The position numbers and the translations under genes are program-made. A stretch of 64,000 bases of DNA from Pseudomonadota bacterium (GTDB taxonomy: Bacteria; Pseudomonadota; Gammaproteobacteria; Eutrophobiales; Eutrophobiaceae): the NCBI GenBank assembly GCA_013112535.1, contig JABFGI010000002.1:62001-126000 (forward strand), in the 5' to 3' direction. Shown here in pieces: positions 1 to 64,000 of the stretch. The notes beneath the pieces were generated by a model. It was not told the DNA's origin. It worked only from the letters and a program-made list of their open reading frames with translations, and searched no databases. The first letter of the stretch is position 1. The number at the start of each line of letters is the position of its first letter.

Positions 1-306
1 TTTTAAAGACTGGTGTTCTTTCAGATACTCATAAGAATAAAGAAATACAATAAAGCTGATCCCGCACATAAAAGCTTTTAGTATTGAACTCATGGCATCA
101 CTGATAAATCCGCCATTAAAGACAATGGTCGCCTCTCCGGGACAGTTAATAAATACTAGTACCAGTGTAATTAGTAAACTGGCCTGGGCAGTCCAGTAAG
201 TTAATGTATGCTGAGGATCATTATTAAAAGCCTCTATGATCAATACCATGCACGCTAATACAACTAACGTGATTTCTGGTAGTGCAATGATTAATTCAGC
301 ATTCAT
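1..306 (-). CDS. nuoN: NADH-quinone oxidoreductase subunit N (partial, N-terminal part)
   Basis: This is the start of NuoN, an antiporter-like membrane subunit of complex I that takes part in proton pumping. Only the first 102 codons lie in the window; the gene runs off the left edge. The visible protein begins MNAELIIALPEI and is almost entirely hydrophobic, with about three membrane segments, as expected for the NuoN N-terminus. The start codon overlaps the nuoM stop (ATGA), which fixes both the start and translational coupling. It is the last gene of the nuo operon seen here. The call rests on gene order plus the hydrophobic profile and is close to certain. Confidence 0.93.
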   Translation of the reverse strand, partial: MNAELIIALPEITLVVLACMVLIIEAFNNDPQHTLTYWTAQASLLITLVLVFINCPGEATIVFNGGFISDAMSSILKAFMCGISFIVFLYSYEYLKEHQSLK

Positions 307-1823
307 AGTGTTTTACTCTGTAATACGTGTGTAATCAGTTCTTCTACTGTGGCATGCATGACATCAAACACAGGCGCAGGCCAAACACCGAACATAATGA
401 CTACAATAGCCAATAAGAAGAGAATTAAACCTTCTCTGGCATTGATATCTTTTAATTCAGCAACAGCTTCTTTAGTAACATCGCCAAAAACGACGCGTTT
501 GTACATCCATAGACTATAAGCCGCACCGAGTATTAATGTTAGTGCTGCGGCAAAGGCAATCCAGAAACTGGCTTTAAAACTACTTAATATCACCAGAAAT
601 TCACCGACAAAGCCTGATGTTCCAGGAAGTCCTGAATTCGCCATGACAAATAACATCATAAAAGCAGCGAAGTAAGGCATGCTATTTACGACACCACCAT
701 AATCTTTAATCATTCGACTATGTAAGCGGTCATACATTACCCCGACACAAAGGAACATTGCTGCTGAAATGAATCCATGTGAAATCATTTGCATCATGGC
801 GCCTTCCATTCCCATGATAGCGCCTGAGTTTTCCCCGGTTGCAGCAACAATCGCGAATGGAAGAAAGAAACCGAGCGTGACAAAACCCATATGTGAAATT
901 GATGAATAAGCGATCAGCTTTTTCATATCTTCCTGAACCAGCGCAACAAAACCAATATAAACAATGGCAATTAATGAAAGCGCGATCATTGCATCACTAA
1001 AAAACAAACTCGCATCCGGTGTAATTGGCAAACTGAATCGAAGAAAGCCATAGCCACCCATCTTCAGCATAATCGCAGCAAGAACGACAGAACCACCAGT
1101 TGGCGCTTCAACGTGAGCATCCGGTAACCAGGTGTGAACTGGCCACATTGGAATCTTGACCGCAAAGGCTAAAAAGAAAGCAATAAAGATAAATTTTTGA
1201 GCGGTTAAGCCTAATGGAACATCATGCAGAATTTCTATATTAAAACTACCGGCTTTGGAATATAGATAAAGAAAAGCAACCAGCATGAAAACCGAACCGA
1301 GGAAAGTATAGAGAAAAAACTTTATCGTCGCGTAAACCCGGTTTGGCCCACCCCAGATACCTATAATTAAAAACATCGGTATCAACATCGCTTCCCAAAA
1401 GACATAAAACAGGATGGCATCCAATGCGACAAAGACGGCATTCATTAAACCGGTCAGAATCAAAAAGGCACACATATAATAAGATATGCGATTTTCTATG
1501 ACTTCCCATGCTGCCAGAATAACAAGTATGGTTGTGAATGTTGTCAATAATATTAATGGCAAGCCTATACCATCAACACCAAGATGATATTTAATATTAA
1601 ATGCACTTATCCAGTTTGTTTCTTCAACAAACTGCATACCAGCAACACTTGCATCAAACTGGCAATATAACAAAACAGAAAAAACAAATGTGATAAAAGA
1701 AACTGCTAGCGAAAAGTATTTCACTGTTTCTTCCTGACGATCGCCTGCAATCAACACCCAGATACCACCGAGTATCGGTGTCCAGATGAGCATACTTAAT
1801 AAAGGCAAATTACTTAATGTCAT
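303..1823 (-). CDS. nuoM: NADH-quinone oxidoreductase subunit M
   Basis: NuoM is one of three Mrp-antiporter-like membrane subunits of complex I that translocate protons during NADH:quinone oxidoreduction in the inner membrane. The 506-residue length is normal. The protein has about 14 hydrophobic segments. The family signature PVHTWLPDAHVEAPTGGS, followed by the lysine of AIMLKMGGYG, lies near the middle of the protein, and a conserved glutamate lies in the FYVFWEAMLIPM helix. It sits between nuoL (24 bp upstream) and nuoN (4-bp overlap) in the usual order. Nothing suggests damage. Confidence 0.98.
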   Translation of the reverse strand: MTLSNLPLLSMLIWTPILGGIWVLIAGDRQEETVKYFSLAVSFITFVFSVLLYCQFDASVAGMQFVEETNWISAFNIKYHLGVDGIGLPLILLTTFTTILVILAAWEVIENRISYYMCAFLILTGLMNAVFVALDAILFYVFWEAMLIPMFLIIGIWGGPNRVYATIKFFLYTFLGSVFMLVAFLYLYSKAGSFNIEILHDVPLGLTAQKFIFIAFFLAFAVKIPMWPVHTWLPDAHVEAPTGGSVVLAAIMLKMGGYGFLRFSLPITPDASLFFSDAMIALSLIAIVYIGFVALVQEDMKKLIAYSSISHMGFVTLGFFLPFAIVAATGENSGAIMGMEGAMMQMISHGFISAAMFLCVGVMYDRLHSRMIKDYGGVVNSMPYFAAFMMLFVMANSGLPGTSGFVGEFLVILSSFKASFWIAFAAALTLILGAAYSLWMYKRVVFGDVTKEAVAELKDINAREGLILFLLAIVVIMFGVWPAPVFDVMHATVEELITHVLQSKTL

Positions 1824-1847
1824 GTGTTTAATCTTATTAATTAATAT

Positions 1848-3827
1848 TTAATTCAAAATTCCGTGTACAAATACGCCAAGCAATACCAGCAAACCGATAA
1901 TAATGGCAAAGGCATAATGGTAGAGATAACCTGTCTGAATATTGCGAACAATATTTGAAATAAGTCCGACACTGCGTGCCGTGCCATTAACAAACAAGCC
2001 ATCAATAATTTTTACATCACCAATTTTCCAAAGTAGTTGTCCTATTTCTCTGGTACCTCTGGCAAAGACCAATTGATTAAAATCATCAAAGCCGTATTTA
2101 TTAAGTAGTAATTTGTGAATAAAACCAAACTTACTTACAATTTTTCCCGGTAATTCTGGAAACTTGATATAACACAACCAGGCTACAAAAATTCCTGATG
2201 ACATTAATATCAGGACTAACGGATGTTTGAACGCGTGCATTATAAATCCGCCGACACCATGATAGTCAGCACCTATTTCAGCTAACACGTCATGTGCTGA
2301 AGAAACATAAATTGCATTGCCAAAGTAACCTTCAAAAAGCATCGGACCAATTAAAAATGCACCCAGTATTAAAGAAGGTATTGCTAACACTGACAAGGGC
2401 ACGGTTACAACAGCAGGTGCTTCATGCAGATGCTTCCACGTTTCTGTATCCATTCTTTGTTCACCATGAAAGGTCATAAACAATAAACGAAAACTATATA
2501 AAGCCGTAATAAATACACCAATCAATACGGAGTAGTAAGCGAAGTGCGCACCGTATAATGATGAATGATGTACTGCTTCAATAATCGCATCTTTGGAAAA
2601 GAAACCGGACGTACCGGGAAAACCGATCAACGCTAAAGTACCAACAAAACAGGTTAACCAGGTAATCGGCATAGCTTTATATAAGCCCCCCATCTTGCGC
2701 ATGTCCTGCTCGTGATGCATGACAATAATCACCGAACCAGCAGCGAGGAATAGTAAAGCCTTGAAGAAAGCATGCGTCACTAAATGAAACATGGCTGCGG
2801 CATAAGCTGATGCGCCTAATGCTACCGTCATATAACCAAGTTGCGACAATGTTGAATAAGCAACAACACGTTTAATATCATTTTGCACCAGGCCAAGAAA
2901 GCCCATAAACAACGCAGTTATCGATCCAATAATTAAAATAAAGCTCAGCGCTGTTTCAGACAATTCAAACAAGGGCGACATTCTAGACACCATAAAGATA
3001 CCGGCCGTCACCATGGTTGCAGCATGGATTAATGCAGAGATAGGCGTTGGACCTTCCATTGAATCAGGTAACCAGACATGTAGAGGCACTTGCGCCGATT
3101 TACCCATAGCACCAATAAATAAACAGATACAAATAACCGTCATTAATGACCATGGCTCATTACCAAAAATGCTAATAGTCGTATCTGCGTGATCACTGAC
3201 ATTAGTAAAGACCGTCGCATAGTCCAGCGTATTGAAATACATTAATACTGCAGCGATGCCTAACAAGAAACCAAAATCACCGACTCTATTAACCAGAAAG
3301 GCTTTCATGTTGGCAAAAATTGCCGTGTCTTTTTTATACCAGAAACCAATTAATAAATACGAAACAACGCCCACTGCTTCCCAGCCGAAAAACAATTGCA
3401 GGAAGTTATTCGACATAACCAACATCAACATGGCAAAAGTAAACATCGAAATGTAACTAAAGAATCGTTGGTAACCCGGATCATCGTGCATGTAGCCGAT
3501 GGTATAGATATGTATCATCCATGAAACAAAGGTCACAACAACCATCATTGTTACCGAAAGCGGATCAATTAAAAATCCAATTTGAAAATCTATCCCGCCA
3601 CTACTTAACCAGGTATACAGTGCCTCATTATAAACTGCTCCACCATCAAACATATGATGCTTATAGGCGATCATTGAAAGAATACTGGAGATTGCAACAC
3701 CGATAATTGTTACCCAATGCGCACCACTTCTACCTATCACCTTACCAAATAATCCGGCGATCAAGGATCCTGCCAGTGGTGCCAGCACGATGATTAAATA
3801 CAATGTTCCCATATCTTCAAACATCAT
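1848..3827 (-). CDS. nuoL: NADH-quinone oxidoreductase subunit L
   Basis: NuoL is the largest antiporter-like subunit of complex I and sits at the distal end of the membrane arm. The 659 residues contain the proton-channel signature VPLHVWLPDSMEGPTPISA and the motif LFFGWEAVGVVSYLLIGFW with its conserved glutamate. The C-terminal extension of about 150 residues corresponds to the long amphipathic helix lying along the membrane arm, followed by a last membrane segment. The gene directly abuts nuoK (start at 3827, nuoK stop at 3828) and is followed by nuoM after 24 bp. Length and motifs are normal. Confidence 0.98.
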   Translation of the reverse strand: MMFEDMGTLYLIIVLAPLAGSLIAGLFGKVIGRSGAHWVTIIGVAISSILSMIAYKHHMFDGGAVYNEALYTWLSSGGIDFQIGFLIDPLSVTMMVVVTFVSWMIHIYTIGYMHDDPGYQRFFSYISMFTFAMLMLVMSNNFLQLFFGWEAVGVVSYLLIGFWYKKDTAIFANMKAFLVNRVGDFGFLLGIAAVLMYFNTLDYATVFTNVSDHADTTISIFGNEPWSLMTVICICLFIGAMGKSAQVPLHVWLPDSMEGPTPISALIHAATMVTAGIFMVSRMSPLFELSETALSFILIIGSITALFMGFLGLVQNDIKRVVAYSTLSQLGYMTVALGASAYAAAMFHLVTHAFFKALLFLAAGSVIIVMHHEQDMRKMGGLYKAMPITWLTCFVGTLALIGFPGTSGFFSKDAIIEAVHHSSLYGAHFAYYSVLIGVFITALYSFRLLFMTFHGEQRMDTETWKHLHEAPAVVTVPLSVLAIPSLILGAFLIGPMLFEGYFGNAIYVSSAHDVLAEIGADYHGVGGFIMHAFKHPLVLILMSSGIFVAWLCYIKFPELPGKIVSKFGFIHKLLLNKYGFDDFNQLVFARGTREIGQLLWKIGDVKIIDGLFVNGTARSVGLISNIVRNIQTGYLYHYAFAIIIGLLVLLGVFVHGILN

Positions 3828-4133
3828 CTATCCCTTCATTGATCTCAAATCATCTACATTAATAGAATTTTTCTTACGGAATAAAACAATAAGAATCGCT
3901 AACCCAATAGCAGCTTCCGCAGCAGCGACTGTCAATATAAAAAAGACAAACACCTGACCATGCACATCCCCAAGAAAATGTGAGAAGGCAATAAAATTCA
4001 TGTTCACAGAAAGCAGCATTAATTCAATACACATTAATAATATAAGTACGTTCTTTCTGTTTATAAAAATACCGGCAACGCTGATACAAAATATCAATGC
4101 GGCTAATGACAAAACTTCAGGTAAAGTAATCAT
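3828..4133 (-). CDS. nuoK: NADH-quinone oxidoreductase subunit K
   Basis: NuoK is a small membrane subunit of complex I with three transmembrane helices. The 101-residue length is standard. The two membrane-buried glutamates known to be important in this family are visible in [13 protein letters not shown] and [13 protein letters not shown]. The start overlaps the end of nuoJ by 4 bp (ATGA type), showing translational coupling, and nuoL follows immediately. No anomalies are seen. Confidence 0.98.
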
Positions 4134-4741
4134 GCTTCTGAGTCCTTCTTTTCTGCTGCCATCTTGATAACGCGTAATCGATCCTGTTTTTTAACAAATA
4201 CCTGCTTATCCGGATTAATAGATTTGTTAATTTTCACTTTACTCATGCTCAAAGTAATTGCTGCAATGATCGCAACTAATAAAATAATGCCGGCTATTTC
4301 AAACTGAAAAAGGTATTTGCTGTAAATGGCCAGACCCAGTTCTCTTGCATTACTGTAGTTCGGATCCAGTTGTTCCTTGGCAATATAAGGTTCTGCCAGA
4401 AAATAATCCGATCCAACAACCAGGCCCATTGCAATAACCATTAATATAGCTATACCAACACCTATTGGAACATGCCTGGCAAAGCCTTCTTTTACAACGA
4501 CTTGATTAATATCCAGCATCATGACAACAAACAGAAACAACACCATAACGGCGCCGACATAAACCAGTACCAATGTGATTGCTAAAAATTCAGCCTGTAA
4601 TATCAACCAGACGGCAGATGTTGCAAAAAAAGAAAGGATAAGAAATAAAGCAGCATGAACCGGGTTACGAGAAACCACAACCATCGATGCTGAAAATATC
4701 AACATCGCTGCAAAAAGATAAAAAACGATTTGTTCAATCAT
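4130..4741 (-). CDS. nuoJ: NADH-quinone oxidoreductase subunit J
   Basis: NuoJ is a membrane subunit of complex I whose third helix changes conformation during coupling. The 203 residues show five hydrophobic segments and the family core [21 protein letters not shown]. The C-terminal tail after the last helix (about residues 165-203) is polar and rich in Lys and Asp, as in other gammaproteobacterial NuoJ proteins. It lies 45 bp downstream of nuoI and overlaps nuoK by 4 bp. The identification is secure from both sequence and gene order. Confidence 0.97.
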
Positions 4742-4786
4742 TTATTGCTATCCTGTCCTGTTATTTCTTTCATATTCATTTTAAAT

Positions 4787-5284
4787 TTAGCGATAAAATG
4801 CATCACGGGCACGGTCTTCAGCAATCTGTGCTTCTACCGCATCACCCACTTCCAATAATTTTTGTTTAGTCATTAATAGGTCGTCACGGTTTTCGCCATG
4901 GTATTCAAAAATTCTTGTTTCAACGATTGAATCAACCGGACAGGATTCCTCGCAAAATCCACAAAAAATACATTTGGTTAAATCAATATCATAGCGAGTT
5001 GTACGTCGGCTACCATCATCGCGAGGCTCAGATTCAATCGTAATAGCAACAGCCGGGCAAACCGCTTCACATAATTTACAGGCAATACAACGTTCTTCAC
5101 CATTAGGATAACGACGCAATGCGTGCAAACCACGAAAGCGATGTGACTGCGGCGTTTTTTCTTCCGGATATTGCACTGTTATTTTTCTTTTAAACAAATA
5201 CCGTCCCGTAAGCTGCAAACCTTTTAGCAACTCCCAAAGAAACAAACTTTGTATGTAGTTTTTAACGTTATTTATCATCTTCAA
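4787..5284 (-). CDS. nuoI: NADH-quinone oxidoreductase subunit I (2x 4Fe-4S)
   Basis: NuoI is the peripheral-arm ferredoxin subunit of complex I that carries clusters N6a and N6b and passes electrons to NuoB. Both 4Fe-4S binding motifs are present: [12 protein letters not shown] and [12 protein letters not shown]. The N-terminal 30 residues are amphipathic and would lie on the membrane surface. The 165-residue length is typical. The ATG overlaps the nuoH stop by 4 bp. The 45-bp gap before nuoJ is the widest spacing inside this half of the operon and shows no obvious hairpin. Confidence 0.98.
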
Positions 5285-6396
5285 TCAAACCATGGTGGGA
5301 CATTAGTAACTACCAGTGCAGATACAACGATGACCCAGACTATTGTTAGAGGAATAAACACTTTCCAACCGAGGCGCATAATTTGATCATAACGATAACG
5401 TGGAAAAGTTGCCCTTAACCATAAAAATAAAAACATAAAAAAGGATGTTTTCGCCAACAACCAGAGTATTGGCGGTACCCATGCAAAAAGATCTTCAAGA
5501 ACAGGAATTCCCTGTACCGGCGATAACCAGCCACCACAAAACAGGATGGCGGAGAGTACGGCAACCAGGATCATGTTGGCATATTCCGCCATAAAGAATA
5601 CCGAGAAAGCCATACCCCCGTATTCAACATGAAAACCGGCAACAATTTCCGATTCACCTTCGGCAACATCAAATGGTGCGCGGTTAGTCTCAGCAACACC
5701 TGAAATAAAATAAATGATATATAAAGGAAATAACGGTAACCAGAACCAGTGAACAACACTACCTGATTGTGCATTAACAATATCACCCAGGTTTAAACTA
5801 CCGGCAGCAATTAAAACACCTATCAAAGCAAAGCCCATGGCAATTTCATAAGAGACAATTTGTGCAGCTGAACGCATGGCTCCCAGAAATGCATATTTTG
5901 AATTCGATGCCCAACCGGCAATAATAATGCCGTACACCGCTAATGATGTCAGCGCCAATACATATAATAACGAGGCATTAATATCAGCAATAACTTTCGT
6001 ATCATCAAAGGGAATTACTGCCCATGCAGCGACCGAAGGTGCTAAAGATAAAACCGGCGCTATAACAAACAGGAATCGGTTAGAACCGGTAGGTATTACA
6101 ATTTCCTTTACGATTAACTTTACAGCATCCGCGATCGGTTGCCCCAGACCCCATAAACTAAAACCGAAAAAGCCAACCCGGTTTGGACCAATGCGTCCTT
6201 GAATAAAGCCGATCACTTTCCGCTCAACATATGTAAAGTATGCGACAGTGACTAATACGGGAACTAATACAGAGAGAATTTTGATGACAGTTTGCAAAAC
6301 AATCAGCGCATGGGCTTGATAATCAGACGGAACAATTAATGCTGTTATCGGCGACAACACCTGATCACTGATAAATTGATAAATTATTTCCAACAT
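5281..6396 (-). CDS. nuoH: NADH-quinone oxidoreductase subunit H
   Basis: NuoH is the membrane subunit at the junction of the two arms of complex I and forms much of the quinone-access chamber. The diagnostic loops are intact: [18 protein letters not shown] after the first long helix, and [20 protein letters not shown] with its cluster of conserved acidic residues. The 371-residue length is slightly above the E. coli value, the extra part being at the N-terminus. It overlaps nuoG by one base and nuoI by four. Confidence 0.98.
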
Positions 6397-8774
6397 TAGC
6401 TCTTTGCAATCCTTATCTCGCCGAATGAAGCACCCAGATTAATTTGCTCAGGGTGCGCTGACTGAATTAATACACAATCATCCGCTACACGTTCATCAAT
6501 AATCACTTTTAACGTAACACTGTTGTCATCCTGTTCAACTTTTGCACTATCATCATTTGCCAGTTTATTCTTTTCTGCCAAAGCTGAGTTAATATGAATA
6601 GCACCATCAGAAACATCAGATGTTTTCTGTAAAGAATCAGCTCGACGACTGATGGAATCAATCATATTCATCGGTGTTTCAGTAATTCGTTGCAAACCGT
6701 TAGAACTGTTATTGATCGAACCAGATAGTTTCCATGAACTGGAATTATCGCCTTCAATACTTCCAATCTGCTTCATTGCTTCATCGAGTACATCAGTTGA
6801 AGACTGATAATCAAAACCTTCAAGCTCAAAATAATTACCTAAAACCCTTAATACTTTCCAGGCTGGTCTTGCTTCCGCCAAAGGCGTGACAGCACCAGCA
6901 AAACTTTGTTTTGTGCCTTCATTATTAATGTATGTACCCGATGTTTCTGTAAAAACAGAAATTGGCAACAGAACATCCGCATATTCATTCATTTCATCAC
7001 TGCGAAATGCCGTTAATGAAACGACAAAATCAGCATTTTTCATAGCTTCACGAGCAATACGACTATCATAACAATCGAGTTCGGGTTCTACTCCCATTAA
7101 TATATAGGCTTTTAATCTGGCCTTTAACATTTCCTGGGTGTTCATTCCGGCATCAGTTTGTTTGCAGCCCGTTAAACGGTGAGGTACTGCGCCTGCTAAC
7201 CACGCACCAGATGTGTTTGCATTCTCGGATAAATAACCCAGTTTTGAATTGCTTAATTCAGCGATTAAACCGGCAAGTGAGCGAAGTAATGAAAACTGTG
7301 GATGTGAAGATGCAATATTTCCTAATAAAACAATCGCATCATCGGCATCAAGTAACTGTGCTGCTATCGCTTTATGGTTTTCATCAGCAGTAGCTTTATC
7401 GATACTTTGTTTTATTTGTGTATCAACATCCCTATTTGATATCTCAATTACTGCTTTTAAAATCGAAGCGAGCTCCAACGGTATCATGTCAGGTGCCACT
7501 ATAGTTTTCGCTTTAACAGGGAAATTAAAATCGTAATCAACCGAATTCAGCACACTAACCGTTGCACCATGTAATACTGCCTTTCGAAGACGATGATTAA
7601 TAATGGGTTGTTCCTTACGAACATTACTGCCAATTAATAACGTGGCTTGTAGATTATCAAATTCAGCAATACTTTGACCTAAATAAGGAAAAGCAGGCGC
7701 GTCATCCTGATCTGAAAAATCAGATTGTTTCAAACGACTATCAATATTATTTGATCCAATGGCGCGAATATACTTTTGTAACAAATATAATTCTTCCAGC
7801 GTTGATGAAGCAGAAGCAATCGCACCAATTTGCTCTGTGTCATTAGAATCAATCAATACCTGCAAACTATTACTAACGACTTCCAGGGCTGTTTCCCAAT
7901 CAACCTCGTGCCAGGTCCCATTGTCTTTAACCATGGGTTTATTTAATCGGTCTTCACTATTAACTGCTTCATAACTAAAGCGATCACGATCCGATAACCA
8001 CACTTCATTTATTGATTCGTTAATGGCAGGTACAACACGTTTAACTTTATTCGCTTTAACATGCACATGTATATTTGAGCCAACAGAATCATGCGGTGCG
8101 ACAGCCTCTTTTTGTACTAATTCCCATGTTCTTGCCGAATAGCGGAATGGCTTGGAGGTTAATGCACCGACAGGACACAGGTCTATAACATTACCTGACA
8201 TTTCTGAAGTCACACTTTTCTCAATATAAGTGCCTATCTGTGTATTTTCACCACGACCAGTAGCACCCATCTCGCGTAAACCGGCAATCTCCTCACCAAA
8301 ACGAACACAACGCGTACAGTGTATACAACGCGTTAAATCAGTCTGAATTAACGGACCAATATTTTTATCTTTAACAACACGTTTTCTTTCCTGATAGCGT
8401 GAAACATCCTGACCATAACCCATGGCCAAATCCTGTAATTCACATTCGCCTCCCTGATCACAGATAGGACAGTCGAGAGGATGATTAATTAACAAAAACT
8501 CCATCACTGCTTTTTGTGCGGCAATGGCTGCTTTCGATTTTGTTTTCACTTTCATGCCTTCCATCACTGGTGTTGCACAGGCAGGTAAGGCTTTAGGTGC
8601 TTTTTCAACTTCAACCAGGCACATTCTGCAATTAGCAGCGATGGTTAATTTATTGTGATAACAAAAGCGTGGCACGTAGATGTCATTCGCATCTGTTACC
8701 TCGATCAGCATTTGTCCCTTATTAGCTGAAAAGGTTTGACCGTCTACTTCTATTGTTATTTTATCTTCAGACAT
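6396..8774 (-). CDS. nuoG: NADH-quinone oxidoreductase subunit G
   Basis: NuoG is the largest peripheral subunit of complex I and holds several iron-sulfur clusters in the electron wire. The N-terminal 220 residues carry a 2Fe-2S ferredoxin domain ([19 protein letters not shown]), the His/Cys 4Fe-4S motif [18 protein letters not shown], and [13 protein letters not shown] with CPVGAL further on. The remainder (about residues 225-700) is a molybdopterin-oxidoreductase-like fold that in complex I carries no Mo cofactor. The 792-residue length is within the range of non-enteric Gammaproteobacteria. The C-terminal 100 residues are variable and low in complexity. Confidence 0.97.
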
Positions 8775-8789
8775 ATTCTTGATTACTAT

Positions 8790-10112
8790 CTATGCGGCCT
8801 CATCATTATTTGTTTTAGATGCGCCAACCATACAGCGCTTATGGTCAATGTGATATTGAAACTCATCTCCAAACTGCTTAACAAAACTTCTTACCGGCCA
8901 TGCTGCGGCTTCACCAAAAGCACAGATCGTACGTCCTTCAATCTTACTGGCCACATCATCCAGTTTTTCCAGATCCCCTTGTGTTCCCTCGCCTGCTTCG
9001 ATACGTTTTACAACACGGTATAACCAACCTGTCCCTTCACGACACGGTGTGCATTGACCACATGATTCGGAATAATAAAAACGCGAGATACGTTCCAGTG
9101 CTCTGACCATACAGGTTGTATCATCCATAACAACCACTGCACCGGAACCTAACATGGAGCCCGCTTTAGAAATCGAGTCATAATCCATATTGGCATCCAG
9201 CATAATATCGCCAGGTACCACCGGGCTGGAACTGCCACCGGGAATCACTGCTTTCAAACCACGTCCATTACGTACGCCACCCGCCATTTCAAGCAATTTT
9301 GCAAAAGACGTACCTAAAGGTATTTCAAAATTACCGGGATTATTAACATGCCCGCTAACAGAAAAACATTTCATGCCACCACTGTTCGGAACACCCTTAT
9401 CAGCAAACCAGGTTCCACCATTGACAATAATACTGGGAACTGATGCAAAACTTTCTGTATTATTGATGGTAGTCGGCTTGCCGTATAAACCGAAGTTTGC
9501 TGGAAACGGTGGCTTAAACCTTGGTTGCCCTTTTTTGCCTTCAAGCGATTCAAGCAATGCCGTTTCTTCACCACAAATATAAGCACCAGCACCGAGACTG
9601 GCATGGATATCAATATCGACACCACTACCTAAAACATTTTTACCTAACAAACCTTCTCGATAAGCTTCCTTTAATGCATTATCAAAACGCATAAATGGCT
9701 CATCCATAAATTCACCACGAAGATAGTTATAACCCACTGTTGAACCGGTGGCATAGCAGGCTATCGCCATGCCTTCTACCAACGCATGTGGATTATATCG
9801 TAAGATATCTCTATCTTTACATGTACCAGGTTCACTTTCATCTGAGTTACAGACGATATATTTTTGGCCTACCAGATTTCGTGGCATAAAACTCCATTTC
9901 AAGCCTGTTGGAAAGCCTGCTCCGCCTCGGCCTCTTAAGCCTGAATTTTTTACTTCTTCAATAACATCTTCTTGCGGTATTTTTTCACTCAGTATTTTCT
10001 TAAGCGCTTCATAACCACCCACCTTTAAATAATTTTCAAAGGTCCATGGCTCATCAAACTTGAGCGTAGCAAAGCAAACATTATTCATTTCCATTGTTTT
10101 ATCCTTACTCAT
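8790..10112 (-). CDS. nuoF: NADH-quinone oxidoreductase subunit F
   Basis: NuoF is the NADH- and FMN-binding subunit at the tip of the peripheral arm of complex I. The NADH-binding loop [13 protein letters not shown], the FMN-site segment [17 protein letters not shown] and the N3 4Fe-4S motif [11 protein letters not shown] are all intact. The 440-residue length is normal. Translation is coupled to nuoE by a 4-bp overlap, and nuoG follows after 15 bp. A second methionine a few residues in (MEMNN) could serve as an alternative start with little effect on the protein. Confidence 0.98.
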
Positions 10113-10603
10113 TCAAGCTCATCCAGAATTTCGTCCACCTTTTCTGGTGTCAGATTTTCATAATACTTATGATCGATCATCATCATTGGGCCACCACAAC
10201 AGGCTGCCAGACATTCTTCTTCGACTTTAATAAAAAACTTTCCGTCTTTAGTTGACTCACCTGTTTTTATTCCTAACTTCTTCTCCAGATGTTCAACAAT
10301 CGTATCTGACCCCATTAACATGCAGGAAATATTGGTACAGACTGAAATACTATGACGACCAACTGGTTCAGTTTCAAACATGGAATAAAAAGAAGCGACT
10401 TCATAAACAGCAATCCGGGGCATGTCGAGATAGGTAGCAACAGCATCCATTAATTCTGTCGTCAAATAACCATCATTCTGATGCTGCGCAGCACGTAGTG
10501 CTGCAAGTACAGCAGATTGTTTTCTGTCTTCCGGATATTTTTTTAACCATTCTTCGATCTCGGATCGAGTATGCTCGGTTAATACTTGAGTTGATTCGGT
10601 CAT
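10109..10603 (-). CDS. nuoE: NADH-quinone oxidoreductase subunit E
   Basis: NuoE is the thioredoxin-fold 2Fe-2S subunit (cluster N1a) that forms the NADH dehydrogenase module with NuoF and NuoG. The four cluster ligands can be seen in [10 protein letters not shown] and [13 protein letters not shown] helical N-terminal domain (residues 10-80) precedes the thioredoxin fold. The 164-residue length is standard. It overlaps nuoD by one base and nuoF by four, consistent with a single polycistronic transcript. Confidence 0.98.
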
Positions 10604-11856
10604 TATCTATCTATCTCACCAAAAACGATGTCTTGTGTGCCTATAACTGCAACAACATCGGATAACATATGTCCTTTTACCATTTCATTCATCGAAGATA
10701 AGTGAGCAAAGCCAGGCGCACGTACTTTTAATCGATACGGTTTATTTGCCCCATCGGAAACAAGATAAATCCCAAACTCACCTTTTGGATGTTCAACTGC
10801 CGAATATACTTCACCTTCTGGCACACAATAACCTTCTGTAAATAATTTAAAGTGATGAATTAATGACTCCATATCATCTTTCATTTCTTCACGTTTAGGT
10901 GGTGTTAGTTTGTGATCATCAAGAATAACCGGACCTGGGTTATCTCTTAACCAATCAACACATTGTTTGATAAGTCGATTTGATTGACGCATTTCTTCAA
11001 CTCGAACCAGATAACGATCATAACAATCACCATTGGTACCAACCGGGATATCAAAATCAAGTTGATCATAGACTTCATAGGGTTGTTTCTTTCTTAAATC
11101 CCATTCAACACCGGAACCACGTAACATCGCACCAGTAAAACCCAGTTGTAATGCACGTTCAGGCGAAACTACACCAATACCGACTGTTCGTTGTTTCCAG
11201 ATTCGATTGTCGGTTAACAAAGTCTCGTATTCATCAACATATCCGGGAAAACGTGCGCTAAAATTATCAATAAAATCCAGCAAAGATCCTTGTCTGTTTT
11301 CATTCAAGCGATCAACTTCTTCCTGCTTATGCCACTTTGAAGCCTCGTACTTGGGCATGATAGAAGGTAAATCACGGTAAACACCACCAGGACGATAATA
11401 GGTTGCATGCATACGTGCACCAGATACAGCTTCATAACAATCCATTAAATCTTCACGTTCACGGAAACAATAAAGAAACATGGTCATCGCACCAATATCA
11501 AGACCATGCGTTCCCAACCACATCAGATGATTTAATATACGTGTAATCTCATCAAACATAACACGGATGTATTGCGCTCGTATTGGTGGTGTCACACCCA
11601 ATAATTTTTCGATGGCCATAACATAAGCATGTTCATTACACATCATAGAAACATAATCGAGTCTATCCATATAGCCGATGCTCTGGTTGAATGGCTTACT
11701 TTCAGCCAGCTTTTCAGTTCCACGGTGTAATAAACCGATATGTGGATCAGCACGTTCAATGACCTCGCCATCCATTTCAAGAATCAACCTGAGAACACCA
11801 TGCGCAGCAGGATGTTGCGGACCAAAATTCATTGTCATATTACGAATCTCAGCCAT
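10603..11856 (-). CDS. nuoD: NADH-quinone oxidoreductase subunit D
   Basis: NuoD lines the quinone-binding cavity of complex I and descends from the large subunit of NiFe hydrogenases. The signatures [15 protein letters not shown] and [12 protein letters not shown] are present. I place the start at the ATG at 11854-11856 ([12 protein letters not shown]), giving 417 residues. An in-frame ATG nine codons upstream lies inside nuoC, whereas the chosen start is preceded by a GAGGAA-type ribosome binding site at proper spacing and lies two bases after the nuoC stop. NuoC and NuoD are separate genes here, unlike the fused NuoCD of enterics. Confidence 0.97.
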
Positions 11857-12532
11857 CGTTCTGTTCCTCTTCAGAAGCCACATAACGATTATCTTCTCGA
11901 ATAACTCGAGGCACTAACACACGATTAGTTATTGTTACAGGCTTGTAGACAACCCGTTTTTTATCTTCGTCATAATGCAATTCAACATTACCTTCTAGTG
12001 GAAAATCTTTTCTGAAAGGATGACCAATAAATCCATAATCCGTAAGTATGCGTCGTAAATCAGGATGTCCATCAAAAACAATTCCAAACATATCGAAGGC
12101 TTCCCGTTCAAACCAGTTTGCTGAATTCCATATATCTGCCACTGAGGCAATTCGTGGAGGCTCACCCGTAACAAAACAACGTAACCTTAACCGGATATTA
12201 TTTTTTATGGATAGCAAATGATAAACAACGGCAAAACGTTTATTTTCATCTACTGTCGTTTCATTTAACGAGCCTCTACCACGACTAAATCCAGTTGATG
12301 TTGTTTCATGTGTCGCCCAATCAACCTGACCATAGGCAGAATAATCAACACCGCATAGATCGGAAAGCTGGGAAAAACTGAATTGTTCATCGTCACGTAA
12401 TACTGTACACACTGATAATATCTTATCAGCAGGTAACACTAATGTGACTTGATCACGATCAAGTTCGCAAGCAATTAATTCATTACTGAAACGCGCTTCT
12501 AATTTTATTTTAAGACTGACGGCAGATTCCAT
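11849..12532 (-). CDS. nuoC: NADH-quinone oxidoreductase subunit C
   Basis: NuoC is the 30-kDa-type peripheral subunit of complex I that packs against NuoD and NuoB. The diagnostic C-terminal stretch [20 protein letters not shown] followed by [12 protein letters not shown] is intact. The 227-residue length is typical for an unfused NuoC. The central segment around residues 80-105 (after the aspartate-tyrosine motif) contains a Ser/Thr/Arg-rich insertion that looks lineage-specific. It lies 39 bp after nuoB, the widest gap in the first half of the operon. Confidence 0.97.
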
Positions 12533-12571
12533 CGTACCTTTACATTTAAATTGTGATTTCTAAGTGAAGAT

Positions 12572-13051
12572 TTATCGAGCTATTGTATTAGTTCGTCTAA
12601 TCTTTTTTTGTAATTGTATTATTCCAAATAACAGTGCTTCTGCAGTTGGCGGACATCCTGGCACATAGACATCAACCGGAACAACGCGGTCACAGCCTCT
12701 GACTACGGCATAGGAATAATGGTAATAACCACCACCATTAGCACAGGATCCCATGGAAATAACCCAACGAGGCTCTGCCATTTGATCATAAACTTTTCGT
12801 AATGCTGGTGCCATTTTATTGACCAGCGTACCAGCCACGATCATAACATCAGATTGTCTCGGACTTGGACGAAACACAATACCAAAACGATCTAAATCAT
12901 AACGAGACGCACCTGCTTGCATCATTTCAACGGCACAACAGGCGAGACCAAATGTCATTGGCCACATTGATCCGGTTCTGGCCCAATTGATTAAATTATC
13001 AATATTCGTGGTAACAATGCCTTGCTCGTGAATTTTTTCTTCAGCTCCCAT
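12572..13051 (-). CDS. nuoB: NADH-quinone oxidoreductase subunit B
   Basis: NuoB carries cluster N2, the last iron-sulfur centre before quinone in complex I. Ligand motifs are all visible: the adjacent cysteines of [12 protein letters not shown], the cysteine of [14 protein letters not shown], and CPP in [12 protein letters not shown] choose the ATG at 13049-13051 ([11 protein letters not shown]), giving 159 residues. It is preceded by a GGAGTGGGAG ribosome binding site and lies just past the nuoA stop. A longer reading (11 more codons) would overlap nuoA and has no family support. Confidence 0.97.
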
Positions 13052-13053
13052 AA

Positions 13054-13422
13054 CTACTCCCACTCCAAAGCGCCTATACGCCACGCATAAATAAAACCCA
13101 CAACAAGTTCAGTAATAAATACCATCATCGACCAAAAACCCGCCATACTAATACCGTCAAGAGCAACCGCCCAGGGAAACAAAAATGCGATTTCCAGATC
13201 AAATAGAATAAACAAGATAGCTAGCAGATAATAACGAACATCGAACTTCATCCGCGCATCTTCAAATGCTTCAAAACCACATTCGAAAGGAGATTGTTTT
13301 TCACTGTCAGGTCTTGCATGGCCAAGAATTTTACCCAAACCCAAACCTAAGCCCAGTAATACCACGCCCATCACCAGACCCATGGTTATAAAAATCAAAA
13401 TTGGAAAGTAATTATTTAGCAT
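13054..13422 (-). CDS. nuoA: NADH-quinone oxidoreductase subunit A
   Basis: NuoA is a three-helix membrane subunit of complex I located at the arm junction near NuoH. The conserved loop [23 protein letters not shown], with the cysteine and acidic residues that contact the quinone region, is present between helices 1 and 2, followed by [17 protein letters not shown]. The 122-residue length is typical. It is the first gene of the operon. No strong Shine-Dalgarno sequence is visible before the start; an AT-rich leader with a TATAAT hexamer lies upstream. Confidence 0.97.
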
Positions 13423-13728
13423 TTAGACGTATTAATATTTTTCTTCATTTAAACATATTATACAAACAAGATTCGTACCAAGCACTGAAAACCTTAAAAA
13501 ATTAAGTAATTAATTATAACAGTTCGATAATTTATCAATATTGCTTTTTGTATCTCGATAACAATTTCTGCAAATTGCTAATAAATCTACTAGACTCATA
13601 CATTAAAATAGGGATAGCTATAATAACATAAGAGAACTGAATCTCGCTTCACTCCTTACTGCCTCACACACGGTCGTTATATCGCGTTGATATGACAATG
13701 ATTTTCTTATTGTAATACAAAATAGATA
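13423..13728. promoter_or_regulatory. Divergent intergenic region between nuoA and the GGDEF/EAL gene
   Basis: This 306-bp AT-rich stretch has no convincing gene. It must carry the promoters for the nuo operon (leftward) and for the cyclic-di-GMP gene (rightward). On the minus strand a perfect TATAAT lies at 13457-13462, about 35 bp before nuoA, without a good -35 match. On the plus strand a TTGATA hexamer around 13687 followed by an AT-rich block could serve the rightward gene. An inverted repeat CAATTT/AAATTG with a 4-nt centre lies at 13562-13577. All promoter assignments here are tentative. In many Gammaproteobacteria secG and tRNA-Leu precede nuoA; neither is present. Confidence 0.4.
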
Positions 13729-16269
13729 ATGATTACTTTATCCAGGTTAAAAAAACTGTTTTCAATACAAAGTGAGTCAGAAAAAGCACTGATAGTTAGT
13801 GAAAAACGCTATCACGATTTTATAACATCGTCTCAAGACTGGATATGGGAATGTGATGCAAAAGGCTACACTTCTTATTCAAACCAGGCTGTTACAAATA
13901 TACTTGGCTACACTCCTGAAGAACTCAGCAAAATATCCGTACTTGACCTAATACATAAGGATGACCTAATCGATGTAGATGAAATGTTTTCTGAATGCGT
14001 TTCTACAAAAAAAGGTTGGTATAACAAACTATTCCGGTGGAAAACCAAACATGGGCAATGGCGTTACCTTGAAAGCTCCAGCGTTGTCATGTTTGATGAT
14101 AATGGTAATTTATCAGGTTTCCGAGGCATTGATCGAGATGTCACAAAAAGAATAGAGGTTGAAAAAGCATATCGTGAAGGTCTCAAAACCCTGAACAACG
14201 CTTTTGATGCAACACCCGATGGCGTTTCTATAACTCGTCTGTCAGATGGCAGGTTTATTTATGCTAATCCTGCTCTGGCAGAAATGAGTAAATGTCCACT
14301 CGAAGAAATTATAGGAAAAACAATTTATGAATTAAATTTTTATCATGACCCTCGTGCCAGAAAAGAGCTGATAAAAAAACTGCTTTCAGGAAAAATGGTC
14401 TCTGATTTTCAGACCGATTTTAGAAGTAAAGAAGGCGAAATTATACCCGGCTCTGTCTCTTGCTCATTGGTAGAGCTGGATGATGAAAAATGCATTATTT
14501 CAATATTGAGAAATATTTCCGATCGTAGAGCTGCTGAATCTGAACTCAGGAAACTTTCAACGGCAATAGAACAAAGTCATGACGCCATTTATATTACTAA
14601 TACTAAAGGAGTCATCGAATATGTTAATTCAAGACTGACCGATTTAACTGGTTATGATAAGGAAGAGCTTATTGGATCCAAGCCGAGCAAATGGAAATCG
14701 GGTGTAACTAACAGTAAAGTTTATGACGTTCTCTACAAAACGATTATTTCAGGAAAAGTGTGGAATGGCGAACTGCTCAATCGCAAGAAAAATGGTGAAT
14801 GCTACTGGGCTTCTGAAAATATCACTCCCATAATTGATCCAGAAGGAAAAGTTTCTCATTATCTCGGTTCACAGGAAGATATCACCGAAATACGTAACCT
14901 GAATCAACAACTCGACTGGCAAGCCAGTTACGATGGCTTGACGGGACTGGTCAATCGCAAAGAGTTTGAGCGAAGGCTTGAACGAATTGTCACAAACTTC
15001 AAAAATAACGCTAACGATAAACACGCTTTATTCTTTATGGATCTGGATCAATTTAAAGTGATTAATGATACCTGCGGTCATACAGCTGGTGATGAATTAC
15101 TCAGACAAATGAGTAATATCTTACAACGCAAAGTACGTAAGCAGGATACTTTAGCCCGTATTGGTGGTGATGAATTTGCGATATTAATGGAGCACTGTTC
15201 AGTCAAACATGCTCAACGTGTCGCAAATAATTTGTTAAATGCTGTGCAGGAATATCAATTTCAATGGAATCAAAAAGTACTTCGAGTCGGTGTAAGTATT
15301 GGTTTGGTTCCAATTACGGATAATAAGTTTAGCACAACTGATTTATTGAAAAATGCAGACATCGCTTGCTACCTGGCTAAAGATCAAGGTAGAAACAGAA
15401 TTCATATTTACCATTTTGAAGATGAAGATCTTGTTCGCAAACATGGCGAAATGAATTGGGTAGCTCAACTTTATCAGGCATTAAACGAAGATCGATTTAG
15501 TCTTTATGCTCAATCCATTATCAAAATTAATAAACGCACCTCTAAGCAAAGTACATGTTACGAATTATTACTAAGAATGATTGATGACCAGGGTAAAATA
15601 ATCTCTCCTGATCAATTTTTTCCTGCGGCAGAGCACTATAACCTTGCAACTAAACTTGATAAATGGGTCGTGCAACAGATTTTCGACACGCTTACAGTTC
15701 GTCCTGAATTATTACAACATGTCGAATTTATTTCTATTAACCTCTCAGGATCTTCATTAACAGATAATGAATTTCTAAATTTTATTGTTAACCATTTATC
15801 AAAAAATATAGAAATTATAGATTTGAAAAAATTATGTTTCGAAATTACTGAAACTGCAGCCATCACACATCTTACAAAAGCGTCAAACTTTATCTCTCGT
15901 CTTAAAAGCATGGGTTGTAAATTTGCATTAGATGACTTTGGTAGCGGTCTTTCTTCATTCGGTTATTTGAAAAATTTACCGGTTGATTACCTGAAAATCG
16001 ACGGTATGTTTGTCAAAGATATTGTCGATGACCAAATAGATCACGCCATGGTTAAATCAATTAATGAAATCGGTCATGTAATGAAAATGAAAACTATTGC
16101 CGAATATGTTGAGAACGATGAAATTAAAGGTATGTTAAGAGAAATTGGTGTTGATTACGCTCAAGGTTATGGCATCAGTATGCCTGTACCTCTAGATAAG
16201 CTATTAAATGAACATGAAACAAAGATGAATAATGTTATAAAACTGAATCCAGACGGAAAAACGGCATAA
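13729..16269 (+). CDS. PAS-PAS-PAS-GGDEF-EAL cyclic-di-GMP signalling protein
   Basis: This 846-residue protein is a predicted bifunctional cyclic-di-GMP enzyme. Three PAS sensor domains (about residues 25-145, 150-270 and 275-390) are followed by a diguanylate cyclase domain (about 395-560) with an intact GGDEF motif at residues 479-483, and a phosphodiesterase domain (about 575-830). In the last domain the usual EAL triad reads ELL (612-614), keeping the catalytic glutamate, and the metal-binding FALDDFGSG (aspartates 735-736) and YLKIDGMFV motifs are present. No membrane segment is seen, so it is probably cytoplasmic. The signal sensed is unknown. It is divergent from nuoA, and no strong ribosome binding site precedes the start. 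Confidence 0.93.
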   Translation: MITLSRLKKLFSIQSESEKALIVSEKRYHDFITSSQDWIWECDAKGYTSYSNQAVTNILGYTPEELSKISVLDLIHKDDLIDVDEMFSECVSTKKGWYNKLFRWKTKHGQWRYLESSSVVMFDDNGNLSGFRGIDRDVTKRIEVEKAYREGLKTLNNAFDATPDGVSITRLSDGRFIYANPALAEMSKCPLEEIIGKTIYELNFYHDPRARKELIKKLLSGKMVSDFQTDFRSKEGEIIPGSVSCSLVELDDEKCIISILRNISDRRAAESELRKLSTAIEQSHDAIYITNTKGVIEYVNSRLTDLTGYDKEELIGSKPSKWKSGVTNSKVYDVLYKTIISGKVWNGELLNRKKNGECYWASENITPIIDPEGKVSHYLGSQEDITEIRNLNQQLDWQASYDGLTGLVNRKEFERRLERIVTNFKNNANDKHALFFMDLDQFKVINDTCGHTAGDELLRQMSNILQRKVRKQDTLARIGGDEFAILMEHCSVKHAQRVANNLLNAVQEYQFQWNQKVLRVGVSIGLVPITDNKFSTTDLLKNADIACYLAKDQGRNRIHIYHFEDEDLVRKHGEMNWVAQLYQALNEDRFSLYAQSIIKINKRTSKQSTCYELLLRMIDDQGKIISPDQFFPAAEHYNLATKLDKWVVQQIFDTLTVRPELLQHVEFISINLSGSSLTDNEFLNFIVNHLSKNIEIIDLKKLCFEITETAAITHLTKASNFISRLKSMGCKFALDDFGSGLSSFGYLKNLPVDYLKIDGMFVKDIVDDQIDHAMVKSINEIGHVMKMKTIAEYVENDEIKGMLREIGVDYAQGYGISMPVPLDKLLNEHETKMNNVIKLNPDGKTA

Positions 16270-16279
16270 TAATATTATT

Positions 16280-16341
16280 GGTGTCGACGGGCGGAGGACT
16301 CGATTCGCGACGGGATCCTACTCCCCCTGGAGACTGCGAGC
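16280..16341. other. GC-rich 62-bp island between convergent genes
   Basis: In a region that is otherwise AT-rich, this stretch is about two thirds G+C. It contains the small palindromes GTCGAC, TCGCGA and GGATCC, and AGGA/TCCT and GGAG/CTCC complementary blocks that could fold imperfectly. It lies downstream of the GGDEF/EAL gene and, in the other direction, downstream of folE2, so it might act as a bidirectional terminator or be a relic of a repeat element. I could not fold it into a tRNA. No second copy was seen in the window. Confidence 0.35.
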
Positions 16342-16406
16342 AATATCAATAGTTCGTAGATTTTTTTATCTCTTCAAGGGTTATCTTTGGTATTTCCACA
16401 GTGATT

Positions 16407-17216
16407 TTATGACATTTGATCAATCATCGCATAAGCAGAATGGTTATGTATTGATTCAAAGTTTTCTGTCTCCACAATAAACCCTTCGAACCTATCGTCA
16501 TTTTGCAGGTTAAGTGACACATCTCGAACTATATCCTCCACAAATTTGGGATTTTCATAGGCATGTTCCGTTAAATATTTTTCATCTTCACGTTTTAATA
16601 GACCAAACACTTCAGCTGATGCGCTCTTTTCAGCAATTTCGATAATATCTTCCACCCAAATTAATTGTTTTAGTTTAACTGTAATCGTAATTAGCGATCG
16701 CTGATTATGGGCGCCATAATCAGATATATTTTTAGAACAGGGACAAAGACTGGTTACAGGAACCTCTACCTTGATCAGTGTTTCTGTCTTTCCATCAACA
16801 TATTCGCCGGTTAGAAACACATTATAGTCCATAGCGGACTCAAATCCCGAGATCGGTGCTTTCTTCCAACGAAAATAGGTGAAGTTGAACTCAATTTTGC
16901 TTGAATCAGCTTCCAGTCTTCGTGCGACTTCTTTAGGTAAAGTTTGAAATTTTTCAACATTAAACGTTTGATAATGCTTATTCATTAAACTGATAAAACG
17001 TGACATATGTGTGCCACGTTGTTCTGCTGCTAATGAAACATACATATTGCATGTGGCTCTGGTTTGTTGGTTATTCTGTTTATCATTAAAAATGATTGGA
17101 TAGGAAAGATCCTTAATGCCCACTTTTTGAATGGCCAGACAGCGCCTATCCGCACTTGCCTGAACATCTTCAAGTTGATTAACTAACTCGTGCTTTATTT
17201 TCAATACAGCTGTCAT
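16407..17216 (-). CDS. folE2: GTP cyclohydrolase I, type B (FolE2)
   Basis: FolE2 converts GTP to 7,8-dihydroneopterin triphosphate, the first step towards folate and, in many bacteria, queuosine. The 269-residue length fits the family. Diagnostic motifs are GTHMSRF (residues 68-74), VTSLCPCSK with Cys158 and Cys160 in the metal/active site, YGAHNQRS (167-174) and SIHNHSAYA near the C-terminus. FolE2 enzymes use metals other than zinc and are often expressed when zinc is scarce; no clear Zur site was recognised, but an inverted repeat lies just upstream of the start. The gene stands alone, convergent with the GGDEF/EAL gene. Confidence 0.95.
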   Translation of the reverse strand: MTAVLKIKHELVNQLEDVQASADRRCLAIQKVGIKDLSYPIIFNDKQNNQQTRATCNMYVSLAAEQRGTHMSRFISLMNKHYQTFNVEKFQTLPKEVARRLEADSSKIEFNFTYFRWKKAPISGFESAMDYNVFLTGEYVDGKTETLIKVEVPVTSLCPCSKNISDYGAHNQRSLITITVKLKQLIWVEDIIEIAEKSASAEVFGLLKREDEKYLTEHAYENPKFVEDIVRDVSLNLQNDDRFEGFIVETENFESIHNHSAYAMIDQMS

Positions 17217-17231
17217 ATAGAATATCCTGGC

Positions 17232-17270
17232 ACTGACAAGTTATCGTTAATATAAACTTAACTCGTCAGT
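17232..17270. promoter_or_regulatory. Inverted repeat immediately upstream of folE2
   Basis: Two 12-nt arms, ACTGACaAGTTA and TAACTcGTCAGT, match perfectly apart from one central A/C mismatch and flank a 15-nt AT-rich spacer. The repeat ends 16 bp before the folE2 start (minus strand), so it could be an operator or form a hairpin in the 5' leader. It does not resemble the usual Zur consensus. No attenuator or riboswitch class is recognised. Confidence 0.45.
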
Positions 17271-17322
17271 ACTGTTGTCTAGAGTTTTATTACAATCACA
17301 CAATAATATATTGCTGCAATGC

Positions 17323-19668
17323 TTATAAATTTTTCAACGCGTTTACAATTTTTTCTGATGTGATCGGTGCTTCGGTAATCTGTACATCAATAGCATTATA
17401 GATAGCATTAGCAATAGCACCGATGGGTGAAACCAAACCACCTTCACCAACGCTCTTGGCTCCAAAGGGTCCATAAGGATCAGGGTTCTCTACCAGAATA
17501 TCGGTCATCTTTGGCATATCACTCGCACCAAGCATCTTGTAATCGGTAAAACTGTTGTTCAGGCATTTACCGTCTTTGTCAAAGTACATCTCTTCGGTCA
17601 AAGCGAAACCAAATCCCTGGTGAGCGCCACCATCAAGCTGCCCTTCTGCGATAGCAGGATTGATGGCCTTGCCAATATCTGTCGCATTGACTGCTTCCAG
17701 TATTTTTACTTCACCCGTTTCTGTATTCACTTCCACTTCTGCAAAACAGGCACCGAATGGTGGAGAATTATGTGCCGGGAAATAACTGGAATAACCTTGG
17801 ATCTGGCCCGGTTCTTTATCACGTCCCCCTGTTTCTGGATTAAGAAAATTATAAACACCGGCTTTTGTAATCTCTTCCGCTGCTACTGATTTATCCGGGC
17901 TACCTTTCACAAAGATATTTTTATCTTCCATGACCAAATCATCTGGATTGGCCTCCAGTATCCCTGCCGCTCGCTCGAACAATTGCCGTTTCGCATCTTC
18001 ACAAGCTGCCTTCACTGACCCGCCACCAACATAAAGGGTACGGCTGGCATGAGCACCAATATCATAACCGGCGGCATCCATATCATCGACATTCATATAG
18101 ACATCTTCAACAGGAAAACCCAGGGTCTCAGCGGCTACCTGTCTCAATGTAGTATGTGAGCCTTGTCCCATATCGGTACAAGCCAATGTCACAACAGCCG
18201 TAGCATCCTCATTCAACTTCACAGTACTAACGGTGTGCTCCAACAACATAGGCGAAGCGCCACTGGTATGTGTCATGACACCGACACCCACGCCTCTACG
18301 GATGGTGCCACTTTGTTTTGCATATTTAGCCCTTTTATCTTTCCATCCTATGGCCTCTGCACCTCGGTCCAGACATTCATCCAGTGCGCATGACGACAAT
18401 GGCACTCCGGCACACCAACCATCGTCACCCACATCCTTATGCCAGCGTTTACGCCATTCAACCGGATCGATATCCAGTTTATTACAGGCACGATCAACCA
18501 ATTGTTCCATTGCAAAGTTCGTTTGTGGATTACCATAGCCGCGAAAAGCACCGCAAATAGGCTGATTAGTGAAATAGGTTTCGCCCTTATAACGAAGCGC
18601 ACCCCATTTATACATCGCACTCAACCAACCACCAGTTGTATAAGCAACGCCTGAACCATCAAGATAATAACCACCCTTGTAACTGACGAACTTCGCATCA
18701 CAGGCAACCGGGGTGCCATCATTCTTGAATCCAATCTTCATCCAGTATCGACCTGGATGTCGGCTGGGTGAAGTCAGCCAATCTTCTTCACGTGGTGATT
18801 GCAACTTAATATGGCGTCCCGGTACTGCAAGTGCCATTGCACAGACCTCGGGTTCCAAAATCATTCCTAAACGTGCACCAAAACCACCACCAATCGTTGC
18901 GGTATGCAATTTGAATTTATGCATCGGCACTTCAAATAATTTCGACAAGGTACGCTGCACCGATTTCGGCATCTGGGTTGAAGTCCAGCAATGCAGGCGC
19001 TCTTCCTCATCATACATTGCAATGTATGTATTGGGTTCCATCTGACATTGCTTCTGCTTCGGAACATAAAATTCATCTTCAACAATAAAATCGGCCTCCT
19101 CGAAGGCGTCATCCACATCACCCCAACCCATTGTATTATTAGGAAATACGGGCTCCGGCAATTCAAAAGCCAGATTACCGGGCTTTCCTTCAACAAACTG
19201 TACTGCATCGGGTTGTCTTGATTCCTCAGAGGTAAGATAAACAGGCAACGGTTCATATTCGACAATCACCTTCTCAGCAGCTTTTTCGGCAATCTCTGCA
19301 CTGGTTGCGATGATCCCTGCAATAGCATCACCATAATGCTTAACATGCTTGGTAAATATTTTTTGATCATCAATATCACCCAACACTTGTTGCATTTCTT
19401 CTGGCACCATCAATGGAATGACAGAGTTGTTATATTCTTTTTGAGTAACATCTTCCGGGCCAAGAACTTTTATTACTCCCGGATATGCTGCCGCTTTAGA
19501 CAAATCCAGTTTTTTAACTCTGGCATGGGCATGTTCATAACATCTAACAACCTTGCCATATAACATGCCTGGCATTTGCAGGTCATCGACATAGATTGTC
19601 TTGCCCGTAACCTTTCCACGAGCATCTAACTTGCGTTCACTTTTACCAACTGTTTTGAAATTACTCAT
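17323..19668 (-). CDS. Xanthine dehydrogenase family molybdopterin-binding large subunit
   Basis: This is the catalytic Mo subunit of a three-subunit molybdenum hydroxylase, related to 4-hydroxybenzoyl-CoA reductase HcrA and other xanthine-oxidase-family large subunits. The 781-residue protein has the N-terminal a/b hammerhead domain (about 1-130) and the Mo-cofactor domain with GGGFGARLG, AFRGYGNPQ and MGQGSHT motifs. The catalytic glutamate that activates the Mo-bound water is Glu742 in SVGEGG. It is the last gene of a minus-strand operon that also encodes FAD and 2Fe-2S subunits; its start overlaps the 2Fe-2S gene by 4 bp. The substrate cannot be inferred: an aromatic acid CoA thioester, N-heterocycle or aldehyde are all possible. 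Confidence 0.93.
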   Translation of the reverse strand: MSNFKTVGKSERKLDARGKVTGKTIYVDDLQMPGMLYGKVVRCYEHAHARVKKLDLSKAAAYPGVIKVLGPEDVTQKEYNNSVIPLMVPEEMQQVLGDIDDQKIFTKHVKHYGDAIAGIIATSAEIAEKAAEKVIVEYEPLPVYLTSEESRQPDAVQFVEGKPGNLAFELPEPVFPNNTMGWGDVDDAFEEADFIVEDEFYVPKQKQCQMEPNTYIAMYDEEERLHCWTSTQMPKSVQRTLSKLFEVPMHKFKLHTATIGGGFGARLGMILEPEVCAMALAVPGRHIKLQSPREEDWLTSPSRHPGRYWMKIGFKNDGTPVACDAKFVSYKGGYYLDGSGVAYTTGGWLSAMYKWGALRYKGETYFTNQPICGAFRGYGNPQTNFAMEQLVDRACNKLDIDPVEWRKRWHKDVGDDGWCAGVPLSSCALDECLDRGAEAIGWKDKRAKYAKQSGTIRRGVGVGVMTHTSGASPMLLEHTVSTVKLNEDATAVVTLACTDMGQGSHTTLRQVAAETLGFPVEDVYMNVDDMDAAGYDIGAHASRTLYVGGGSVKAACEDAKRQLFERAAGILEANPDDLVMEDKNIFVKGSPDKSVAAEEITKAGVYNFLNPETGGRDKEPGQIQGYSSYFPAHNSPPFGACFAEVEVNTETGEVKILEAVNATDIGKAINPAIAEGQLDGGAHQGFGFALTEEMYFDKDGKCLNNSFTDYKMLGASDMPKMTDILVENPDPYGPFGAKSVGEGGLVSPIGAIANAIYNAIDVQITEAPITSEKIVNALKNL

Positions 19669-20150
19669 GATTCACTTCCTGCCATTATCTGACTGGCCTT
19701 TTGAACTGCTTTAACTATTTTTGTATAACCGGTACACCGACACATGTTGCCTTCCAGACCATGACGTATTTCTTCTTCCGTGGGATTCGGGTTTTCAGTT
19801 AACATACTGACCGTTTTCAAAACCATACCGGGAATACAGTAACCACACTGCACTGCAAATTCGTCTATAAAAGCCTCTTGCACCGGATGTAATTCACCGT
19901 CTTTTTCAAGACCGGCAGCGGTAGTGATCTCCCTGCCATCCATAGTCGCTGCCAGCGTGACACAGGAACAAATATTCTTATTGCCTTCAACCAACACGGT
20001 ACAGGCACCGCATTCTCCCGTACCACAACCGTACTTGGTTTCGGTCATTTGCAGATCTTCACGGAGTACATCAAGGAGCAAACGATTGGCAGGGACTGTC
20101 ACCTTATGTTCCTCGCCATTAATTTTTAGTGTGATGTCATGATTATTCAT
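19665..20150 (-). CDS. Molybdenum hydroxylase 2Fe-2S subunit (first operon)
   Basis: This is the small iron-sulfur subunit that carries electrons from the Mo site to FAD. The plant-type 2Fe-2S motif CGTGECGACTVL and the second, helical cluster motif CGYCIPGM with CRCTGY are intact. I place the start at the ATG at 20148-20150 (MNNHDITLKING), giving 161 residues, because it follows a GAGGAA ribosome binding site and lies just after the stop of the FAD subunit gene. A 15-codon longer reading would overlap that gene. The large subunit follows with a 4-bp overlap. Confidence 0.95.
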   Translation of the reverse strand: MNNHDITLKINGEEHKVTVPANRLLLDVLREDLQMTETKYGCGTGECGACTVLVEGNKNICSCVTLAATMDGREITTAAGLEKDGELHPVQEAFIDEFAVQCGYCIPGMVLKTVSMLTENPNPTEEEIRHGLEGNMCRCTGYTKIVKAVQKASQIMAGSES

Positions 20151-20163
20151 AATTAATTCCTCA

Positions 20164-21033
20164 TTAAGACTTGCAACAGGCCTGGGTAATGACACGCTTG
20201 ATCAAAACACCTGCAACCTGATTTCTGTATTCGGCGGTTGAACGTACATCATCGATGGGACTAATTTCATTACCTACATTGGTAACAATTTTTTCCAGTA
20301 AATCATCCGTTATCTCGGCCCCTTTTAATAAAGCCTCTGTTTTCTCAAGCCTCATTGGTATCGCTGCAACACAACCTATGCTTAAACGTGCTTGCTTACA
20401 TTTTTTACCATCCATTTCAAGATGTGCCGCAGCATTAAGTTTAGCCAGGTCTTCGTTAGTGCGTGTAAGACGTTTAAATGAAGATCGGTTACCTTTTACC
20501 GGAGCTGGAAGATTTAATTCTATTGCAATCTCATCGACTTTCCTTGCAGTGACACCGTATGCCAACCAAAACTCATCAACACTAACTTCACGTTGACCCT
20601 CTGCTCCCTGTAACACAATGTTTCCTCCCAATGCATAAACTGCACAAATACAGTCACCGGCAGGCGAAGCACGTAACAAGTTTCCTATAACAGTCGCTGT
20701 ATTTCTCAGTTGCGGCGTCGCAAATATAGATGCTGCCTGCCATAAGGCCGGATAGTATGTTTTAACATCCGCTGATGACAGTACCTGACTGATTGTTGTC
20801 TTGGCACCGATCCGCAATCCCGTCGACGGATCGTATTCCAGATAGTCCAATCCAGAAATTTTAGCCAGAGAAATTAGAAAATCAGTTCTGTAACCTGATT
20901 TCATTGCAACGCATACATCTGTTCCACCAGATATGATGCTTGCCTTGTCCTGATACTTATCCAATAAGCTCACAGCTTGTTCGACTGTCTCAGGTAATAA
21001 CAGATCAAATTCAGGCATAATACGTGTATTCAT
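20164..21033 (-). CDS. Molybdenum hydroxylase FAD-binding subunit (first operon)
   Basis: This medium subunit binds FAD in a PCMH-type fold and hands electrons to the final acceptor. The two flavin-binding loops are seen as ISGGTDVCVAMK (residues 34-45) and TVIGNLLRASPAGD (about 113-126), followed by a CO-dehydrogenase-flavoprotein C-terminal domain. The 289-residue length is normal for CoxM-like subunits. It lacks room for the extra 4Fe-4S insertion found in HcrB of classical 4-hydroxybenzoyl-CoA reductase, which argues against that exact function. It lies 13 bp upstream of the 2Fe-2S gene. Confidence 0.93.
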   Translation of the reverse strand: MNTRIMPEFDLLLPETVEQAVSLLDKYQDKASIISGGTDVCVAMKSGYRTDFLISLAKISGLDYLEYDPSTGLRIGAKTTISQVLSSADVKTYYPALWQAASIFATPQLRNTATVIGNLLRASPAGDCICAVYALGGNIVLQGAEGQREVSVDEFWLAYGVTARKVDEIAIELNLPAPVKGNRSSFKRLTRTNEDLAKLNAAAHLEMDGKKCKQARLSIGCVAAIPMRLEKTEALLKGAEITDDLLEKIVTNVGNEISPIDDVRSTAEYRNQVAGVLIKRVITQACCKS

Positions 21034-21097
21034 TTTCTACTCCTCAATTCCAACACCGCAAAATTATTTCTTCGCATCTTTATAGAGTCCTTACTAT

Positions 21098-22291
21098 TTA
21101 TTTTGGCAGACTGGGTTTTAGCAGCATGCTGCCGTGACACCAGAGATAAAACAGAAATGGCAATAGCCAGAAAATAGCTGCTGTTATTGCCAGTAAATCA
21201 ACAGGGATAAATGCACCTATAACTCGCAGCAAAGCTGCAAAAAAAAGCAAAACAAAACCGGCGATCATCAACTGCGGTGGTATCAGTTGACGACCTGTAT
21301 GACGTAAAGCAACCCGACAAAGAAGTCCTATTTTCATCATGCCAAACGCACCCACCGTAAATGCATGGACTGACGCCAATTCGGGTACGGCCATACCACT
21401 ATCTGAAAGTACTCGCAGAATGACAGAGATAAGAAACCACAAGTAAGAGAAATGCATAACTGCGACTATGGGTATGTTCACTGCCTGAAACGTTTGCCAA
21501 CGCGACATGCGCAGACCATGTACCAGTATCACAGCCAATCCGGCAATACTGCTCCATAATGTCCCGGGTAAATAGATCCCTGTTAACCCATAAAAGACGA
21601 TGGTGATGATTGCCAACGTTTCGATACCACGATGAAAACTTATCGTCCCATCCCAACCTTTTCCTCGTAGAGCATTCTCGGTAAATATGGGTGTTAGAAA
21701 ACCACCGACAAAGGTATAGAGTGTGATCAAGGTATATAAAAAGAAACGCAAACCAATGGCCGCACCTCTCTCATCTCCCGCCTGTATACTTGTATAGAAG
21801 AGGAGATTACCGTAGAAAAATCCTGCCAGAATAATCAGAACTGCTAGAAAATATTTCTTCTCTGCAGCAAGTAAGCTGGGTAACAACAATGCAGCAAATA
21901 GTGGGAAAAATGCCAGGTCCAGAATAATAATTAGAACCGACGGTATTACAGGCGCACATAAAATAGCAATTCGTGCAGCCAGCCACACTCCCGCCAACAA
22001 GGCGAGACGTCCTTTTACTACCGCAAAGGTTTCTGCCCAACTGGGAATAGCAGTCAATAAAAAACCGGAAACAAGTGCTGAACCAAAACCAATTAGTAAT
22101 TCATGCCCATGCCAGACTGAACTGGAAAAACCATGCCAGGGAAAAACAATTATTCCTAGAGTCTTGGCTAGCCAACACAACATAACCAATGGTCCATATA
22201 TCGCTGCGGCAAGGAAAAAAGGCCTGAAAGCACTACTCCATATTGGCGCATCAAACATGGACCGGTTCACAGTCGATATGGCAATTGACAT
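21098..22291 (-). CDS. NnrS family haem/copper membrane protein
   Basis: The 397-residue protein is an integral membrane protein with about 12 hydrophobic segments. It shows NnrS family features: a W..AFRPFFLAAA segment near the N-terminus, the WHGHELLIGFGSALVSGFLL motif with its histidines, and further conserved histidines and arginines such as HAFTVGAFG and ALRHTGR. NnrS proteins are known from denitrifiers and from nitrosative-stress protection; their molecular role is not settled. Its position inside a Mo-hydroxylase operon, between an XdhC-type gene and the FAD subunit gene, is unusual and may reflect protection of the Mo enzyme or its assembly. Confidence 0.88.
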   Translation of the reverse strand: MSIAISTVNRSMFDAPIWSSAFRPFFLAAAIYGPLVMLCWLAKTLGIIVFPWHGFSSSVWHGHELLIGFGSALVSGFLLTAIPSWAETFAVVKGRLALLAGVWLAARIAILCAPVIPSVLIIILDLAFFPLFAALLLPSLLAAEKKYFLAVLIILAGFFYGNLLFYTSIQAGDERGAAIGLRFFLYTLITLYTFVGGFLTPIFTENALRGKGWDGTISFHRGIETLAIITIVFYGLTGIYLPGTLWSSIAGLAVILVHGLRMSRWQTFQAVNIPIVAVMHFSYLWFLISVILRVLSDSGMAVPELASVHAFTVGAFGMMKIGLLCRVALRHTGRQLIPPQLMIAGFVLLFFAALLRVIGAFIPVDLLAITAAIFWLLPFLFYLWCHGSMLLKPSLPK

Positions 22292-22320
22292 GTTATAGGC
22301 CCCAATAAATATTGTTCATG

Positions 22321-23046
22321 TTATTTCCCTTCCGATTCAGCTTCATTGTGTACTGAACCCTGGCGAGCCTGTTCCGTTACTTGCGCCATAATGGACAAGG
22401 CTATTTCAGCTGGAGACTGCGCACCGATATTTAATCCTATAGGTCCACAAATTCGCTGTTGTTGCTCAGGACTAAATCCTTTCTCTTCCAATCTTTGTTG
22501 TCGTCCTGTTTGAGTTTTTCGACTGCCTAAGGCACCGATATAAAATGCATCTGAATTCAGTGCTGCCGTAAGAGCCGGATCATCCAGTTTTGGATCGTGC
22601 GTCAATGCAACCACAGCCGTTCTATTGTCGGGTACCAATTCATTCAGTGCTTCATCTGGCCATGCTGTATTAATATTGATATCAGGAAAGCGTTCGTTTG
22701 TTGCAAATGCCTGACGCGGATCAATTACGGTCACATCATAACCACACATAACCGCTAGTGGTGCCAATGTCTGGGAAATATGAACCGCTCCTACTATGAA
22801 CATCCGTAGTGATGGATTAAATGCATGAAAGAAAATCTTGCCACTTTCAGTTTCATGCATTTTGCTACGATCCAGCCGTGCAGCCTGTTTTGCCAACACT
22901 TCCAAATCAGTTGGAATTATACCTATGCAGTATTCCTTTGACTCAGAGTACAAATACTGTTCCGAATTTTCCAGATGAGTTATCAGAACAACGGCATGTT
23001 TCTCCAGCCGTGCAAGATTTAATTTTTCAAGTATCTTGCGTTGCAT
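22321..23046 (-). CDS. XdhC-like maturation protein, Rossmann (C-terminal) domain
   Basis: This 241-residue protein matches the C-terminal half of XdhC, a chaperone that binds molybdenum cofactor, helps its sulfuration and inserts it into xanthine-oxidase-family enzymes. The Rossmann-like region starts at FIVGAVHISQTLAPLA and continues with VTVIDPR. The typical YIGALGSRKT stretch and GLNIGAQSPAEIALSI near the end are clear. The N-terminal 80 residues are less conserved. The companion N-terminal XdhC domain is encoded separately 48 bp upstream, so the protein is split into two genes. It probably serves both flanking Mo-hydroxylase operons. Confidence 0.9.
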   Translation of the reverse strand: MQRKILEKLNLARLEKHAVVLITHLENSEQYLYSESKEYCIGIIPTDLEVLAKQAARLDRSKMHETESGKIFFHAFNPSLRMFIVGAVHISQTLAPLAVMCGYDVTVIDPRQAFATNERFPDININTAWPDEALNELVPDNRTAVVALTHDPKLDDPALTAALNSDAFYIGALGSRKTQTGRQQRLEEKGFSPEQQQRICGPIGLNIGAQSPAEIALSIMAQVTEQARQGSVHNEAESEGK

Positions 23047-23094
23047 CTGATTTCAATCCGCCATTATTTTTTTAGATAAAAGTTAATAGAACAA

Positions 23095-23427
23095 CTAAGC
23101 TTCGCTTACCACCGGTTCGACATAAATTTTTACCGTCCCGCCACAGGCCAATCCGACATCCCATGCCATTTCATTACTGACGCTAAACTCCAGGAGTTTG
23201 GGTTTCATATTGTGTATGACTTCCTGAGCTTCACTTATGACGGCACCTTCAACACAACCACCTGAAACAGATCCAAAAAACTCAGTCTTGTCATCTACGA
23301 CCAATTGACTACCACACGGCCTTGGCGATGAACCCCAGGTTGAGACGACAGTTGCTAAAGCAACTTTCCGACCTTCATCAAACCATTTTCTGGCAAGCTC
23401 AAGTATATCGTTTTGCTGTTCGATCAT
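23095..23427 (-). CDS. XdhC/CoxI-like N-terminal domain protein
   Basis: This 110-residue protein corresponds to the N-terminal XdhC/CoxI domain only. Motifs include ALATVVSTWGSSPRPCGSQ, the GSVSGGCVEGAV loop with its conserved cysteine, and WDVGLACGGTVKIYVEPV with a second conserved cysteine. In XdhC proteins these cysteines are linked to cofactor handling. The stop codon is real and the protein ends at the natural domain boundary, so this is a gene split rather than a frameshift. It is the first gene of the minus-strand operon, facing the divergent CoxM-like gene. Confidence 0.9.
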   Translation of the reverse strand: MIEQQNDILELARKWFDEGRKVALATVVSTWGSSPRPCGSQLVVDDKTEFFGSVSGGCVEGAVISEAQEVIHNMKPKLLEFSVSNEMAWDVGLACGGTVKIYVEPVVSEA

Positions 23428-23730
23428 ATCTTCACACCACTAATTACAGAGTCTAAATGGAGAAAAGAAATTTTAACCTAATTTTAGGCACAGCAACAAG
23501 CAATTTCAATACGGTAACGTATGTTTTAAATTGATTGGATAGATTTTACAGTACGTATTTAAAGATTGACAAATCTTTTATCTTACTGATTTTTCTATTT
23601 TTATTACATTTTTAAACTAGAGAATATAAATTTAATAACAATAAAGATTTAAAATACAAATAACAATACGCTATAGTATGTGTTTTCTCATATACTATGT
23701 TTTAACCGTGGCTAGAGGAGTCGATAACGC
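23428..23730. promoter_or_regulatory. Divergent promoter region between the two Mo-hydroxylase operons
   Basis: This 303-bp, strongly AT-rich stretch encodes nothing convincing. It holds two inverted repeats. One has AAAGATT/AATCTTT arms around a GACA spacer at 23561-23578. The other has ATAGTAT/ATACTAT arms 12 bp apart at 23673-23698, just before the rightward gene. A GAGGAG ribosome binding site lies about 10 bp before the ATG at 23731. The repeats are candidate operators for coordinated control of both operons. No regulator gene lies next to them. Confidence 0.5.
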
Positions 23731-24627
23731 ATGTATCCTGCACCTTTCCGTTATTACAGGCCTGATTCAATAGAAAACGCTATTCAGCTCTTATCTGAAC
23801 TCGGAGAAGGAGCAAAGCCACTCGCCGGTGGTCAATCACTCATACCCGTCTTGAAGTTGAGGATGGACGAGCCTACTGATTTGATTGATATAGGCCGCTT
23901 ACCTGGCCTTCGTCACATAAATAATGAAAACGAAATTATAAGGATTGGCGCACTTGCTACCCATGCTCATATAGGCAAGGCCGGGGTAATTTCACATATT
24001 CCTATTGTCACTGACTGCGCCAATGGCATCGCCGATGCACAGGTACGTAGCCGCGGTACTATCGGTGGTTCTATCAGTACCGCCGATCCCAGTTGTGACT
24101 GGCCCGCCCTGTTACATACCCTTGATGCAGAGGTTATTTGTAATGGACCCAACGGCAAGAGAACGATCAATATCCGTGATTTTATTCTTGATTCTTACAC
24201 GACAGCCTTAGGCGATGCCGAGCTGGTAACAGAGATTAGTTTCAAAACACCGCAAAAACTGTCAGGTGGAAGTTATATCGTTTTTAAAAAGGCCGCACCA
24301 GCCTACCCTACCGTTTCTGCTGGCATACAGATTACATTAGCAGAAGAAGATATTTGTAAAGATGTGCGCCTCGTACTCAGTGCTGCTGGACCGCGACCCG
24401 TAACTTCGGATGAAGCAGAGGCTGTGTTACGCGGAAACAAGTTAACAAACGATAATCTTGAAAAAGCTGCTGAAGCAATCATCGCAGCATCTGATCCAAC
24501 ACCCGACTCCCGCGGTTCAGCTTCTTTTAAGCGGTCTATGCTGCACTCACTTTTTATTAAAGCAGCCAATATCGCAATTAGCCGTGCCAGAGGTAATAAC
24601 ATTATCGGAGCTCACGAATATGTCTGA
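23731..24627 (+). CDS. CoxM-like FAD-binding subunit (second Mo-hydroxylase)
   Basis: This is the FAD-binding medium subunit of a second, CO-dehydrogenase-like molybdenum hydroxylase. The flavin loops LAGGQSLIPVLKLRM (residues about 31-45) and GTIGGSISTADPSCD (about 109-123) match CoxM-type proteins. The 298-residue length is standard. The start at 23731 has a GAGGAG ribosome binding site. The stop overlaps the start of the 2Fe-2S gene by 8 bp, indicating translational coupling. Compared with the FAD subunit of the leftward operon it is clearly divergent, so the two operons are not a recent duplication. Confidence 0.94.
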   Translation: MYPAPFRYYRPDSIENAIQLLSELGEGAKPLAGGQSLIPVLKLRMDEPTDLIDIGRLPGLRHINNENEIIRIGALATHAHIGKAGVISHIPIVTDCANGIADAQVRSRGTIGGSISTADPSCDWPALLHTLDAEVICNGPNGKRTINIRDFILDSYTTALGDAELVTEISFKTPQKLSGGSYIVFKKAAPAYPTVSAGIQITLAEEDICKDVRLVLSAAGPRPVTSDEAEAVLRGNKLTNDNLEKAAEAIIAASDPTPDSRGSASFKRSMLHSLFIKAANIAISRARGNNIIGAHEYV

Positions 24628-25108
24628 GTCCATTCAACTCGTCCCCGTATCCATCACTGTCAATGGCAAGCTCTATCAACAAGAGATAGAACCGCGTTTA
24701 TTACTGGTGGAATTTATTCGGGAAACAATAGGTCTGACCGGAACCCATATCGGTTGTGACACCAGTTACTGTGGTGCCTGTACTATTATAGTCGATGGTG
24801 ATCCGGTGAAGTCCTGCACATTACTTGCCGTACAAGTCGACGGTAGTGAAGTACTAACGGTAGAAGGTTTGGAGCAGGATGGTGAACTACATCCCTTACA
24901 ACAAGCCTTCTCACAAAATCATGGTTTGCAATGCGGTTACTGTACGCCTGGAATGCTAATGTCATCACTGGCATTACTGGCGGAAAATCCGGATCCCGAT
25001 ATTAAGGATATACGTAAACGATTAGCCGGTAATGTCTGCCGTTGTACAGGTTATCAGAACATTATCAAATCAGTGCAAGCAGCTGCCAAAAACTTACGGG
25101 AGGATTGA
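24620..25108 (+). CDS. CoxS-like 2Fe-2S subunit (second Mo-hydroxylase)
   Basis: The small subunit carries two 2Fe-2S clusters: GCDTSYCGACTIIVDG for the plant-type cluster and LQCGYCTPGMLM with NVCRCTGYQNI for the second. I choose the ATG at 24620 (MSESIQLVPVSITVNG), giving 162 residues, the usual family length. The open frame extends upstream inside the FAD gene, but that part has no family similarity. The following gene starts 4 bp after the stop. Electron flow would be Mo site to these clusters to FAD. Confidence 0.95.
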   Translation: MSESIQLVPVSITVNGKLYQQEIEPRLLLVEFIRETIGLTGTHIGCDTSYCGACTIIVDGDPVKSCTLLAVQVDGSEVLTVEGLEQDGELHPLQQAFSQNHGLQCGYCTPGMLMSSLALLAENPDPDIKDIRKRLAGNVCRCTGYQNIIKSVQAAAKNLRED

Positions 25109-25111
25109 GCC

Positions 25112-28100
25112 ATGGAAATGAAATTTGATGGTGAATTCATGATCGACCTGCCAAGAAAAGAAGTCTTTGAGATTCTTTCAGACCCGGAAAAGTTTGCACC
25201 ACTGTTTCCTACATTTCACAGCATGGAAATGAAAGATGAACGCACTGCCAACCTTAAAGTGAAGGTCGGTATCGGGAAAATCATTGCAACATCAACCACT
25301 GAATTAACCCTTGAAGAAGCAATACCCCCTTTAAGAGCACGCTACGTTGGTAAGGGTAATGTCATGCAAGGTGCCTACCAAATGAACTCTTCATTCAACC
25401 TCGAAGAGGTAGACGGAGGAACATTGGTAAAATGGCAGGGAGAAACTATCCTGGTTGGTAAAATTCTCTCCATCGCTGGAGGTGGTTTACGTGGCTATGC
25501 AGAAAAAGAAATTAATAAACTGATTACGAGTTTACAGGAAGCCTTGTCCCCCGAAGCACAGGCGGGAAAATTGCAAGCCCAGGCTCAATCAAAGGGTTGG
25601 TTTTCACGTCTTATACAATTTCTATTCGGGACTAATAAGCAAGAAACATCCACATCCGAAAAAGCATCTTCTGCAACAGTTGAATCAGTCAGTTATGCAC
25701 CTCACCCGGCAGATGCTTTAGCTTTGAAACAGGAATCGAAACAAAAAATAAATGACATATTAAATGTAAAACGATCAGAGAAAAAACTGGGACGCAAAGA
25801 AGATAAACGCTTGATCACTGGACAAGGTTTGTTCGTTGATGATTATCAACCCGGTGGTTCCTTGCACATGTGTCTTGTCAGATCGCCTTATGCACATGCA
25901 AAGATTCTGAGTATCGACGTGTCAAAGGCTGAAGCATTGCCCGGTGTGATCTGTACCATCACCGGCAAGGAGGTTGCAGAACAAACGCAACCCTTTACCC
26001 AGATTGGGCCAGAGCCCAGCGCCTTGATTCAGGATTTTTGTCTGGCAGTCAACAAAGTCCGACATCAAGGTGATCCGGTTGTTGCCGTTATAGCGGAATC
26101 AAAACATATTGCAGCCGATGCAATCCAGCTTGTGGAAGTAAACTATGAAACTTTACCTGCAGTAATTTCCTGTGAAGATGCACAGAAAGATGAAACCGTA
26201 TTACATGAAGAGGCGGGAACCAATCAAACCTGGCAAGGTGTTTATGAATATGGTGATGTCGACAAGGCTTTTAATGAAGCTGCCCATGTCATCAAAATCG
26301 ATCACCTGAAATTTCACCGTTTCAGCAGTACCCCACTGGAATCCAATGCCGTGGTCGCTACCTGGGACAAACGTAATGAGATCGATTTTTTCTGCAACAC
26401 CATCATGACTGTTCCTATCGCCATGATTGGGCCGGCACTCAATGTTCGCAGCGATCAAATTCGATTGCGCACCCATGATATAGGTGGAGCCTTTGGTAAC
26501 AAGATTGGTAATTACCCTTATATGACCCTGGCAGCGCTTGCATCGCGCAAGGCAGGGGGCGCACCGGTCAAATGGGTAGAGACTCGTAGTGAATACATGC
26601 AGGCTGGTGGTCATGGCAGTGAAAGAAATTTTTATGATACGGAAGTGGCGCTGGATAAAGATGGTGTAATCACAGCGCTGCGATCACGTCATGTCGATGA
26701 TTGTGGTGCCTACCCACGTTATGAACCTCTAGGTTGTGTTATCTGGTCTCAGGTACTTCCCGCATCCTATAAACTAAGAAATGTCTGTATCAATTTTAGT
26801 CAGGTTGTTACCAACAAGGGACCTTGTGCACCGAATCGTGGTTACTCTCGCTTGCCCCATATGTGGTTCATGGAACGTGTCATGGATATTTGTGGTCATG
26901 AGCTGGATATCCCGGCAGATGAAATTCGCTTACGCAACTATATCGAAGAATTTCCCTACACCACACCGAATGGTTGTGTTTATGACTCCGGGGATTTTCC
27001 AGGCCTGATGAAAAAGGCAAAGGAGGTTATCGGCTGGGATGATTGGCAAGAGAAACAAAAACAAGCGCGTGCTGAAGGTCGTTGTCTTGGTATTGGTATA
27101 GGAACGACACTGGATTCAGGGACAAACAATTTCGCACAATCACAAATCATTAATCCCTTCCTGCCTTTCTCCAGCAATTCGCAGGTCGCAACGATCAAAC
27201 TCGATCTGGACGGTTCTATCAGTGTCAGCGTTGGTTCCTTTCCGCAAGGCCAGGGACATGAAACAACGGCTTCTCAGGTCGTTGCCGAAGAGTTGGGACT
27301 GGATACTGATTTGGTGCATGTAAAAACAGGCTTTGATACAGAAAGAAACAGCCATAGTGGAACCTGCGGAACCTATGCCAGCCAATTTGCTGTAACCGGC
27401 TTATCTGCCGTACATGGCGCAGTCGTCAAATTAAAAAATGAAATGAAAAAACTGGCGGCGCATTCTCTGGAAGCCAATGAAGATGATCTTGAATTTGGTA
27501 TCGGTGAACAAGGACCGGAAGTTCGGGTTGTCGGCACAGATAAAGGGATAAATTACTGGGCCCTGGCTAATATGGCGAACTACAACAAAGCCAGCTTACC
27601 GGAAGAATTAAGAGAAATTTCGCTCAATGTACGCCACACCTTTGTTCCGTCTTTTGAAGCCCCCGATGTAGAAAAAAAATATGGCAACCTGACATTGACC
27701 TATGCCATGCAATTACACATCGCTGTGGTTGAAGTCGATACAGAGACATACAAAAGTAAAATCCTGGATTATGCCATCGTGGATGATTGTGGAAAGGTCA
27801 TTAACCATATGATCGTTCAGGGACAAATTCACGGCGGGGCAGCACATGGTTTAGGGGCAGCATTACTTGAAATTATGCCATTTGATAAAGAAGGTAATGT
27901 ATTGGCAGGTTCATTCACAGACTATGCTCCGATTACAATCAATAACATGCCTGATTTGAAAACTGCCAATATGGAAACGCCCTCTCCTTTCACCTATAGC
28001 GGAGCTAAAGGAATGGGTGAAGGTGGTGGCGCACCGTTACATGCAATCAGCGCCGCTTTACAAGATGCTTTATATGATAAAGGTATCGTGATTCAACAAG

Positions 28101-28174
28101 CGCATAACTCACCGATGGCATTATATGAATTTATCAACGGGAAAAAACAAAAACCAGTTAGCCTGATACGTTAA
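25112..28174 (+). CDS. CoxG-CoxL fusion: SRPBCC domain joined to Mo-hydroxylase large subunit
   Basis: This 1020-residue protein fuses two things that are normally separate. Residues 1-150 form a CoxG-type SRPBCC domain (carbon monoxide dehydrogenase subunit G family, linked to membrane attachment or assembly). After a charged linker (about 150-225), residues 225-1020 form a complete Mo-cofactor-binding large subunit, with GGAFGNKIGNYPYMT, QGQGHETTASQ and the catalytic Glu970 in GMGEGGGAP. The active-site loop reads PNRGYSR (574-580), not the AYxCSFR of true aerobic CO dehydrogenase nor the AYRGAGR of form II. It is therefore a CODH-like hydroxylase for an unknown substrate, perhaps an N-heterocycle. 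It ends a three-gene operon. Confidence 0.92.
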   Translation: MEMKFDGEFMIDLPRKEVFEILSDPEKFAPLFPTFHSMEMKDERTANLKVKVGIGKIIATSTTELTLEEAIPPLRARYVGKGNVMQGAYQMNSSFNLEEVDGGTLVKWQGETILVGKILSIAGGGLRGYAEKEINKLITSLQEALSPEAQAGKLQAQAQSKGWFSRLIQFLFGTNKQETSTSEKASSATVESVSYAPHPADALALKQESKQKINDILNVKRSEKKLGRKEDKRLITGQGLFVDDYQPGGSLHMCLVRSPYAHAKILSIDVSKAEALPGVICTITGKEVAEQTQPFTQIGPEPSALIQDFCLAVNKVRHQGDPVVAVIAESKHIAADAIQLVEVNYETLPAVISCEDAQKDETVLHEEAGTNQTWQGVYEYGDVDKAFNEAAHVIKIDHLKFHRFSSTPLESNAVVATWDKRNEIDFFCNTIMTVPIAMIGPALNVRSDQIRLRTHDIGGAFGNKIGNYPYMTLAALASRKAGGAPVKWVETRSEYMQAGGHGSERNFYDTEVALDKDGVITALRSRHVDDCGAYPRYEPLGCVIWSQVLPASYKLRNVCINFSQVVTNKGPCAPNRGYSRLPHMWFMERVMDICGHELDIPADEIRLRNYIEEFPYTTPNGCVYDSGDFPGLMKKAKEVIGWDDWQEKQKQARAEGRCLGIGIGTTLDSGTNNFAQSQIINPFLPFSSNSQVATIKLDLDGSISVSVGSFPQGQGHETTASQVVAEELGLDTDLVHVKTGFDTERNSHSGTCGTYASQFAVTGLSAVHGAVVKLKNEMKKLAAHSLEANEDDLEFGIGEQGPEVRVVGTDKGINYWALANMANYNKASLPEELREISLNVRHTFVPSFEAPDVEKKYGNLTLTYAMQLHIAVVEVDTETYKSKILDYAIVDDCGKVINHMIVQGQIHGGAAHGLGAALLEIMPFDKEGNVLAGSFTDYAPITINNMPDLKTANMETPSPFTYSGAKGMGEGGGAPLHAISAALQDALYDKGIVIQQAHNSPMALYEFINGKKQKPVSLIR

Positions 28175-28314
28175 TCAATGTATTAGAACAAGGTTCAAAA
28201 TATATAATTCTTTGTAAAAACTGATCAATGCTTCTTCATCTATATTGATTGATACAAAAAGTATCACCTTTAACTTCATATGAATTAGCAGCGTACAGGG
28301 TATCAAAATAGCTT

Positions 28315-28968
28315 ATGTGCAATAATAATGAACAATACGACTACAATAAACATCCCTGGATTGGTCGTTTTAATTCATGGTTATTGGCCAAGTATGAAGA
28401 TAAAATTCGTCAAGAAACCGGGCCGATGAAACTGAAATGGATGAAACATCTGCAAGGAACTGTGGTAGAAATAGGACCAGGCAATGGTATTAACTTTTGT
28501 TACTATCCGGCAGGCGTAAAAGTGTTTGCTATCGAACCCAATCCGTCCATGTATGGACGACTGCGATTAAGCGCCAAAACTGCAGAGGCTGATATAGAGT
28601 TGAAGGAAAATTTTCTCGAGTATATGAATCTGGAAACAAGTAGCATAGATGCGGTTGTGTGTACGATGGTGTTGTGTTCGGTTACCAACCCGGAAGCTAC
28701 TCTGAAAGAAGTTTTACGTATTTTAAAACCCAATGGTAAATATATTTATGTCGAGCATGTCGCCGCACCGAAAGGAAGTATGAAACGCAAGGCACAAAAC
28801 CTGTTATTCAGAACGTGGAAATGTTTATTTGAAGGTTGTGAAACCAATCGCAATACAGGAGCTTTATTGCAGTCGGCAGGTTTCAGTCAAGTGGATATGA
28901 ATCGTTTTGATTCCACAGCTATGCCGTGGCTGATTTCTCCAAACATTGTTGGTGTTGCCATCAAATAA
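28315..28968 (+). CDS. Class I SAM-dependent methyltransferase
   Basis: This 217-residue protein is a soluble methyltransferase with the Rossmann-type SAM fold. Motif I is VVEIGPGNGINF (about residues 51-62), followed by the acidic end of strand 2 in VFAIEPNPSM, and the post-motif region DAVVCTMVLCSVTNPE with LRILKPNGKYIYVEH. The overall pattern resembles the METTL7/UbiE-related group, so the acceptor could be a small thiol, quinone or xenobiotic. It lies 140 bp after the CoxL-type gene on the same strand, so co-transcription is possible but unproven. The substrate is unknown. Confidence 0.82.
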   Translation: MCNNNEQYDYNKHPWIGRFNSWLLAKYEDKIRQETGPMKLKWMKHLQGTVVEIGPGNGINFCYYPAGVKVFAIEPNPSMYGRLRLSAKTAEADIELKENFLEYMNLETSSIDAVVCTMVLCSVTNPEATLKEVLRILKPNGKYIYVEHVAAPKGSMKRKAQNLLFRTWKCLFEGCETNRNTGALLQSAGFSQVDMNRFDSTAMPWLISPNIVGVAIK

Positions 28969-29235
28969 TTGTTCAGAAGAATATCGTTGTTTGTAAAGCA
29001 CCTTCCCTTCCCATGTTTCTGTTTGCATGCCATCTGTCCAAAGTCTCCGCATTCTAATGGAATTGTATATAATCGATAAATTGCCTCTATCCAAAATTGA
29101 TGTGATGGATTGAGCTGATGCAGTTGAAGCACTTCAACTGTCGGAAAGCAAACAAACCCTAGGAAAGTTCGTACTTAAGATTCAAGATATATAATTTAAA
29201 AACTCGCTTGATACTTCTGTTCTTTAAAAGCGGCT
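28969..29235. other. Intergenic region between convergent genes, with inverted repeat
   Basis: This 267-bp stretch lies between the convergent methyltransferase and flavodoxin-fold genes. The only clear structure is an inverted repeat at 29121-29140, CAGTTGAAG and CTTCAACTG with two bases between the arms. It has no T-tract on either strand, so it is not an evident intrinsic terminator and could be a protein-binding site or a cruciform. Short open frames on the minus strand here lack ribosome binding sites and resemble no family known to me. Confidence 0.4.
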
Positions 29236-29835
29236 TTAACGTCCCCAATTATCCAGTACCTTATCAATTTTTCTCCTGAACCTCTCAATAGTTCCCTCAT
29301 TGAGTTTTTCACTGTTATAGAGTGATAAATATTTTAATTTACTTTTTCTTGCACATGTTCCCAACAGTGCTATTTTTAGAACTCTTTTTAATGGCTGTCG
29401 CATTATAAACCGATCCACCCACCAGGGAGATCCCAATGTTGTTACCACTAAAACTCGCTGTAAATTATCCAATCGCGGTTTAATCGGACCAAAATCACCT
29501 GCGTGATCATAGGCGATACCCGGAGCCCAGACCCGGTCAAACCAACCTTTAAGCATGGCCGGAAAATTGAACCACCAGGTTGGAAACAATAAAACAAGTG
29601 CCTCGGCCTGCTGAAGTCTGTTTATATATTCTGAGATTTTTGAAGAGTCATAAGAACCACTATAATAGGATTCTCGCTCAACAGCTGTTAATACTGGTTC
29701 GAAACTATCTGCATATAGGTCTTCAACAACAACCTCATGTCCCATTGCAGTTAGTTTATTCACAACATGCTCGGTCAAATACTTGCATAGACTATTTGCA
29801 AGAGGATGCGTTGTTACAACAAGATACTTCATCAA
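29236..29835 (-). CDS. Flavodoxin-fold NAD(P)H:quinone oxidoreductase
   Basis: This 199-residue protein belongs to the NAD(P)H dehydrogenase (quinone) group of the flavodoxin superfamily (NQO1, MdaB and KefF relatives). The characteristic features are the N-terminal strand with THPLANSL, the FPTWWFNFPAMLKGWFDRVW motif (about residues 84-103) that binds flavin and substrate, and LVVTTLGSPWW. Such enzymes reduce quinones or nitroaromatics by two electrons using FAD or FMN. It lies 72 bp downstream of cofC on the same strand and may belong to the F420 operon, but no F420-binding feature is evident. Confidence 0.85.
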   Translation of the reverse strand: MMKYLVVTTHPLANSLCKYLTEHVVNKLTAMGHEVVVEDLYADSFEPVLTAVERESYYSGSYDSSKISEYINRLQQAEALVLLFPTWWFNFPAMLKGWFDRVWAPGIAYDHAGDFGPIKPRLDNLQRVLVVTTLGSPWWVDRFIMRQPLKRVLKIALLGTCARKSKLKYLSLYNSEKLNEGTIERFRRKIDKVLDNWGR

Positions 29836-29907
29836 GTTTTATTATTTATAACAGGTTAATCAAAGTGTTGATGATGCATACTATCTAGTTTGTTTGTAAG
29901 TCTCAGA

Positions 29908-30564
29908 CTACACCTTTTCAACACGATTTTTCAAAATATTTTTTACATAGGCCCACGCCTTTCTTCCATTTGTTTGTTCACACAACCATTGTAAATCATC
30001 GGGTTGATCGATATCGCGTTGCACACCTGCAGCATTGACTATATTGACAGAAATACCTCTATCCTTTGCTGCTTGTTGATGCTTTTTAAAACTGTCCGAA
30101 CCAAATAACAAAGGTATAGCAAGCGGTGGTGTAAAAACCAGTGCGTTTGTTCCTCCATCTTTTTCAGCTACACATAAGGTAACACCTTCTTTATGTGTGT
30201 TATCCAGTAATTCAAGATCATGATGTGAGAGTTGCGGAAGATCTGTGGGAATTATGGCAATTTTATCAATACCATTTTTGGATAAAGCAGTAATGGCATC
30301 CATAGCATCCTTTGAATACCCACTGTCCTTGTCTGTTAATAAAAATTCTGCATGATGTTTTTTAGCCAACAGTGATAAAGATTCATCACAGCTTATCATC
30401 GTAACGCCCTGAACATGCATTGATGAACAAAGAGTTTGCAGTGTATCCATTACCAACAGATAACTAAATCGGCAACGTTGTTCGTCAGACAAAACATCCC
30501 TCAACCTGATTTTACTATTCTGTAAATGTTTAACCGGTAATATTATCCACATTTTATTTGTCAT
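29908..30564 (-). CDS. cofC: F420 biosynthesis guanylyltransferase (CofC/FbiD family)
   Basis: CofC activates a three-carbon phosphoacid (2-phospholactate, phosphoenolpyruvate or 3-phosphoglycerate, depending on lineage) with GTP, making the donor for CofD. The 218-residue protein has the nucleotidyltransferase pattern ILPVKHLQNSKIRL at the N-terminus, AIIPTDLPQL in the middle, GGTNALVF and FGSDSFKKHQQAA. Aspartates in the PTDLPQLS and QRDIDQPDDL segments fit the metal-binding role. It overlaps the end of cofD by one base, so the pair is translationally coupled. Which phosphoacid it uses cannot be read with confidence here. Confidence 0.92.
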   Translation of the reverse strand: MTNKMWIILPVKHLQNSKIRLRDVLSDEQRCRFSYLLVMDTLQTLCSSMHVQGVTMISCDESLSLLAKKHHAEFLLTDKDSGYSKDAMDAITALSKNGIDKIAIIPTDLPQLSHHDLELLDNTHKEGVTLCVAEKDGGTNALVFTPPLAIPLLFGSDSFKKHQQAAKDRGISVNIVNAAGVQRDIDQPDDLQWLCEQTNGRKAWAYVKNILKNRVEKV

Positions 30565-31526
30565 TATCTTTTACAAAGCATTTTTGAAAATTCGACTACA
30601 TCCTTCGCAAGGTCAATACGATGCTGCAAGGATTGCATCACAATATTACTTGTATGCACCTTGATACCTCTGGATTCAATTTTTTCTACATAGACTGAAT
30701 CCTTATTGTCTATAACAATACCATCTGCTATATCTGCATAAAGCTCAACAACACCATTTACATCGCAATCAATATTCAGTTCTTTCATCATTTTGGCCGT
30801 TGGGCCTTTCAGTGCCTCACCTTCTACTATAGGCGAAACAATGATCACTGGTTTCATAATCTTTTTTAATTTATTTTTTACTGCAGGTATTGAAAGTATC
30901 GGTTGAACACTTAAAAAAGGATTTGATGGACAAATGATAATGGCCTGTAACGCTGGATCATTGAGATATTGATCAAACGAAGGGGCCATCTTTGCATTAT
31001 CAATCCCCTTATACTCAATCCCTGTTACTTCAGGTAAACATTGATATTTAACAAAATATTCCTGAAAAGGAAGTGTTCCCATTGATGTGTTGACAAAAGT
31101 TTTTATCGGATCATCCGACATAGGGACTATCTGTGTTTTAATATTAAAACGTTTGCATAATTCGTTGGTGACTTCACTGAGCGTCAAACCCTGCGACAAT
31201 GCTTGCGTCCGAAATAAATGTAATGCCAAATCCTTGTCGCCAAGACGAAACCATGTGTCCATTTCCAGTTCTTCACATGCTTGCATAAAATTCCAGCTTT
31301 CATCCTGACGTCCCCATCCCAGTTTCTTGTTATTCAAGCCGGACAATGTATAAACCAGAGTATCGATATCCGGTGAAACAGAAAGTCCCAGGTGCTGAAA
31401 ATCATCCCCTGTATTTGCTACAAGCAACAACTGTTCTGTATCGAGCACATGGCTCAGACCCAGTGCCAATTTTGCCCCGCCTACACCGCCGGACAAGGCT
31501 ATATATTTTTCAGTGTTGCATATCAT
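30564..31526 (-). CDS. cofD: F420 biosynthesis phospholactate/phosphoenolpyruvate transferase (CofD/FbiA family)
   Basis: CofD transfers the activated phosphoacid from the CofC product to the deazaflavin Fo, giving F420-0 or its dehydro form. The 320-residue protein starts with the family hallmark ALSGGVGGAKLALGL, followed by ANTGDDFQHLGLSVSPDIDT. WFRLGDKDLALHLFRTQAL and IIICPSNPFLSVQPIL are also diagnostic. It is the first gene of a minus-strand operon with cofC. Its start lies 94 bp from the divergent cofE, so the two likely share a regulatory region. Family assignment is very secure. Confidence 0.95.
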   Translation of the reverse strand: MICNTEKYIALSGGVGGAKLALGLSHVLDTEQLLLVANTGDDFQHLGLSVSPDIDTLVYTLSGLNNKKLGWGRQDESWNFMQACEELEMDTWFRLGDKDLALHLFRTQALSQGLTLSEVTNELCKRFNIKTQIVPMSDDPIKTFVNTSMGTLPFQEYFVKYQCLPEVTGIEYKGIDNAKMAPSFDQYLNDPALQAIIICPSNPFLSVQPILSIPAVKNKLKKIMKPVIIVSPIVEGEALKGPTAKMMKELNIDCDVNGVVELYADIADGIVIDNKDSVYVEKIESRGIKVHTSNIVMQSLQHRIDLAKDVVEFSKMLCKR

Positions 31527-31620
31527 AATAGTGATTAATAAATTTATTTTAAATCGTTAGTAGTGATTATTAATGTGATAGCATTTATTGATAATTTAAT
31601 CCTATAAAATAATAAACCTT

Positions 31621-32385
31621 ATGACATCACAATCATTATCACTACATGCTATACCTGACATTCCATTAATCAAACCGAATGACAATCTGGAAAAAATTAT
31701 TTTGTCTGCATTGTTTGCATCAGGGATTAAGCTTGAAAATAATGACATCATCGCTATCGCTCAAAAAATAATATCCAAAGCAGAAGGTCGTCTCGTTGAT
31801 CTGGCCACAGTTAAACCATCAGAGAAAGCAATCAAACTCGCACAAGAAATTAATAAAGATCCCCGGCAAATTGAACTGGTTCTTTCTGAAGCAAAAGAAA
31901 TTATCGCTGTTAAACCCGGTGTCATCATCGTTGAGCATCATTCCGGTGTAATTTTAGCCAATGCTGGCATCGACCATTCAAATGTGGAGGGTTCAAAAGA
32001 AATCGTTTGCTTGTTACCAAAAGATGCAAACCAGTCTGCTAAACGATTAAAGAAAGAAATCGAAGCTCTTTGCAAAAAACAAATTGGTATTATTATTACC
32101 GACAGCATTGGTCGACCCTGGCGTAAGGGCACAACAGGTGTTGCCATAGGTTCTGCAGGAGTAGAAACCATACGAGACTTACGCGGCGATAAGGATATGT
32201 TCGGACGTGAATTAATGGTTAGTGAAACAGCAAATGCAGACAGCCTTGCCAGTGCAGCCTGTTTGCTAATGGGCGAAGGTGACGATGCTACACCGGTTGT
32301 TTTGATTCGCGGAGTTACAACAGTCATGTCAGATCAAGACACCCGTCAGTTATTACGTCCAAAAGATGAAGATATGTTTCGTTAA
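31621..32385 (+). CDS. cofE: Coenzyme F420:L-glutamate ligase (CofE)
   Basis: CofE adds L-glutamate residues to F420-0 using GTP. The 254-residue length matches the archaeal-type single-domain enzyme rather than the mycobacterial FbiB, which has an extra C-terminal nitroreductase-like domain. Family motifs seen are IIAIAQKIISKAEGR (about residues 42-56), ANAGIDHSNVEG, IITDSIGRPWRKGTTGVAIG and ELMVSETANADSLASAACL. It is divergent from cofD and convergent with the F420:NADP oxidoreductase gene 19 bp away. The F420 tail length in this organism cannot be predicted. Confidence 0.95.
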   Translation: MTSQSLSLHAIPDIPLIKPNDNLEKIILSALFASGIKLENNDIIAIAQKIISKAEGRLVDLATVKPSEKAIKLAQEINKDPRQIELVLSEAKEIIAVKPGVIIVEHHSGVILANAGIDHSNVEGSKEIVCLLPKDANQSAKRLKKEIEALCKKQIGIIITDSIGRPWRKGTTGVAIGSAGVETIRDLRGDKDMFGRELMVSETANADSLASAACLLMGEGDDATPVVLIRGVTTVMSDQDTRQLLRPKDEDMFR

Positions 32386-32404
32386 GCACTTGGTGATATT
32401 TATT

Positions 32405-33064
32405 TTATAGTCCCGTAATCTTTATCCCGGCATGGCCCGTCTTATAAGTCTTGTTCATGTGAATCAGGATACTGGTAAAAACTTCCGCTGCTATCGCATT
32501 GGCTAGCGCTCCGGCATTCAATGCATTACAACCAATTTCATCGGATAATTGCATTACTTCTTTTTTTGCTTCCAAATCATCTGAAGTTACCAGAACATCG
32601 CAATCAATATCTGTGTCTTTATTCAATAAATTTGCAGCGACATTATGAAAAGCGGCAACCACTCTGGCCTTATCTCCAACCAATACTTGAGTTTGAACTG
32701 CTACACATCCAGTCTCAGGTAATTGCACAACATTCACTTTCGGTGGTTTCAATGGCACCGTTGTATCTATAAGAATTTGGCCAGATAAGTATGGTTTTAT
32801 TGTTTCAATTGTTGCATCGTGTGCAGCAAAAGGCACCGTCATTACGATAATATCCGCCGCTTTTGCAGCTGCAGCATTTTCTTTACCATGTGCTGAACCA
32901 TTGCATGTTCGACGGTTTATTTCAGCGGCGGCTTGTTGTGCCTTTTCTTCTGTCCTCGAACCGATAATCACTTCATGCTCAACTCTGGCCCAACGCCAGG
33001 CCAGGGCAAGGCCTAGATTTCCAGTTCCACCTAGGACGGCAATTTTCTTTCTGCTCTCATTCAT
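32405..33064 (-). CDS. npdG: NADPH-dependent F420 reductase (F420:NADP+ oxidoreductase)
   Basis: This 219-residue protein exchanges hydride between NADP(H) and coenzyme F420. It shows the N-terminal Rossmann motif IAVLGGTGNLGLALAWRWA, the GSRTEEKA segment where Ser and Arg would recognise the 2'-phosphate of NADP, VMTVPFAAH, and the C-terminal region GALANAIAAEVFTSILIHMN typical of Fno/NpdG. It is the one dedicated F420 redox enzyme visible in the window and indicates that the cofactor is actively recycled. It is transcribed towards cofE. No F420-dependent LLM or FDOR oxidoreductase is seen nearby. Confidence 0.93.
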   Translation of the reverse strand: MNESRKKIAVLGGTGNLGLALAWRWARVEHEVIIGSRTEEKAQQAAAEINRRTCNGSAHGKENAAAAKAADIIVMTVPFAAHDATIETIKPYLSGQILIDTTVPLKPPKVNVVQLPETGCVAVQTQVLVGDKARVVAAFHNVAANLLNKDTDIDCDVLVTSDDLEAKKEVMQLSDEIGCNALNAGALANAIAAEVFTSILIHMNKTYKTGHAGIKITGL

Positions 33065-33239
33065 ATGCTTTAACCGTTAACGAGTTTATAATCACTGAAA
33101 ATATAATATTAATAATACTAATACGGTCAAGAAAGCAAGGCTTGCCTTCTAACACAAATTAATTGTCTGTGAGTGCATCGTTAAAGACCCTGGAATTAAA
33201 CAATGATAAACAACTCATATCAGGAGTTCATTATAATTA

Positions 33240-34496
33240 ATGAGTCATTCTCGACCCGTCATCTTCTACGGTTGGTATAACGTTCTAACGTCTTTTTTAG
33301 GTATGGCTCTTTGCTACGCCATGTTTACCGTGTTTGCTTTTGGTACCTTTGTCAAACCACTTGAAACTGAGTTTGGCTGGCAACGCGGGGAACTCTCATT
33401 TGCCTTAACCATGACAAATATTGCTGTTGTCATCACCTCACCTCTACTGGGATTTGTTATCGATAGAATAGGGGTACGTCGAGTATTGATACCTTCAATT
33501 ATATTAATGGGGCTAACCGTTTTATCAATGACGTTATTAAGTGGGAATATCTGGCATTTCTATGTTATGTATTTTCTTATTCCTTTTCTTGGCGCAGGTA
33601 CACTTCCTCAAAGTTTTTCACGCGTCATTATTGGCTGGTTCACTCGTCGCCGAGGACTTGCTTTAGGTATTGCCTTATCCGGATTCGGAGTCGGTGCGGC
33701 GCTCATTCCGAGCTTTGCCCAGATAATGATAGATAACTATGGCTGGCGTACTGCATATGCTGGCTTTGCTATTGCCATATTCTGCATTTCATTACCTGTG
33801 ACTTTATTACTATTAAAGGAAACACCAGAAGAATTAAATCTTCAGCCAGATGGTGAGAACAATATTCAAACTATAAGCACAATCACAAATGATTATAGCG
33901 CTGGATTATCAAGTCATGATGCAGCAAAAACGAAAACTTACTGGTTAATCCTGATGTCCTTTTTTCTGGTTGGAATTGGTATCACCAGTATTCTGGCACA
34001 TCTTGTTCCGATGTTAATCGACCGCGGTGTTGCTCCTACAACAGCTGCATTTTGTATGACTTCTTTGGGTATCGGTTTAATCTTCGGTCGCATTCTTGCC
34101 GGTTACCTTATGGATCAATATTTTGCTCCTTATATCGCCGCTATTTTTTTACTCGGTCTTTTTATTGGCATTATTATCCTGGCATTAGGTACCAGTGGAG
34201 TATTAGTCTTTCTAGCAGCTGTCTTCGTTGGACTGGCAACAGGATCTGAAATCAGTGAAATTGCTTATATTTGTAGTCGCTATTTTGGACAAAAAGCGTT
34301 TGGTCAAATCTACGGCACGATGTTCGCTGCGTTTCAGCTTGGCTCGGCGTTTGGTGCGCCATTAATGGGTGTATATTACGATAGAGTAGGTAACTATATC
34401 GGTGCACTTTGGTTGGTTGCTGGACTTGTTTTTTTTGGTATCACATTAATGCTACTACTGGGTCCCTATCCTGATAGCAGGAATGTATCAACATAG
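33240..34496 (+). CDS. MFS transporter (monocarboxylate/oxalate-formate type)
   Basis: This 418-residue protein has 12 predicted membrane helices of the major facilitator superfamily. The short loop DRIGVRRVLI between helices 2 and 3 is the classical MFS motif, and the opening FYGWYNVLTSFLGMALCYAM is typical of OxlT/monocarboxylate-like bacterial carriers. The central cytoplasmic loop (about residues 200-228) is polar. It overlaps the downstream LysE-type gene, which suggests co-expression. The likely cargo is an organic anion; its identity cannot be told from sequence. It lies 175 bp from the divergent npdG. Confidence 0.88.
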   Translation: MSHSRPVIFYGWYNVLTSFLGMALCYAMFTVFAFGTFVKPLETEFGWQRGELSFALTMTNIAVVITSPLLGFVIDRIGVRRVLIPSIILMGLTVLSMTLLSGNIWHFYVMYFLIPFLGAGTLPQSFSRVIIGWFTRRRGLALGIALSGFGVGAALIPSFAQIMIDNYGWRTAYAGFAIAIFCISLPVTLLLLKETPEELNLQPDGENNIQTISTITNDYSAGLSSHDAAKTKTYWLILMSFFLVGIGITSILAHLVPMLIDRGVAPTTAAFCMTSLGIGLIFGRILAGYLMDQYFAPYIAAIFLLGLFIGIIILALGTSGVLVFLAAVFVGLATGSEISEIAYICSRYFGQKAFGQIYGTMFAAFQLGSAFGAPLMGVYYDRVGNYIGALWLVAGLVFFGITLMLLLGPYPDSRNVST

Positions 34497-35124
34497 AATA
34501 CTTCAGAAAATGATCAGCATTATATTTATCGGTTCTTTACTCGGTCTATCGGCAGGCATTGCCCCCGGTCCACTATTAATGCTCGTTATTTCAGAAACAC
34601 TTCAACATGATATTAAAGCCGGCATTAAAGTTGCGTTGGTTCCATTGCTCACTGACCTGCCCATTATTATGCTGGCATTATTTCTATCAACAACCCTAAC
34701 AGAACTCAATTATATACTGGGTAGCATTTCTATTGTTGGCGGGTGTTTTATATTGTATCTGGCATACAACAACCTGTGTATAGAGGCCGTTGAACTTGAT
34801 GAACAGGAAATTAAAAATCCAGGATCATTAATAAAAGGAATGCTGGCTAATGTATTAAGTCCACATCCCTATCTCTTTTGGCTAACTGTCGGCGCACCTA
34901 TTGTTAGTAAAACAATGAATAATAATTTCTTTATCGCATTACTTTTTATTTTAAGTTTTTATTTTTGCCTTATCGGTTCAAAGATCACATTGGCTATTTT
35001 GGCGGGAAAATCAAAATCTTTTTTAGCGGGTGCGCCATACATTTATACGATGAAGTTTCTTGGGATAATTTTATGTTTTTTTGCCATCATGCTGTTCTAT
35101 GATGGTCTGGTACTGCTATCATAA
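34483..35124 (+). CDS. LysE family transporter
   Basis: The 213-residue membrane protein has about six hydrophobic segments and the LysE/RhtB signature region GLSAGIAPGPLLMLVISETL near the N-terminus, followed by LLTDLPIIMLALFL. LysE-type proteins export amino acids or related small molecules. The first ATG overlaps the MFS gene by 14 bp; an in-frame ATG at 34510 (MISIIFIG) would begin directly at the first helix and may be the true start. Neither has a strong ribosome binding site. It may prevent build-up of an amino compound produced by local catabolism. Confidence 0.82.
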   Translation: MYQHRILQKMISIIFIGSLLGLSAGIAPGPLLMLVISETLQHDIKAGIKVALVPLLTDLPIIMLALFLSTTLTELNYILGSISIVGGCFILYLAYNNLCIEAVELDEQEIKNPGSLIKGMLANVLSPHPYLFWLTVGAPIVSKTMNNNFFIALLFILSFYFCLIGSKITLAILAGKSKSFLAGAPYIYTMKFLGIILCFFAIMLFYDGLVLLS

Positions 35125-35217
35125 AATAACGCTATACAATTAGTTGCGGCTGTATATATTTAGTATAATAGGAACACGATAAACGCGGCGAAAACTGTAA
35201 ATAAGAGGTGAGTGCCG

Positions 35218-35976
35218 ATGGTAAAATATAACCAGCCTTCCAGACAGAATTCACTAACGTTAATGATATCCCAGATCCATCGCAGCCAGACTCTGGATGA
35301 ACTGAGGAAAACCTATCTCGGCAGAATGCCGGAATTCGTTGATGCCGATGCTTTCGGTATGTACCTGTTTAATGAGCAGCAAGAAACGGAATCAATTTTT
35401 TCATATCAGGCAAACCAGCATTTTCTTGCCGAATATGAACAATTACGAAAAGACGATCCCTTATTTCTGGAATTATTGAAACACAAACAATTCACCCATT
35501 CACTTGATGTCTTCGATAATGACAACTGGTTTAAGCAGCCATTGTATAGCTTCCTCTCCCGTTGGGGTCTGAAGTATACGATAGAGGCACCCTTGATTTG
35601 CAATGGCAAGATCATGGGAACATTAAATATCGCCAGAGCTGACAAATCCTATTTTGCGGATGAGAACCTGATAGCAGCTCGCTTTCTTTGCAATGAAATC
35701 AACTTCGCCTATCAACGATTGATAGAAAGGCAGGATATGGTCAATGAGATTCGACAATTAAGTCATCTCAGACCTGTTCTGGATGAATTACCTGCTCGGG
35801 CAAAGGAAGTACTGGAACTTGCCGTCAGTGGTTATAGCAACCGCTGTATCGCTGAACGACTTAAGATCAGTGAAAATACCGTTCGCCACCATATTAAATG
35901 TCTGTATAAAAAACTCGACGTACATAACCGTGTACAACTGGTGAAATACGCCTGCAAATCGCAAGCAAAACATTAG
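35218..35976 (+). CDS. LuxR-type transcriptional regulator (first)
   Basis: This regulator of about 253 residues has an N-terminal sensory region (about 15-160), GAF or autoinducer-binding-like in pattern, and a C-terminal GerE/LuxR helix-turn-helix (about 185-245) with VLELAVSGYSNRCIAERL and ISENTVRHHIKCLYKKL. I prefer the ATG at 35218 because AGAGGT lies seven bases before it; a GTG two codons upstream is the alternative. No LuxI-type synthase is visible, so it would be a LuxR solo or respond to a metabolite. It is convergent with the C-N hydrolase gene. A 22-bp palindrome about 1.2 kb away is a plausible target. Confidence 0.88.
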   Translation: MVKYNQPSRQNSLTLMISQIHRSQTLDELRKTYLGRMPEFVDADAFGMYLFNEQQETESIFSYQANQHFLAEYEQLRKDDPLFLELLKHKQFTHSLDVFDNDNWFKQPLYSFLSRWGLKYTIEAPLICNGKIMGTLNIARADKSYFADENLIAARFLCNEINFAYQRLIERQDMVNEIRQLSHLRPVLDELPARAKEVLELAVSGYSNRCIAERLKISENTVRHHIKCLYKKLDVHNRVQLVKYACKSQAKH

Positions 35977-35984
35977 TTCACCCG

Positions 35985-37073
35985 CTAGTCTTCCATATAG
36001 GCTGGTTTTTTCCAGATATCGCGTTTGAACATTTCTTCTCTGGCCTTTGCCAACACCTCATCATTCTCTGCATGTTTTAATGGTGGCTGTTTCATACAAC
36101 GGTTCATTTCATACATCGGTTTGTCATAAATACACTGATATTGTTCGGTGCGCAGGTCTTTCAACCAGTTGCCCCAGGCGGAACGGGCGCGATATTGGCG
36201 CAAGGCCTCGATATCAATAATCCCGCCGGCATAGGATGCCGCACCACCGGCCTGATGGTTGGAGATCACACGTCCCTGATAATCAACGATCATTGAGTTA
36301 CCGCCAAAAGCATCAATGGGAAAGGGCGAATCTTCCATCGGTAGATAGGCTCCTGGATTCGGGGCCACGATAAACATGGTATTGTCCAGCGCTCTGGCGC
36401 GATTCTGTATTTCCCATAAACCATTGGCGACATAGGGTTCCGGGTAACTGGGACGATAGACGATCTCGGCACCGTTCATTGCCAAACCACGTGCGGTTTC
36501 CGGATAACTGCCTTCCATACATATCAAGCAACCTATACGTCCAATCGGTGTTTCGGTAACCGGAAAAAATGCGTCCAGTCCATTGCCATAAAGTTCGGTC
36601 CATCGCTCCCAAACATCATGCGGTACTGTGGAGTGCTCTCGTGCGAACACCTGCATTTTGTAATGTTTATGAATGATCTCACCAGTAGGATCAATAACAA
36701 AGGCACAGTTAAAAAAGCGCTCCGGGAATTCTTCGTGTATAACCTTGGCCTGCGCAATGATGTAGGTATCCAGTTCTTTTGCCAATTCACCAAGGAAATC
36801 GGTCTCCTTACCTGGCAAACTTATCGCCGTTCTTTTTACATAATCGGTATGATCCCAATCGAAGATCTCATCGGTAAAACCCTGCAGGGCACCTTCCGGA
36901 ATTGTAATTAACTTTACCGGCATATCGATCGAGGTTAGCCAGACTGCAGCACGAGCCAATTCCGCAATATGATCCAGATTTCTCTGTATATCTGCTCGTT
37001 CGTGCGCACCCCGCATGACCGGCTGCAACGCCAGAGTCATATATTGTTCTATGTAGTTGGCTTGTTTTGACAT
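35985..37073 (-). CDS. Carbon-nitrogen hydrolase, nitrilase superfamily (first paralogue)
   Basis: This 362-residue enzyme belongs to the nitrilase superfamily and looks closest to the aliphatic amidase branch. The catalytic triad is visible as Glu60 (ITIPEGAL), Lys139 (HKHYKMQV) and Cys185 (LICMEGSYPE). It probably hydrolyses an amide, nitrile or carbamoyl compound in the cytoplasm and releases ammonia. It shares a distinctive C-terminal block (IDIEALRQYRA and NWLKDLRTE) with the second paralogue at 51597-52799, which implies a common unusual subfamily. Its promoter region contains a perfect 22-bp palindrome. It is divergent from the flavoprotein operon. Confidence 0.9.
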   Translation of the reverse strand: MSKQANYIEQYMTLALQPVMRGAHERADIQRNLDHIAELARAAVWLTSIDMPVKLITIPEGALQGFTDEIFDWDHTDYVKRTAISLPGKETDFLGELAKELDTYIIAQAKVIHEEFPERFFNCAFVIDPTGEIIHKHYKMQVFAREHSTVPHDVWERWTELYGNGLDAFFPVTETPIGRIGCLICMEGSYPETARGLAMNGAEIVYRPSYPEPYVANGLWEIQNRARALDNTMFIVAPNPGAYLPMEDSPFPIDAFGGNSMIVDYQGRVISNHQAGGAASYAGGIIDIEALRQYRARSAWGNWLKDLRTEQYQCIYDKPMYEMNRCMKQPPLKHAENDEVLAKAREEMFKRDIWKKPAYMED

Positions 37074-37136
37074 ATCGCATACTCCTGATGTGACTTACGT
37101 ATTGTTAGCAAAATTAAATGTTGCATCCGATCATCT

Positions 37137-37158
37137 CAACTACCCGATCGGGTAGTTG
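37137..37158. promoter_or_regulatory. Perfect 22-bp palindrome (putative LuxR-type operator)
   Basis: The sequence CAACTACCCGA followed by its exact reverse complement TCGGGTAGTTG forms a 22-bp palindrome without spacer. It lies 64 bp upstream of the C-N hydrolase start (minus strand) and 93 bp upstream of the small plus-strand gene at 37251, so it is ideally placed to control both directions. Length and symmetry resemble lux-box-type or TetR-type operators. The nearest regulator gene is the LuxR-type protein at 35218-35976. No second copy was found in the window. Confidence 0.7.
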
Positions 37159-37250
37159 TTGTAACGCAAGCACAACCATTATATTTCTGAAGACTTAATC
37201 AACATTAATAAATACTGATTATTTTCGATACCGAAATAAAAGGAAAACCA

Positions 37251-37478
37251 ATGAGATTATTTACGCCCGATGGCAATGAGTTGATGCATGTTAAACAGAT
37301 CAACAAGGAAGATGATGTATTAAAAATTCAGGGGAAGATCATGGGTAATATGCCAGTCGTGGCCATACTTAATCAGCAGCAATTTGCAGAAGTCCTCAGC
37401 TTGTTAAACTGGGAGATAATCAAATTTGTGATAACAGCAAGCCTTAAAAAACTATTCGGCAAATTAGATAGTGCGTAA
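37251..37478 (+). CDS. Small uncharacterised protein (75 aa)
   Basis: A 75-residue protein that I do not recognise. It has a good AAAGGA ribosome binding site seven bases before the ATG. The sequence starts MRLFTPDGNELM and continues with alternating hydrophobic and charged residues; it carries a Lys-rich end (SLKKLFGKL). There is no signal peptide and no clear membrane segment, although residues 49-65 are fairly hydrophobic. It is the first gene of the plus-strand operon, followed after 56 bp by the flavoprotein gene. Its place behind the palindromic operator suggests a specific role, perhaps as a small partner protein. Confidence 0.7.
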   Translation: MRLFTPDGNELMHVKQINKEDDVLKIQGKIMGNMPVVAILNQQQFAEVLSLLNWEIIKFVITASLKKLFGKLDSA

Positions 37479-37534
37479 CTGAATACTTAATCCTATTTTC
37501 ATAACCAGCCAATACTAATAGAGTTTAAAATATT

Positions 37535-39106
37535 ATGAATCACGATACCGATATTATTATCGCTGGCTCAGGCCATAATGCATTGATTACCGCAGGCTAT
37601 CTGGCAAAGGCCGGTAAAAAAGTATTGGTACTGGAAAAAAATAAACAGGCCGGTGGTGGTGTCATCACACAGGAATTAACCGCACCCGGTTTTAAACATG
37701 ACCGGCATTCAACTGCACATGTGTTCATCCAGGCCAATCCGCTTATTTTGAATGATGAACTTGAGCTGAAATCAAAATTTGGTCTGGAATATATTTATCC
37801 AGAGGTCATGTTCGCAACCATCTATGATGATCATCGTTCCCTGATCACCTATCAAAGTGTGGAAAAGACCTGCGAATCTATCGCCCAATTTTCGAAAAAA
37901 GATGCCGATACCTACCGTGTCTTTGTTAAGCGTTGTCAGACAATATTACCCATGCTGGTAGCCGGCATGTTTGTTCCACCTGCACCACTGGGGACTTTTA
38001 TTGCCCTGCTCGACCAAAGCAGTGAAGGTCGTGAGATATTTGCGTCACTACAAAAGAGTGTTTTTGATATCGTTAATGAATGGTTTGAAGATGATCGGAT
38101 CAAGATCCATCTTTTAAAATTTACCTCTGAGGCACTAGCCGCTCCTGAAGAGAAAGGAACCGGACTTAACCTTTTTCTAATGGCCGGTTTTGTACACAAG
38201 TACTATCCAGGACTACCCGTGGGTGGCAGTGGTGCACTATCAGAATCATTGATCAGATGTATTCAACATTATGGCGGTGAAATACGAACTTCGTCCGAAG
38301 TCACAAGAGTCATTACTGAGCAGGGTAAGGCCATCGGTGTAAGGCTGGATAATGGCGAAGAGATACTCAGTAATGATTCTGTTGTTGGTACATTCCATCC
38401 GGAATTACTGGAAAATCTGGTAGATGATCTACCCAATACCGTGATTGATGAGATAAATAAACTGCAACCTTCAAGTTTCAGTTGTATGAATACCCATTAT
38501 GCAATCAATAAACCATTGGAATTCCATGCTGGCGGCGAAGCACATAAGGCCTTATTACTCGAACTGGTACCGAGTAACCTGGAGACATTCAGAAGAACCT
38601 TCGACAGCTATAAATATAATGAGATCCCGCAACATCATGCAATGGTAGCTGCTATGCATAGCAATCACGATGCGAGTCGGGCACCTGAAGATTGCACCAG
38701 CCTGTATCTGTATGCCTTCATGCCTTTCAATATTAATCAACAGTCAGCCGAACATTGGGATGATCTCAAGACCGAGGTGGCCGATCAGTTATTAAAAGAA
38801 TTCAAACACTACGCCAGTAACTTTACTGATGACAGTATCCTGGCGCGCCATGTTGACAGTCCCATGGATATGCTACGCCACTCATCGAGTTACCAACACG
38901 GTGACATACATGGTACAGGTCCCTTCATCTATCAGTTTGGCGGTCACAGACCAACGCCGAGTCTATCGAATTATCGTGTTCCCGGCGTTGAGAACCTGTT
39001 TCTTGTCGGTCCATTCATGCATCCGGGTGGTGGTGTCTTTGGTGGTGGTCGAGCAACAGCGGTACGTGTATTTGAAGATCTGAATATTGACTGGAATTAT
39101 CAATAA
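37535..39106 (+). CDS. Phytoene-desaturase-like FAD-dependent oxidoreductase
   Basis: This 523-residue flavoprotein belongs to the CrtI/PYROXD2-like NAD(P)/FAD-dependent family. The N-terminal dinucleotide-binding motif is IIIAGSGHNALITAGYLAKAG with LVLEKN after it, and the C-terminal FAD motif is LFLVGPFMHPGGGVFGGGRATA. There are no carotenoid genes nearby, so carotenoid desaturation is unlikely; oxidation or desaturation of a small organic substrate is more probable. It lies between the 75-aa gene and a secreted SnoaL-like protein, 34 bp upstream of the latter. It is an unusual companion for a nitrilase-type enzyme. Confidence 0.9.
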   Translation: MNHDTDIIIAGSGHNALITAGYLAKAGKKVLVLEKNKQAGGGVITQELTAPGFKHDRHSTAHVFIQANPLILNDELELKSKFGLEYIYPEVMFATIYDDHRSLITYQSVEKTCESIAQFSKKDADTYRVFVKRCQTILPMLVAGMFVPPAPLGTFIALLDQSSEGREIFASLQKSVFDIVNEWFEDDRIKIHLLKFTSEALAAPEEKGTGLNLFLMAGFVHKYYPGLPVGGSGALSESLIRCIQHYGGEIRTSSEVTRVITEQGKAIGVRLDNGEEILSNDSVVGTFHPELLENLVDDLPNTVIDEINKLQPSSFSCMNTHYAINKPLEFHAGGEAHKALLLELVPSNLETFRRTFDSYKYNEIPQHHAMVAAMHSNHDASRAPEDCTSLYLYAFMPFNINQQSAEHWDDLKTEVADQLLKEFKHYASNFTDDSILARHVDSPMDMLRHSSSYQHGDIHGTGPFIYQFGGHRPTPSLSNYRVPGVENLFLVGPFMHPGGGVFGGGRATAVRVFEDLNIDWNYQ

Positions 39107-39140
39107 CTGTGTTTAACCCCTAATAACTGTAGGTATCGAC

Positions 39141-40130
39141 ATGAAACATATAATCAAACAATTCGTTTTCATCATTACAATGCTTTTTGTATTTGGCATA
39201 CCGCAGCTTAATGCTGAAACGATCGTAAGCCTGAAAAAAGACGATAAAACCTATCAACATATCCTGCAACTCACCAAGGACTATTACAAAGCCTGGTCCT
39301 ATAAGAAGGAAGATGCACAATATGACCAGCCGGGGAAGTATTACAGCAAAGCCGCCGGCTTACAGTTCTGGGATCCACTTCCTCCTCTGGGTGGTCACCG
39401 AGGCTGGCAGGAATACCAACATGTAATAGAAGATGTATGGCTACCGAATGGGATTGATGCGGCTGCGATCCTGTTTTCACACGATGATTCATTTCACGCA
39501 TGGCGTCATGGCGATGTGATTTGGACATCAGCCAACTGCCTGGTCAGAGCGGAATATAAGGATGGTAGTAATGCCACCATACCCTGCCGTGGTAGTCAGG
39601 TATGGCAAAGACAAAACGATCATTGGTTGGTGGTACACGAACATTTTTCTACCCCTATTGTTCCTGATGGTAAATTATTTCAGGGTCAACGTGATCCGAA
39701 ACAATCACTTAAAGTTAATAAAGCCTTTACTGAACGGGCACGCGCAGTAGCAGCACAATGGCAGAAAGGACCTATTGCCAATATTGCTAAACGGCTCGAT
39801 GGGTTTTATTACAAACAAGACATACACCTGTATATGCCCTGGCCACCACATGATGGTTATACTGACTGGGATTCATTCGATGATGCCAGCACGGAATACC
39901 TCTCGTTGTTTGCTAACACGATTAAATTGACTGTCAATGATGATCTGGAGGCAACACAACACGGTGACATTGCCTGGACCACCGCCACGGTAACTCAAGA
40001 AATTGAACAGGATAACGGTAACACACTGCTGGTTAACGGCAGGCAAACCCTGATCTGGGTGATACAAGATAATCAATGGTTGATTGCCCATGAACATCTT
40101 TCCTTTCCACTCTTACCCAAGGAAAAATAA
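39141..40130 (+). CDS. Exported protein with two SnoaL-like (NTF2-fold) domains
   Basis: The 329-residue protein begins with a signal peptide (about 1-25, ending PQLNAE) and contains two related regions (about 35-180 and 190-325). Each ends with a similar HGD(V/I)xWT...VWQxxxxWLxxHEH pattern, which suggests tandem NTF2-like/SnoaL-type domains formed by internal duplication. Domains of this fold bind small hydrophobic molecules or catalyse isomerisation or hydration. It would act in the periplasm. The stop codon overlaps the SDR start (TAATG). The precise function is unknown. Confidence 0.78.
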   Translation: MKHIIKQFVFIITMLFVFGIPQLNAETIVSLKKDDKTYQHILQLTKDYYKAWSYKKEDAQYDQPGKYYSKAAGLQFWDPLPPLGGHRGWQEYQHVIEDVWLPNGIDAAAILFSHDDSFHAWRHGDVIWTSANCLVRAEYKDGSNATIPCRGSQVWQRQNDHWLVVHEHFSTPIVPDGKLFQGQRDPKQSLKVNKAFTERARAVAAQWQKGPIANIAKRLDGFYYKQDIHLYMPWPPHDGYTDWDSFDDASTEYLSLFANTIKLTVNDDLEATQHGDIAWTTATVTQEIEQDNGNTLLVNGRQTLIWVIQDNQWLIAHEHLSFPLLPKEK

Positions 40131-40933
40131 TGAATCATTTAGACGGAAAGATTAGTCTGGTCACGGGTGCCGCAAATGGCATCGGTGCAGCTTGTGCAGA
40201 ACAACTGGCGCAGGCTGGTGCTTTCGTCATCATGACAGATATAGATAAACAAGCCGGCTCAATCAAAGCAGAACAAATTCGTAATGCCGGTGGTGATGCA
40301 CAATTCCATCATCTGGATGTAAGTCGTGAAACTTCCTGGAACAGTGTCATCGAATTAATACAGCGACAGTATGACCAACTGGATGTATTGGTTAACAATG
40401 CTGGCATCGCCCTGATTAAACCAATTCATCACACTACACTGGAAGAATGGCAAAATCTTTGCCGGGTTAATATAGACGGCGTTTTTTTAGGAATGAAATT
40501 CTGTCAACCACTGATGCAACGTGACACAAACAAAAAAAGTGCTTCAATTATCAACCTGTCCTCGGCGGTGGGTATCGTCGGTGTCCCGGGTGCCTTGGGT
40601 TACAGTATGACCAAGGCCGCGATACGCCACATGACAAAATCGGCGGCACTTGAATATGCCGAATTTGGTTTTAATATTCGTGTCAACTCAGTGCATCCTG
40701 GTTTAACCGAAACACAAATGTCCGATGATATTCATCAAGTCTGGGCAGAGTCAGGGGCATTTGGTACTCACGATTTACAAGAAACCCGACAAGTCATGCT
40801 GGGACTACATCCACTGAAACGGTATGCAAACCCTGAAGATATTGCTAAAGGTATCGTCTTTCTCGCCTCAGATGACGCCAGTTATATGACCGGTGCAGAG
40901 CTGGTTATTGATGGTGGCTATACAGCACGATAA
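40130..40933 (+). CDS. SDR family oxidoreductase (first)
   Basis: A 267-residue classical short-chain dehydrogenase/reductase. The cofactor motif TGAANGIGAA, the aspartate after strand 2 (VIMTDID) favouring NAD(H), the NNAG motif and the catalytic Ser-Tyr-Lys (LSSAVGIVG, YSMTKAA) are all present. It closely resembles the second SDR at 56512-57330, sharing VLVNNAG, ALIKP/VLIKP and NSVHPGL, so the two likely oxidise related alcohols or reduce related ketones. It is the last gene of the plus-strand operon and is translationally coupled to the upstream exported protein. Confidence 0.93.
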   Translation: MNHLDGKISLVTGAANGIGAACAEQLAQAGAFVIMTDIDKQAGSIKAEQIRNAGGDAQFHHLDVSRETSWNSVIELIQRQYDQLDVLVNNAGIALIKPIHHTTLEEWQNLCRVNIDGVFLGMKFCQPLMQRDTNKKSASIINLSSAVGIVGVPGALGYSMTKAAIRHMTKSAALEYAEFGFNIRVNSVHPGLTETQMSDDIHQVWAESGAFGTHDLQETRQVMLGLHPLKRYANPEDIAKGIVFLASDDASYMTGAELVIDGGYTAR

Positions 40934-41199
40934 ATACCGCAAACCAGAAGAAAACCAAAATAAAATATATTGGTCTGACAACTATTAGCATATGAGAAGA
41001 GCTAAACACTCTTAATAAATATTCTTTGGCAATGCATTGTCTATAGAAAGACTATCTGTTCTTTAAGGTCATAGTGACACCTTATTTCTCCGGAGATATC
41101 ACCAGTAAAATATCCGGAATCAATTCCCCTGTGCCCGCATCATAGATGAGGAATATCTATAAGACCGGAGGGTATCCAAATAGTACAGGCTTTTATATA
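40934..41199. other. Intergenic region between convergent genes
   Basis: This 266-bp AT-rich stretch lies between the SDR gene and the small exported protein gene, which converge. It contains the 10-bp palindrome TCTCCGGAGA around 41090 and a few CCGGA repeats, but no hairpin with a T-tract that I would call a terminator. No coding potential is evident. Confidence 0.35.
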
Positions 41200-41565
41200 T
41201 TATTTATTTCCCTTATAAACGCGCAATGCTGAATTAAATAAATCGGCAACTGCCTCCATATTTTCTACCACTTTATTATGTATTAATGCGACTGATTGCT
41301 TTTGTTCAAACGTAACGTCATCACCCCAGCTCTTTTCAACCTTTGCAATACATTTCAGATATTGCTCTCCTTCTTTTATAAACGTTTTGACTTTTTGTTG
41401 CGTAGTAATCAATTCTTCTTCTGTTATAGACAGCGCATTTGGGATAATGGGCTGATCAGGATACTGGCACTTCTTTTTTATTTCATTTTTATTTGTTTCA
41501 TTGTCTGCAAAAACAATAAGAGGTAATGTTATTAATAATAAGCAGATATACTGTTTAATTTTCAT
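41200..41565 (-). CDS. Small exported protein of unknown function
   Basis: This 121-residue protein has a clear signal peptide (about 1-20, MKIKQYICLLLITLPLIVFA followed by DNET). The mature part is helical and highly charged, with two cysteines (in KKCQYPDQP and YLKCIAK) that could form a disulfide bond in the periplasm. I do not recognise a family. It lies 11 bp downstream of the universal stress protein gene on the same strand and is probably co-transcribed. A role in periplasmic stress is conceivable, but nothing in the sequence shows it. Confidence 0.72.
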   Translation of the reverse strand: MKIKQYICLLLITLPLIVFADNETNKNEIKKKCQYPDQPIIPNALSITEEELITTQQKVKTFIKEGEQYLKCIAKVEKSWGDDVTFEQKQSVALIHNKVVENMEAVADLFNSALRVYKGNK

Positions 41566-41576
41566 TATCAGGTCTT

Positions 41577-42401
41577 CTAGTCCGAAGGGATAACCACCAG
41601 AATGTCTCTATCAATATTATTCAGCAACTTATCAACTCGGTTACCAAATATTCTGTTTGCCAGTGTGCTGCGAGTAGATAGCCCAATGACGATGATATCC
41701 GCATTGATATTTTCCGCGACTTCTACAATAGCATCTTCAAGTTCATTACCATTAACGTGTACATAATCTGAATCTACGCCCACACGCCTTGCAATATCCG
41801 TTACATGCTGAAAATCTTCAGAAGAAGAATAGGCATGCACCACATGCAATTCACCTTTATCATGCGAGCCAGCGACCGTTTTGCCAAATTCAACAACCGC
41901 TTCAAAAATTTTCTGATATTTTTCATCGGTTCGCGTCGTATCGACAGCAATGAGCACTTTGTACAAATCGCTAGCAACTTCGGAGGAAACCAGTTGCACA
42001 GAACAATGGGCTGTTTCTAACAAGGCCTGATCCGATGACGTCATTAACAAGCGTTTCGATGCTGATCGACGATGTGATGATTTGACTATAAAATCACTGT
42101 TTGCCCTGATAGCGGCCGGACCCAGAGTAGTACGCCAGTCTTGATTCCAGTCTAGTTCATAACTGATATCGATATTTTCCTCCTTTACTTCATCAATGAT
42201 GTTATCTAGCCATAATGCATACCGGGTTCGTTCTACCCGCTCCAGTGCTTCTATGTCATGCGTTTCAAGTGATGGAGATATACAGAGATAAGCATGGATT
42301 CTGGCATTGCATACCTTGGCGATCCGTATTGCGCGCTGTAAAGCGTGTTGTTTGTCTGTACTTGGATCGATAACGGCGAAAATTGTATTAATCTCAGTCA
42401 T
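41577..42401 (-). CDS. Universal stress protein, tandem-domain (UspE-like)
   Basis: The 274-residue protein consists of two UspA-type domains (about 1-135 and 145-274). The second ends with the nucleotide-binding pattern GLSTRSTLANRIFGN and ILVVIPSD; the first has a degenerate version (KSSHRRSASKRLLMTSSDQALLETAHCSVQLV). Tandem-domain Usp proteins help survival under starvation, oxidants or respiratory arrest. It is a cytoplasmic protein. It lies 92 bp downstream of the TPR gene that ends the long TonB operon, with an apparent gap that could hold its own promoter. Confidence 0.92.
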   Translation of the reverse strand: MTEINTIFAVIDPSTDKQHALQRAIRIAKVCNARIHAYLCISPSLETHDIEALERVERTRYALWLDNIIDEVKEENIDISYELDWNQDWRTTLGPAAIRANSDFIVKSSHRRSASKRLLMTSSDQALLETAHCSVQLVSSEVASDLYKVLIAVDTTRTDEKYQKIFEAVVEFGKTVAGSHDKGELHVVHAYSSSEDFQHVTDIARRVGVDSDYVHVNGNELEDAIVEVAENINADIIVIGLSTRSTLANRIFGNRVDKLLNNIDRDILVVIPSD

Positions 42402-42493
42402 AAAGTTACCCTGTTAAATATTGCTGCTTGCGATTTAATCTGGATCATCTATCCAACTCTCGGGAGCTTCTTATCTATATCCGAATTAAAAAT

Positions 42494-43945
42494 TTAAGGT
42501 GCTTTGTTTTCTTCAATCTTTGTCTGTGTTTTTTCCTCCGTTTTATCCTGTTGTACAGGATTATCGACTTGATCAGCTAACATATTCTTACCGATCACCT
42601 CTGCATTATTTTCATCTGCTGTCAGTGTTTCTTTAGTTTTCTCAGCCAGAGCAAACTTGCTCGCTTCCAGTGCACGCAAGCGTTCTAGTTCACTCAATGT
42701 ATACGCTTCCCATTTTCTCGCATCGGCAAAACTTTTCTTTGAATCCTTTGCTTGTCGAAAGGCCTGTAATGCACCTTCAAACTGTTTGACATTAAACAAG
42801 GCCATACCCATCAGCATATGGTTACTGTCCTTACGTTTCAGTCCTCCTTTTTCATCGGCTAGCTTGGCAGCCTCCGCGGCTTGCTTAAAATTACCCGCAT
42901 CAAAATGCACACCAGCCAAGCGAGCATATAAGATGCCCTTGTCTGATAAACTCGCTGCTTTTTCCAATGCAGGAATAGCTTTTTTATGTTCGTTCGCCTG
43001 CGCCCAGGCATTAGCCAGGGTCTCTACATTCTTAGGGCTTTGCTTGATTAATCCTGCTTGCATGCCAACTTCAATTATTTTTCCCGCCTTGTTGGGGATA
43101 TCCTGACCCAGATACATATAGGCCAGATTCAATACTTCTGATTCATTTTGCAATCCACCATGTAAATAGATGGCATCGTAGGTTGTTAGTCGTTTACGAT
43201 CATTACCTAACTCACCATTCAAGCCCGCAATCTGCCGCAAATAAATCATACTCGGATAGTGTTGCAATAATTTCTCATACGTCTTCAAAGTACTTTTGGT
43301 ATCTTTCTTTTCAAAATAGATAGCTGCTTTCATACGCAACCAGTTTTCTTTTACGTTCTTACCTGCCGCCGCTTCAAGTACGATAGCTTTATCCAGATTA
43401 TTCAAGGCCGGATCATAAATTTTGCTCTGGTAATAGGCTTGCGCCAACATGATATGGGCTGTAGCCGTCGGTTCGTCGATTTCTTTTAACCATTCTTCCA
43501 TGAAGCTAATGACGGATTTATAATCCTCTATCTGGAAGTAGAGTTGTGCCATTGTGTATTTCGCTGTCAACTTCAGTCCATCAGGTGCATCAGGTTCGGC
43601 GACTATCTTTTTATAAGCCCCTATCGCATCTTTATATTTTTCCTGGCTGGCATAAATAAAGGCATAAAAATTCCACATCTGACTCTTGGCATAACTGTTT
43701 AATTTGTCACTATTTTTAATCGTATCCAGAGTTTGTATTGCTTCATTGTACTGACCGGCTTCCGTTAGCTCCTGTGCTTTTGTCAATACTTCGAAAGTCC
43801 TGGCGTCGATTGCACCGGTGGCTTTGGTATCTTCCTTCTTGCGGGCCTGTACCTCTTCAGGGAAAGGCGACAAAATTATGATTAGCAGTAGACCCAACAG
43901 TATGTTGAATACTCTGTTACTGTAAATCTGACTAATCATCTTCAT
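42494..43945 (-). CDS. TPR-repeat exported protein of the TonB cluster
   Basis: The 483-residue protein has an N-terminal hydrophobic segment (about 12-33) consistent with a signal peptide or anchor, followed by about ten tetratricopeptide repeats (about 45-420) and a charged Glu/Lys-rich tail. TPR proteins of this size accompany TtpC/ExbB/ExbD/TonB clusters in many Gammaproteobacteria and probably organise the energising complex in the periplasm. It is the last gene of the operon, 30 bp after tonB. The exact partner is unknown. Confidence 0.85.
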   Translation of the reverse strand: MKMISQIYSNRVFNILLGLLLIIILSPFPEEVQARKKEDTKATGAIDARTFEVLTKAQELTEAGQYNEAIQTLDTIKNSDKLNSYAKSQMWNFYAFIYASQEKYKDAIGAYKKIVAEPDAPDGLKLTAKYTMAQLYFQIEDYKSVISFMEEWLKEIDEPTATAHIMLAQAYYQSKIYDPALNNLDKAIVLEAAAGKNVKENWLRMKAAIYFEKKDTKSTLKTYEKLLQHYPSMIYLRQIAGLNGELGNDRKRLTTYDAIYLHGGLQNESEVLNLAYMYLGQDIPNKAGKIIEVGMQAGLIKQSPKNVETLANAWAQANEHKKAIPALEKAASLSDKGILYARLAGVHFDAGNFKQAAEAAKLADEKGGLKRKDSNHMLMGMALFNVKQFEGALQAFRQAKDSKKSFADARKWEAYTLSELERLRALEASKFALAEKTKETLTADENNAEVIGKNMLADQVDNPVQQDKTEEKTQTKIEENKAP

Positions 43946-43975
43946 ATACTCTATTCCTGACCTGCTCTATGCTAA

Positions 43976-44593
43976 TTATTTCGCTATCTTAAAGATAATC
44001 TTGGTGCTCACACCCTGTACCTCAATAGGCTCACCATCTACCACTCGCGGTTTGTATTTGTAACGTAATGCTGACTTAATGGCTGCCTTGTCAAATGTTC
44101 CCGGCGGTTGTGCTTCTACCACAACCGGATCTTTGACGGTACCTTGTTTGGTCACGGTATATTCCAAAATAACATAGCCTTCTTTCCCTTTACTCAGTGC
44201 ACGTCGTGGATATTGAGGAGCCACTTTAACAATAGGTAGATATTCACCATCGGTGGCTTGCAGACCCGCGCCAATATTTAAATCAAGTTTTGCCTGTATC
44301 TTGCCTGGTGCAGCAACCTGGCCAACTTCTGCATTACCATCAATCTGGTCAAAATCCTGCTCTGGTATTTCTGGCGGAGGTGTTTCGTCTATTTTTGGTT
44401 TATCCGGCTTTTCAATAATGCGTTGCATCTCAATTTCGATTTCAGGCATGTAGATGTCTGGTAACTTAATCCGCTTAGCTTTATCCAGGCCTTTATCTGC
44501 AAATTCAATCAGGCTTACCATTAATATCAATAGTAGCAATGTGACTAAAGCTGCTTGCGGTATAACAAACAAAATTCTTAGCAGACTTCTCAT
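43976..44593 (-). CDS. tonB: Energy transducer TonB
   Basis: TonB spans the periplasm and transmits proton-motive force to outer-membrane receptors. The 205-residue protein has one N-terminal membrane helix (about 8-30), a short Pro/Lys/Glu-rich linker (about 60-85) and a TonB C-terminal domain (about 118-205) with PIVKVAPQYPRRALSKGKEG and YKPRVVDGEPIEVQGV. The short linker resembles TonB2-type proteins. It lies 42 bp downstream of exbD within a TonB2-like cluster. Confidence 0.93.
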   Translation of the reverse strand: MRSLLRILFVIPQAALVTLLLLILMVSLIEFADKGLDKAKRIKLPDIYMPEIEIEMQRIIEKPDKPKIDETPPPEIPEQDFDQIDGNAEVGQVAAPGKIQAKLDLNIGAGLQATDGEYLPIVKVAPQYPRRALSKGKEGYVILEYTVTKQGTVKDPVVVEAQPPGTFDKAAIKSALRYKYKPRVVDGEPIEVQGVSTKIIFKIAK

Positions 44594-44635
44594 AATATTT
44601 AGTTGATCTTTGTTGCTCTATGTTGTTTCATTGAG

Positions 44636-45055
44636 TTAATTAGATTGCTCTGTCGCCAATGAAACTTTCTCATGAGGAACAACTTCTCGAGCGGCATCCA
44701 ATACAGCTGTAAAGGTTTTAATTGAAGCAAGTTCATCGGCCTGTATTACAACCCCACCTTCCGGGTTCTCAGCATGCAGTCGTTCAATGTTGGCGCGCAC
44801 TGACCGTATATCAATTCGACGTTTATCAATCCAGACACTGTTATCTGCATTAATGGCAACCAATACCGTCGTGTTGTTTTTTTGATCGGAGGTACTGGCA
44901 TTCGGTCGATTAACTTCAACGCCTGCTTCTTTAATAAACGTTGCCGTTACAATAAAAAAGATCAACATGATAAATACCACGTCAAGCATTGGAGTTAAGT
45001 CAACAGCACCTTCGTCTTCGCCACTTGTATCTGAACTAAAACTTCGTCTTCTCAT
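44636..45055 (-). CDS. exbD: ExbD biopolymer transport protein
   Basis: ExbD forms the proton-conducting motor with ExbB. The 139-residue protein has a short cytoplasmic start, one membrane helix with the conserved aspartate in VDLTPMLDVVFIMLIFFI, and a periplasmic domain. The N-terminal RRRSFSSDTSGEDEGAVDL is longer and more acidic than in ExbD1-type proteins, as seen in TonB2-type systems. It starts 4 bp after the exbB stop. Confidence 0.95.
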   Translation of the reverse strand: MRRRSFSSDTSGEDEGAVDLTPMLDVVFIMLIFFIVTATFIKEAGVEVNRPNASTSDQKNNTTVLVAINADNSVWIDKRRIDIRSVRANIERLHAENPEGGVVIQADELASIKTFTAVLDAAREVVPHEKVSLATEQSN

Positions 45056-45059
45056 ATCT

Positions 45060-45590
45060 TTAATGATCCATCGTTAAGTGTTCTTCAATTAATTTACGTT
45101 CACGCGTCGCTTTCTGGACAATATAGATGTTGGCAAAAACACCAGACAAGGCTGCGACCATGCCGGCCATCGTCGGGATGGTCGCGCGCGAGACTCCACC
45201 TGCCATCGATTTAGCATCTCCACCACCCGTAATTGATAACACAGTAAAAACATCGATCATGCCCGTAACGGTACCGAGTAAACCAAACAAGGGACAGATC
45301 GCAATCAAAGTTTTTATCAACGACAAGTTTTGATTGATCTTGATTGATGTCTCAGAAATCAGTTTGTCTCGAATGGCATGCGCATACCAAGAGGTGCGTT
45401 CCTTTCGTGCTTCCCAATTATCTAGGACCAGCCTTGCATCTTTACGATAACCAATAAAATAATACCAACCGCGTTCCAGTATCAATATCCACATGATGAA
45501 AGTTAATGCCGCAATCAAGTACAACACCGGTCCGCCCGCATTAAAAAAGTTGTTGATGGCCTCTATGGCGTCAAGTAAATACAAAGGCAT
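45060..45590 (-). CDS. exbB: ExbB proton channel subunit (short form)
   Basis: This 176-residue protein is a MotA/TolQ/ExbB family member with three membrane segments. The conserved region LFGLLGTVTGMIDVFTVLS and GGVSRATIPTMAGMVAAL form the proton-path helices. Together with ExbD and TonB it forms the inner-membrane energiser. It follows the long TtpC-like homologue, giving two ExbB-type proteins in one cluster, a pattern known from Vibrio TonB2 systems. Confidence 0.95.
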   Translation of the reverse strand: MPLYLLDAIEAINNFFNAGGPVLYLIAALTFIMWILILERGWYYFIGYRKDARLVLDNWEARKERTSWYAHAIRDKLISETSIKINQNLSLIKTLIAICPLFGLLGTVTGMIDVFTVLSITGGGDAKSMAGGVSRATIPTMAGMVAALSGVFANIYIVQKATRERKLIEEHLTMDH

Positions 45591-45620
45591 GTTATTTTTC
45601 CTGTGTTGACCTTTGGCGTT

Positions 45621-46994
45621 CTATTGCCCTGACCGTTCAGCGACAATACCCGCACTTTGCTCTTCCAGGATGTGCAACAGTTTCCTGGCCTTGCCGTTTA
45701 ACATTGTATGCAACAATAAGGTGGGAATCGCAACACAAAGTCCCAACACTGTTGTTACTAATGCGCTGGATATACCGCCCGCCATCGCCTTCGGATCACC
45801 GGCACCGTAGATGGTTATCGCCTGGAAGACGATAATCATACCGGTCACCGTACCTAATAAACCCAGTAATGGGGCAACCATTGCAATAATTTTGAGCAAT
45901 GACAGTCCCGACTGAATCTTCGGACTTTCTTTTAATATTGCTTCACCCATCTTCAACTCAAGACTTTCCGTATCGGACGTTTTGTTGTCATCAGCGACTT
46001 TAAGTATGCGTCCCAAGGGGTTATTTGTTTTGATTTCTTTGCGTTTTAATTGAGCCCTGATCTTGGTCGATACCAGAGTCAGCATGAGAAATCGCCATAA
46101 CGCAACCAATACAGCAAAGGCACCCACAGCGGTAATGATGTAACCGACTTGGCGCCCCTGATGCCAACGTTCTTCCAGGGTCGGTGTATTGATGATCGCT
46201 TTTAGGAAACCCCCACCGGCCGCGCCGGTGGGATCAATGCCAACAGGGGTTACATCACTGGGGGAGTTTTGCAACGCTTTGGCATTGAGAAAAAGTCCCA
46301 CCGGTTGCCTTGGAAGAACAGAGAGACTACGCGTGTCGGCATCATAGGCCAGATACTCACCCTGTGAGACCAGATTGAAAAGTCCGATACGAATAATTTC
46401 ACGATTTTTTTCAGTACCAACCACCGTTGTGTATTTCACCACGCGACCAGACTCCGTCATCTCTTGATGTAGTTCATACCAAACCCTTTCAATCTCTTCC
46501 AAGGTGGGTAAATCCGTATCGCTATTCATTTTCTTGATCAGTCCACTCAAGAACGCTTCTCTCTCCGGAAACTGACTGGTAGTAATTGCGTTACGAAATC
46601 GACTGCGCATGTCACCTGCTGCTCCCGTAAGATGTCCAAATAATTCTTTTAATGAGCCCAGACGTTCATTACGTTGTTGCCGTTTCTCTTCAACTAATAA
46701 TTCATTGGTATTAAAACGCTGTTCCAGAGCCACACTTTTTTCTTCGAGTGCCTTTACATCGTTCATGGCTTTTTGGATCCGCGCAACTTGCTGAGCCTTC
46801 TCGTCAATAAATGCCTGTTCTCTTTTTTTATTATCTGCCGCATCTTTCGCACGACCTTCCTTAACCTGTTGTAATAATTTATTCATCGATAAAACATCAT
46901 CAGCTGCCAAAGTGATAACTGGCATACTTGCAATTAATAAAAATAATAAAGGCTTAATTAATGGGCAGTTTGTTTTGTTTAATTGTTTTTTCAT
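45621..46994 (-). CDS. Long ExbB homologue (TtpC-like MotA/TolQ/ExbB protein)
   Basis: The 457-residue protein has a signal peptide (about 1-31), a periplasmic coiled-coil region (about 40-140), a globular part and a C-terminal ExbB-type domain (about 285-450) with APLLGLLGTVTGMIIVFQAI and MAGGISSALVTTVLGLCVA. This architecture matches TtpC, the fourth component of TonB2 systems in Vibrio, which links the energiser to the receptor. It overlaps the DUF3450 gene by 4 bp and precedes exbB by 30 bp. Confidence 0.9.
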   Translation of the reverse strand: MKKQLNKTNCPLIKPLLFLLIASMPVITLAADDVLSMNKLLQQVKEGRAKDAADNKKREQAFIDEKAQQVARIQKAMNDVKALEEKSVALEQRFNTNELLVEEKRQQRNERLGSLKELFGHLTGAAGDMRSRFRNAITTSQFPEREAFLSGLIKKMNSDTDLPTLEEIERVWYELHQEMTESGRVVKYTTVVGTEKNREIIRIGLFNLVSQGEYLAYDADTRSLSVLPRQPVGLFLNAKALQNSPSDVTPVGIDPTGAAGGGFLKAIINTPTLEERWHQGRQVGYIITAVGAFAVLVALWRFLMLTLVSTKIRAQLKRKEIKTNNPLGRILKVADDNKTSDTESLELKMGEAILKESPKIQSGLSLLKIIAMVAPLLGLLGTVTGMIIVFQAITIYGAGDPKAMAGGISSALVTTVLGLCVAIPTLLLHTMLNGKARKLLHILEEQSAGIVAERSGQ

Positions 46995-47776
46995 TGTGCC
47001 ATCTCCGGTGCAGCAATTGGCAGGGTCAAAATATTTATTGATGCCTGTTTTTTTGCCATCTTTATGCCCTGTCGTATAGCATTACGGTAGGTGACGTTAT
47101 CGAGTAATTCCCAGGTTTTATTGTCGTTATTCCAACGAGCAGAAGTCTTGGTGTCTTTGGTTTGACAAACCATAGCGATACGCCCGACTCGTAATATATC
47201 GACTTCCTGTTCAGTACCATTTAAATTCACAATATCCTGATAACTATCAATTTTACGTCCATATTCATTTTCAATTTGATAGGCTTCGATCACTTGACGA
47301 AATTTCTCAGCAACATCAACATCTGCAGCAACCAGATTATCTTGTATAAACGCTAAACGTTCTTGTCGTTCTTCTGTATGGAAAGGAATATCTAATTCAA
47401 TAAAATCTTCCAGACTTGCTGCCATTTTCGTTACCAACGGTGACATTTGTCGTTCAATCAAAGCAACTTGAGCTATTGATTCATCAAAACGGTTTATCAA
47501 GTCTTCCTGACTGGCTACCTGAGTTGAAAGTTGTTCGTTATAAGCTTCTAATCCTTCTATTTGCTTTATTAAACTTCTGTATTGAATTAATCGTTCTTGC
47601 GCGCCTTCAACAATCTTGTCGATTTTCTTTTGTGACTCCGCCGCTTCAACTAATTTTTTTTCACCCACTTGTTGTATATCATCAAGCTTGGCAGCAAATG
47701 TATGCATGGAGAGAGACAAGAGCAGAATACTGTTTACCAATATCCTGACAAACTGATCATTTTTTTTGCTCATCAT
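46991..47776 (-). CDS. DUF3450 family exported coiled-coil protein
   Basis: This 261-residue protein starts with a signal peptide (about 1-29) and continues with a long coiled coil (about 35-110, rich in Lys, Glu and Gln) followed by a smaller globular domain. The family DUF3450 is regularly found next to TtpC/ExbB/ExbD/TonB genes, and this position agrees. It is probably a periplasmic part of the TonB2-type complex. No enzymatic motif is visible. It is separated from the upstream receptor gene by 89 bp without an evident terminator. Confidence 0.87.
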   Translation of the reverse strand: MMSKKNDQFVRILVNSILLLSLSMHTFAAKLDDIQQVGEKKLVEAAESQKKIDKIVEGAQERLIQYRSLIKQIEGLEAYNEQLSTQVASQEDLINRFDESIAQVALIERQMSPLVTKMAASLEDFIELDIPFHTEERQERLAFIQDNLVAADVDVAEKFRQVIEAYQIENEYGRKIDSYQDIVNLNGTEQEVDILRVGRIAMVCQTKDTKTSARWNNDNKTWELLDNVTYRNAIRQGIKMAKKQASINILTLPIAAPEMAQ

Positions 47777-47865
47777 TTATTTCCTTTTGAAATACTAATA
47801 GTTAATACAGCATTGAAAATATGTTTTGTCACGCAAGTCAGACCAGATCAATTTTCTTCTTGATG

Positions 47866-49794
47866 TCATATAAAAACATTCTTAAAGCAAATACTGAATC
47901 TAGCCGTGCGGCCTGGCCCAGGGAAACCAACAGCAGTCCGAAAATTTTCATCTAATAGATTATCCAGAGCCAATTCCAAATGCACAGCTTTACCAAATTG
48001 CTTACGCACATTCCAATCCACACGATGAAAATCACTGAGGGTCTGAACCATCGATGCTCCCGTATGCATGGAAGAGGCAAATTGTTCACCCATCCATTGA
48101 TAGTCAAGCGTCGTACTCCAATCGCGGTTAATCTGCCATAACGCCATGGCTCCTGCCTTCCACTCAGGCCGCCCAAGCAATACGGAAGTCCCGTTTTTTA
48201 CGTTTAAATCAATATGCGTCGTTTGCGCTTGCAGCCATACTTCTTGCAAAGGTTTCCAGCTCAATTGCAATTCCGTACCATGACTTTCTACCCGTGAGCG
48301 ATTTACGTTAATAAAGAGCGCCGGATCAAAATCAATAAGATCACGATAATCATTGGAAAAGTAACTGACAGCCAGATCAACATCTTTTCTCGGCGACCAT
48401 TTCAAACCAACATCCCAGGCTCTGGCTGTCTCTGGTTTAAGATTCGGGTTACCTACCAGGCTATGCCCCAAAGCAAAAAAACTGGGCAATTTATATGCCT
48501 CACCCCAGTTTGCAGAAACCGTCAATAAGGGATTTATCTGGTAACTGACACCCAGATTAATACTGGTCTCACTGTCAAAATTATCCGGGTCGTCATAACG
48601 CAAACTTGCCTGAAATAATAAAGCTTGTATCGGCCGGGAATGAAAGTCGACAAACAATCCGTGAGTACTACGCTCCAGTTCAAAATTAGTCGGTACCTTA
48701 AAAAAACCTAAATCAAGAAAACCACGACTATCACCCTCTTCATTTCGATAATCAACACCCAGACTTAATTGGTGTGCATCACTAATTTGCAGTGTGTTTA
48801 ACCATTGCAATTGATAACGTTGAAAGTGCGTGTCAGCGGCATTCGGTGGCACAACCGTAAAAGGCGTAACACCGGGTGAGTTAAAAGATTCTTCATGTTC
48901 GAAATACTTGGCGGATACAACACTTTGCCAATTGTCAGAAATATTAGCCTGCCAATTTAAATAAAAGGTTTGATCCTCATAATCACTATCATCTAACAAA
49001 TTACTCAGTGCTAATTCGGGACCACCACTTTGTTCTGGATAGGAGTTTCGTTGACCATCCAGATAACGATAACTGGCACTAATTTGATGCTTGTCCGAAG
49101 CTTGCCAATCCAGTCTTAGACTTGCGTTATCTGTTTCTCGAGTACTACCCTCAATCTGTTCGCCCTCATCACGTTTACTCAGATTAAGTGCGTAACGCAA
49201 TACCCCCGATTCGCCAGAAGCAGCCAGACTAAAATTACGGATATCGTCTTCACCAACTTCGGCTCGCAGTTGTTGCTGATGTCCTTCTTGCCCCCGATGA
49301 GTGATAATATTGATTACACCTGACAAAGCATCAGAACCATACACGGCCGATTGTGTACCACGCACAATTTCGATGCGTTCAATGCTGGCCGGATCCAGAT
49401 TGGAGAAATCAAAACCGCCACCACGGGAATTTGTCGGGTCGTTTAGCGGAACGCCATCGAGTAACACCAGTGTGAAATTTGCCTCGCCGCCGCGAATAGA
49501 GATAGCCGTTAATCCTCCGGGACCACCTTGCTCTTCAACCAATAAACCAGGTACGTTCTTTAATAAATCCGCAATCGTTCGCTTATTAAGCGCCTGTATA
49601 GTTTGACTATCCAGTACCGATACGGATGCAGTAAGATCTGCATTTTGCTGTGGGCTATAACTGCCGGTGACGAGCAAGTCCTCCATCTGACTCCACTGAG
49701 CAAAGGAACTGACGGGCATCAAAACGGTTGCCAGCATAATGATGGTTTTACTTTTAATACAAATTTTACTGTTCGTGATTTTCATCCTGCTCAT
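47866..49794 (-). CDS. TonB-dependent receptor, BtuB-like (first)
   Basis: The 642-residue outer-membrane protein has an N-terminal signal peptide (about 1-32), a TonB box-like MEDLLVTGSYSP, a plug domain with LVLLDGVPLNDP and IERIEIVRGTQSAVYGSDA, and a 22-strand barrel ending in an aromatic-poor FKNVFI. It resembles BtuB/FepA-type receptors and would import a large or scarce ligand. Being in the same operon as the C-N hydrolase and the TonB energiser suggests that its ligand is the hydrolase substrate or a metal-chelate. It lies 19 bp downstream of the haem/VCBS gene. Confidence 0.93.
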   Translation of the reverse strand: MSRMKITNSKICIKSKTIIMLATVLMPVSSFAQWSQMEDLLVTGSYSPQQNADLTASVSVLDSQTIQALNKRTIADLLKNVPGLLVEEQGGPGGLTAISIRGGEANFTLVLLDGVPLNDPTNSRGGGFDFSNLDPASIERIEIVRGTQSAVYGSDALSGVINIITHRGQEGHQQQLRAEVGEDDIRNFSLAASGESGVLRYALNLSKRDEGEQIEGSTRETDNASLRLDWQASDKHQISASYRYLDGQRNSYPEQSGGPELALSNLLDDSDYEDQTFYLNWQANISDNWQSVVSAKYFEHEESFNSPGVTPFTVVPPNAADTHFQRYQLQWLNTLQISDAHQLSLGVDYRNEEGDSRGFLDLGFFKVPTNFELERSTHGLFVDFHSRPIQALLFQASLRYDDPDNFDSETSINLGVSYQINPLLTVSANWGEAYKLPSFFALGHSLVGNPNLKPETARAWDVGLKWSPRKDVDLAVSYFSNDYRDLIDFDPALFINVNRSRVESHGTELQLSWKPLQEVWLQAQTTHIDLNVKNGTSVLLGRPEWKAGAMALWQINRDWSTTLDYQWMGEQFASSMHTGASMVQTLSDFHRVDWNVRKQFGKAVHLELALDNLLDENFRTAVGFPGPGRTARFSICFKNVFI

Positions 49795-49813
49795 GATGCT
49801 GTGACGAACCTGA

Positions 49814-51595
49814 TCAATTATTGTTTAAAAGGAAAACAATGCTCGGTGCCTTGCCATTGCGCCCCTTCATAATTTTCCTGGTAAGCCAGTCATCAGGAAC
49901 CAGTGTAGGGAAATTACCTAAACCCAAAACTATATCCAGCTTCTGATCACCGTTCACATCGGCAGCTTCTATATCACACCATACGCTGAAAAAATCGCGT
50001 GGCAGTGTCGACGTGGTAAATTTCCAATTACCTTGATTTTCCATGTAAACAAATGTTTCCGGTTCTTCTATATTCCAGAGAGGAAACAGTGCGATCATGG
50101 CCATATCGATATCGCCGTCCTGATCAAAATCCTCTGAGACTGTTCGAATTGCGCCATGCATTTGATAATAATATTCCTCGCTGAAGTTTAAATTACCATT
50201 GTTCTTGAACAATCTCAGGCCATGCCGGGGACGCGGTGAGGGAATAAGGTTACCTATATAATTACCACCCATATTGTCACCACTGACCAAGGCAATATCA
50301 AGATGACCATCGCCATCATAATCTTTTACTGTAATATTATTGCCACCAAAACTTGGAGGATTTTTTATAACAATGTGACGGGAAAATTTTTCATTACCTT
50401 CGTTAAGGTAAACCACTACGTGCTGATTACCCTGAGCAATTAGAGTGACAATATCGGGCTTACCATCTTCATTAATATCAGCAATTTCAGAATCAATATA
50501 ACCAGCCAACTCATCTAACACCGTTTCCCGCAAAGCACCTTGCAATGGTCCTGATGGAATTTTAGCTGGTGCATTCTTCCATATTTTTTCATATTCCGGT
50601 GTTTGCCAATAAATAGATAATCGGGCACCTGAATCGTACCAAATACCGTCCCCAAAACCGGTGGTAACCATGTCTTCAAGGCCATCATTGTTGAGATCAT
50701 AGCGCGAATGTGTAACAAAACGATGCCTGCCATTCACCAACATCCGAGCCTTAGGTTCGCTACCTTTCTCAAACTCCCAATCGATGACACGCGCAAGACC
50801 ATTACCATGATCGATGGGGAATTCACCATGAGTCAGTAATCTCACACCCGTCGGTGTCAAACTCATTTCAATCGGATCGCTGTCAAGGTTTGTATGTCCA
50901 ATACGCTCGCCACTATCTAAATCAAGTGCGACAAGGTCATCAGTCAGGTGCTCATCACCCACATACCAGTCATCAATTACCGAGCGGCCAACATAAAGGC
51001 GTCGGCGTTTTGTATCGACGCGAGTTGCCATTACCAGGCTATTTGGCTCAAGATCCAGTCTAGGAACAATCGGGGTAAACCCTTTGAGAACAGGTTCTTT
51101 ACGATTTCGTAACTCCATCCTTGGATCAGAGCTAGGCAAAGAATTCTCAACAAAGTAATCTTTGATTCGACGGAATTCCTCTTCGCTCATCATTGGCTCA
51201 GTCACCATGTGACTTTTAAAAATCCAGTAGAACTGCATGAGATCTTTTCTTTGGTCATAAGCAACATAACGATGGTTGTAATCATCTGCCGGTATCATTT
51301 CTGGAGGAAATGGACCAATTTTTAGTTCCGGGAATTTAACGTCCTGCATACCCACGTAGTAACTCATATAGTGCACGGCTATGGGCCAAAACTCTCTGGG
51401 TAAATTGGTTGGTTCGGGTGCCAGATGACAGCGAGTACAATGAGTATCCACCAGTTCCTTGCCACTCAGTCCTTTTTCTAGCTCCTCACCTCCAGCATAA
51501 ACGCTACCAGCAGAAATAGTTATCATACCCACTACCAACTTGTGTATCAGGGAAATCATTTTTTGCCTATTAATAAATATTTCAATACCAATCAT
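49814..51595 (-). CDS. Exported one-haem, FG-GAP/VCBS beta-propeller protein
   Basis: This 593-residue protein combines an N-terminal haem-binding motif CTRCH (Cys53, Cys56, His57) with a C-terminal seven-bladed propeller made of VCBS/FG-GAP repeats. Calcium-type loops such as DLNNDGLEDM, DINEDGKPDIV, DYDGDGHLDIAL, DFDQDGDIDMAM and DVNGDQKLDIV are regularly spaced (about residues 290-570). The signal peptide fits best if translation starts at Met13 (MISLIHKLVVGMITISAG). It would be a periplasmic or surface c-type protein, perhaps passing electrons or binding ligand for the downstream receptor. No known family has exactly this layout to my knowledge. Confidence 0.85.
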   Translation of the reverse strand: MIGIEIFINRQKMISLIHKLVVGMITISAGSVYAGGEELEKGLSGKELVDTHCTRCHLAPEPTNLPREFWPIAVHYMSYYVGMQDVKFPELKIGPFPPEMIPADDYNHRYVAYDQRKDLMQFYWIFKSHMVTEPMMSEEEFRRIKDYFVENSLPSSDPRMELRNRKEPVLKGFTPIVPRLDLEPNSLVMATRVDTKRRRLYVGRSVIDDWYVGDEHLTDDLVALDLDSGERIGHTNLDSDPIEMSLTPTGVRLLTHGEFPIDHGNGLARVIDWEFEKGSEPKARMLVNGRHRFVTHSRYDLNNDGLEDMVTTGFGDGIWYDSGARLSIYWQTPEYEKIWKNAPAKIPSGPLQGALRETVLDELAGYIDSEIADINEDGKPDIVTLIAQGNQHVVVYLNEGNEKFSRHIVIKNPPSFGGNNITVKDYDGDGHLDIALVSGDNMGGNYIGNLIPSPRPRHGLRLFKNNGNLNFSEEYYYQMHGAIRTVSEDFDQDGDIDMAMIALFPLWNIEEPETFVYMENQGNWKFTTSTLPRDFFSVWCDIEAADVNGDQKLDIVLGLGNFPTLVPDDWLTRKIMKGRNGKAPSIVFLLNNN

Positions 51596-51596
51596 A

Positions 51597-52799
51597 TCAA
51601 TTCCAACTGCTCCACATTTTTTTTAGTTCTTGCCACTGCTCTGCGTTCGTTCCCCGATCATCCTCAGGCATCAGTTTAGCTCCTTCAAATTGAGTATGGG
51701 GACGGGTCCAGGTACCTCGTTCATAGAGCGACTCGATATTCTGTCGATAGATTTCATCAACATCGTTGTGTTGCAGAGGGTCCTGTTCCAGCCACAGGTT
51801 TTTGGGATGTATAGGCTGTGAGTACATCTCTTGGAACAACTCGGTACGAAGATCTTTCAACCAATTGCTATTCAGGTTCATCGCACGATACTGGCGTAAG
51901 GCTTCAATATCAATGATGGCTGATACGATTGTATTATTACCCGGCACAGAATGACTCAACACTTCGCCCCGGTATCCAATCATATGGCTATTGCCCCCTG
52001 AAATATCGACCGGATGCCTGGACGATGCGGATAGATAAACCGGACCAATATTAGGACACAACATATAGAGGCTGTTAAATTCAGCATGTCCCCGATTTTG
52101 CACCATCCAGCTACCACCCGGACTACCACCAGAATTGGTCATGGGGACAGCCTCTGATGGGCGATAAACAACCTCTGCACCATTGAATGCCAGTGCGCGA
52201 ACCGCTTCCGGGTATTCACCATCAGAACAGCAAATGGTGCCAATATTACCGATATCATCGGTCTTCAACACCGGGTAAAACGCATCTATGCCGCTGCCGA
52301 AATGTTCCACCCAGCGGTCATAAATGTCATGCGGTGTACAGGAACGTTCCCTACACCAGATATGGTTTTTGGCAGCTTTGTGTACCACCTCGCCATCGGG
52401 GTCAATAACAAAGAGTGTATTGAAAAAACGATCATCCATAACCTCAGGCCAGCGTGCCTTACATTGCACGATGATGTAAGTGTTATACATTTTTGCCAGA
52501 CGACCTAAAAATTCTGTTTCCTCTCCCGGCACATCTATAAATAATTCATTAGCGGCCAGTTTATGCGGCAGGTCGAAAATTTCATCGGTAAATCCAGTCA
52601 AGGCGCCTTCAGCTAAAGAGATAATCTTGACCGGCATATTGATATTAGTCATTGAGACCGCGGCATGAATAACATCCTCAATTGTCTCAAGGTTATGCTG
52701 GATATGTTTTCTCTCGGCGATACCGTAAGCCACAGTCGATAAACCAAGCGCCATGTATGGTGCGATAGGTGTAGGCGTTTTCTTTGCTGAATGGATCAT
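51597..52799 (-). CDS. Carbon-nitrogen hydrolase, nitrilase superfamily (second paralogue)
   Basis: The 400-residue enzyme is a paralogue of the one at 35985-37073. The catalytic triad is Glu64 (SLAEGAL), Lys144 (HKAAKNHIW) and Cys191 (TICCSDGEYPE). It shares the C-terminal IDIEALRQYRA and NWLKDLRTE blocks but has a longer tail and an insertion of Gly and Ser residues near 215-225 (NSGGSPGGSW), which would reshape the active-site entrance and so the substrate range. The start overlaps the MFS stop (ATGA), and the haem/VCBS gene begins 2 bp later, so it is tightly embedded in the uptake operon. Confidence 0.9.
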   Translation of the reverse strand: MIHSAKKTPTPIAPYMALGLSTVAYGIAERKHIQHNLETIEDVIHAAVSMTNINMPVKIISLAEGALTGFTDEIFDLPHKLAANELFIDVPGEETEFLGRLAKMYNTYIIVQCKARWPEVMDDRFFNTLFVIDPDGEVVHKAAKNHIWCRERSCTPHDIYDRWVEHFGSGIDAFYPVLKTDDIGNIGTICCSDGEYPEAVRALAFNGAEVVYRPSEAVPMTNSGGSPGGSWMVQNRGHAEFNSLYMLCPNIGPVYLSASSRHPVDISGGNSHMIGYRGEVLSHSVPGNNTIVSAIIDIEALRQYRAMNLNSNWLKDLRTELFQEMYSQPIHPKNLWLEQDPLQHNDVDEIYRQNIESLYERGTWTRPHTQFEGAKLMPEDDRGTNAEQWQELKKMWSSWN

Positions 52800-53977
52800 A
52801 CGCTTATCCTCAATTCTGTTGCTGCAAGCGGGCTACTCAGGTGACGGGTACGAGAGATGATAAATAAGAACATCAAAAGGCTGGCTGTACAAGAAAGTGC
52901 CGCCACCTTATTGATTAGACTATAGTCACCGTTACTTATTAACGACGCGGCAACAGCGGGACCTATCGCTGCACCAAGCCCCTGGAAACCGGTAACCAGT
53001 ACCAGGAAATGACCTTTGATATCTATCTTGGCAATAACACCCAATTGATAGGAGTTAGCCAAAACAAACAGCGCTTGAAACAATCCTGCTCCAAGACAAA
53101 ATACAAGTGAACTGAACTGTCCTACCAGTAGCATCAACGTTGTTAGTAGACCTAACAAAGCTGCCAGTAATGGTATTGCACGTCCAAAACGATCCGCCAT
53201 CACAGCGGCCATTCCAGCACCGACTATGGCGGCAAATTGAGACAAGCCTAAGGCCCACCCAATTGTATCTGTACTAAGACCCGCTGCCTGACCAATACGC
53301 TCAATATAGGTCCAGAAACCAAAGATATTTGAGAAAAAAAGGAAACTGGCGATAAGACCAACCCAGATTAACCAGGTATAACGACGATTATCACTGGCAT
53401 CAACATCATCCAACACCCTATCAGCTCCAGCCGAGGGATAACGCCATAAGCTTAGCATCATCAACACAGAAACCGCCGCTAACATGTAATAAAGACCGCT
53501 CACAGTCCAATGCTGCAAAATAGTGGGAGCACTGGTAAATGCTAAAAACATCATCGCACCTTGCACCACCTGAGCGATGCCAAATGCCTGATCCGGTTGC
53601 CGATTATCTCCCAGCGCAGCTACCGTGACGGCAAAAATAGTACCGCCCGTCATGCCGGCCAAAAACCGGCTAATTAACAACGGTAAAAACACATCGAGGT
53701 TAGCACTTAGAATATTGAGTAATGCCGTAGCAACAAAGCTCACTAACAACACTCTGGTCCAGGATATTTTTCGAATCCATAACGCAGCAAGCAACGACGC
53801 AACGACCAGTCCCATGCCTTCCATAGCGGCAATATAACCCGCCTGCTGTTCCGTAAAACCGAAATCATCGATCACGCCACCGACTAACATCGGCATCAAA
53901 ATAATCGCTGCCGGCCCCAAAGGGTAGACAGTAGAAATCAGAATGGTCGTCGTCAGCTTATCGTCAAAGGTACTCAT
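52796..53977 (-). CDS. MFS transporter (first gene of the uptake operon)
   Basis: This 393-residue protein has 12 predicted helices of the major facilitator superfamily, with the N-half motif around ALWIRKISWTRVLLV and VMADRFGRAIPLLAALLG between helices 8 and 9. It would carry the substrate or its product across the inner membrane. It is the first gene of a ten-gene operon ending at 42494 and is translationally coupled to the C-N hydrolase. A Fur-box-like sequence lies 11 bp before its start codon. Confidence 0.9.
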   Translation of the reverse strand: MSTFDDKLTTTILISTVYPLGPAAIILMPMLVGGVIDDFGFTEQQAGYIAAMEGMGLVVASLLAALWIRKISWTRVLLVSFVATALLNILSANLDVFLPLLISRFLAGMTGGTIFAVTVAALGDNRQPDQAFGIAQVVQGAMMFLAFTSAPTILQHWTVSGLYYMLAAVSVLMMLSLWRYPSAGADRVLDDVDASDNRRYTWLIWVGLIASFLFFSNIFGFWTYIERIGQAAGLSTDTIGWALGLSQFAAIVGAGMAAVMADRFGRAIPLLAALLGLLTTLMLLVGQFSSLVFCLGAGLFQALFVLANSYQLGVIAKIDIKGHFLVLVTGFQGLGAAIGPAVAASLISNGDYSLINKVAALSCTASLLMFLFIISRTRHLSSPLAATELRISV

Positions 53978-53987
53978 ATTTTTTTAT

Positions 53988-54006
53988 TATTATGATAATC
54001 ATTAGA
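53988..54006. promoter_or_regulatory. Fur-box-like 19-mer upstream of the uptake operon
   Basis: The 19-mer TATTATGATAATCATTAGA matches the classical 19-bp Fur consensus at 15 positions, including the whole central TGATAATCATTA. It lies 11-29 bp before the MFS start. AT-rich DNA produces such matches by chance, so this is suggestive only. If real, it would place the receptor, TonB energiser and hydrolase under iron control. Confidence 0.4.
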
Positions 54007-54055
54007 AGAACCAGACAAAGCTAATAATTGTAACTCTTCAGTGCAAGGTATATCC

Positions 54056-54067
54056 ATCGTCGACGAT
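54056..54067. promoter_or_regulatory. 12-bp perfect palindrome upstream of the uptake operon
   Basis: ATCGTCGACGAT reads identically on both strands and lies 79 bp upstream of the MFS start. It is a simple candidate operator. Its length makes a chance origin less likely but not excluded. Confidence 0.35.
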
Positions 54068-54105
54068 CATAGCCTATTGGATTGAAACTAAACACGGTTC
54101 TTAAT

Positions 54106-54138
54106 TTTATGCGCATACCGTTAAGGTATGCGCATAAA
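54106..54138. repeat. 14-bp inverted repeat with 5-nt loop between second TonB receptor and uptake operon
   Basis: The arms TTTATGCGCATACC and GGTATGCGCATAAA are perfectly complementary and enclose GTTAA. Each arm also contains the self-complementary TATGCGCATA, so the element is doubly symmetrical. It starts 14 bp after the stop of the second TonB receptor gene. There is no U-tract on the minus strand after the hairpin, so it is not a textbook intrinsic terminator; it may instead be an operator for the ten-gene operon, an RNA-stabilising hairpin, or a terminator of another kind. Confidence 0.6.
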
Positions 54139-54151
54139 CAGATGTACATAT

Positions 54152-56362
54152 TTAGAAATTATACGATAGCGATGCACCGAACCAGCGAGGAGGAGCATAG
54201 ACATCTGTAACAGTGCCTGTCGCAATAGCCAGATCCAGACTATAGATACGATATTCTTCATCGGTAAGGTTTTTTACAAACAAAGATGTTTTCCATTTTT
54301 CATCTTTAGTCTTGAAAGTAATATTAGCATTCCAGACTGAATATGGATCTTCTGCCGTCGCATCAGCATTGGTACCCAACAGAAACTGTTCACTGTTAAA
54401 ATTACCATCTAGCTGTGCTGACATCATGCCTGCTCCACTGAACACAGGCCACTCATAACGTCCCAACCAGTTAAGGCTAATCGTGGGAGCATTAGGAAGT
54501 TTTACATCGCTTACAGTTCCGCCAAAAAGATCCGGTATTTCATCAACCTCTGAATCCATAAAGGCAGCGCCTAAGACAACATCCCAACCCCGAGCCGGCG
54601 CTAAAAATAATTCTATTTCACCACCGTAGGCCATGGCATCGCTATTACTCACCTGCGGTACAATATTCGCATTAAAAGAAAATGCCTGATAATCAGAATA
54701 ATCATAATAGAATGTTGTTGCATTGATACGTCCGAGACCATTCGGCAGAGTCCATTTGGCACCCAACTCATAAGATAGTAAGACCTCTTCACCATGTTTC
54801 AGTAAAACTGTCGTGTCTGAGGTTACCGGTGGTGTCCAGTTTCCGCCTTTAATGCCTCGATTAAACGATGCGAATAGCAATAAATCATCGTTCGGTGTCC
54901 AGTTCATTTGAAATCGAGCCGCCACATCGCCATAGTCAATCTCATCCAAACCGGGGTTGGTGGCCAATAAAGTAGACATGTTCGCTCCATTAAAGTTGGC
55001 TATGGTCGCACCCCCTGGAGTGACCCCAATAGCATTCCAGTCAATCTCTTTATCGTCCTGGGAAAATCGCAAGCCGGCTATCGCCGTCCATTCGTCATTA
55101 AGATCATATTCACCTTGTCCAAAGATCGACCAGTTACGCGAATCCAACTGAGTATTAACACTGACACTATCAACAGGACCACCGGCAAATGTAAATGGGA
55201 GAAAAGGCGCATCAGTCGCCGTCACAGTTGAGTCGATATCGAGGTTGAGATAATAAGCACCCAGCGTCCATCTACTTCTGTCTCTTTCCACGTTCAAACG
55301 CAACTCCTGACTAAATTGTTCCGTCTTTGCTAAAAACCGTGCGGTAAAATCAAAAGGCAGTCCTGCACCGCCATCAGCATCTTCCAGATAATCCTTGTCT
55401 ATATCTTTCCAGTTGGTGATAGAAATCAGTTCCATATCATTATTGAGATTCCAGGTAAATGTCCCGGTAACATCCAGGATGTCACGATCCAGATAGCCCT
55501 GTGCACCTGAAGTATGGGAATGAGGATCTGCCGGCTTTACCAGGCCTATACCAAAGCCCGTGCTAGCATCAGCATGTGCCCCGCCAATGGTATATGCACC
55601 AGAGGGAACATCATCATCTTTGGAATAGGCGACCTTGAAATCCCCTACCAGGTCATCAGAAAAATCCATCTGCAAAGTACCACGCAAAGCATAGCCATCC
55701 AGACCATGAGCATCGCGTACTGATGGATCACCTACTGATTCAACATAACCGTCCGCGGTCTCCCAACGCGCGGCAACGCGCGCTCGTACATTATCAGTCA
55801 GTGCACCGCCAGCTGCCGACTCAACAGTATACTTACTATACTCTGAAATCGAACCTTCAACGTATCCATTAAATTCATCGTCATCAGCTTTACGCGTAAG
55901 GTAATGAACCAAACCGCCGGTCGCGTTACGCCCGAACAAGGTGCCTTGCGGGCCACGTAAAACTTCGACACGTTCCATATCGAATAGTTGAGCACTTATG
56001 GCATTCATACTTGCTGTATAGGCTCCATCAACATACACCGCTATCGGAGCTTCTAAAGTATCAGTAAAATTATTTTGTGAAATTCCACGCAAGTTTAAGG
56101 TTGTTAGACCTGGATTAAAGGTATTTAACTGCAAGCCTGGAATTTGTTGAGTAATATCTACAGCATTATCTATTCCCAACGCATCGAGTTGCTCACCGGA
56201 AAAAGCTGTTACTGAAATACCTACATCCTGCAAATTCTGTTCACGTTTTTGCGCAGTTACAACAACCTCTTCAATCACGGCTGCATAACTTAGCGAGGTA
56301 ACCAGTATCAGGGTCGATACCGACAATCCTCTTCTTAGTAGCATTAAACTATCAACCTTCAT
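54152..56362 (-). CDS. TonB-dependent receptor (second)
   Basis: The 736-residue outer-membrane receptor has a signal peptide (about 1-27), the TonB box IEEVVVTAQKREQNLQDVG, a plug domain with ERVEVLRGPQGTLFGRNATGG and a barrel ending in SLSYNF with the terminal phenylalanine typical of outer-membrane proteins. This VTAQKRxQNLQDV group is widespread in bacteria that degrade organic compounds. The N-terminal plug shows no extra signalling domain. It has its own leader of 149 bp containing the conserved 18-mer motif (one mismatch). Confidence 0.94.
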   Translation of the reverse strand: MKVDSLMLLRRGLSVSTLILVTSLSYAAVIEEVVVTAQKREQNLQDVGISVTAFSGEQLDALGIDNAVDITQQIPGLQLNTFNPGLTTLNLRGISQNNFTDTLEAPIAVYVDGAYTASMNAISAQLFDMERVEVLRGPQGTLFGRNATGGLVHYLTRKADDDEFNGYVEGSISEYSKYTVESAAGGALTDNVRARVAARWETADGYVESVGDPSVRDAHGLDGYALRGTLQMDFSDDLVGDFKVAYSKDDDVPSGAYTIGGAHADASTGFGIGLVKPADPHSHTSGAQGYLDRDILDVTGTFTWNLNNDMELISITNWKDIDKDYLEDADGGAGLPFDFTARFLAKTEQFSQELRLNVERDRSRWTLGAYYLNLDIDSTVTATDAPFLPFTFAGGPVDSVSVNTQLDSRNWSIFGQGEYDLNDEWTAIAGLRFSQDDKEIDWNAIGVTPGGATIANFNGANMSTLLATNPGLDEIDYGDVAARFQMNWTPNDDLLLFASFNRGIKGGNWTPPVTSDTTVLLKHGEEVLLSYELGAKWTLPNGLGRINATTFYYDYSDYQAFSFNANIVPQVSNSDAMAYGGEIELFLAPARGWDVVLGAAFMDSEVDEIPDLFGGTVSDVKLPNAPTISLNWLGRYEWPVFSGAGMMSAQLDGNFNSEQFLLGTNADATAEDPYSVWNANITFKTKDEKWKTSLFVKNLTDEEYRIYSLDLAIATGTVTDVYAPPRWFGASLSYNF

Positions 56363-56473
56363 AAAACTATCCCCCTCGAATATTTTTATTATCTTGTGAA
56401 GTTTATGGATAGCAATAGGCTATCCTGATCAAAACCTGTCTCAGTTATTATTGCTAAAAAGCTCTATGTCATA

Positions 56474-56491
56474 TATCAACCAAAAGGATGA
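56474..56491 (-). promoter_or_regulatory. Conserved 18-mer motif upstream of the second TonB receptor
   Basis: TATCAACCAAAAGGATGA differs at one position from the 18-mer that occurs twice more at 57454-57471 and 60794-60811. It ends 112 bp before the receptor start codon. Read on the minus strand the motif is followed by an AT-rich block at about the spacing of a -10 element, with the TTGATA part at the place of a -35 hexamer. It is a candidate activator site. Confidence 0.6.
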
Positions 56492-56511
56492 GACGATAAA
56501 TTAAAAGCGCC

Positions 56512-57330
56512 CTATTGGGCTGTTTCTCCACCATCAACCATCAATTCTGAGCCTGTGACGAAGGAACTCAGGTCAGAAGCCAGAAATAGCACCGCATTTG
56601 CCAATTCCTGTGGCGTACCTAAGCGTCCCATAGGGTTCAAATTCTCGAATGCCTGTCGCATTTCTTCAGGCGTGGAGGTACCCATAGCACCCAATGCGGC
56701 GAGTTTTTTGGACTCGTATTCTACCATCGCTGTATCAACAAGCCCGGGATGCACTGAATTAACCCGAACGTTGTATTTTAACTCGGCAAACTCCAGCGCA
56801 ATTGACTTACTAAACATTCGGATAGCCCCCTTGGTCATACTATAGAGAGAGCCGTACGGATAGCCTTTGATTCCCATGGCCGATGAAAAATTAATAATGG
56901 ATGCCCCCGCTGAGTTGGACTGCCCCCTCAACTTCAGAAGAGGAAGGGCATACTTTACCCCGAGAAAGACGCCATCAATATTTATCCGGGATATCCAGTG
57001 CAACTCCTCCATGGATATCTCCTCAACAGGTTTTATCAGGACTACGCCTGCATTGTTGACCAACACATCCAAGCCCTTATAGTTATCCCGAATCTCGGCT
57101 ATAACAATTTTCCATTGTTGTTCATTGCTGATATCCAGAACTTTGAATTCCGCCTTACCTCCCTTGCGTTTAATCTCCTCAACTACTTCTATTGCTGGAG
57201 TAGACTGTCCTTCAAGATCCGTAACTATTACTGTGGCTTTGGCAGCGGCCAGAGTTTTCGCCACAGAGGCACCAATGCCTGTGGCAGCACCCGTTACCAG
57301 TGCTATTTTGTTATTCAGGTCGATATTCAT
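56512..57330 (-). CDS. SDR family oxidoreductase (second)
   Basis: A 272-residue short-chain dehydrogenase/reductase with TGAATGIGAS, the aspartate in VIVTDLEG that favours NAD(H), NNAG and the catalytic Ser and YSMTK (FSSAMGIKG, YSMTKGA). It is a clear paralogue of the SDR at 40130-40933. Its promoter region contains one of the two 47-bp repeats. It is followed by the second TonB receptor on the same strand after 149 bp. Confidence 0.93.
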   Translation of the reverse strand: MNIDLNNKIALVTGAATGIGASVAKTLAAAKATVIVTDLEGQSTPAIEVVEEIKRKGGKAEFKVLDISNEQQWKIVIAEIRDNYKGLDVLVNNAGVVLIKPVEEISMEELHWISRINIDGVFLGVKYALPLLKLRGQSNSAGASIINFSSAMGIKGYPYGSLYSMTKGAIRMFSKSIALEFAELKYNVRVNSVHPGLVDTAMVEYESKKLAALGAMGTSTPEEMRQAFENLNPMGRLGTPQELANAVLFLASDLSSFVTGSELMVDGGETAQ

Positions 57331-57431
57331 TACAAAAACCCACTAATAATTTTAAGGATAAAATGGTCTGGTAAATACTTAAGCGAGCATTACTGTAAAA
57401 TAGATACAGCCGTGATCACCCAGTAAGAAGA

Positions 57432-57478
57432 TTAAAACAATGTTTAAGCGCGAGATATCAACCAAAAGAATGATAAAA
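57432..57478 (-). repeat. 47-bp repeat copy 1, upstream of the second SDR gene
   Basis: This copy matches the repeat at 60772-60818 at 42 of 47 positions. It contains the block TTAAAACAATGTTTAA, a variable 8-mer, and the invariant TATCAACCAAAAGAATGA at 57454-57471. The first block includes the small inverted repeat AAACA-A-TGTTT. It lies 102 bp upstream of the SDR start and 21 bp downstream of the LuxR gene. Read on the minus strand, TTGATA and an AT-rich hexamer 18 bp further could be -35 and -10 boxes, with the conserved flank as activator site. Confidence 0.75.
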
Positions 57479-57498
57479 AAAGAAATTTGTACTCTTGT

Positions 57499-58212
57499 TT
57501 AACCGACAGCCTTTAAGTCATCAATCACTCTTGAAAGTAATTCAGTTCGGGAAACTACGCCAACTTTTTGATATATATGTTGTAAATGGGTTTTTATGGT
57601 AGCCAATCCCAACATCAATTCTTTAGCTATTATCTTATTGTTCGCACCTGATATCACCAACTCCAACACATCCAGTTCCCGGGAACTAAGCTGATACCTT
57701 TCCCCTATGCTCTTTCTCTCTGTAATACGCTTCGATAAATAAACCGCATTAAGTGCATACTCCAGAAAAGGCTGTTGTTTTCTTAGTAAAGACAGTTCTT
57801 CCTCAGTGAATATACCCTGTGTTTTTTCTCGTAACAGGGTGATCACCGCAATAATTTTACCCTCTGAACGAAAGAAAATATCTGTAGCATATCGATAGTT
57901 CAGAGGTTTAAGAAAGTCTTGATAATAGACCGACTGTTCGATGAACTGCGCCGGCATGATTGAATCCATGTGAACTACCGTTTCACTGCTATTTTCAAAT
58001 AAGTTTGGGTTCAGCGGATCCATATGCATATAGCGACTTTGATATAACTTATCGTCTTCTTTTGCCATATTGTGAGTCACTATCCCTTTGTGGGACATAT
58101 TGGGATCGATTAAGTAAAAGGCAGCAGACTTGATTGATATAAAACCATTGATCAGCTTTAAACTCTCCTGTTGGAACTGGCTGGGAAAACTAGATGAATC
58201 AATAGAGCTCAT
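57499..58212 (-). CDS. LuxR-type transcriptional regulator (second)
   Basis: This 237-residue regulator has an N-terminal ligand- or signal-binding region (about 15-160) of LuxR-like pattern and a C-terminal GerE helix-turn-helix (about 172-232), YQLSSRELDVLELVISG and NNKIIAKELMLGLATIKTHL. No autoinducer synthase is present, so it is a LuxR solo or metabolite-responsive regulator. It is the best candidate for binding the 47-bp repeats and 18-mers around it. An inverted repeat TCAGTG-AAA-CACTGA lies 47 bp before its start and may serve autoregulation. Confidence 0.9.
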   Translation of the reverse strand: MSSIDSSSFPSQFQQESLKLINGFISIKSAAFYLIDPNMSHKGIVTHNMAKEDDKLYQSRYMHMDPLNPNLFENSSETVVHMDSIMPAQFIEQSVYYQDFLKPLNYRYATDIFFRSEGKIIAVITLLREKTQGIFTEEELSLLRKQQPFLEYALNAVYLSKRITERKSIGERYQLSSRELDVLELVISGANNKIIAKELMLGLATIKTHLQHIYQKVGVVSRTELLSRVIDDLKAVG

Positions 58213-58539
58213 AATTTTGATTTATATTCTAACTTTATAAGCAATAGTAAACTAATTCTCAGTGAAACACTGATTATATCTGTTAGCTCATTTTATAACC
58301 AGAAACGGTAATTCAATGAAAAGGGGCTACGTAGTTCTGGAAAGTCCACTATTCTGCCGACATGTTCTATCAACCGATGTAAATTCAAATCTCAAAACAA
58401 AAATCATCAAGGACAACTTAAACTGAGTTACTGCATGAAATAACTTCATATAAATGGAAGTATCAATAAATCTATAGGAAATAAATCGCCGTTTTGGTTA
58501 GGTTTACAAATTTATACCGACTTTGTTCAAGCAAATTAA
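58213..58539. promoter_or_regulatory. Intergenic region between LuxR gene and L-serine dehydratase gene
   Basis: This 327-bp stretch holds the promoter of the minus-strand LuxR-type gene. The clearest element is the inverted repeat TCAGTG-AAA-CACTGA at 58259-58273. An open frame of 36 codons from 58316 on the plus strand has no family resemblance and no good ribosome binding site, so I do not call it a gene. The region downstream of the dehydratase gene shows no evident terminator. Confidence 0.4.
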
Positions 58540-59925
58540 CTAACAATCAACAACATTCACCGCCAGGCCACCTCTGGATGTTTCCTTGTATTTTGATTGC
58601 ATGTCCAGTCCTGTCTGGCGCATGGTAGCGATAACCTTGTCGAGTGATACTTTATGACTGCCATCACCACAAATTGCTATCCGTGAAGCATTGATGGCCT
58701 TGGTCGCGCCAATTGCATTGCGTTCGATACAGGGAATCTGAACCAGTCCACCGATTGGATCACAGGTTAAACCGAGGTTGTGTTCCATACCAATTTCTGC
58801 AGCGTTTTCGATCTGCTCGTTTGTACCTCCCATAGCGGCAGTGAGGCCAGCCGCTGCCATAGAACAAGCGACGCCAACTTCACCCTGGCAACCCACTTCG
58901 GCAGCAGATAGGGAGGCATTCTCTTTATAAAGTGTGCCTATTGCTGTTGCGGTTAAAAAGAAGGTATAAACACCCTGGATATTAGACCCATGACAAAAAC
59001 GATCGTAATAGCGTAATACAGCAGGTATGATCCCGGCCGCACCATTGGTAGGCGCAGTAACGACACGACCACCTGATGCATTTTCTTCGTTAACCGCAAT
59101 AGCCCAGAGATTTATCCAGTCCATTACCGCCATAGGTTCTATCAACGCACGTTCACCACGACTGGAAAGTTTCTCGAATAATAACCCGGCACGACGGGGT
59201 ACTTTCAACTGTCCCGACAAAATACCATCTGATTTGCAACCACGGTCAATACAAGCTTCCATGGTATCCCAGATTCTTTTAATACCTCCATGGATATCAT
59301 CTGTAATGTGCAAGGCCCTTTCATTAGCAAGCACCAAACCAGGAATGCGAAGATCAGTATTACGACACAATTCCAATAATTCTCGACCCGATTTAAAAGG
59401 GTATGGGATACTGCGTGCTGCCATAGCTGTACTGGAACCATATGAGTCTGCTTCCTCCTGACTCATCACAAAGCCACCACCGATTGAATAATAAATTCCT
59501 TCTTCGATTACACGCTTATCATTATCAAAGGCGGTATATTTCATGCCGTTGGAATGAAAGGGTAAGCGCTTCTTGCGATTGAACTTCAGATCGCTATTTT
59601 TATTAAATTTAATTTTTTTTATAGCTAGCAAATCTAATTCATTTTTTTCACTAATGTTGCTAACGATAGCGTCAGCCACTTCCGGGTCTACAAGGTGTGC
59701 TTGCTCACCGGACAAACCCAGGAGAATGGCTTTATCCACCGCATGACCAATACCGGTCAGTGCGAGAGAGCCATATGTCTCGATGAGAATGGATGTCGTA
59801 TTTTTTAAACTCCCATTATCAGAGAGTCTGCAGACAAACTTGCGAGCAGCAATCATTGGCCCTACCGTATGTGAACTGGAAGGACCAATCCCGATCTTGA
59901 ATAATTCAAAAAGACTAATAGTCAT
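58540..59925 (-). CDS. sdaA: L-serine ammonia-lyase (single-chain, iron-sulfur)
   Basis: SdaA deaminates L-serine to pyruvate and ammonia using a 4Fe-4S cluster. The 461-residue protein has the beta domain at the N-terminus ([20 protein letters not shown]) and the catalytic alpha domain (about 190-461), with [33 protein letters not shown] and a terminal cysteine in NVVDC that can serve as an auto-inhibitory tail. Placed between the second LuxR-type regulator and an exported SnoaL-like protein, it may be part of the island's nitrogen metabolism rather than housekeeping. Confidence 0.95.
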
Positions 59926-60056
59926 ATATAAGTCTCAAGCGTTCACAATAAGCATAACTGCGTTCGTTTTTAGTTCTATTCTGTTGCTCAATATTTATAG
60001 TCATTACAATAACCGCTATTAATGCTTCATAAGTATAAAATGTTTAGTCACTGCTT

Positions 60057-60067
60057 AAACAATGTTT
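60057..60067. promoter_or_regulatory. AAACAATGTTT box upstream of sdaA
   Basis: This 11-mer inverted repeat (AAACA-A-TGTTT) is identical to the core of the first block of both 47-bp repeats and lies 132 bp before the sdaA start. It is directly followed by another small inverted repeat, TTGTA-A-TACAA at 60067-60077. The second block of the repeat, the 18-mer, is absent here. It may be a weaker site of the same regulator. Confidence 0.4.
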
Positions 60068-60087
60068 TGTAATACAAGATAGCAAGT

Positions 60088-60585
60088 TCATGGGTGTTTC
60101 ACTCCCTGTAATTGCTTGTTAAGTTTATCCAACTGCTCTACATGCCACATATCTACAATCTGTCCATCCTTGACACGAAAGATTTCTATACCGTTGATTT
60201 TGACCTTGTTACCTGATGGGGGTATATCAAAAAAGCTTCCCGTATTTGTTCCACTCCATTCCCAATATAGCAGAGCCTTATCCTCACCAACCGGTTCCAA
60301 CATCAACAGCTTGTGCAACTCATCAGGAAAACCCTGAGCAAGTTGACTATAAAAACCGATAGTAGCATCACGGTCGGAGACACCTTCAACAACATGATCG
60401 CGATTATGATCTTTAAAGTCAGATGCAATTAGTTTATCCATGAACTCGGCATCGTAGTTCTTTCCGTCTGCTACTGAATAGAGTTTTTTGACTATCTCGA
60501 CTGCCTCGTTAGCCAGTACCGCACTGCTCGTTGTTATAATGAAAACTCCAACTATGATCGGCATCATCAATTTTTTTAGTTGCAT
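60088..60585 (-). CDS. Exported SnoaL-like protein
   Basis: The 165-residue protein has a signal peptide (about 1-26, MQLKKLMMPIIVGVFII then TTSSAVLANE) and a single SnoaL-type NTF2-fold domain (about 30-160), with the pattern FKDHNRDH, FPDELHKLLM and GIEIFRVKDGQIVDMWHVEQL. Related proteins bind or isomerise small polyketide- or steroid-like molecules. It differs from the two-domain protein at 39141 in length and motif detail. It is preceded by the second 47-bp repeat. Confidence 0.82.
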   Translation of the reverse strand: MQLKKLMMPIIVGVFIITTSSAVLANEAVEIVKKLYSVADGKNYDAEFMDKLIASDFKDHNRDHVVEGVSDRDATIGFYSQLAQGFPDELHKLLMLEPVGEDKALLYWEWSGTNTGSFFDIPPSGNKVKINGIEIFRVKDGQIVDMWHVEQLDKLNKQLQGVKHP

Positions 60586-60771
60586 GAAATAATTCTCCTT
60601 AGTTGCAGAAGTACAATTAACGCAGTAATACTTTTACCAGTACGACTTTGTCACGCAGTTCGATAGCCAATACAAATCATTCGCTCTTTAAAGTTTCATA
60701 ATTATAGTTTTTTGGGTATCAACAGCACTTATTAAAAAATTATGGCAGATATGAATGCCACTAGAAAAAGC

Positions 60772-60818
60772 TTAAAACAATGTTTAAATGTGAGGTATCA
60801 ACCAAAAGAATGAGAAAA
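60772..60818 (-). repeat. 47-bp repeat copy 2, upstream of the exported SnoaL gene
   Basis: This copy is 42/47 identical to the one at 57432-57478: the TTAAAACAATGTTTAA block and the 18-mer TATCAACCAAAAGAATGA (60794-60811... same order and spacing) are unchanged, and the 8-mer in between differs at four positions. It ends 186 bp upstream of the SnoaL gene start. The differences confined to the spacer and one flanking base suggest that both blocks are kept by selection, as expected of protein-binding sites. Confidence 0.75.
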
Positions 60819-60942
60819 CAAGAAAACTAAAATTAGACTTTCCTCATTACTAACGACAGAACAAAAATCGAAATCCGCTCAAATGAGTATGATTTAGTTT
60901 TTTATAATAGGACGCTTCATTGTAATCACATGATCATAAAAT

Positions 60943-60972
60943 AAAAAAATGGGGCACAGAGGATGTGCCCCA
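60943..60972 (-). terminator. Intrinsic terminator of the M24/ketopantoate-reductase operon
   Basis: On the minus strand an 8-bp stem, TGGGGCAC paired with GTGCCCCA, encloses a 7-nt loop and is followed by seven T residues. The stem is GC-rich in an AT-rich region. It lies 102 bp downstream of the M24 gene stop, so it closes that operon. On the plus strand no T-tract follows. Confidence 0.85.
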
Positions 60973-61074
60973 AAAACTGTTAGCTCGTTTACATAAAAAA
61001 CTATAGAGGAGGAAATATAAAATCCTTTATCACGTTTAATACACAGCTAACTTTTATGAGGAACCTTTTTCAAT

Positions 61075-62229
61075 TTAAAAAACATTTTCACCGCCTTCAT
61101 AAGCCCTGATAGGAACACCGGATAAAGGCTCGCCGCCGTCTTTACCAACACGATAAGTTTCCTGAAAATATAAAGAATGGGTACGTTCCTGATTCATAAA
61201 GTGCGGATGCATGGAACAAACCATATTTTCCGGCAAGACAAAATCAAAGCCTTCTCCAATTCGTGGCATTTCGATCATGGTCATACCTATAGAATGTCCG
61301 CAGACATGTCCTGAACGATAACCGCGATCAAAAATGGGTTTCATACAGGCATTGGCCACTTCTTCTGCATTATTTCCCGCCTTCATATGATCTTTCGCAA
61401 GTTCATGAAATTCCTGATAGGCCGTCATCATTTCTTTTGTTATATCATCCATGCCGTTTGGCATTAACGGTCGGGAGAACTCTACCCAATGACCTCCTTC
61501 TCCTGAAATTTCCAGACCATACATCATGCCATCGCTATCTTGCAGCGGACGTTGTGTTGGAAAGACCATTTGTGGTTCAAGCGATCCATTAGGGCCCATT
61601 TGTACCATGTCCATGGTATTGCGCGCGCAACCGGCTGCAGCAAATGTTTGTTCGGCAATCCCCATTAATTCTGCTTCTGTTTTACCGGCCTTATAATTTT
61701 TTATGACATCCAACACACCTTGTTTATTAATCTCCATCGAATGACGAACCGAGATCAGTTCTTCTTCACTCTTTTGCGCACGTGAATAGTCAAAAGGAAT
61801 CTCAAAATCAATAATGTCAAAACCTTTTGCTGCTATCGCTTTATAGTCACGGACGTTAATAATGTATTCAAGACCATAAACACCCACTTTTTTTGCACCT
61901 TTTTCTTTTAGATAGTCTGCTATCCACTCACCACAATGTGCTGGAAACTCACGATTCTCTATAAACGTTGCACTGTGATCTCCAACCCAGGTTGCTTCCC
62001 TCGGAAAAACACACACAGGATCAGCATTGTTGGTAATGACAACATAAGCATAACGATGCAGTATTAGGAAACCACACATATAACGCACCGCACCTTCAAA
62101 ACCACTGTACTCACTGCCACTGATAACCAATGCATCTAGACCTGCCTTTTCCATTGCAGCACGCGTGTTCGCGTAACGGCGATCAATTTCTGCCTGACTG
62201 GGGCGAAAACGATTTACATAATCGGTCAT
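61075..62229 (-). CDS. M24-fold (creatinase/aminopeptidase-like) protein with altered metal ligands
   Basis: This 384-residue protein has a creatinase N-terminal domain (about 10-150) and a pita-bread M24 domain (about 160-384). The usual Asp-Asp-His-Glu-Glu metal ligands of M24 peptidases appear as Glu240, Glu250, His312, His341 and Glu357. Canonical dimetal peptidase activity is therefore doubtful; creatinase itself works without metal, and other M24 relatives such as DddP perform lyase chemistry. It could hydrolyse or lyse a C-N or related bond in the local pathway. It is the last gene of the operon with two ketopantoate-reductase-like genes, 21 bp after the second. Confidence 0.87.
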   Translation of the reverse strand: MTDYVNRFRPSQAEIDRRYANTRAAMEKAGLDALVISGSEYSGFEGAVRYMCGFLILHRYAYVVITNNADPVCVFPREATWVGDHSATFIENREFPAHCGEWIADYLKEKGAKKVGVYGLEYIINVRDYKAIAAKGFDIIDFEIPFDYSRAQKSEEELISVRHSMEINKQGVLDVIKNYKAGKTEAELMGIAEQTFAAAGCARNTMDMVQMGPNGSLEPQMVFPTQRPLQDSDGMMYGLEISGEGGHWVEFSRPLMPNGMDDITKEMMTAYQEFHELAKDHMKAGNNAEEVANACMKPIFDRGYRSGHVCGHSIGMTMIEMPRIGEGFDFVLPENMVCSMHPHFMNQERTHSLYFQETYRVGKDGGEPLSGVPIRAYEGGENVF

Positions 62230-62250
62230 AATAATTCCTCAATAATAAAA

Positions 62251-63183
62251 TTAGTGTTTCTCAGGGATCTCAAGACTCCACGAGAACTCCAGTCCCTTAA
62301 TCAAAGCTGTCATTGCCTCATTCATTGGGCAGGGAATACCCAGCTCCTTTCCATAACTGGCAATGCCGCCATTGAGTACATCTACTTCCGTTTGTCTCTC
62401 TGCCAATACGTCCTGTAGCATGCTGGGTGGATGGTAGTAAGCTTTCTCTCTTCCAAAATCAGTAAGTGCTTCCGGATCACTATCGAGGGTAATACCAAGC
62501 GCTTCGGAAACGGCTATCCCTTCAGCCATAATCGCCGACATAAGCTTGCGTATTTCCGGTTGATCACAGTTAACACCATGTGGAAGTCGTGTCATCGCTG
62601 CAACCGCATTTGATGCGGCATTAAAAATAACCTTTGTCCATTGTGCGCCACGGGCATCTTCCATAGCCAAACAATCCATACCACTTCTATTAATCGCATC
62701 TGCAAGTTGTTCTACTTCTTCCATACTCGCAGGGTTGCTAGCAAAAGGACCTATCCAGGTTTTACCACCGGCATCATGGTTAACAACACCGGGCTCGGTG
62801 ATATGTCCTGCGGGGAAAATAGTGCCTTGAATAACCCGTGGTACATACTCTGCAACAATCTCTTCACTACCAATTCCATTTTGCACAGAACACACCGCAC
62901 CGTTTTTAAAGATAGGTGTTACAGCTTCCATAGCTGAACGCGTGAACATAGTCTTCGTTGCAATGATGCCAAATTCACATTCAGGGATGTCTGCTACATT
63001 ATTACGCGCATTTACTTTTGCACTGAAGTCACTCAATCCAGTAAGTCGTAAACCATTTTTATTTATTGCATCCACATGTGCCTGATTGAGATCGTAAGCC
63101 CATACTTCTACATCATCCAGCCTACCCAGATGCGCTGCGTATAAACTACCAATCGCACCACAACCAATAACACATACTTTCAT
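62251..63183 (-). CDS. 2-dehydropantoate 2-reductase-like protein (first)
   Basis: The 310-residue protein is a ketopantoate-reductase (ApbA/PanE) family dehydrogenase. It has the N-terminal nucleotide motif VIGCGAIGSLYAAHLG, the VQNGIGSEEIVAEY region and the C-terminal helical domain, with the catalytic-type lysine in WTKVIFNAASNAVAAM. Because two copies lie in tandem with an M24-fold gene, it more likely acts on a pathway-specific 2-oxo or hydroxy acid than in pantothenate synthesis. It lies 51 bp downstream of the second copy. Confidence 0.9.
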   Translation of the reverse strand: MKVCVIGCGAIGSLYAAHLGRLDDVEVWAYDLNQAHVDAINKNGLRLTGLSDFSAKVNARNNVADIPECEFGIIATKTMFTRSAMEAVTPIFKNGAVCSVQNGIGSEEIVAEYVPRVIQGTIFPAGHITEPGVVNHDAGGKTWIGPFASNPASMEEVEQLADAINRSGMDCLAMEDARGAQWTKVIFNAASNAVAAMTRLPHGVNCDQPEIRKLMSAIMAEGIAVSEALGITLDSDPEALTDFGREKAYYHPPSMLQDVLAERQTEVDVLNGGIASYGKELGIPCPMNEAMTALIKGLEFSWSLEIPEKH

Positions 63184-63234
63184 TATCCACTCCTGATTCT
63201 TAATTACGTTATAAAATTCAAAACCATTTATTAC

Positions 63235-64000
63235 TTAATGACTGCCGCCTTTAAATGTCCAACTCGCTTCATATGCTTTTACCAGACGGTATAAAGTTTC
63301 ATGATACGGAGCAGGGACATTTGCTTTTTTAGCTTCCCTGACGATTGCACCGGTAATCCAGTCAACTTCTGTTAGTCGCTTATTGCGTACATCATCCAGC
63401 ATGGAAGGGATATGTGCGTAGTCTTCGCCATCCGTTGTTCCTTGCGATACTGCTTTCACATTCATTTCCCAGGGATCGTCAGCCAGAATAACACCTCGGG
63501 CTTTTGCAATGGCCTTGGCTTCATTCATCATGTCAAAAACCAGATTGCCTAAATCTTCTATATTATCCTGCTTGGCAAAGGCTTTAACATGGGGCAGATC
63601 AGTAATAGCTGCAATACTATTTACAGCGGAATTAAAGATCAGTTTTGACCATTGGTGTGGTAATAAATCTTCATAGGCTTCTGCCTTGAGACCAGACTTA
63701 TTAATCAATGCTTCTACTTCTTTAACAAATTCAAAATTAGCATTGCTTTCAGCCCAGGGACCCATCCATGTAGCTGTATCCAATTCATACTCAACATGTG
63801 TATCAGAGTGACGTGTACCACTCATAAATGTCACGCCGGAAATAATAGGCCAGTCGCCATATTGTTTAACAATCTCTTCACAACCCAAACCATTTTGTAT
63901 CATTAAGACATGGGCTTTGGGAAAATGTCCCTGAATACTTTTTGCACTGGCCTCTACTGCCGCAGCCTTGGTGGCAATAATCACCAGATCGATTTCACCC
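63235..64000 (-). CDS. 2-dehydropantoate 2-reductase-like protein (second, partial)
   Basis: This gene runs off the right edge of the window; the last 255 codons are visible, starting in GEIDLVIIATKAA, which corresponds to the part after the N-terminal nucleotide-binding motif. The visible protein has MIQNGLGCEEIVKQY, WSKLIFNSAVNSIAAI with the catalytic-type lysine, and a C-terminal helical domain. It is a paralogue of the adjacent gene but well diverged, so the duplication is old and the two may form a heteromer or act on different substrates. Confidence 0.88.
   Translation of the reverse strand, partial: GEIDLVIIATKAAAVEASAKSIQGHFPKAHVLMIQNGLGCEEIVKQYGDWPIISGVTFMSGTRHSDTHVEYELDTATWMGPWAESNANFEFVKEVEALINKSGLKAEAYEDLLPHQWSKLIFNSAVNSIAAITDLPHVKAFAKQDNIEDLGNLVFDMMNEAKAIAKARGVILADDPWEMNVKAVSQGTTDGEDYAHIPSMLDDVRNKRLTEVDWITGAIVREAKKANVPAPYHETLYRLVKAYEASWTFKGGSH

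Follow-up and report, generated by a model that had tools for sequence, protein, structure and literature searches.

The window analysed here, a stretch of 64,000 nucleotides, contains ten open reading frames, all on the minus strand, between positions 42494 and 53977. The question that they raise is whether they constitute one dedicated system, in which a C-N hydrolase has its own TonB receptor and TonB energiser, as an earlier note on this DNA had suggested, or whether they are parts of more than one unit. Read along the minus strand, the genes and the longest gap between them are as follows; identities are to loci L085, L100 and L099, described below.

52796..53977, minus strand: MFS carrier (Pfam MFS_1)
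51597..52799, minus strand: C-N hydrolase, amidase/formamidase-like (PF00795)
49814..51595, minus strand: exported FG-GAP propeller protein with an N-terminal mono-haem motif (FG-GAP_3, 91 bits)
47866..49794, minus strand: BtuB-like TonB-dependent receptor (TBDT plug and barrel in Pfam)
47777..47865, minus strand: 89-bp spacer, the longest gap among the ten genes and the probable meeting point of two units
46991..47776, minus strand: DUF3450 (TtpB-like) protein, first gene of the TonB module (PF11932, 253 bits; 76% in L085, 72% in L100, 58% in L099)
45621..46994, minus strand: TtpC-like MotA/ExbB protein (MotA_ExbB with a long N-terminal part; 83% in L085)
45060..45590, minus strand: ExbB (MotA_ExbB; 89% in L085)
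44636..45055, minus strand: ExbD (Pfam ExbD; 91% in L085)
43976..44593, minus strand: TonB (TonB_C, PF03544; 80% in L085)
42494..43945, minus strand: TPR protein occupying the place of TtpD at the end of the module (TPR matches; 77% in L085)

Counted from the MFS end, the junctions measure -4, +1, +19, +89, -4, +30, +4, +42 and +30 bp. Coordinates, junctions and Pfam, which agrees with all ten gene assignments, thus bear out the description of ten genes on one strand with overlaps of 4 bp or gaps of at most 89 bp. The spacer at 47777-47865 contains neither a promoter match nor a terminator match, the matches of the promoter scan being at chance level. As regards a possible assembly chimaera at this point, neither GC nor GC3 changes abruptly across it.

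The order of the last six genes, DUF3450 (TtpB), TtpC, ExbB, ExbD, TonB and a sixth gene, is that of a TonB2/TonB3-type module. The TonB2 operon of Vibrio vulnificus has six genes, the first encoding a DUF3450 protein (TtpB2) and the last being ttpD2, and the Vibrio tonB3 operon (TtpB-TtpC-ExbB-ExbD-TonB-TtpD) opens with an outer-membrane receptor gene (PMC6957404). The window resembles both in its six-gene order from the DUF3450 gene, the TPR protein being matched to TtpD by its position and its TPRs, and resembles TonB3 in that an outer-membrane receptor stands at the head. A receptor heading such an operon is therefore already described, as Vibrio TonB3 (PMC6957404). Unlike the Vibrio operons, the window has amidase, MFS and haem/FG-GAP genes upstream of the receptor.

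The module is found in other surroundings as well. The window genome itself has a second six-gene TonB module, without a receptor, on another contig (L014). In a genome of the same genus (G001, locus L085) the module is 76-91% identical per gene and lacks the amidase and the upstream genes; it stands behind transposase genes and remnants. In another genus (L100) it is 72-85% identical and lies behind GcvT-like and FMN-oxidoreductase genes. In another family (L099) five module genes are 58-76% and the TPR gene 51% identical, preceded by genes for another TonB receptor and for an exported protein that carries no annotation. Thus the genes adjoining the module on the spacer side differ in L085, L099 and L100, and the six genes occur alone or behind other genes in these loci, in L014 and in others. 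None of the 39 other DUF3450 loci examined has a propeller or hydrolase orthologue. One of them, L139, gave weak hits only (CN hydrolase 45 bits, TBDT 60 bits) and has its own receptor directly upstream of DUF3450. Conversely, seven propeller loci outside the window, described below, have no TonB-module genes nearby; DUF3450 genes are present elsewhere in four of the six genomes, in one case on the same contig but more than 40 kb away.

These comparisons refute a private energiser as a conserved feature. The earlier note had itself named in advance the finding that would speak against it, a TonB part kept without the hydrolase in relatives, and this is what the relatives display. The window genome has 11 receptor plugs and three TonB_C proteins above the cut-off, with one further marginal match, which makes it unlikely that the module works for a single receptor; the energiser is probably common to several of the genome's receptors. 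It is quite unlikely, then, that the ten genes are one dedicated system whose TonB module energises only this receptor. The single strand, the short junctions, the spacer without a terminator match and the precedent of Vibrio TonB3 all agree with such a system, but the linkage is present in this genome only, the same-genus module does without these genes, and three or four TonB_C matches stand against 11 receptors. Judged by gene content and order, the downstream six genes are a separate, known and standard TonB2/TonB3-type module.

The conserved neighbourhood does not end with the MFS gene but runs on upstream, on the same strand:

54152..56362, minus strand: second TonB-dependent receptor, TBDT2 (Plug match at G000:C2:117913-118233)
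56512..57330, minus strand: short-chain dehydrogenase, SDR (PF13561; 75% in L106, 67% in L111)
57499..58212, minus strand: LuxR/GerE-type regulator, with which the conserved upstream block begins (PF00196; at the corresponding place in L106, 72%, and in L111, 60%)

A search of 84,980 species genomes with a profile built from two rows of the propeller protein located the seven propeller loci outside the window (L106-L112). The propeller sequence alone as query had given no locus in the first contig scan, and searches of class and phylum samples (369 and 398 genomes) added none to the seven at E <= 1e-60. In six gammaproteobacterial MAGs of distant placement, hydrolase and propeller are again surrounded by parts of the upstream block. 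L111 comprises LuxR, SDR, TBDT2, MFS, hydrolase, propeller and receptor; L106 has LuxR, SDR, MFS, hydrolase and propeller, plus a convergently oriented receptor gene (61% identity); and L107 has MFS, hydrolase and propeller. L108 and L110 follow the order propeller, SDR, MFS, hydrolase, TBDT2, the SDR gene likewise lying between the propeller and MFS genes. L112 contains a hydrolase cut by the contig end, the propeller and a receptor, and L109, a 4.8-kb contig of genome G018 that ends beside the receptor, contains receptor and propeller only. Wherever the contig reaches far enough, the hydrolase accompanies the propeller: the two genes are less than 4 kb apart, in two arrangements, in the window, L106, L107, L108, L110, L111 and L112. 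The window and L107 share both the 4-bp overlap of the MFS and hydrolase genes and the 1-bp gap between the hydrolase and propeller genes; L106 retains the 4-bp overlap. MFS identity is 75-78% in L106/L107, 67% in L111, 48-55% in L108/L110 and 38% in L043. Homologues of TBDT2, 31-35% identical, lie beside the hydrolase in L108, L110, L044 and L046 and beside the MFS gene in L111.

By these sequence comparisons, LuxR, SDR, TBDT2, MFS, hydrolase, propeller and BtuB-like receptor form a rare conserved cluster. The proposal of an import-plus-hydrolysis unit is supported, because other gammaproteobacteria have kept the MFS carrier and the hydrolase together with the FG-GAP/haem protein and TonB receptors. 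The comparison of hydrolase and propeller neighbourhoods that had been suggested shows the import and hydrolase genes to be linked, with the linkage extending upstream, and the TonB module to be absent nearby. Since the upstream genes are conserved together elsewhere and the TonB module is absent there, the biologically coherent unit, as delimited by gene conservation, is about 47866-58212 and not 42494-53977. Because only in this genome does the TonB module adjoin the upstream set, the proposed ten-gene system probably reflects a local arrangement. Most likely the ten genes are two units placed end to end, a conserved uptake/hydrolysis locus and a general energiser. No description of the cluster was found in the papers searched, whether for FG-GAP together with TonB or for a C-N hydrolase together with a TonB receptor.

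The hydrolase belongs to the nitrilase superfamily, its match to PF00795 (CN_hydrolase) scoring 103.4 bits against a gathering score of 23.2, and it has the Glu-Lys-Cys triad of that superfamily:

52608..52610, minus strand: predicted catalytic Glu64, invariant in all rows covering the position
52368..52370, minus strand: predicted catalytic Lys144, invariant in all rows covering the position
52227..52229, minus strand: predicted catalytic Cys191, Cys in 24 of 26 rows and Ala in two divergent paralogues

In profile searches the nearest solved structures are formamidase (2dyu, E 2e-15) and aliphatic amidase (2plq, 2e-14). The hydrolase resembles these enzymes in sequence, in its triad and in the C-x-D-G context, but it is distant from them, forms a clade of its own and has several paralogues per genome. 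The NCBIfam equivalog cut-offs for formamidase and aliphatic amidase were missed (46.6 of 406 and 40.7 of 427 bits), as were all others, so that the substrate cannot be named. The AlphaFold prediction for this enzyme was of low quality (pLDDT 47.7) and was set aside. A paralogous C-N hydrolase, 46% identical to that of the cluster, is encoded in the window at 35985-37073.

Across the FG-GAP-linked loci the hydrolase is 67-88% identical; in L106/L107 it reaches 87-88%, compared with 55% for the propeller and 75-78% for MFS. Eight genomes of the same family have a 72-79% identical orthologue without a propeller beside it, from which it follows that the hydrolase does not need this receptor, and three label changes are needed to account for propeller linkage on the hydrolase tree, a number compatible with one origin of the linkage as well as with several. 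In the vicinity of these propeller-less orthologues are genes for an FAD oxidoreductase or for an NpdG-like protein or, in G018, for a ureohydrolase and an aminotransferase, neighbours that would fit catabolism of amide or guanidino nitrogen. It could be argued that the cluster serves export or detoxification, with a hydrolase that inactivates an amide-type inhibitor and an MFS protein that expels it, and drug-efflux models are indeed among the weak MFS matches. This is improbable, however, because the presence of an SDR and of one or two TonB receptors suggests uptake, and the hydrolase orthologue of G018, which lies beside ureohydrolase, aminotransferase and M20 peptidase genes, points to catabolism.

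The seven relatives of the propeller protein are 45-55% identical, and the haem assignment comes from one motif behind a signal-like N terminus:

51425..51439, minus strand: CTRCH c-type haem-binding motif, residues 53-57, invariant in eight of eight orthologues

Met77 and Met83, invariant in the same eight sequences, could be the axial haem ligands. The AlphaFold model (mean pLDDT 71.7, pTM 0.76) is a predicted β-propeller, the best fold matches of which are CRTAC1 (the nearest), aldos-2-ulose dehydratase and integrin. CRTAC1 and aldos-2-ulose dehydratase share the FG-GAP/integrin-type propeller fold, but identity to them is 11-13% and the N-terminal haem motif sets the window protein apart. 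A lipobox-like cysteine was recognized by eye in four of the eight orthologues (L107, L108, L110 and L112); the propeller encoded in the window lacks a lipobox.

The receptor adjoins the propeller in the window, L106, L109, L111 and L112, its homologues being 61% identical in L106 and 29-32% in L112 and L109, with that of L111 30% identical to the G018 receptor; near the propeller in L107, L108 and L110 no BtuB-like receptor was found. Its nearest PDB relative is BtuB (3rgn, E 5e-37), over the full length. An exported propeller protein encoded beside a BtuB-like receptor is also the layout of Bacteroides BtuB-BtuG, in which, according to two sources (PMC10404256, PMC6143338), a propeller lipoprotein accompanies a BtuB-type receptor. 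The pair might accordingly be a BtuB-BtuG-like scavenger of corrinoids or metal chelates, with the hydrolase a metabolic passenger. Several observations make this improbable. The receptor scores 258.5 bits against the BtuB model TIGR01779, for which the cut-off is 599.7. An Rfam search of the window gave no match and hence no cobalamin riboswitch, which bears on corrinoid binding only indirectly. No Fur box was matched with up to three mismatches; a Fur-like site at 53988, upstream of MFS, has four, and is absent from L106-L112 except for one five-mismatch match in L109. The presence of the hydrolase in all propeller loci of sufficient length does not suit a passenger either. The likeness to BtuB-BtuG is one of layout; the window differs in its FG-GAP repeats, the N-terminal c-haem motif and the amidase in the locus, and the comparison is meant to suggest how the pair might work, not to class it with BtuB-BtuG. 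It is conceivable, though unlikely, that the haem-FG-GAP propeller is a redox-active outer-membrane capture partner of the TonB receptor and either oxidizes or reduces its ligand prior to import. If true, this would be a redox-gated variant of BtuG/SusD-type capture, preceding cytoplasmic amide hydrolysis, in a rare gammaproteobacterial locus.

Gene content, the conserved triad and haem motif, the co-conservation of the upstream genes and the independence of the TonB module are the observations on which a working scheme can be built; from them we infer the substrate class, the direction of transport, the order of the steps and co-transcription. The upstream unit is rather more probably than not an uptake-and-hydrolysis locus, and the TonB module a general energiser that also serves other receptors. 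The hydrolase orthologues that have no propeller beside them, the three propeller loci in which no BtuB-like receptor turned up and the lack of a lipobox in the window's propeller count against this reading, whereas the lipobox-like cysteine of four orthologues counts in its favour. The exported haem-bearing propeller and the TonB receptor would bind an amide-type organic solute at the outer membrane and admit it. The MFS protein would carry the solute over the inner membrane, after which the Cys-Glu-Lys amidase in the cytoplasm would cleave it, releasing nitrogen, and the SDR would act on the hydrolysis product. The TonB2/TonB3-type energiser, which in this lineage lies downstream of the receptor, would probably be co-transcribed and would serve other receptors too. 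The substrate may be a scarce organic nitrogen ligand.

The analysis tells a widespread, known energiser cassette apart from a rare uptake-and-hydrolysis locus with an unusual pair of haem propeller and TonB receptor. This gene set, with its exactly conserved junctions, is a place to seek a new substrate, and it poses the question of why a TonB receptor should have a protein with haem as its companion.

The second copy of the TonB module in this genome (L014, on another contig) and the modules of the same type at loci L131-L137 have similar neighbors, which are retained across the genus and outside it; the likeness is based on matching gene order and sizes. These neighbors comprise a divergent two-gene unit, which in L014 encodes a histidine kinase and a response regulator, and two exported proteins, one YVTN-type and the other ABC-binding-like. 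At L100:710-4195, in another genus, genes for a GcvT-like protein and a trimethylamine-dehydrogenase-type FMN oxidoreductase are followed immediately downstream, after a gap of 29 bp, by the orthologous TonB module. At L096:9868-14410, three genes (imelysin-like, TonB receptor and fatty-acid hydroxylase) precede the DUF3450 module with tight spacing. This is one more receptor-first arrangement.

The catalytic Cys of the C-N hydrolase (51597..52799, minus strand) is replaced by Ala in two divergent paralogs, L051:11613-12671 and L055:9512-10594, which are possibly non-enzymatic because of this substitution. The hydrolase orthologs in genomes G018 and G031 are also adjoined by NpdG homologs (58-60%). 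In the window itself, inspection by eye places an NpdG-like reductase with CofC, CofD and CofE look-alikes (29908-33064), an apparent coenzyme F420 biosynthesis set that is surprising for a gammaproteobacterium. Two molybdenum-hydroxylase gene sets, also recognized by eye, lie at 17323-28174, and in one of them a CoxG-like domain is fused to the large subunit.

The second C-N hydrolase of the window, located within 35985-40933, is a paralog with 46% identity to the first. Its neighbors are an SDR and two further proteins, one resembling FAD amine oxidoreductases and the other SnoaL-like. Taken with 49814-63999, this region has the look of a catabolic island.
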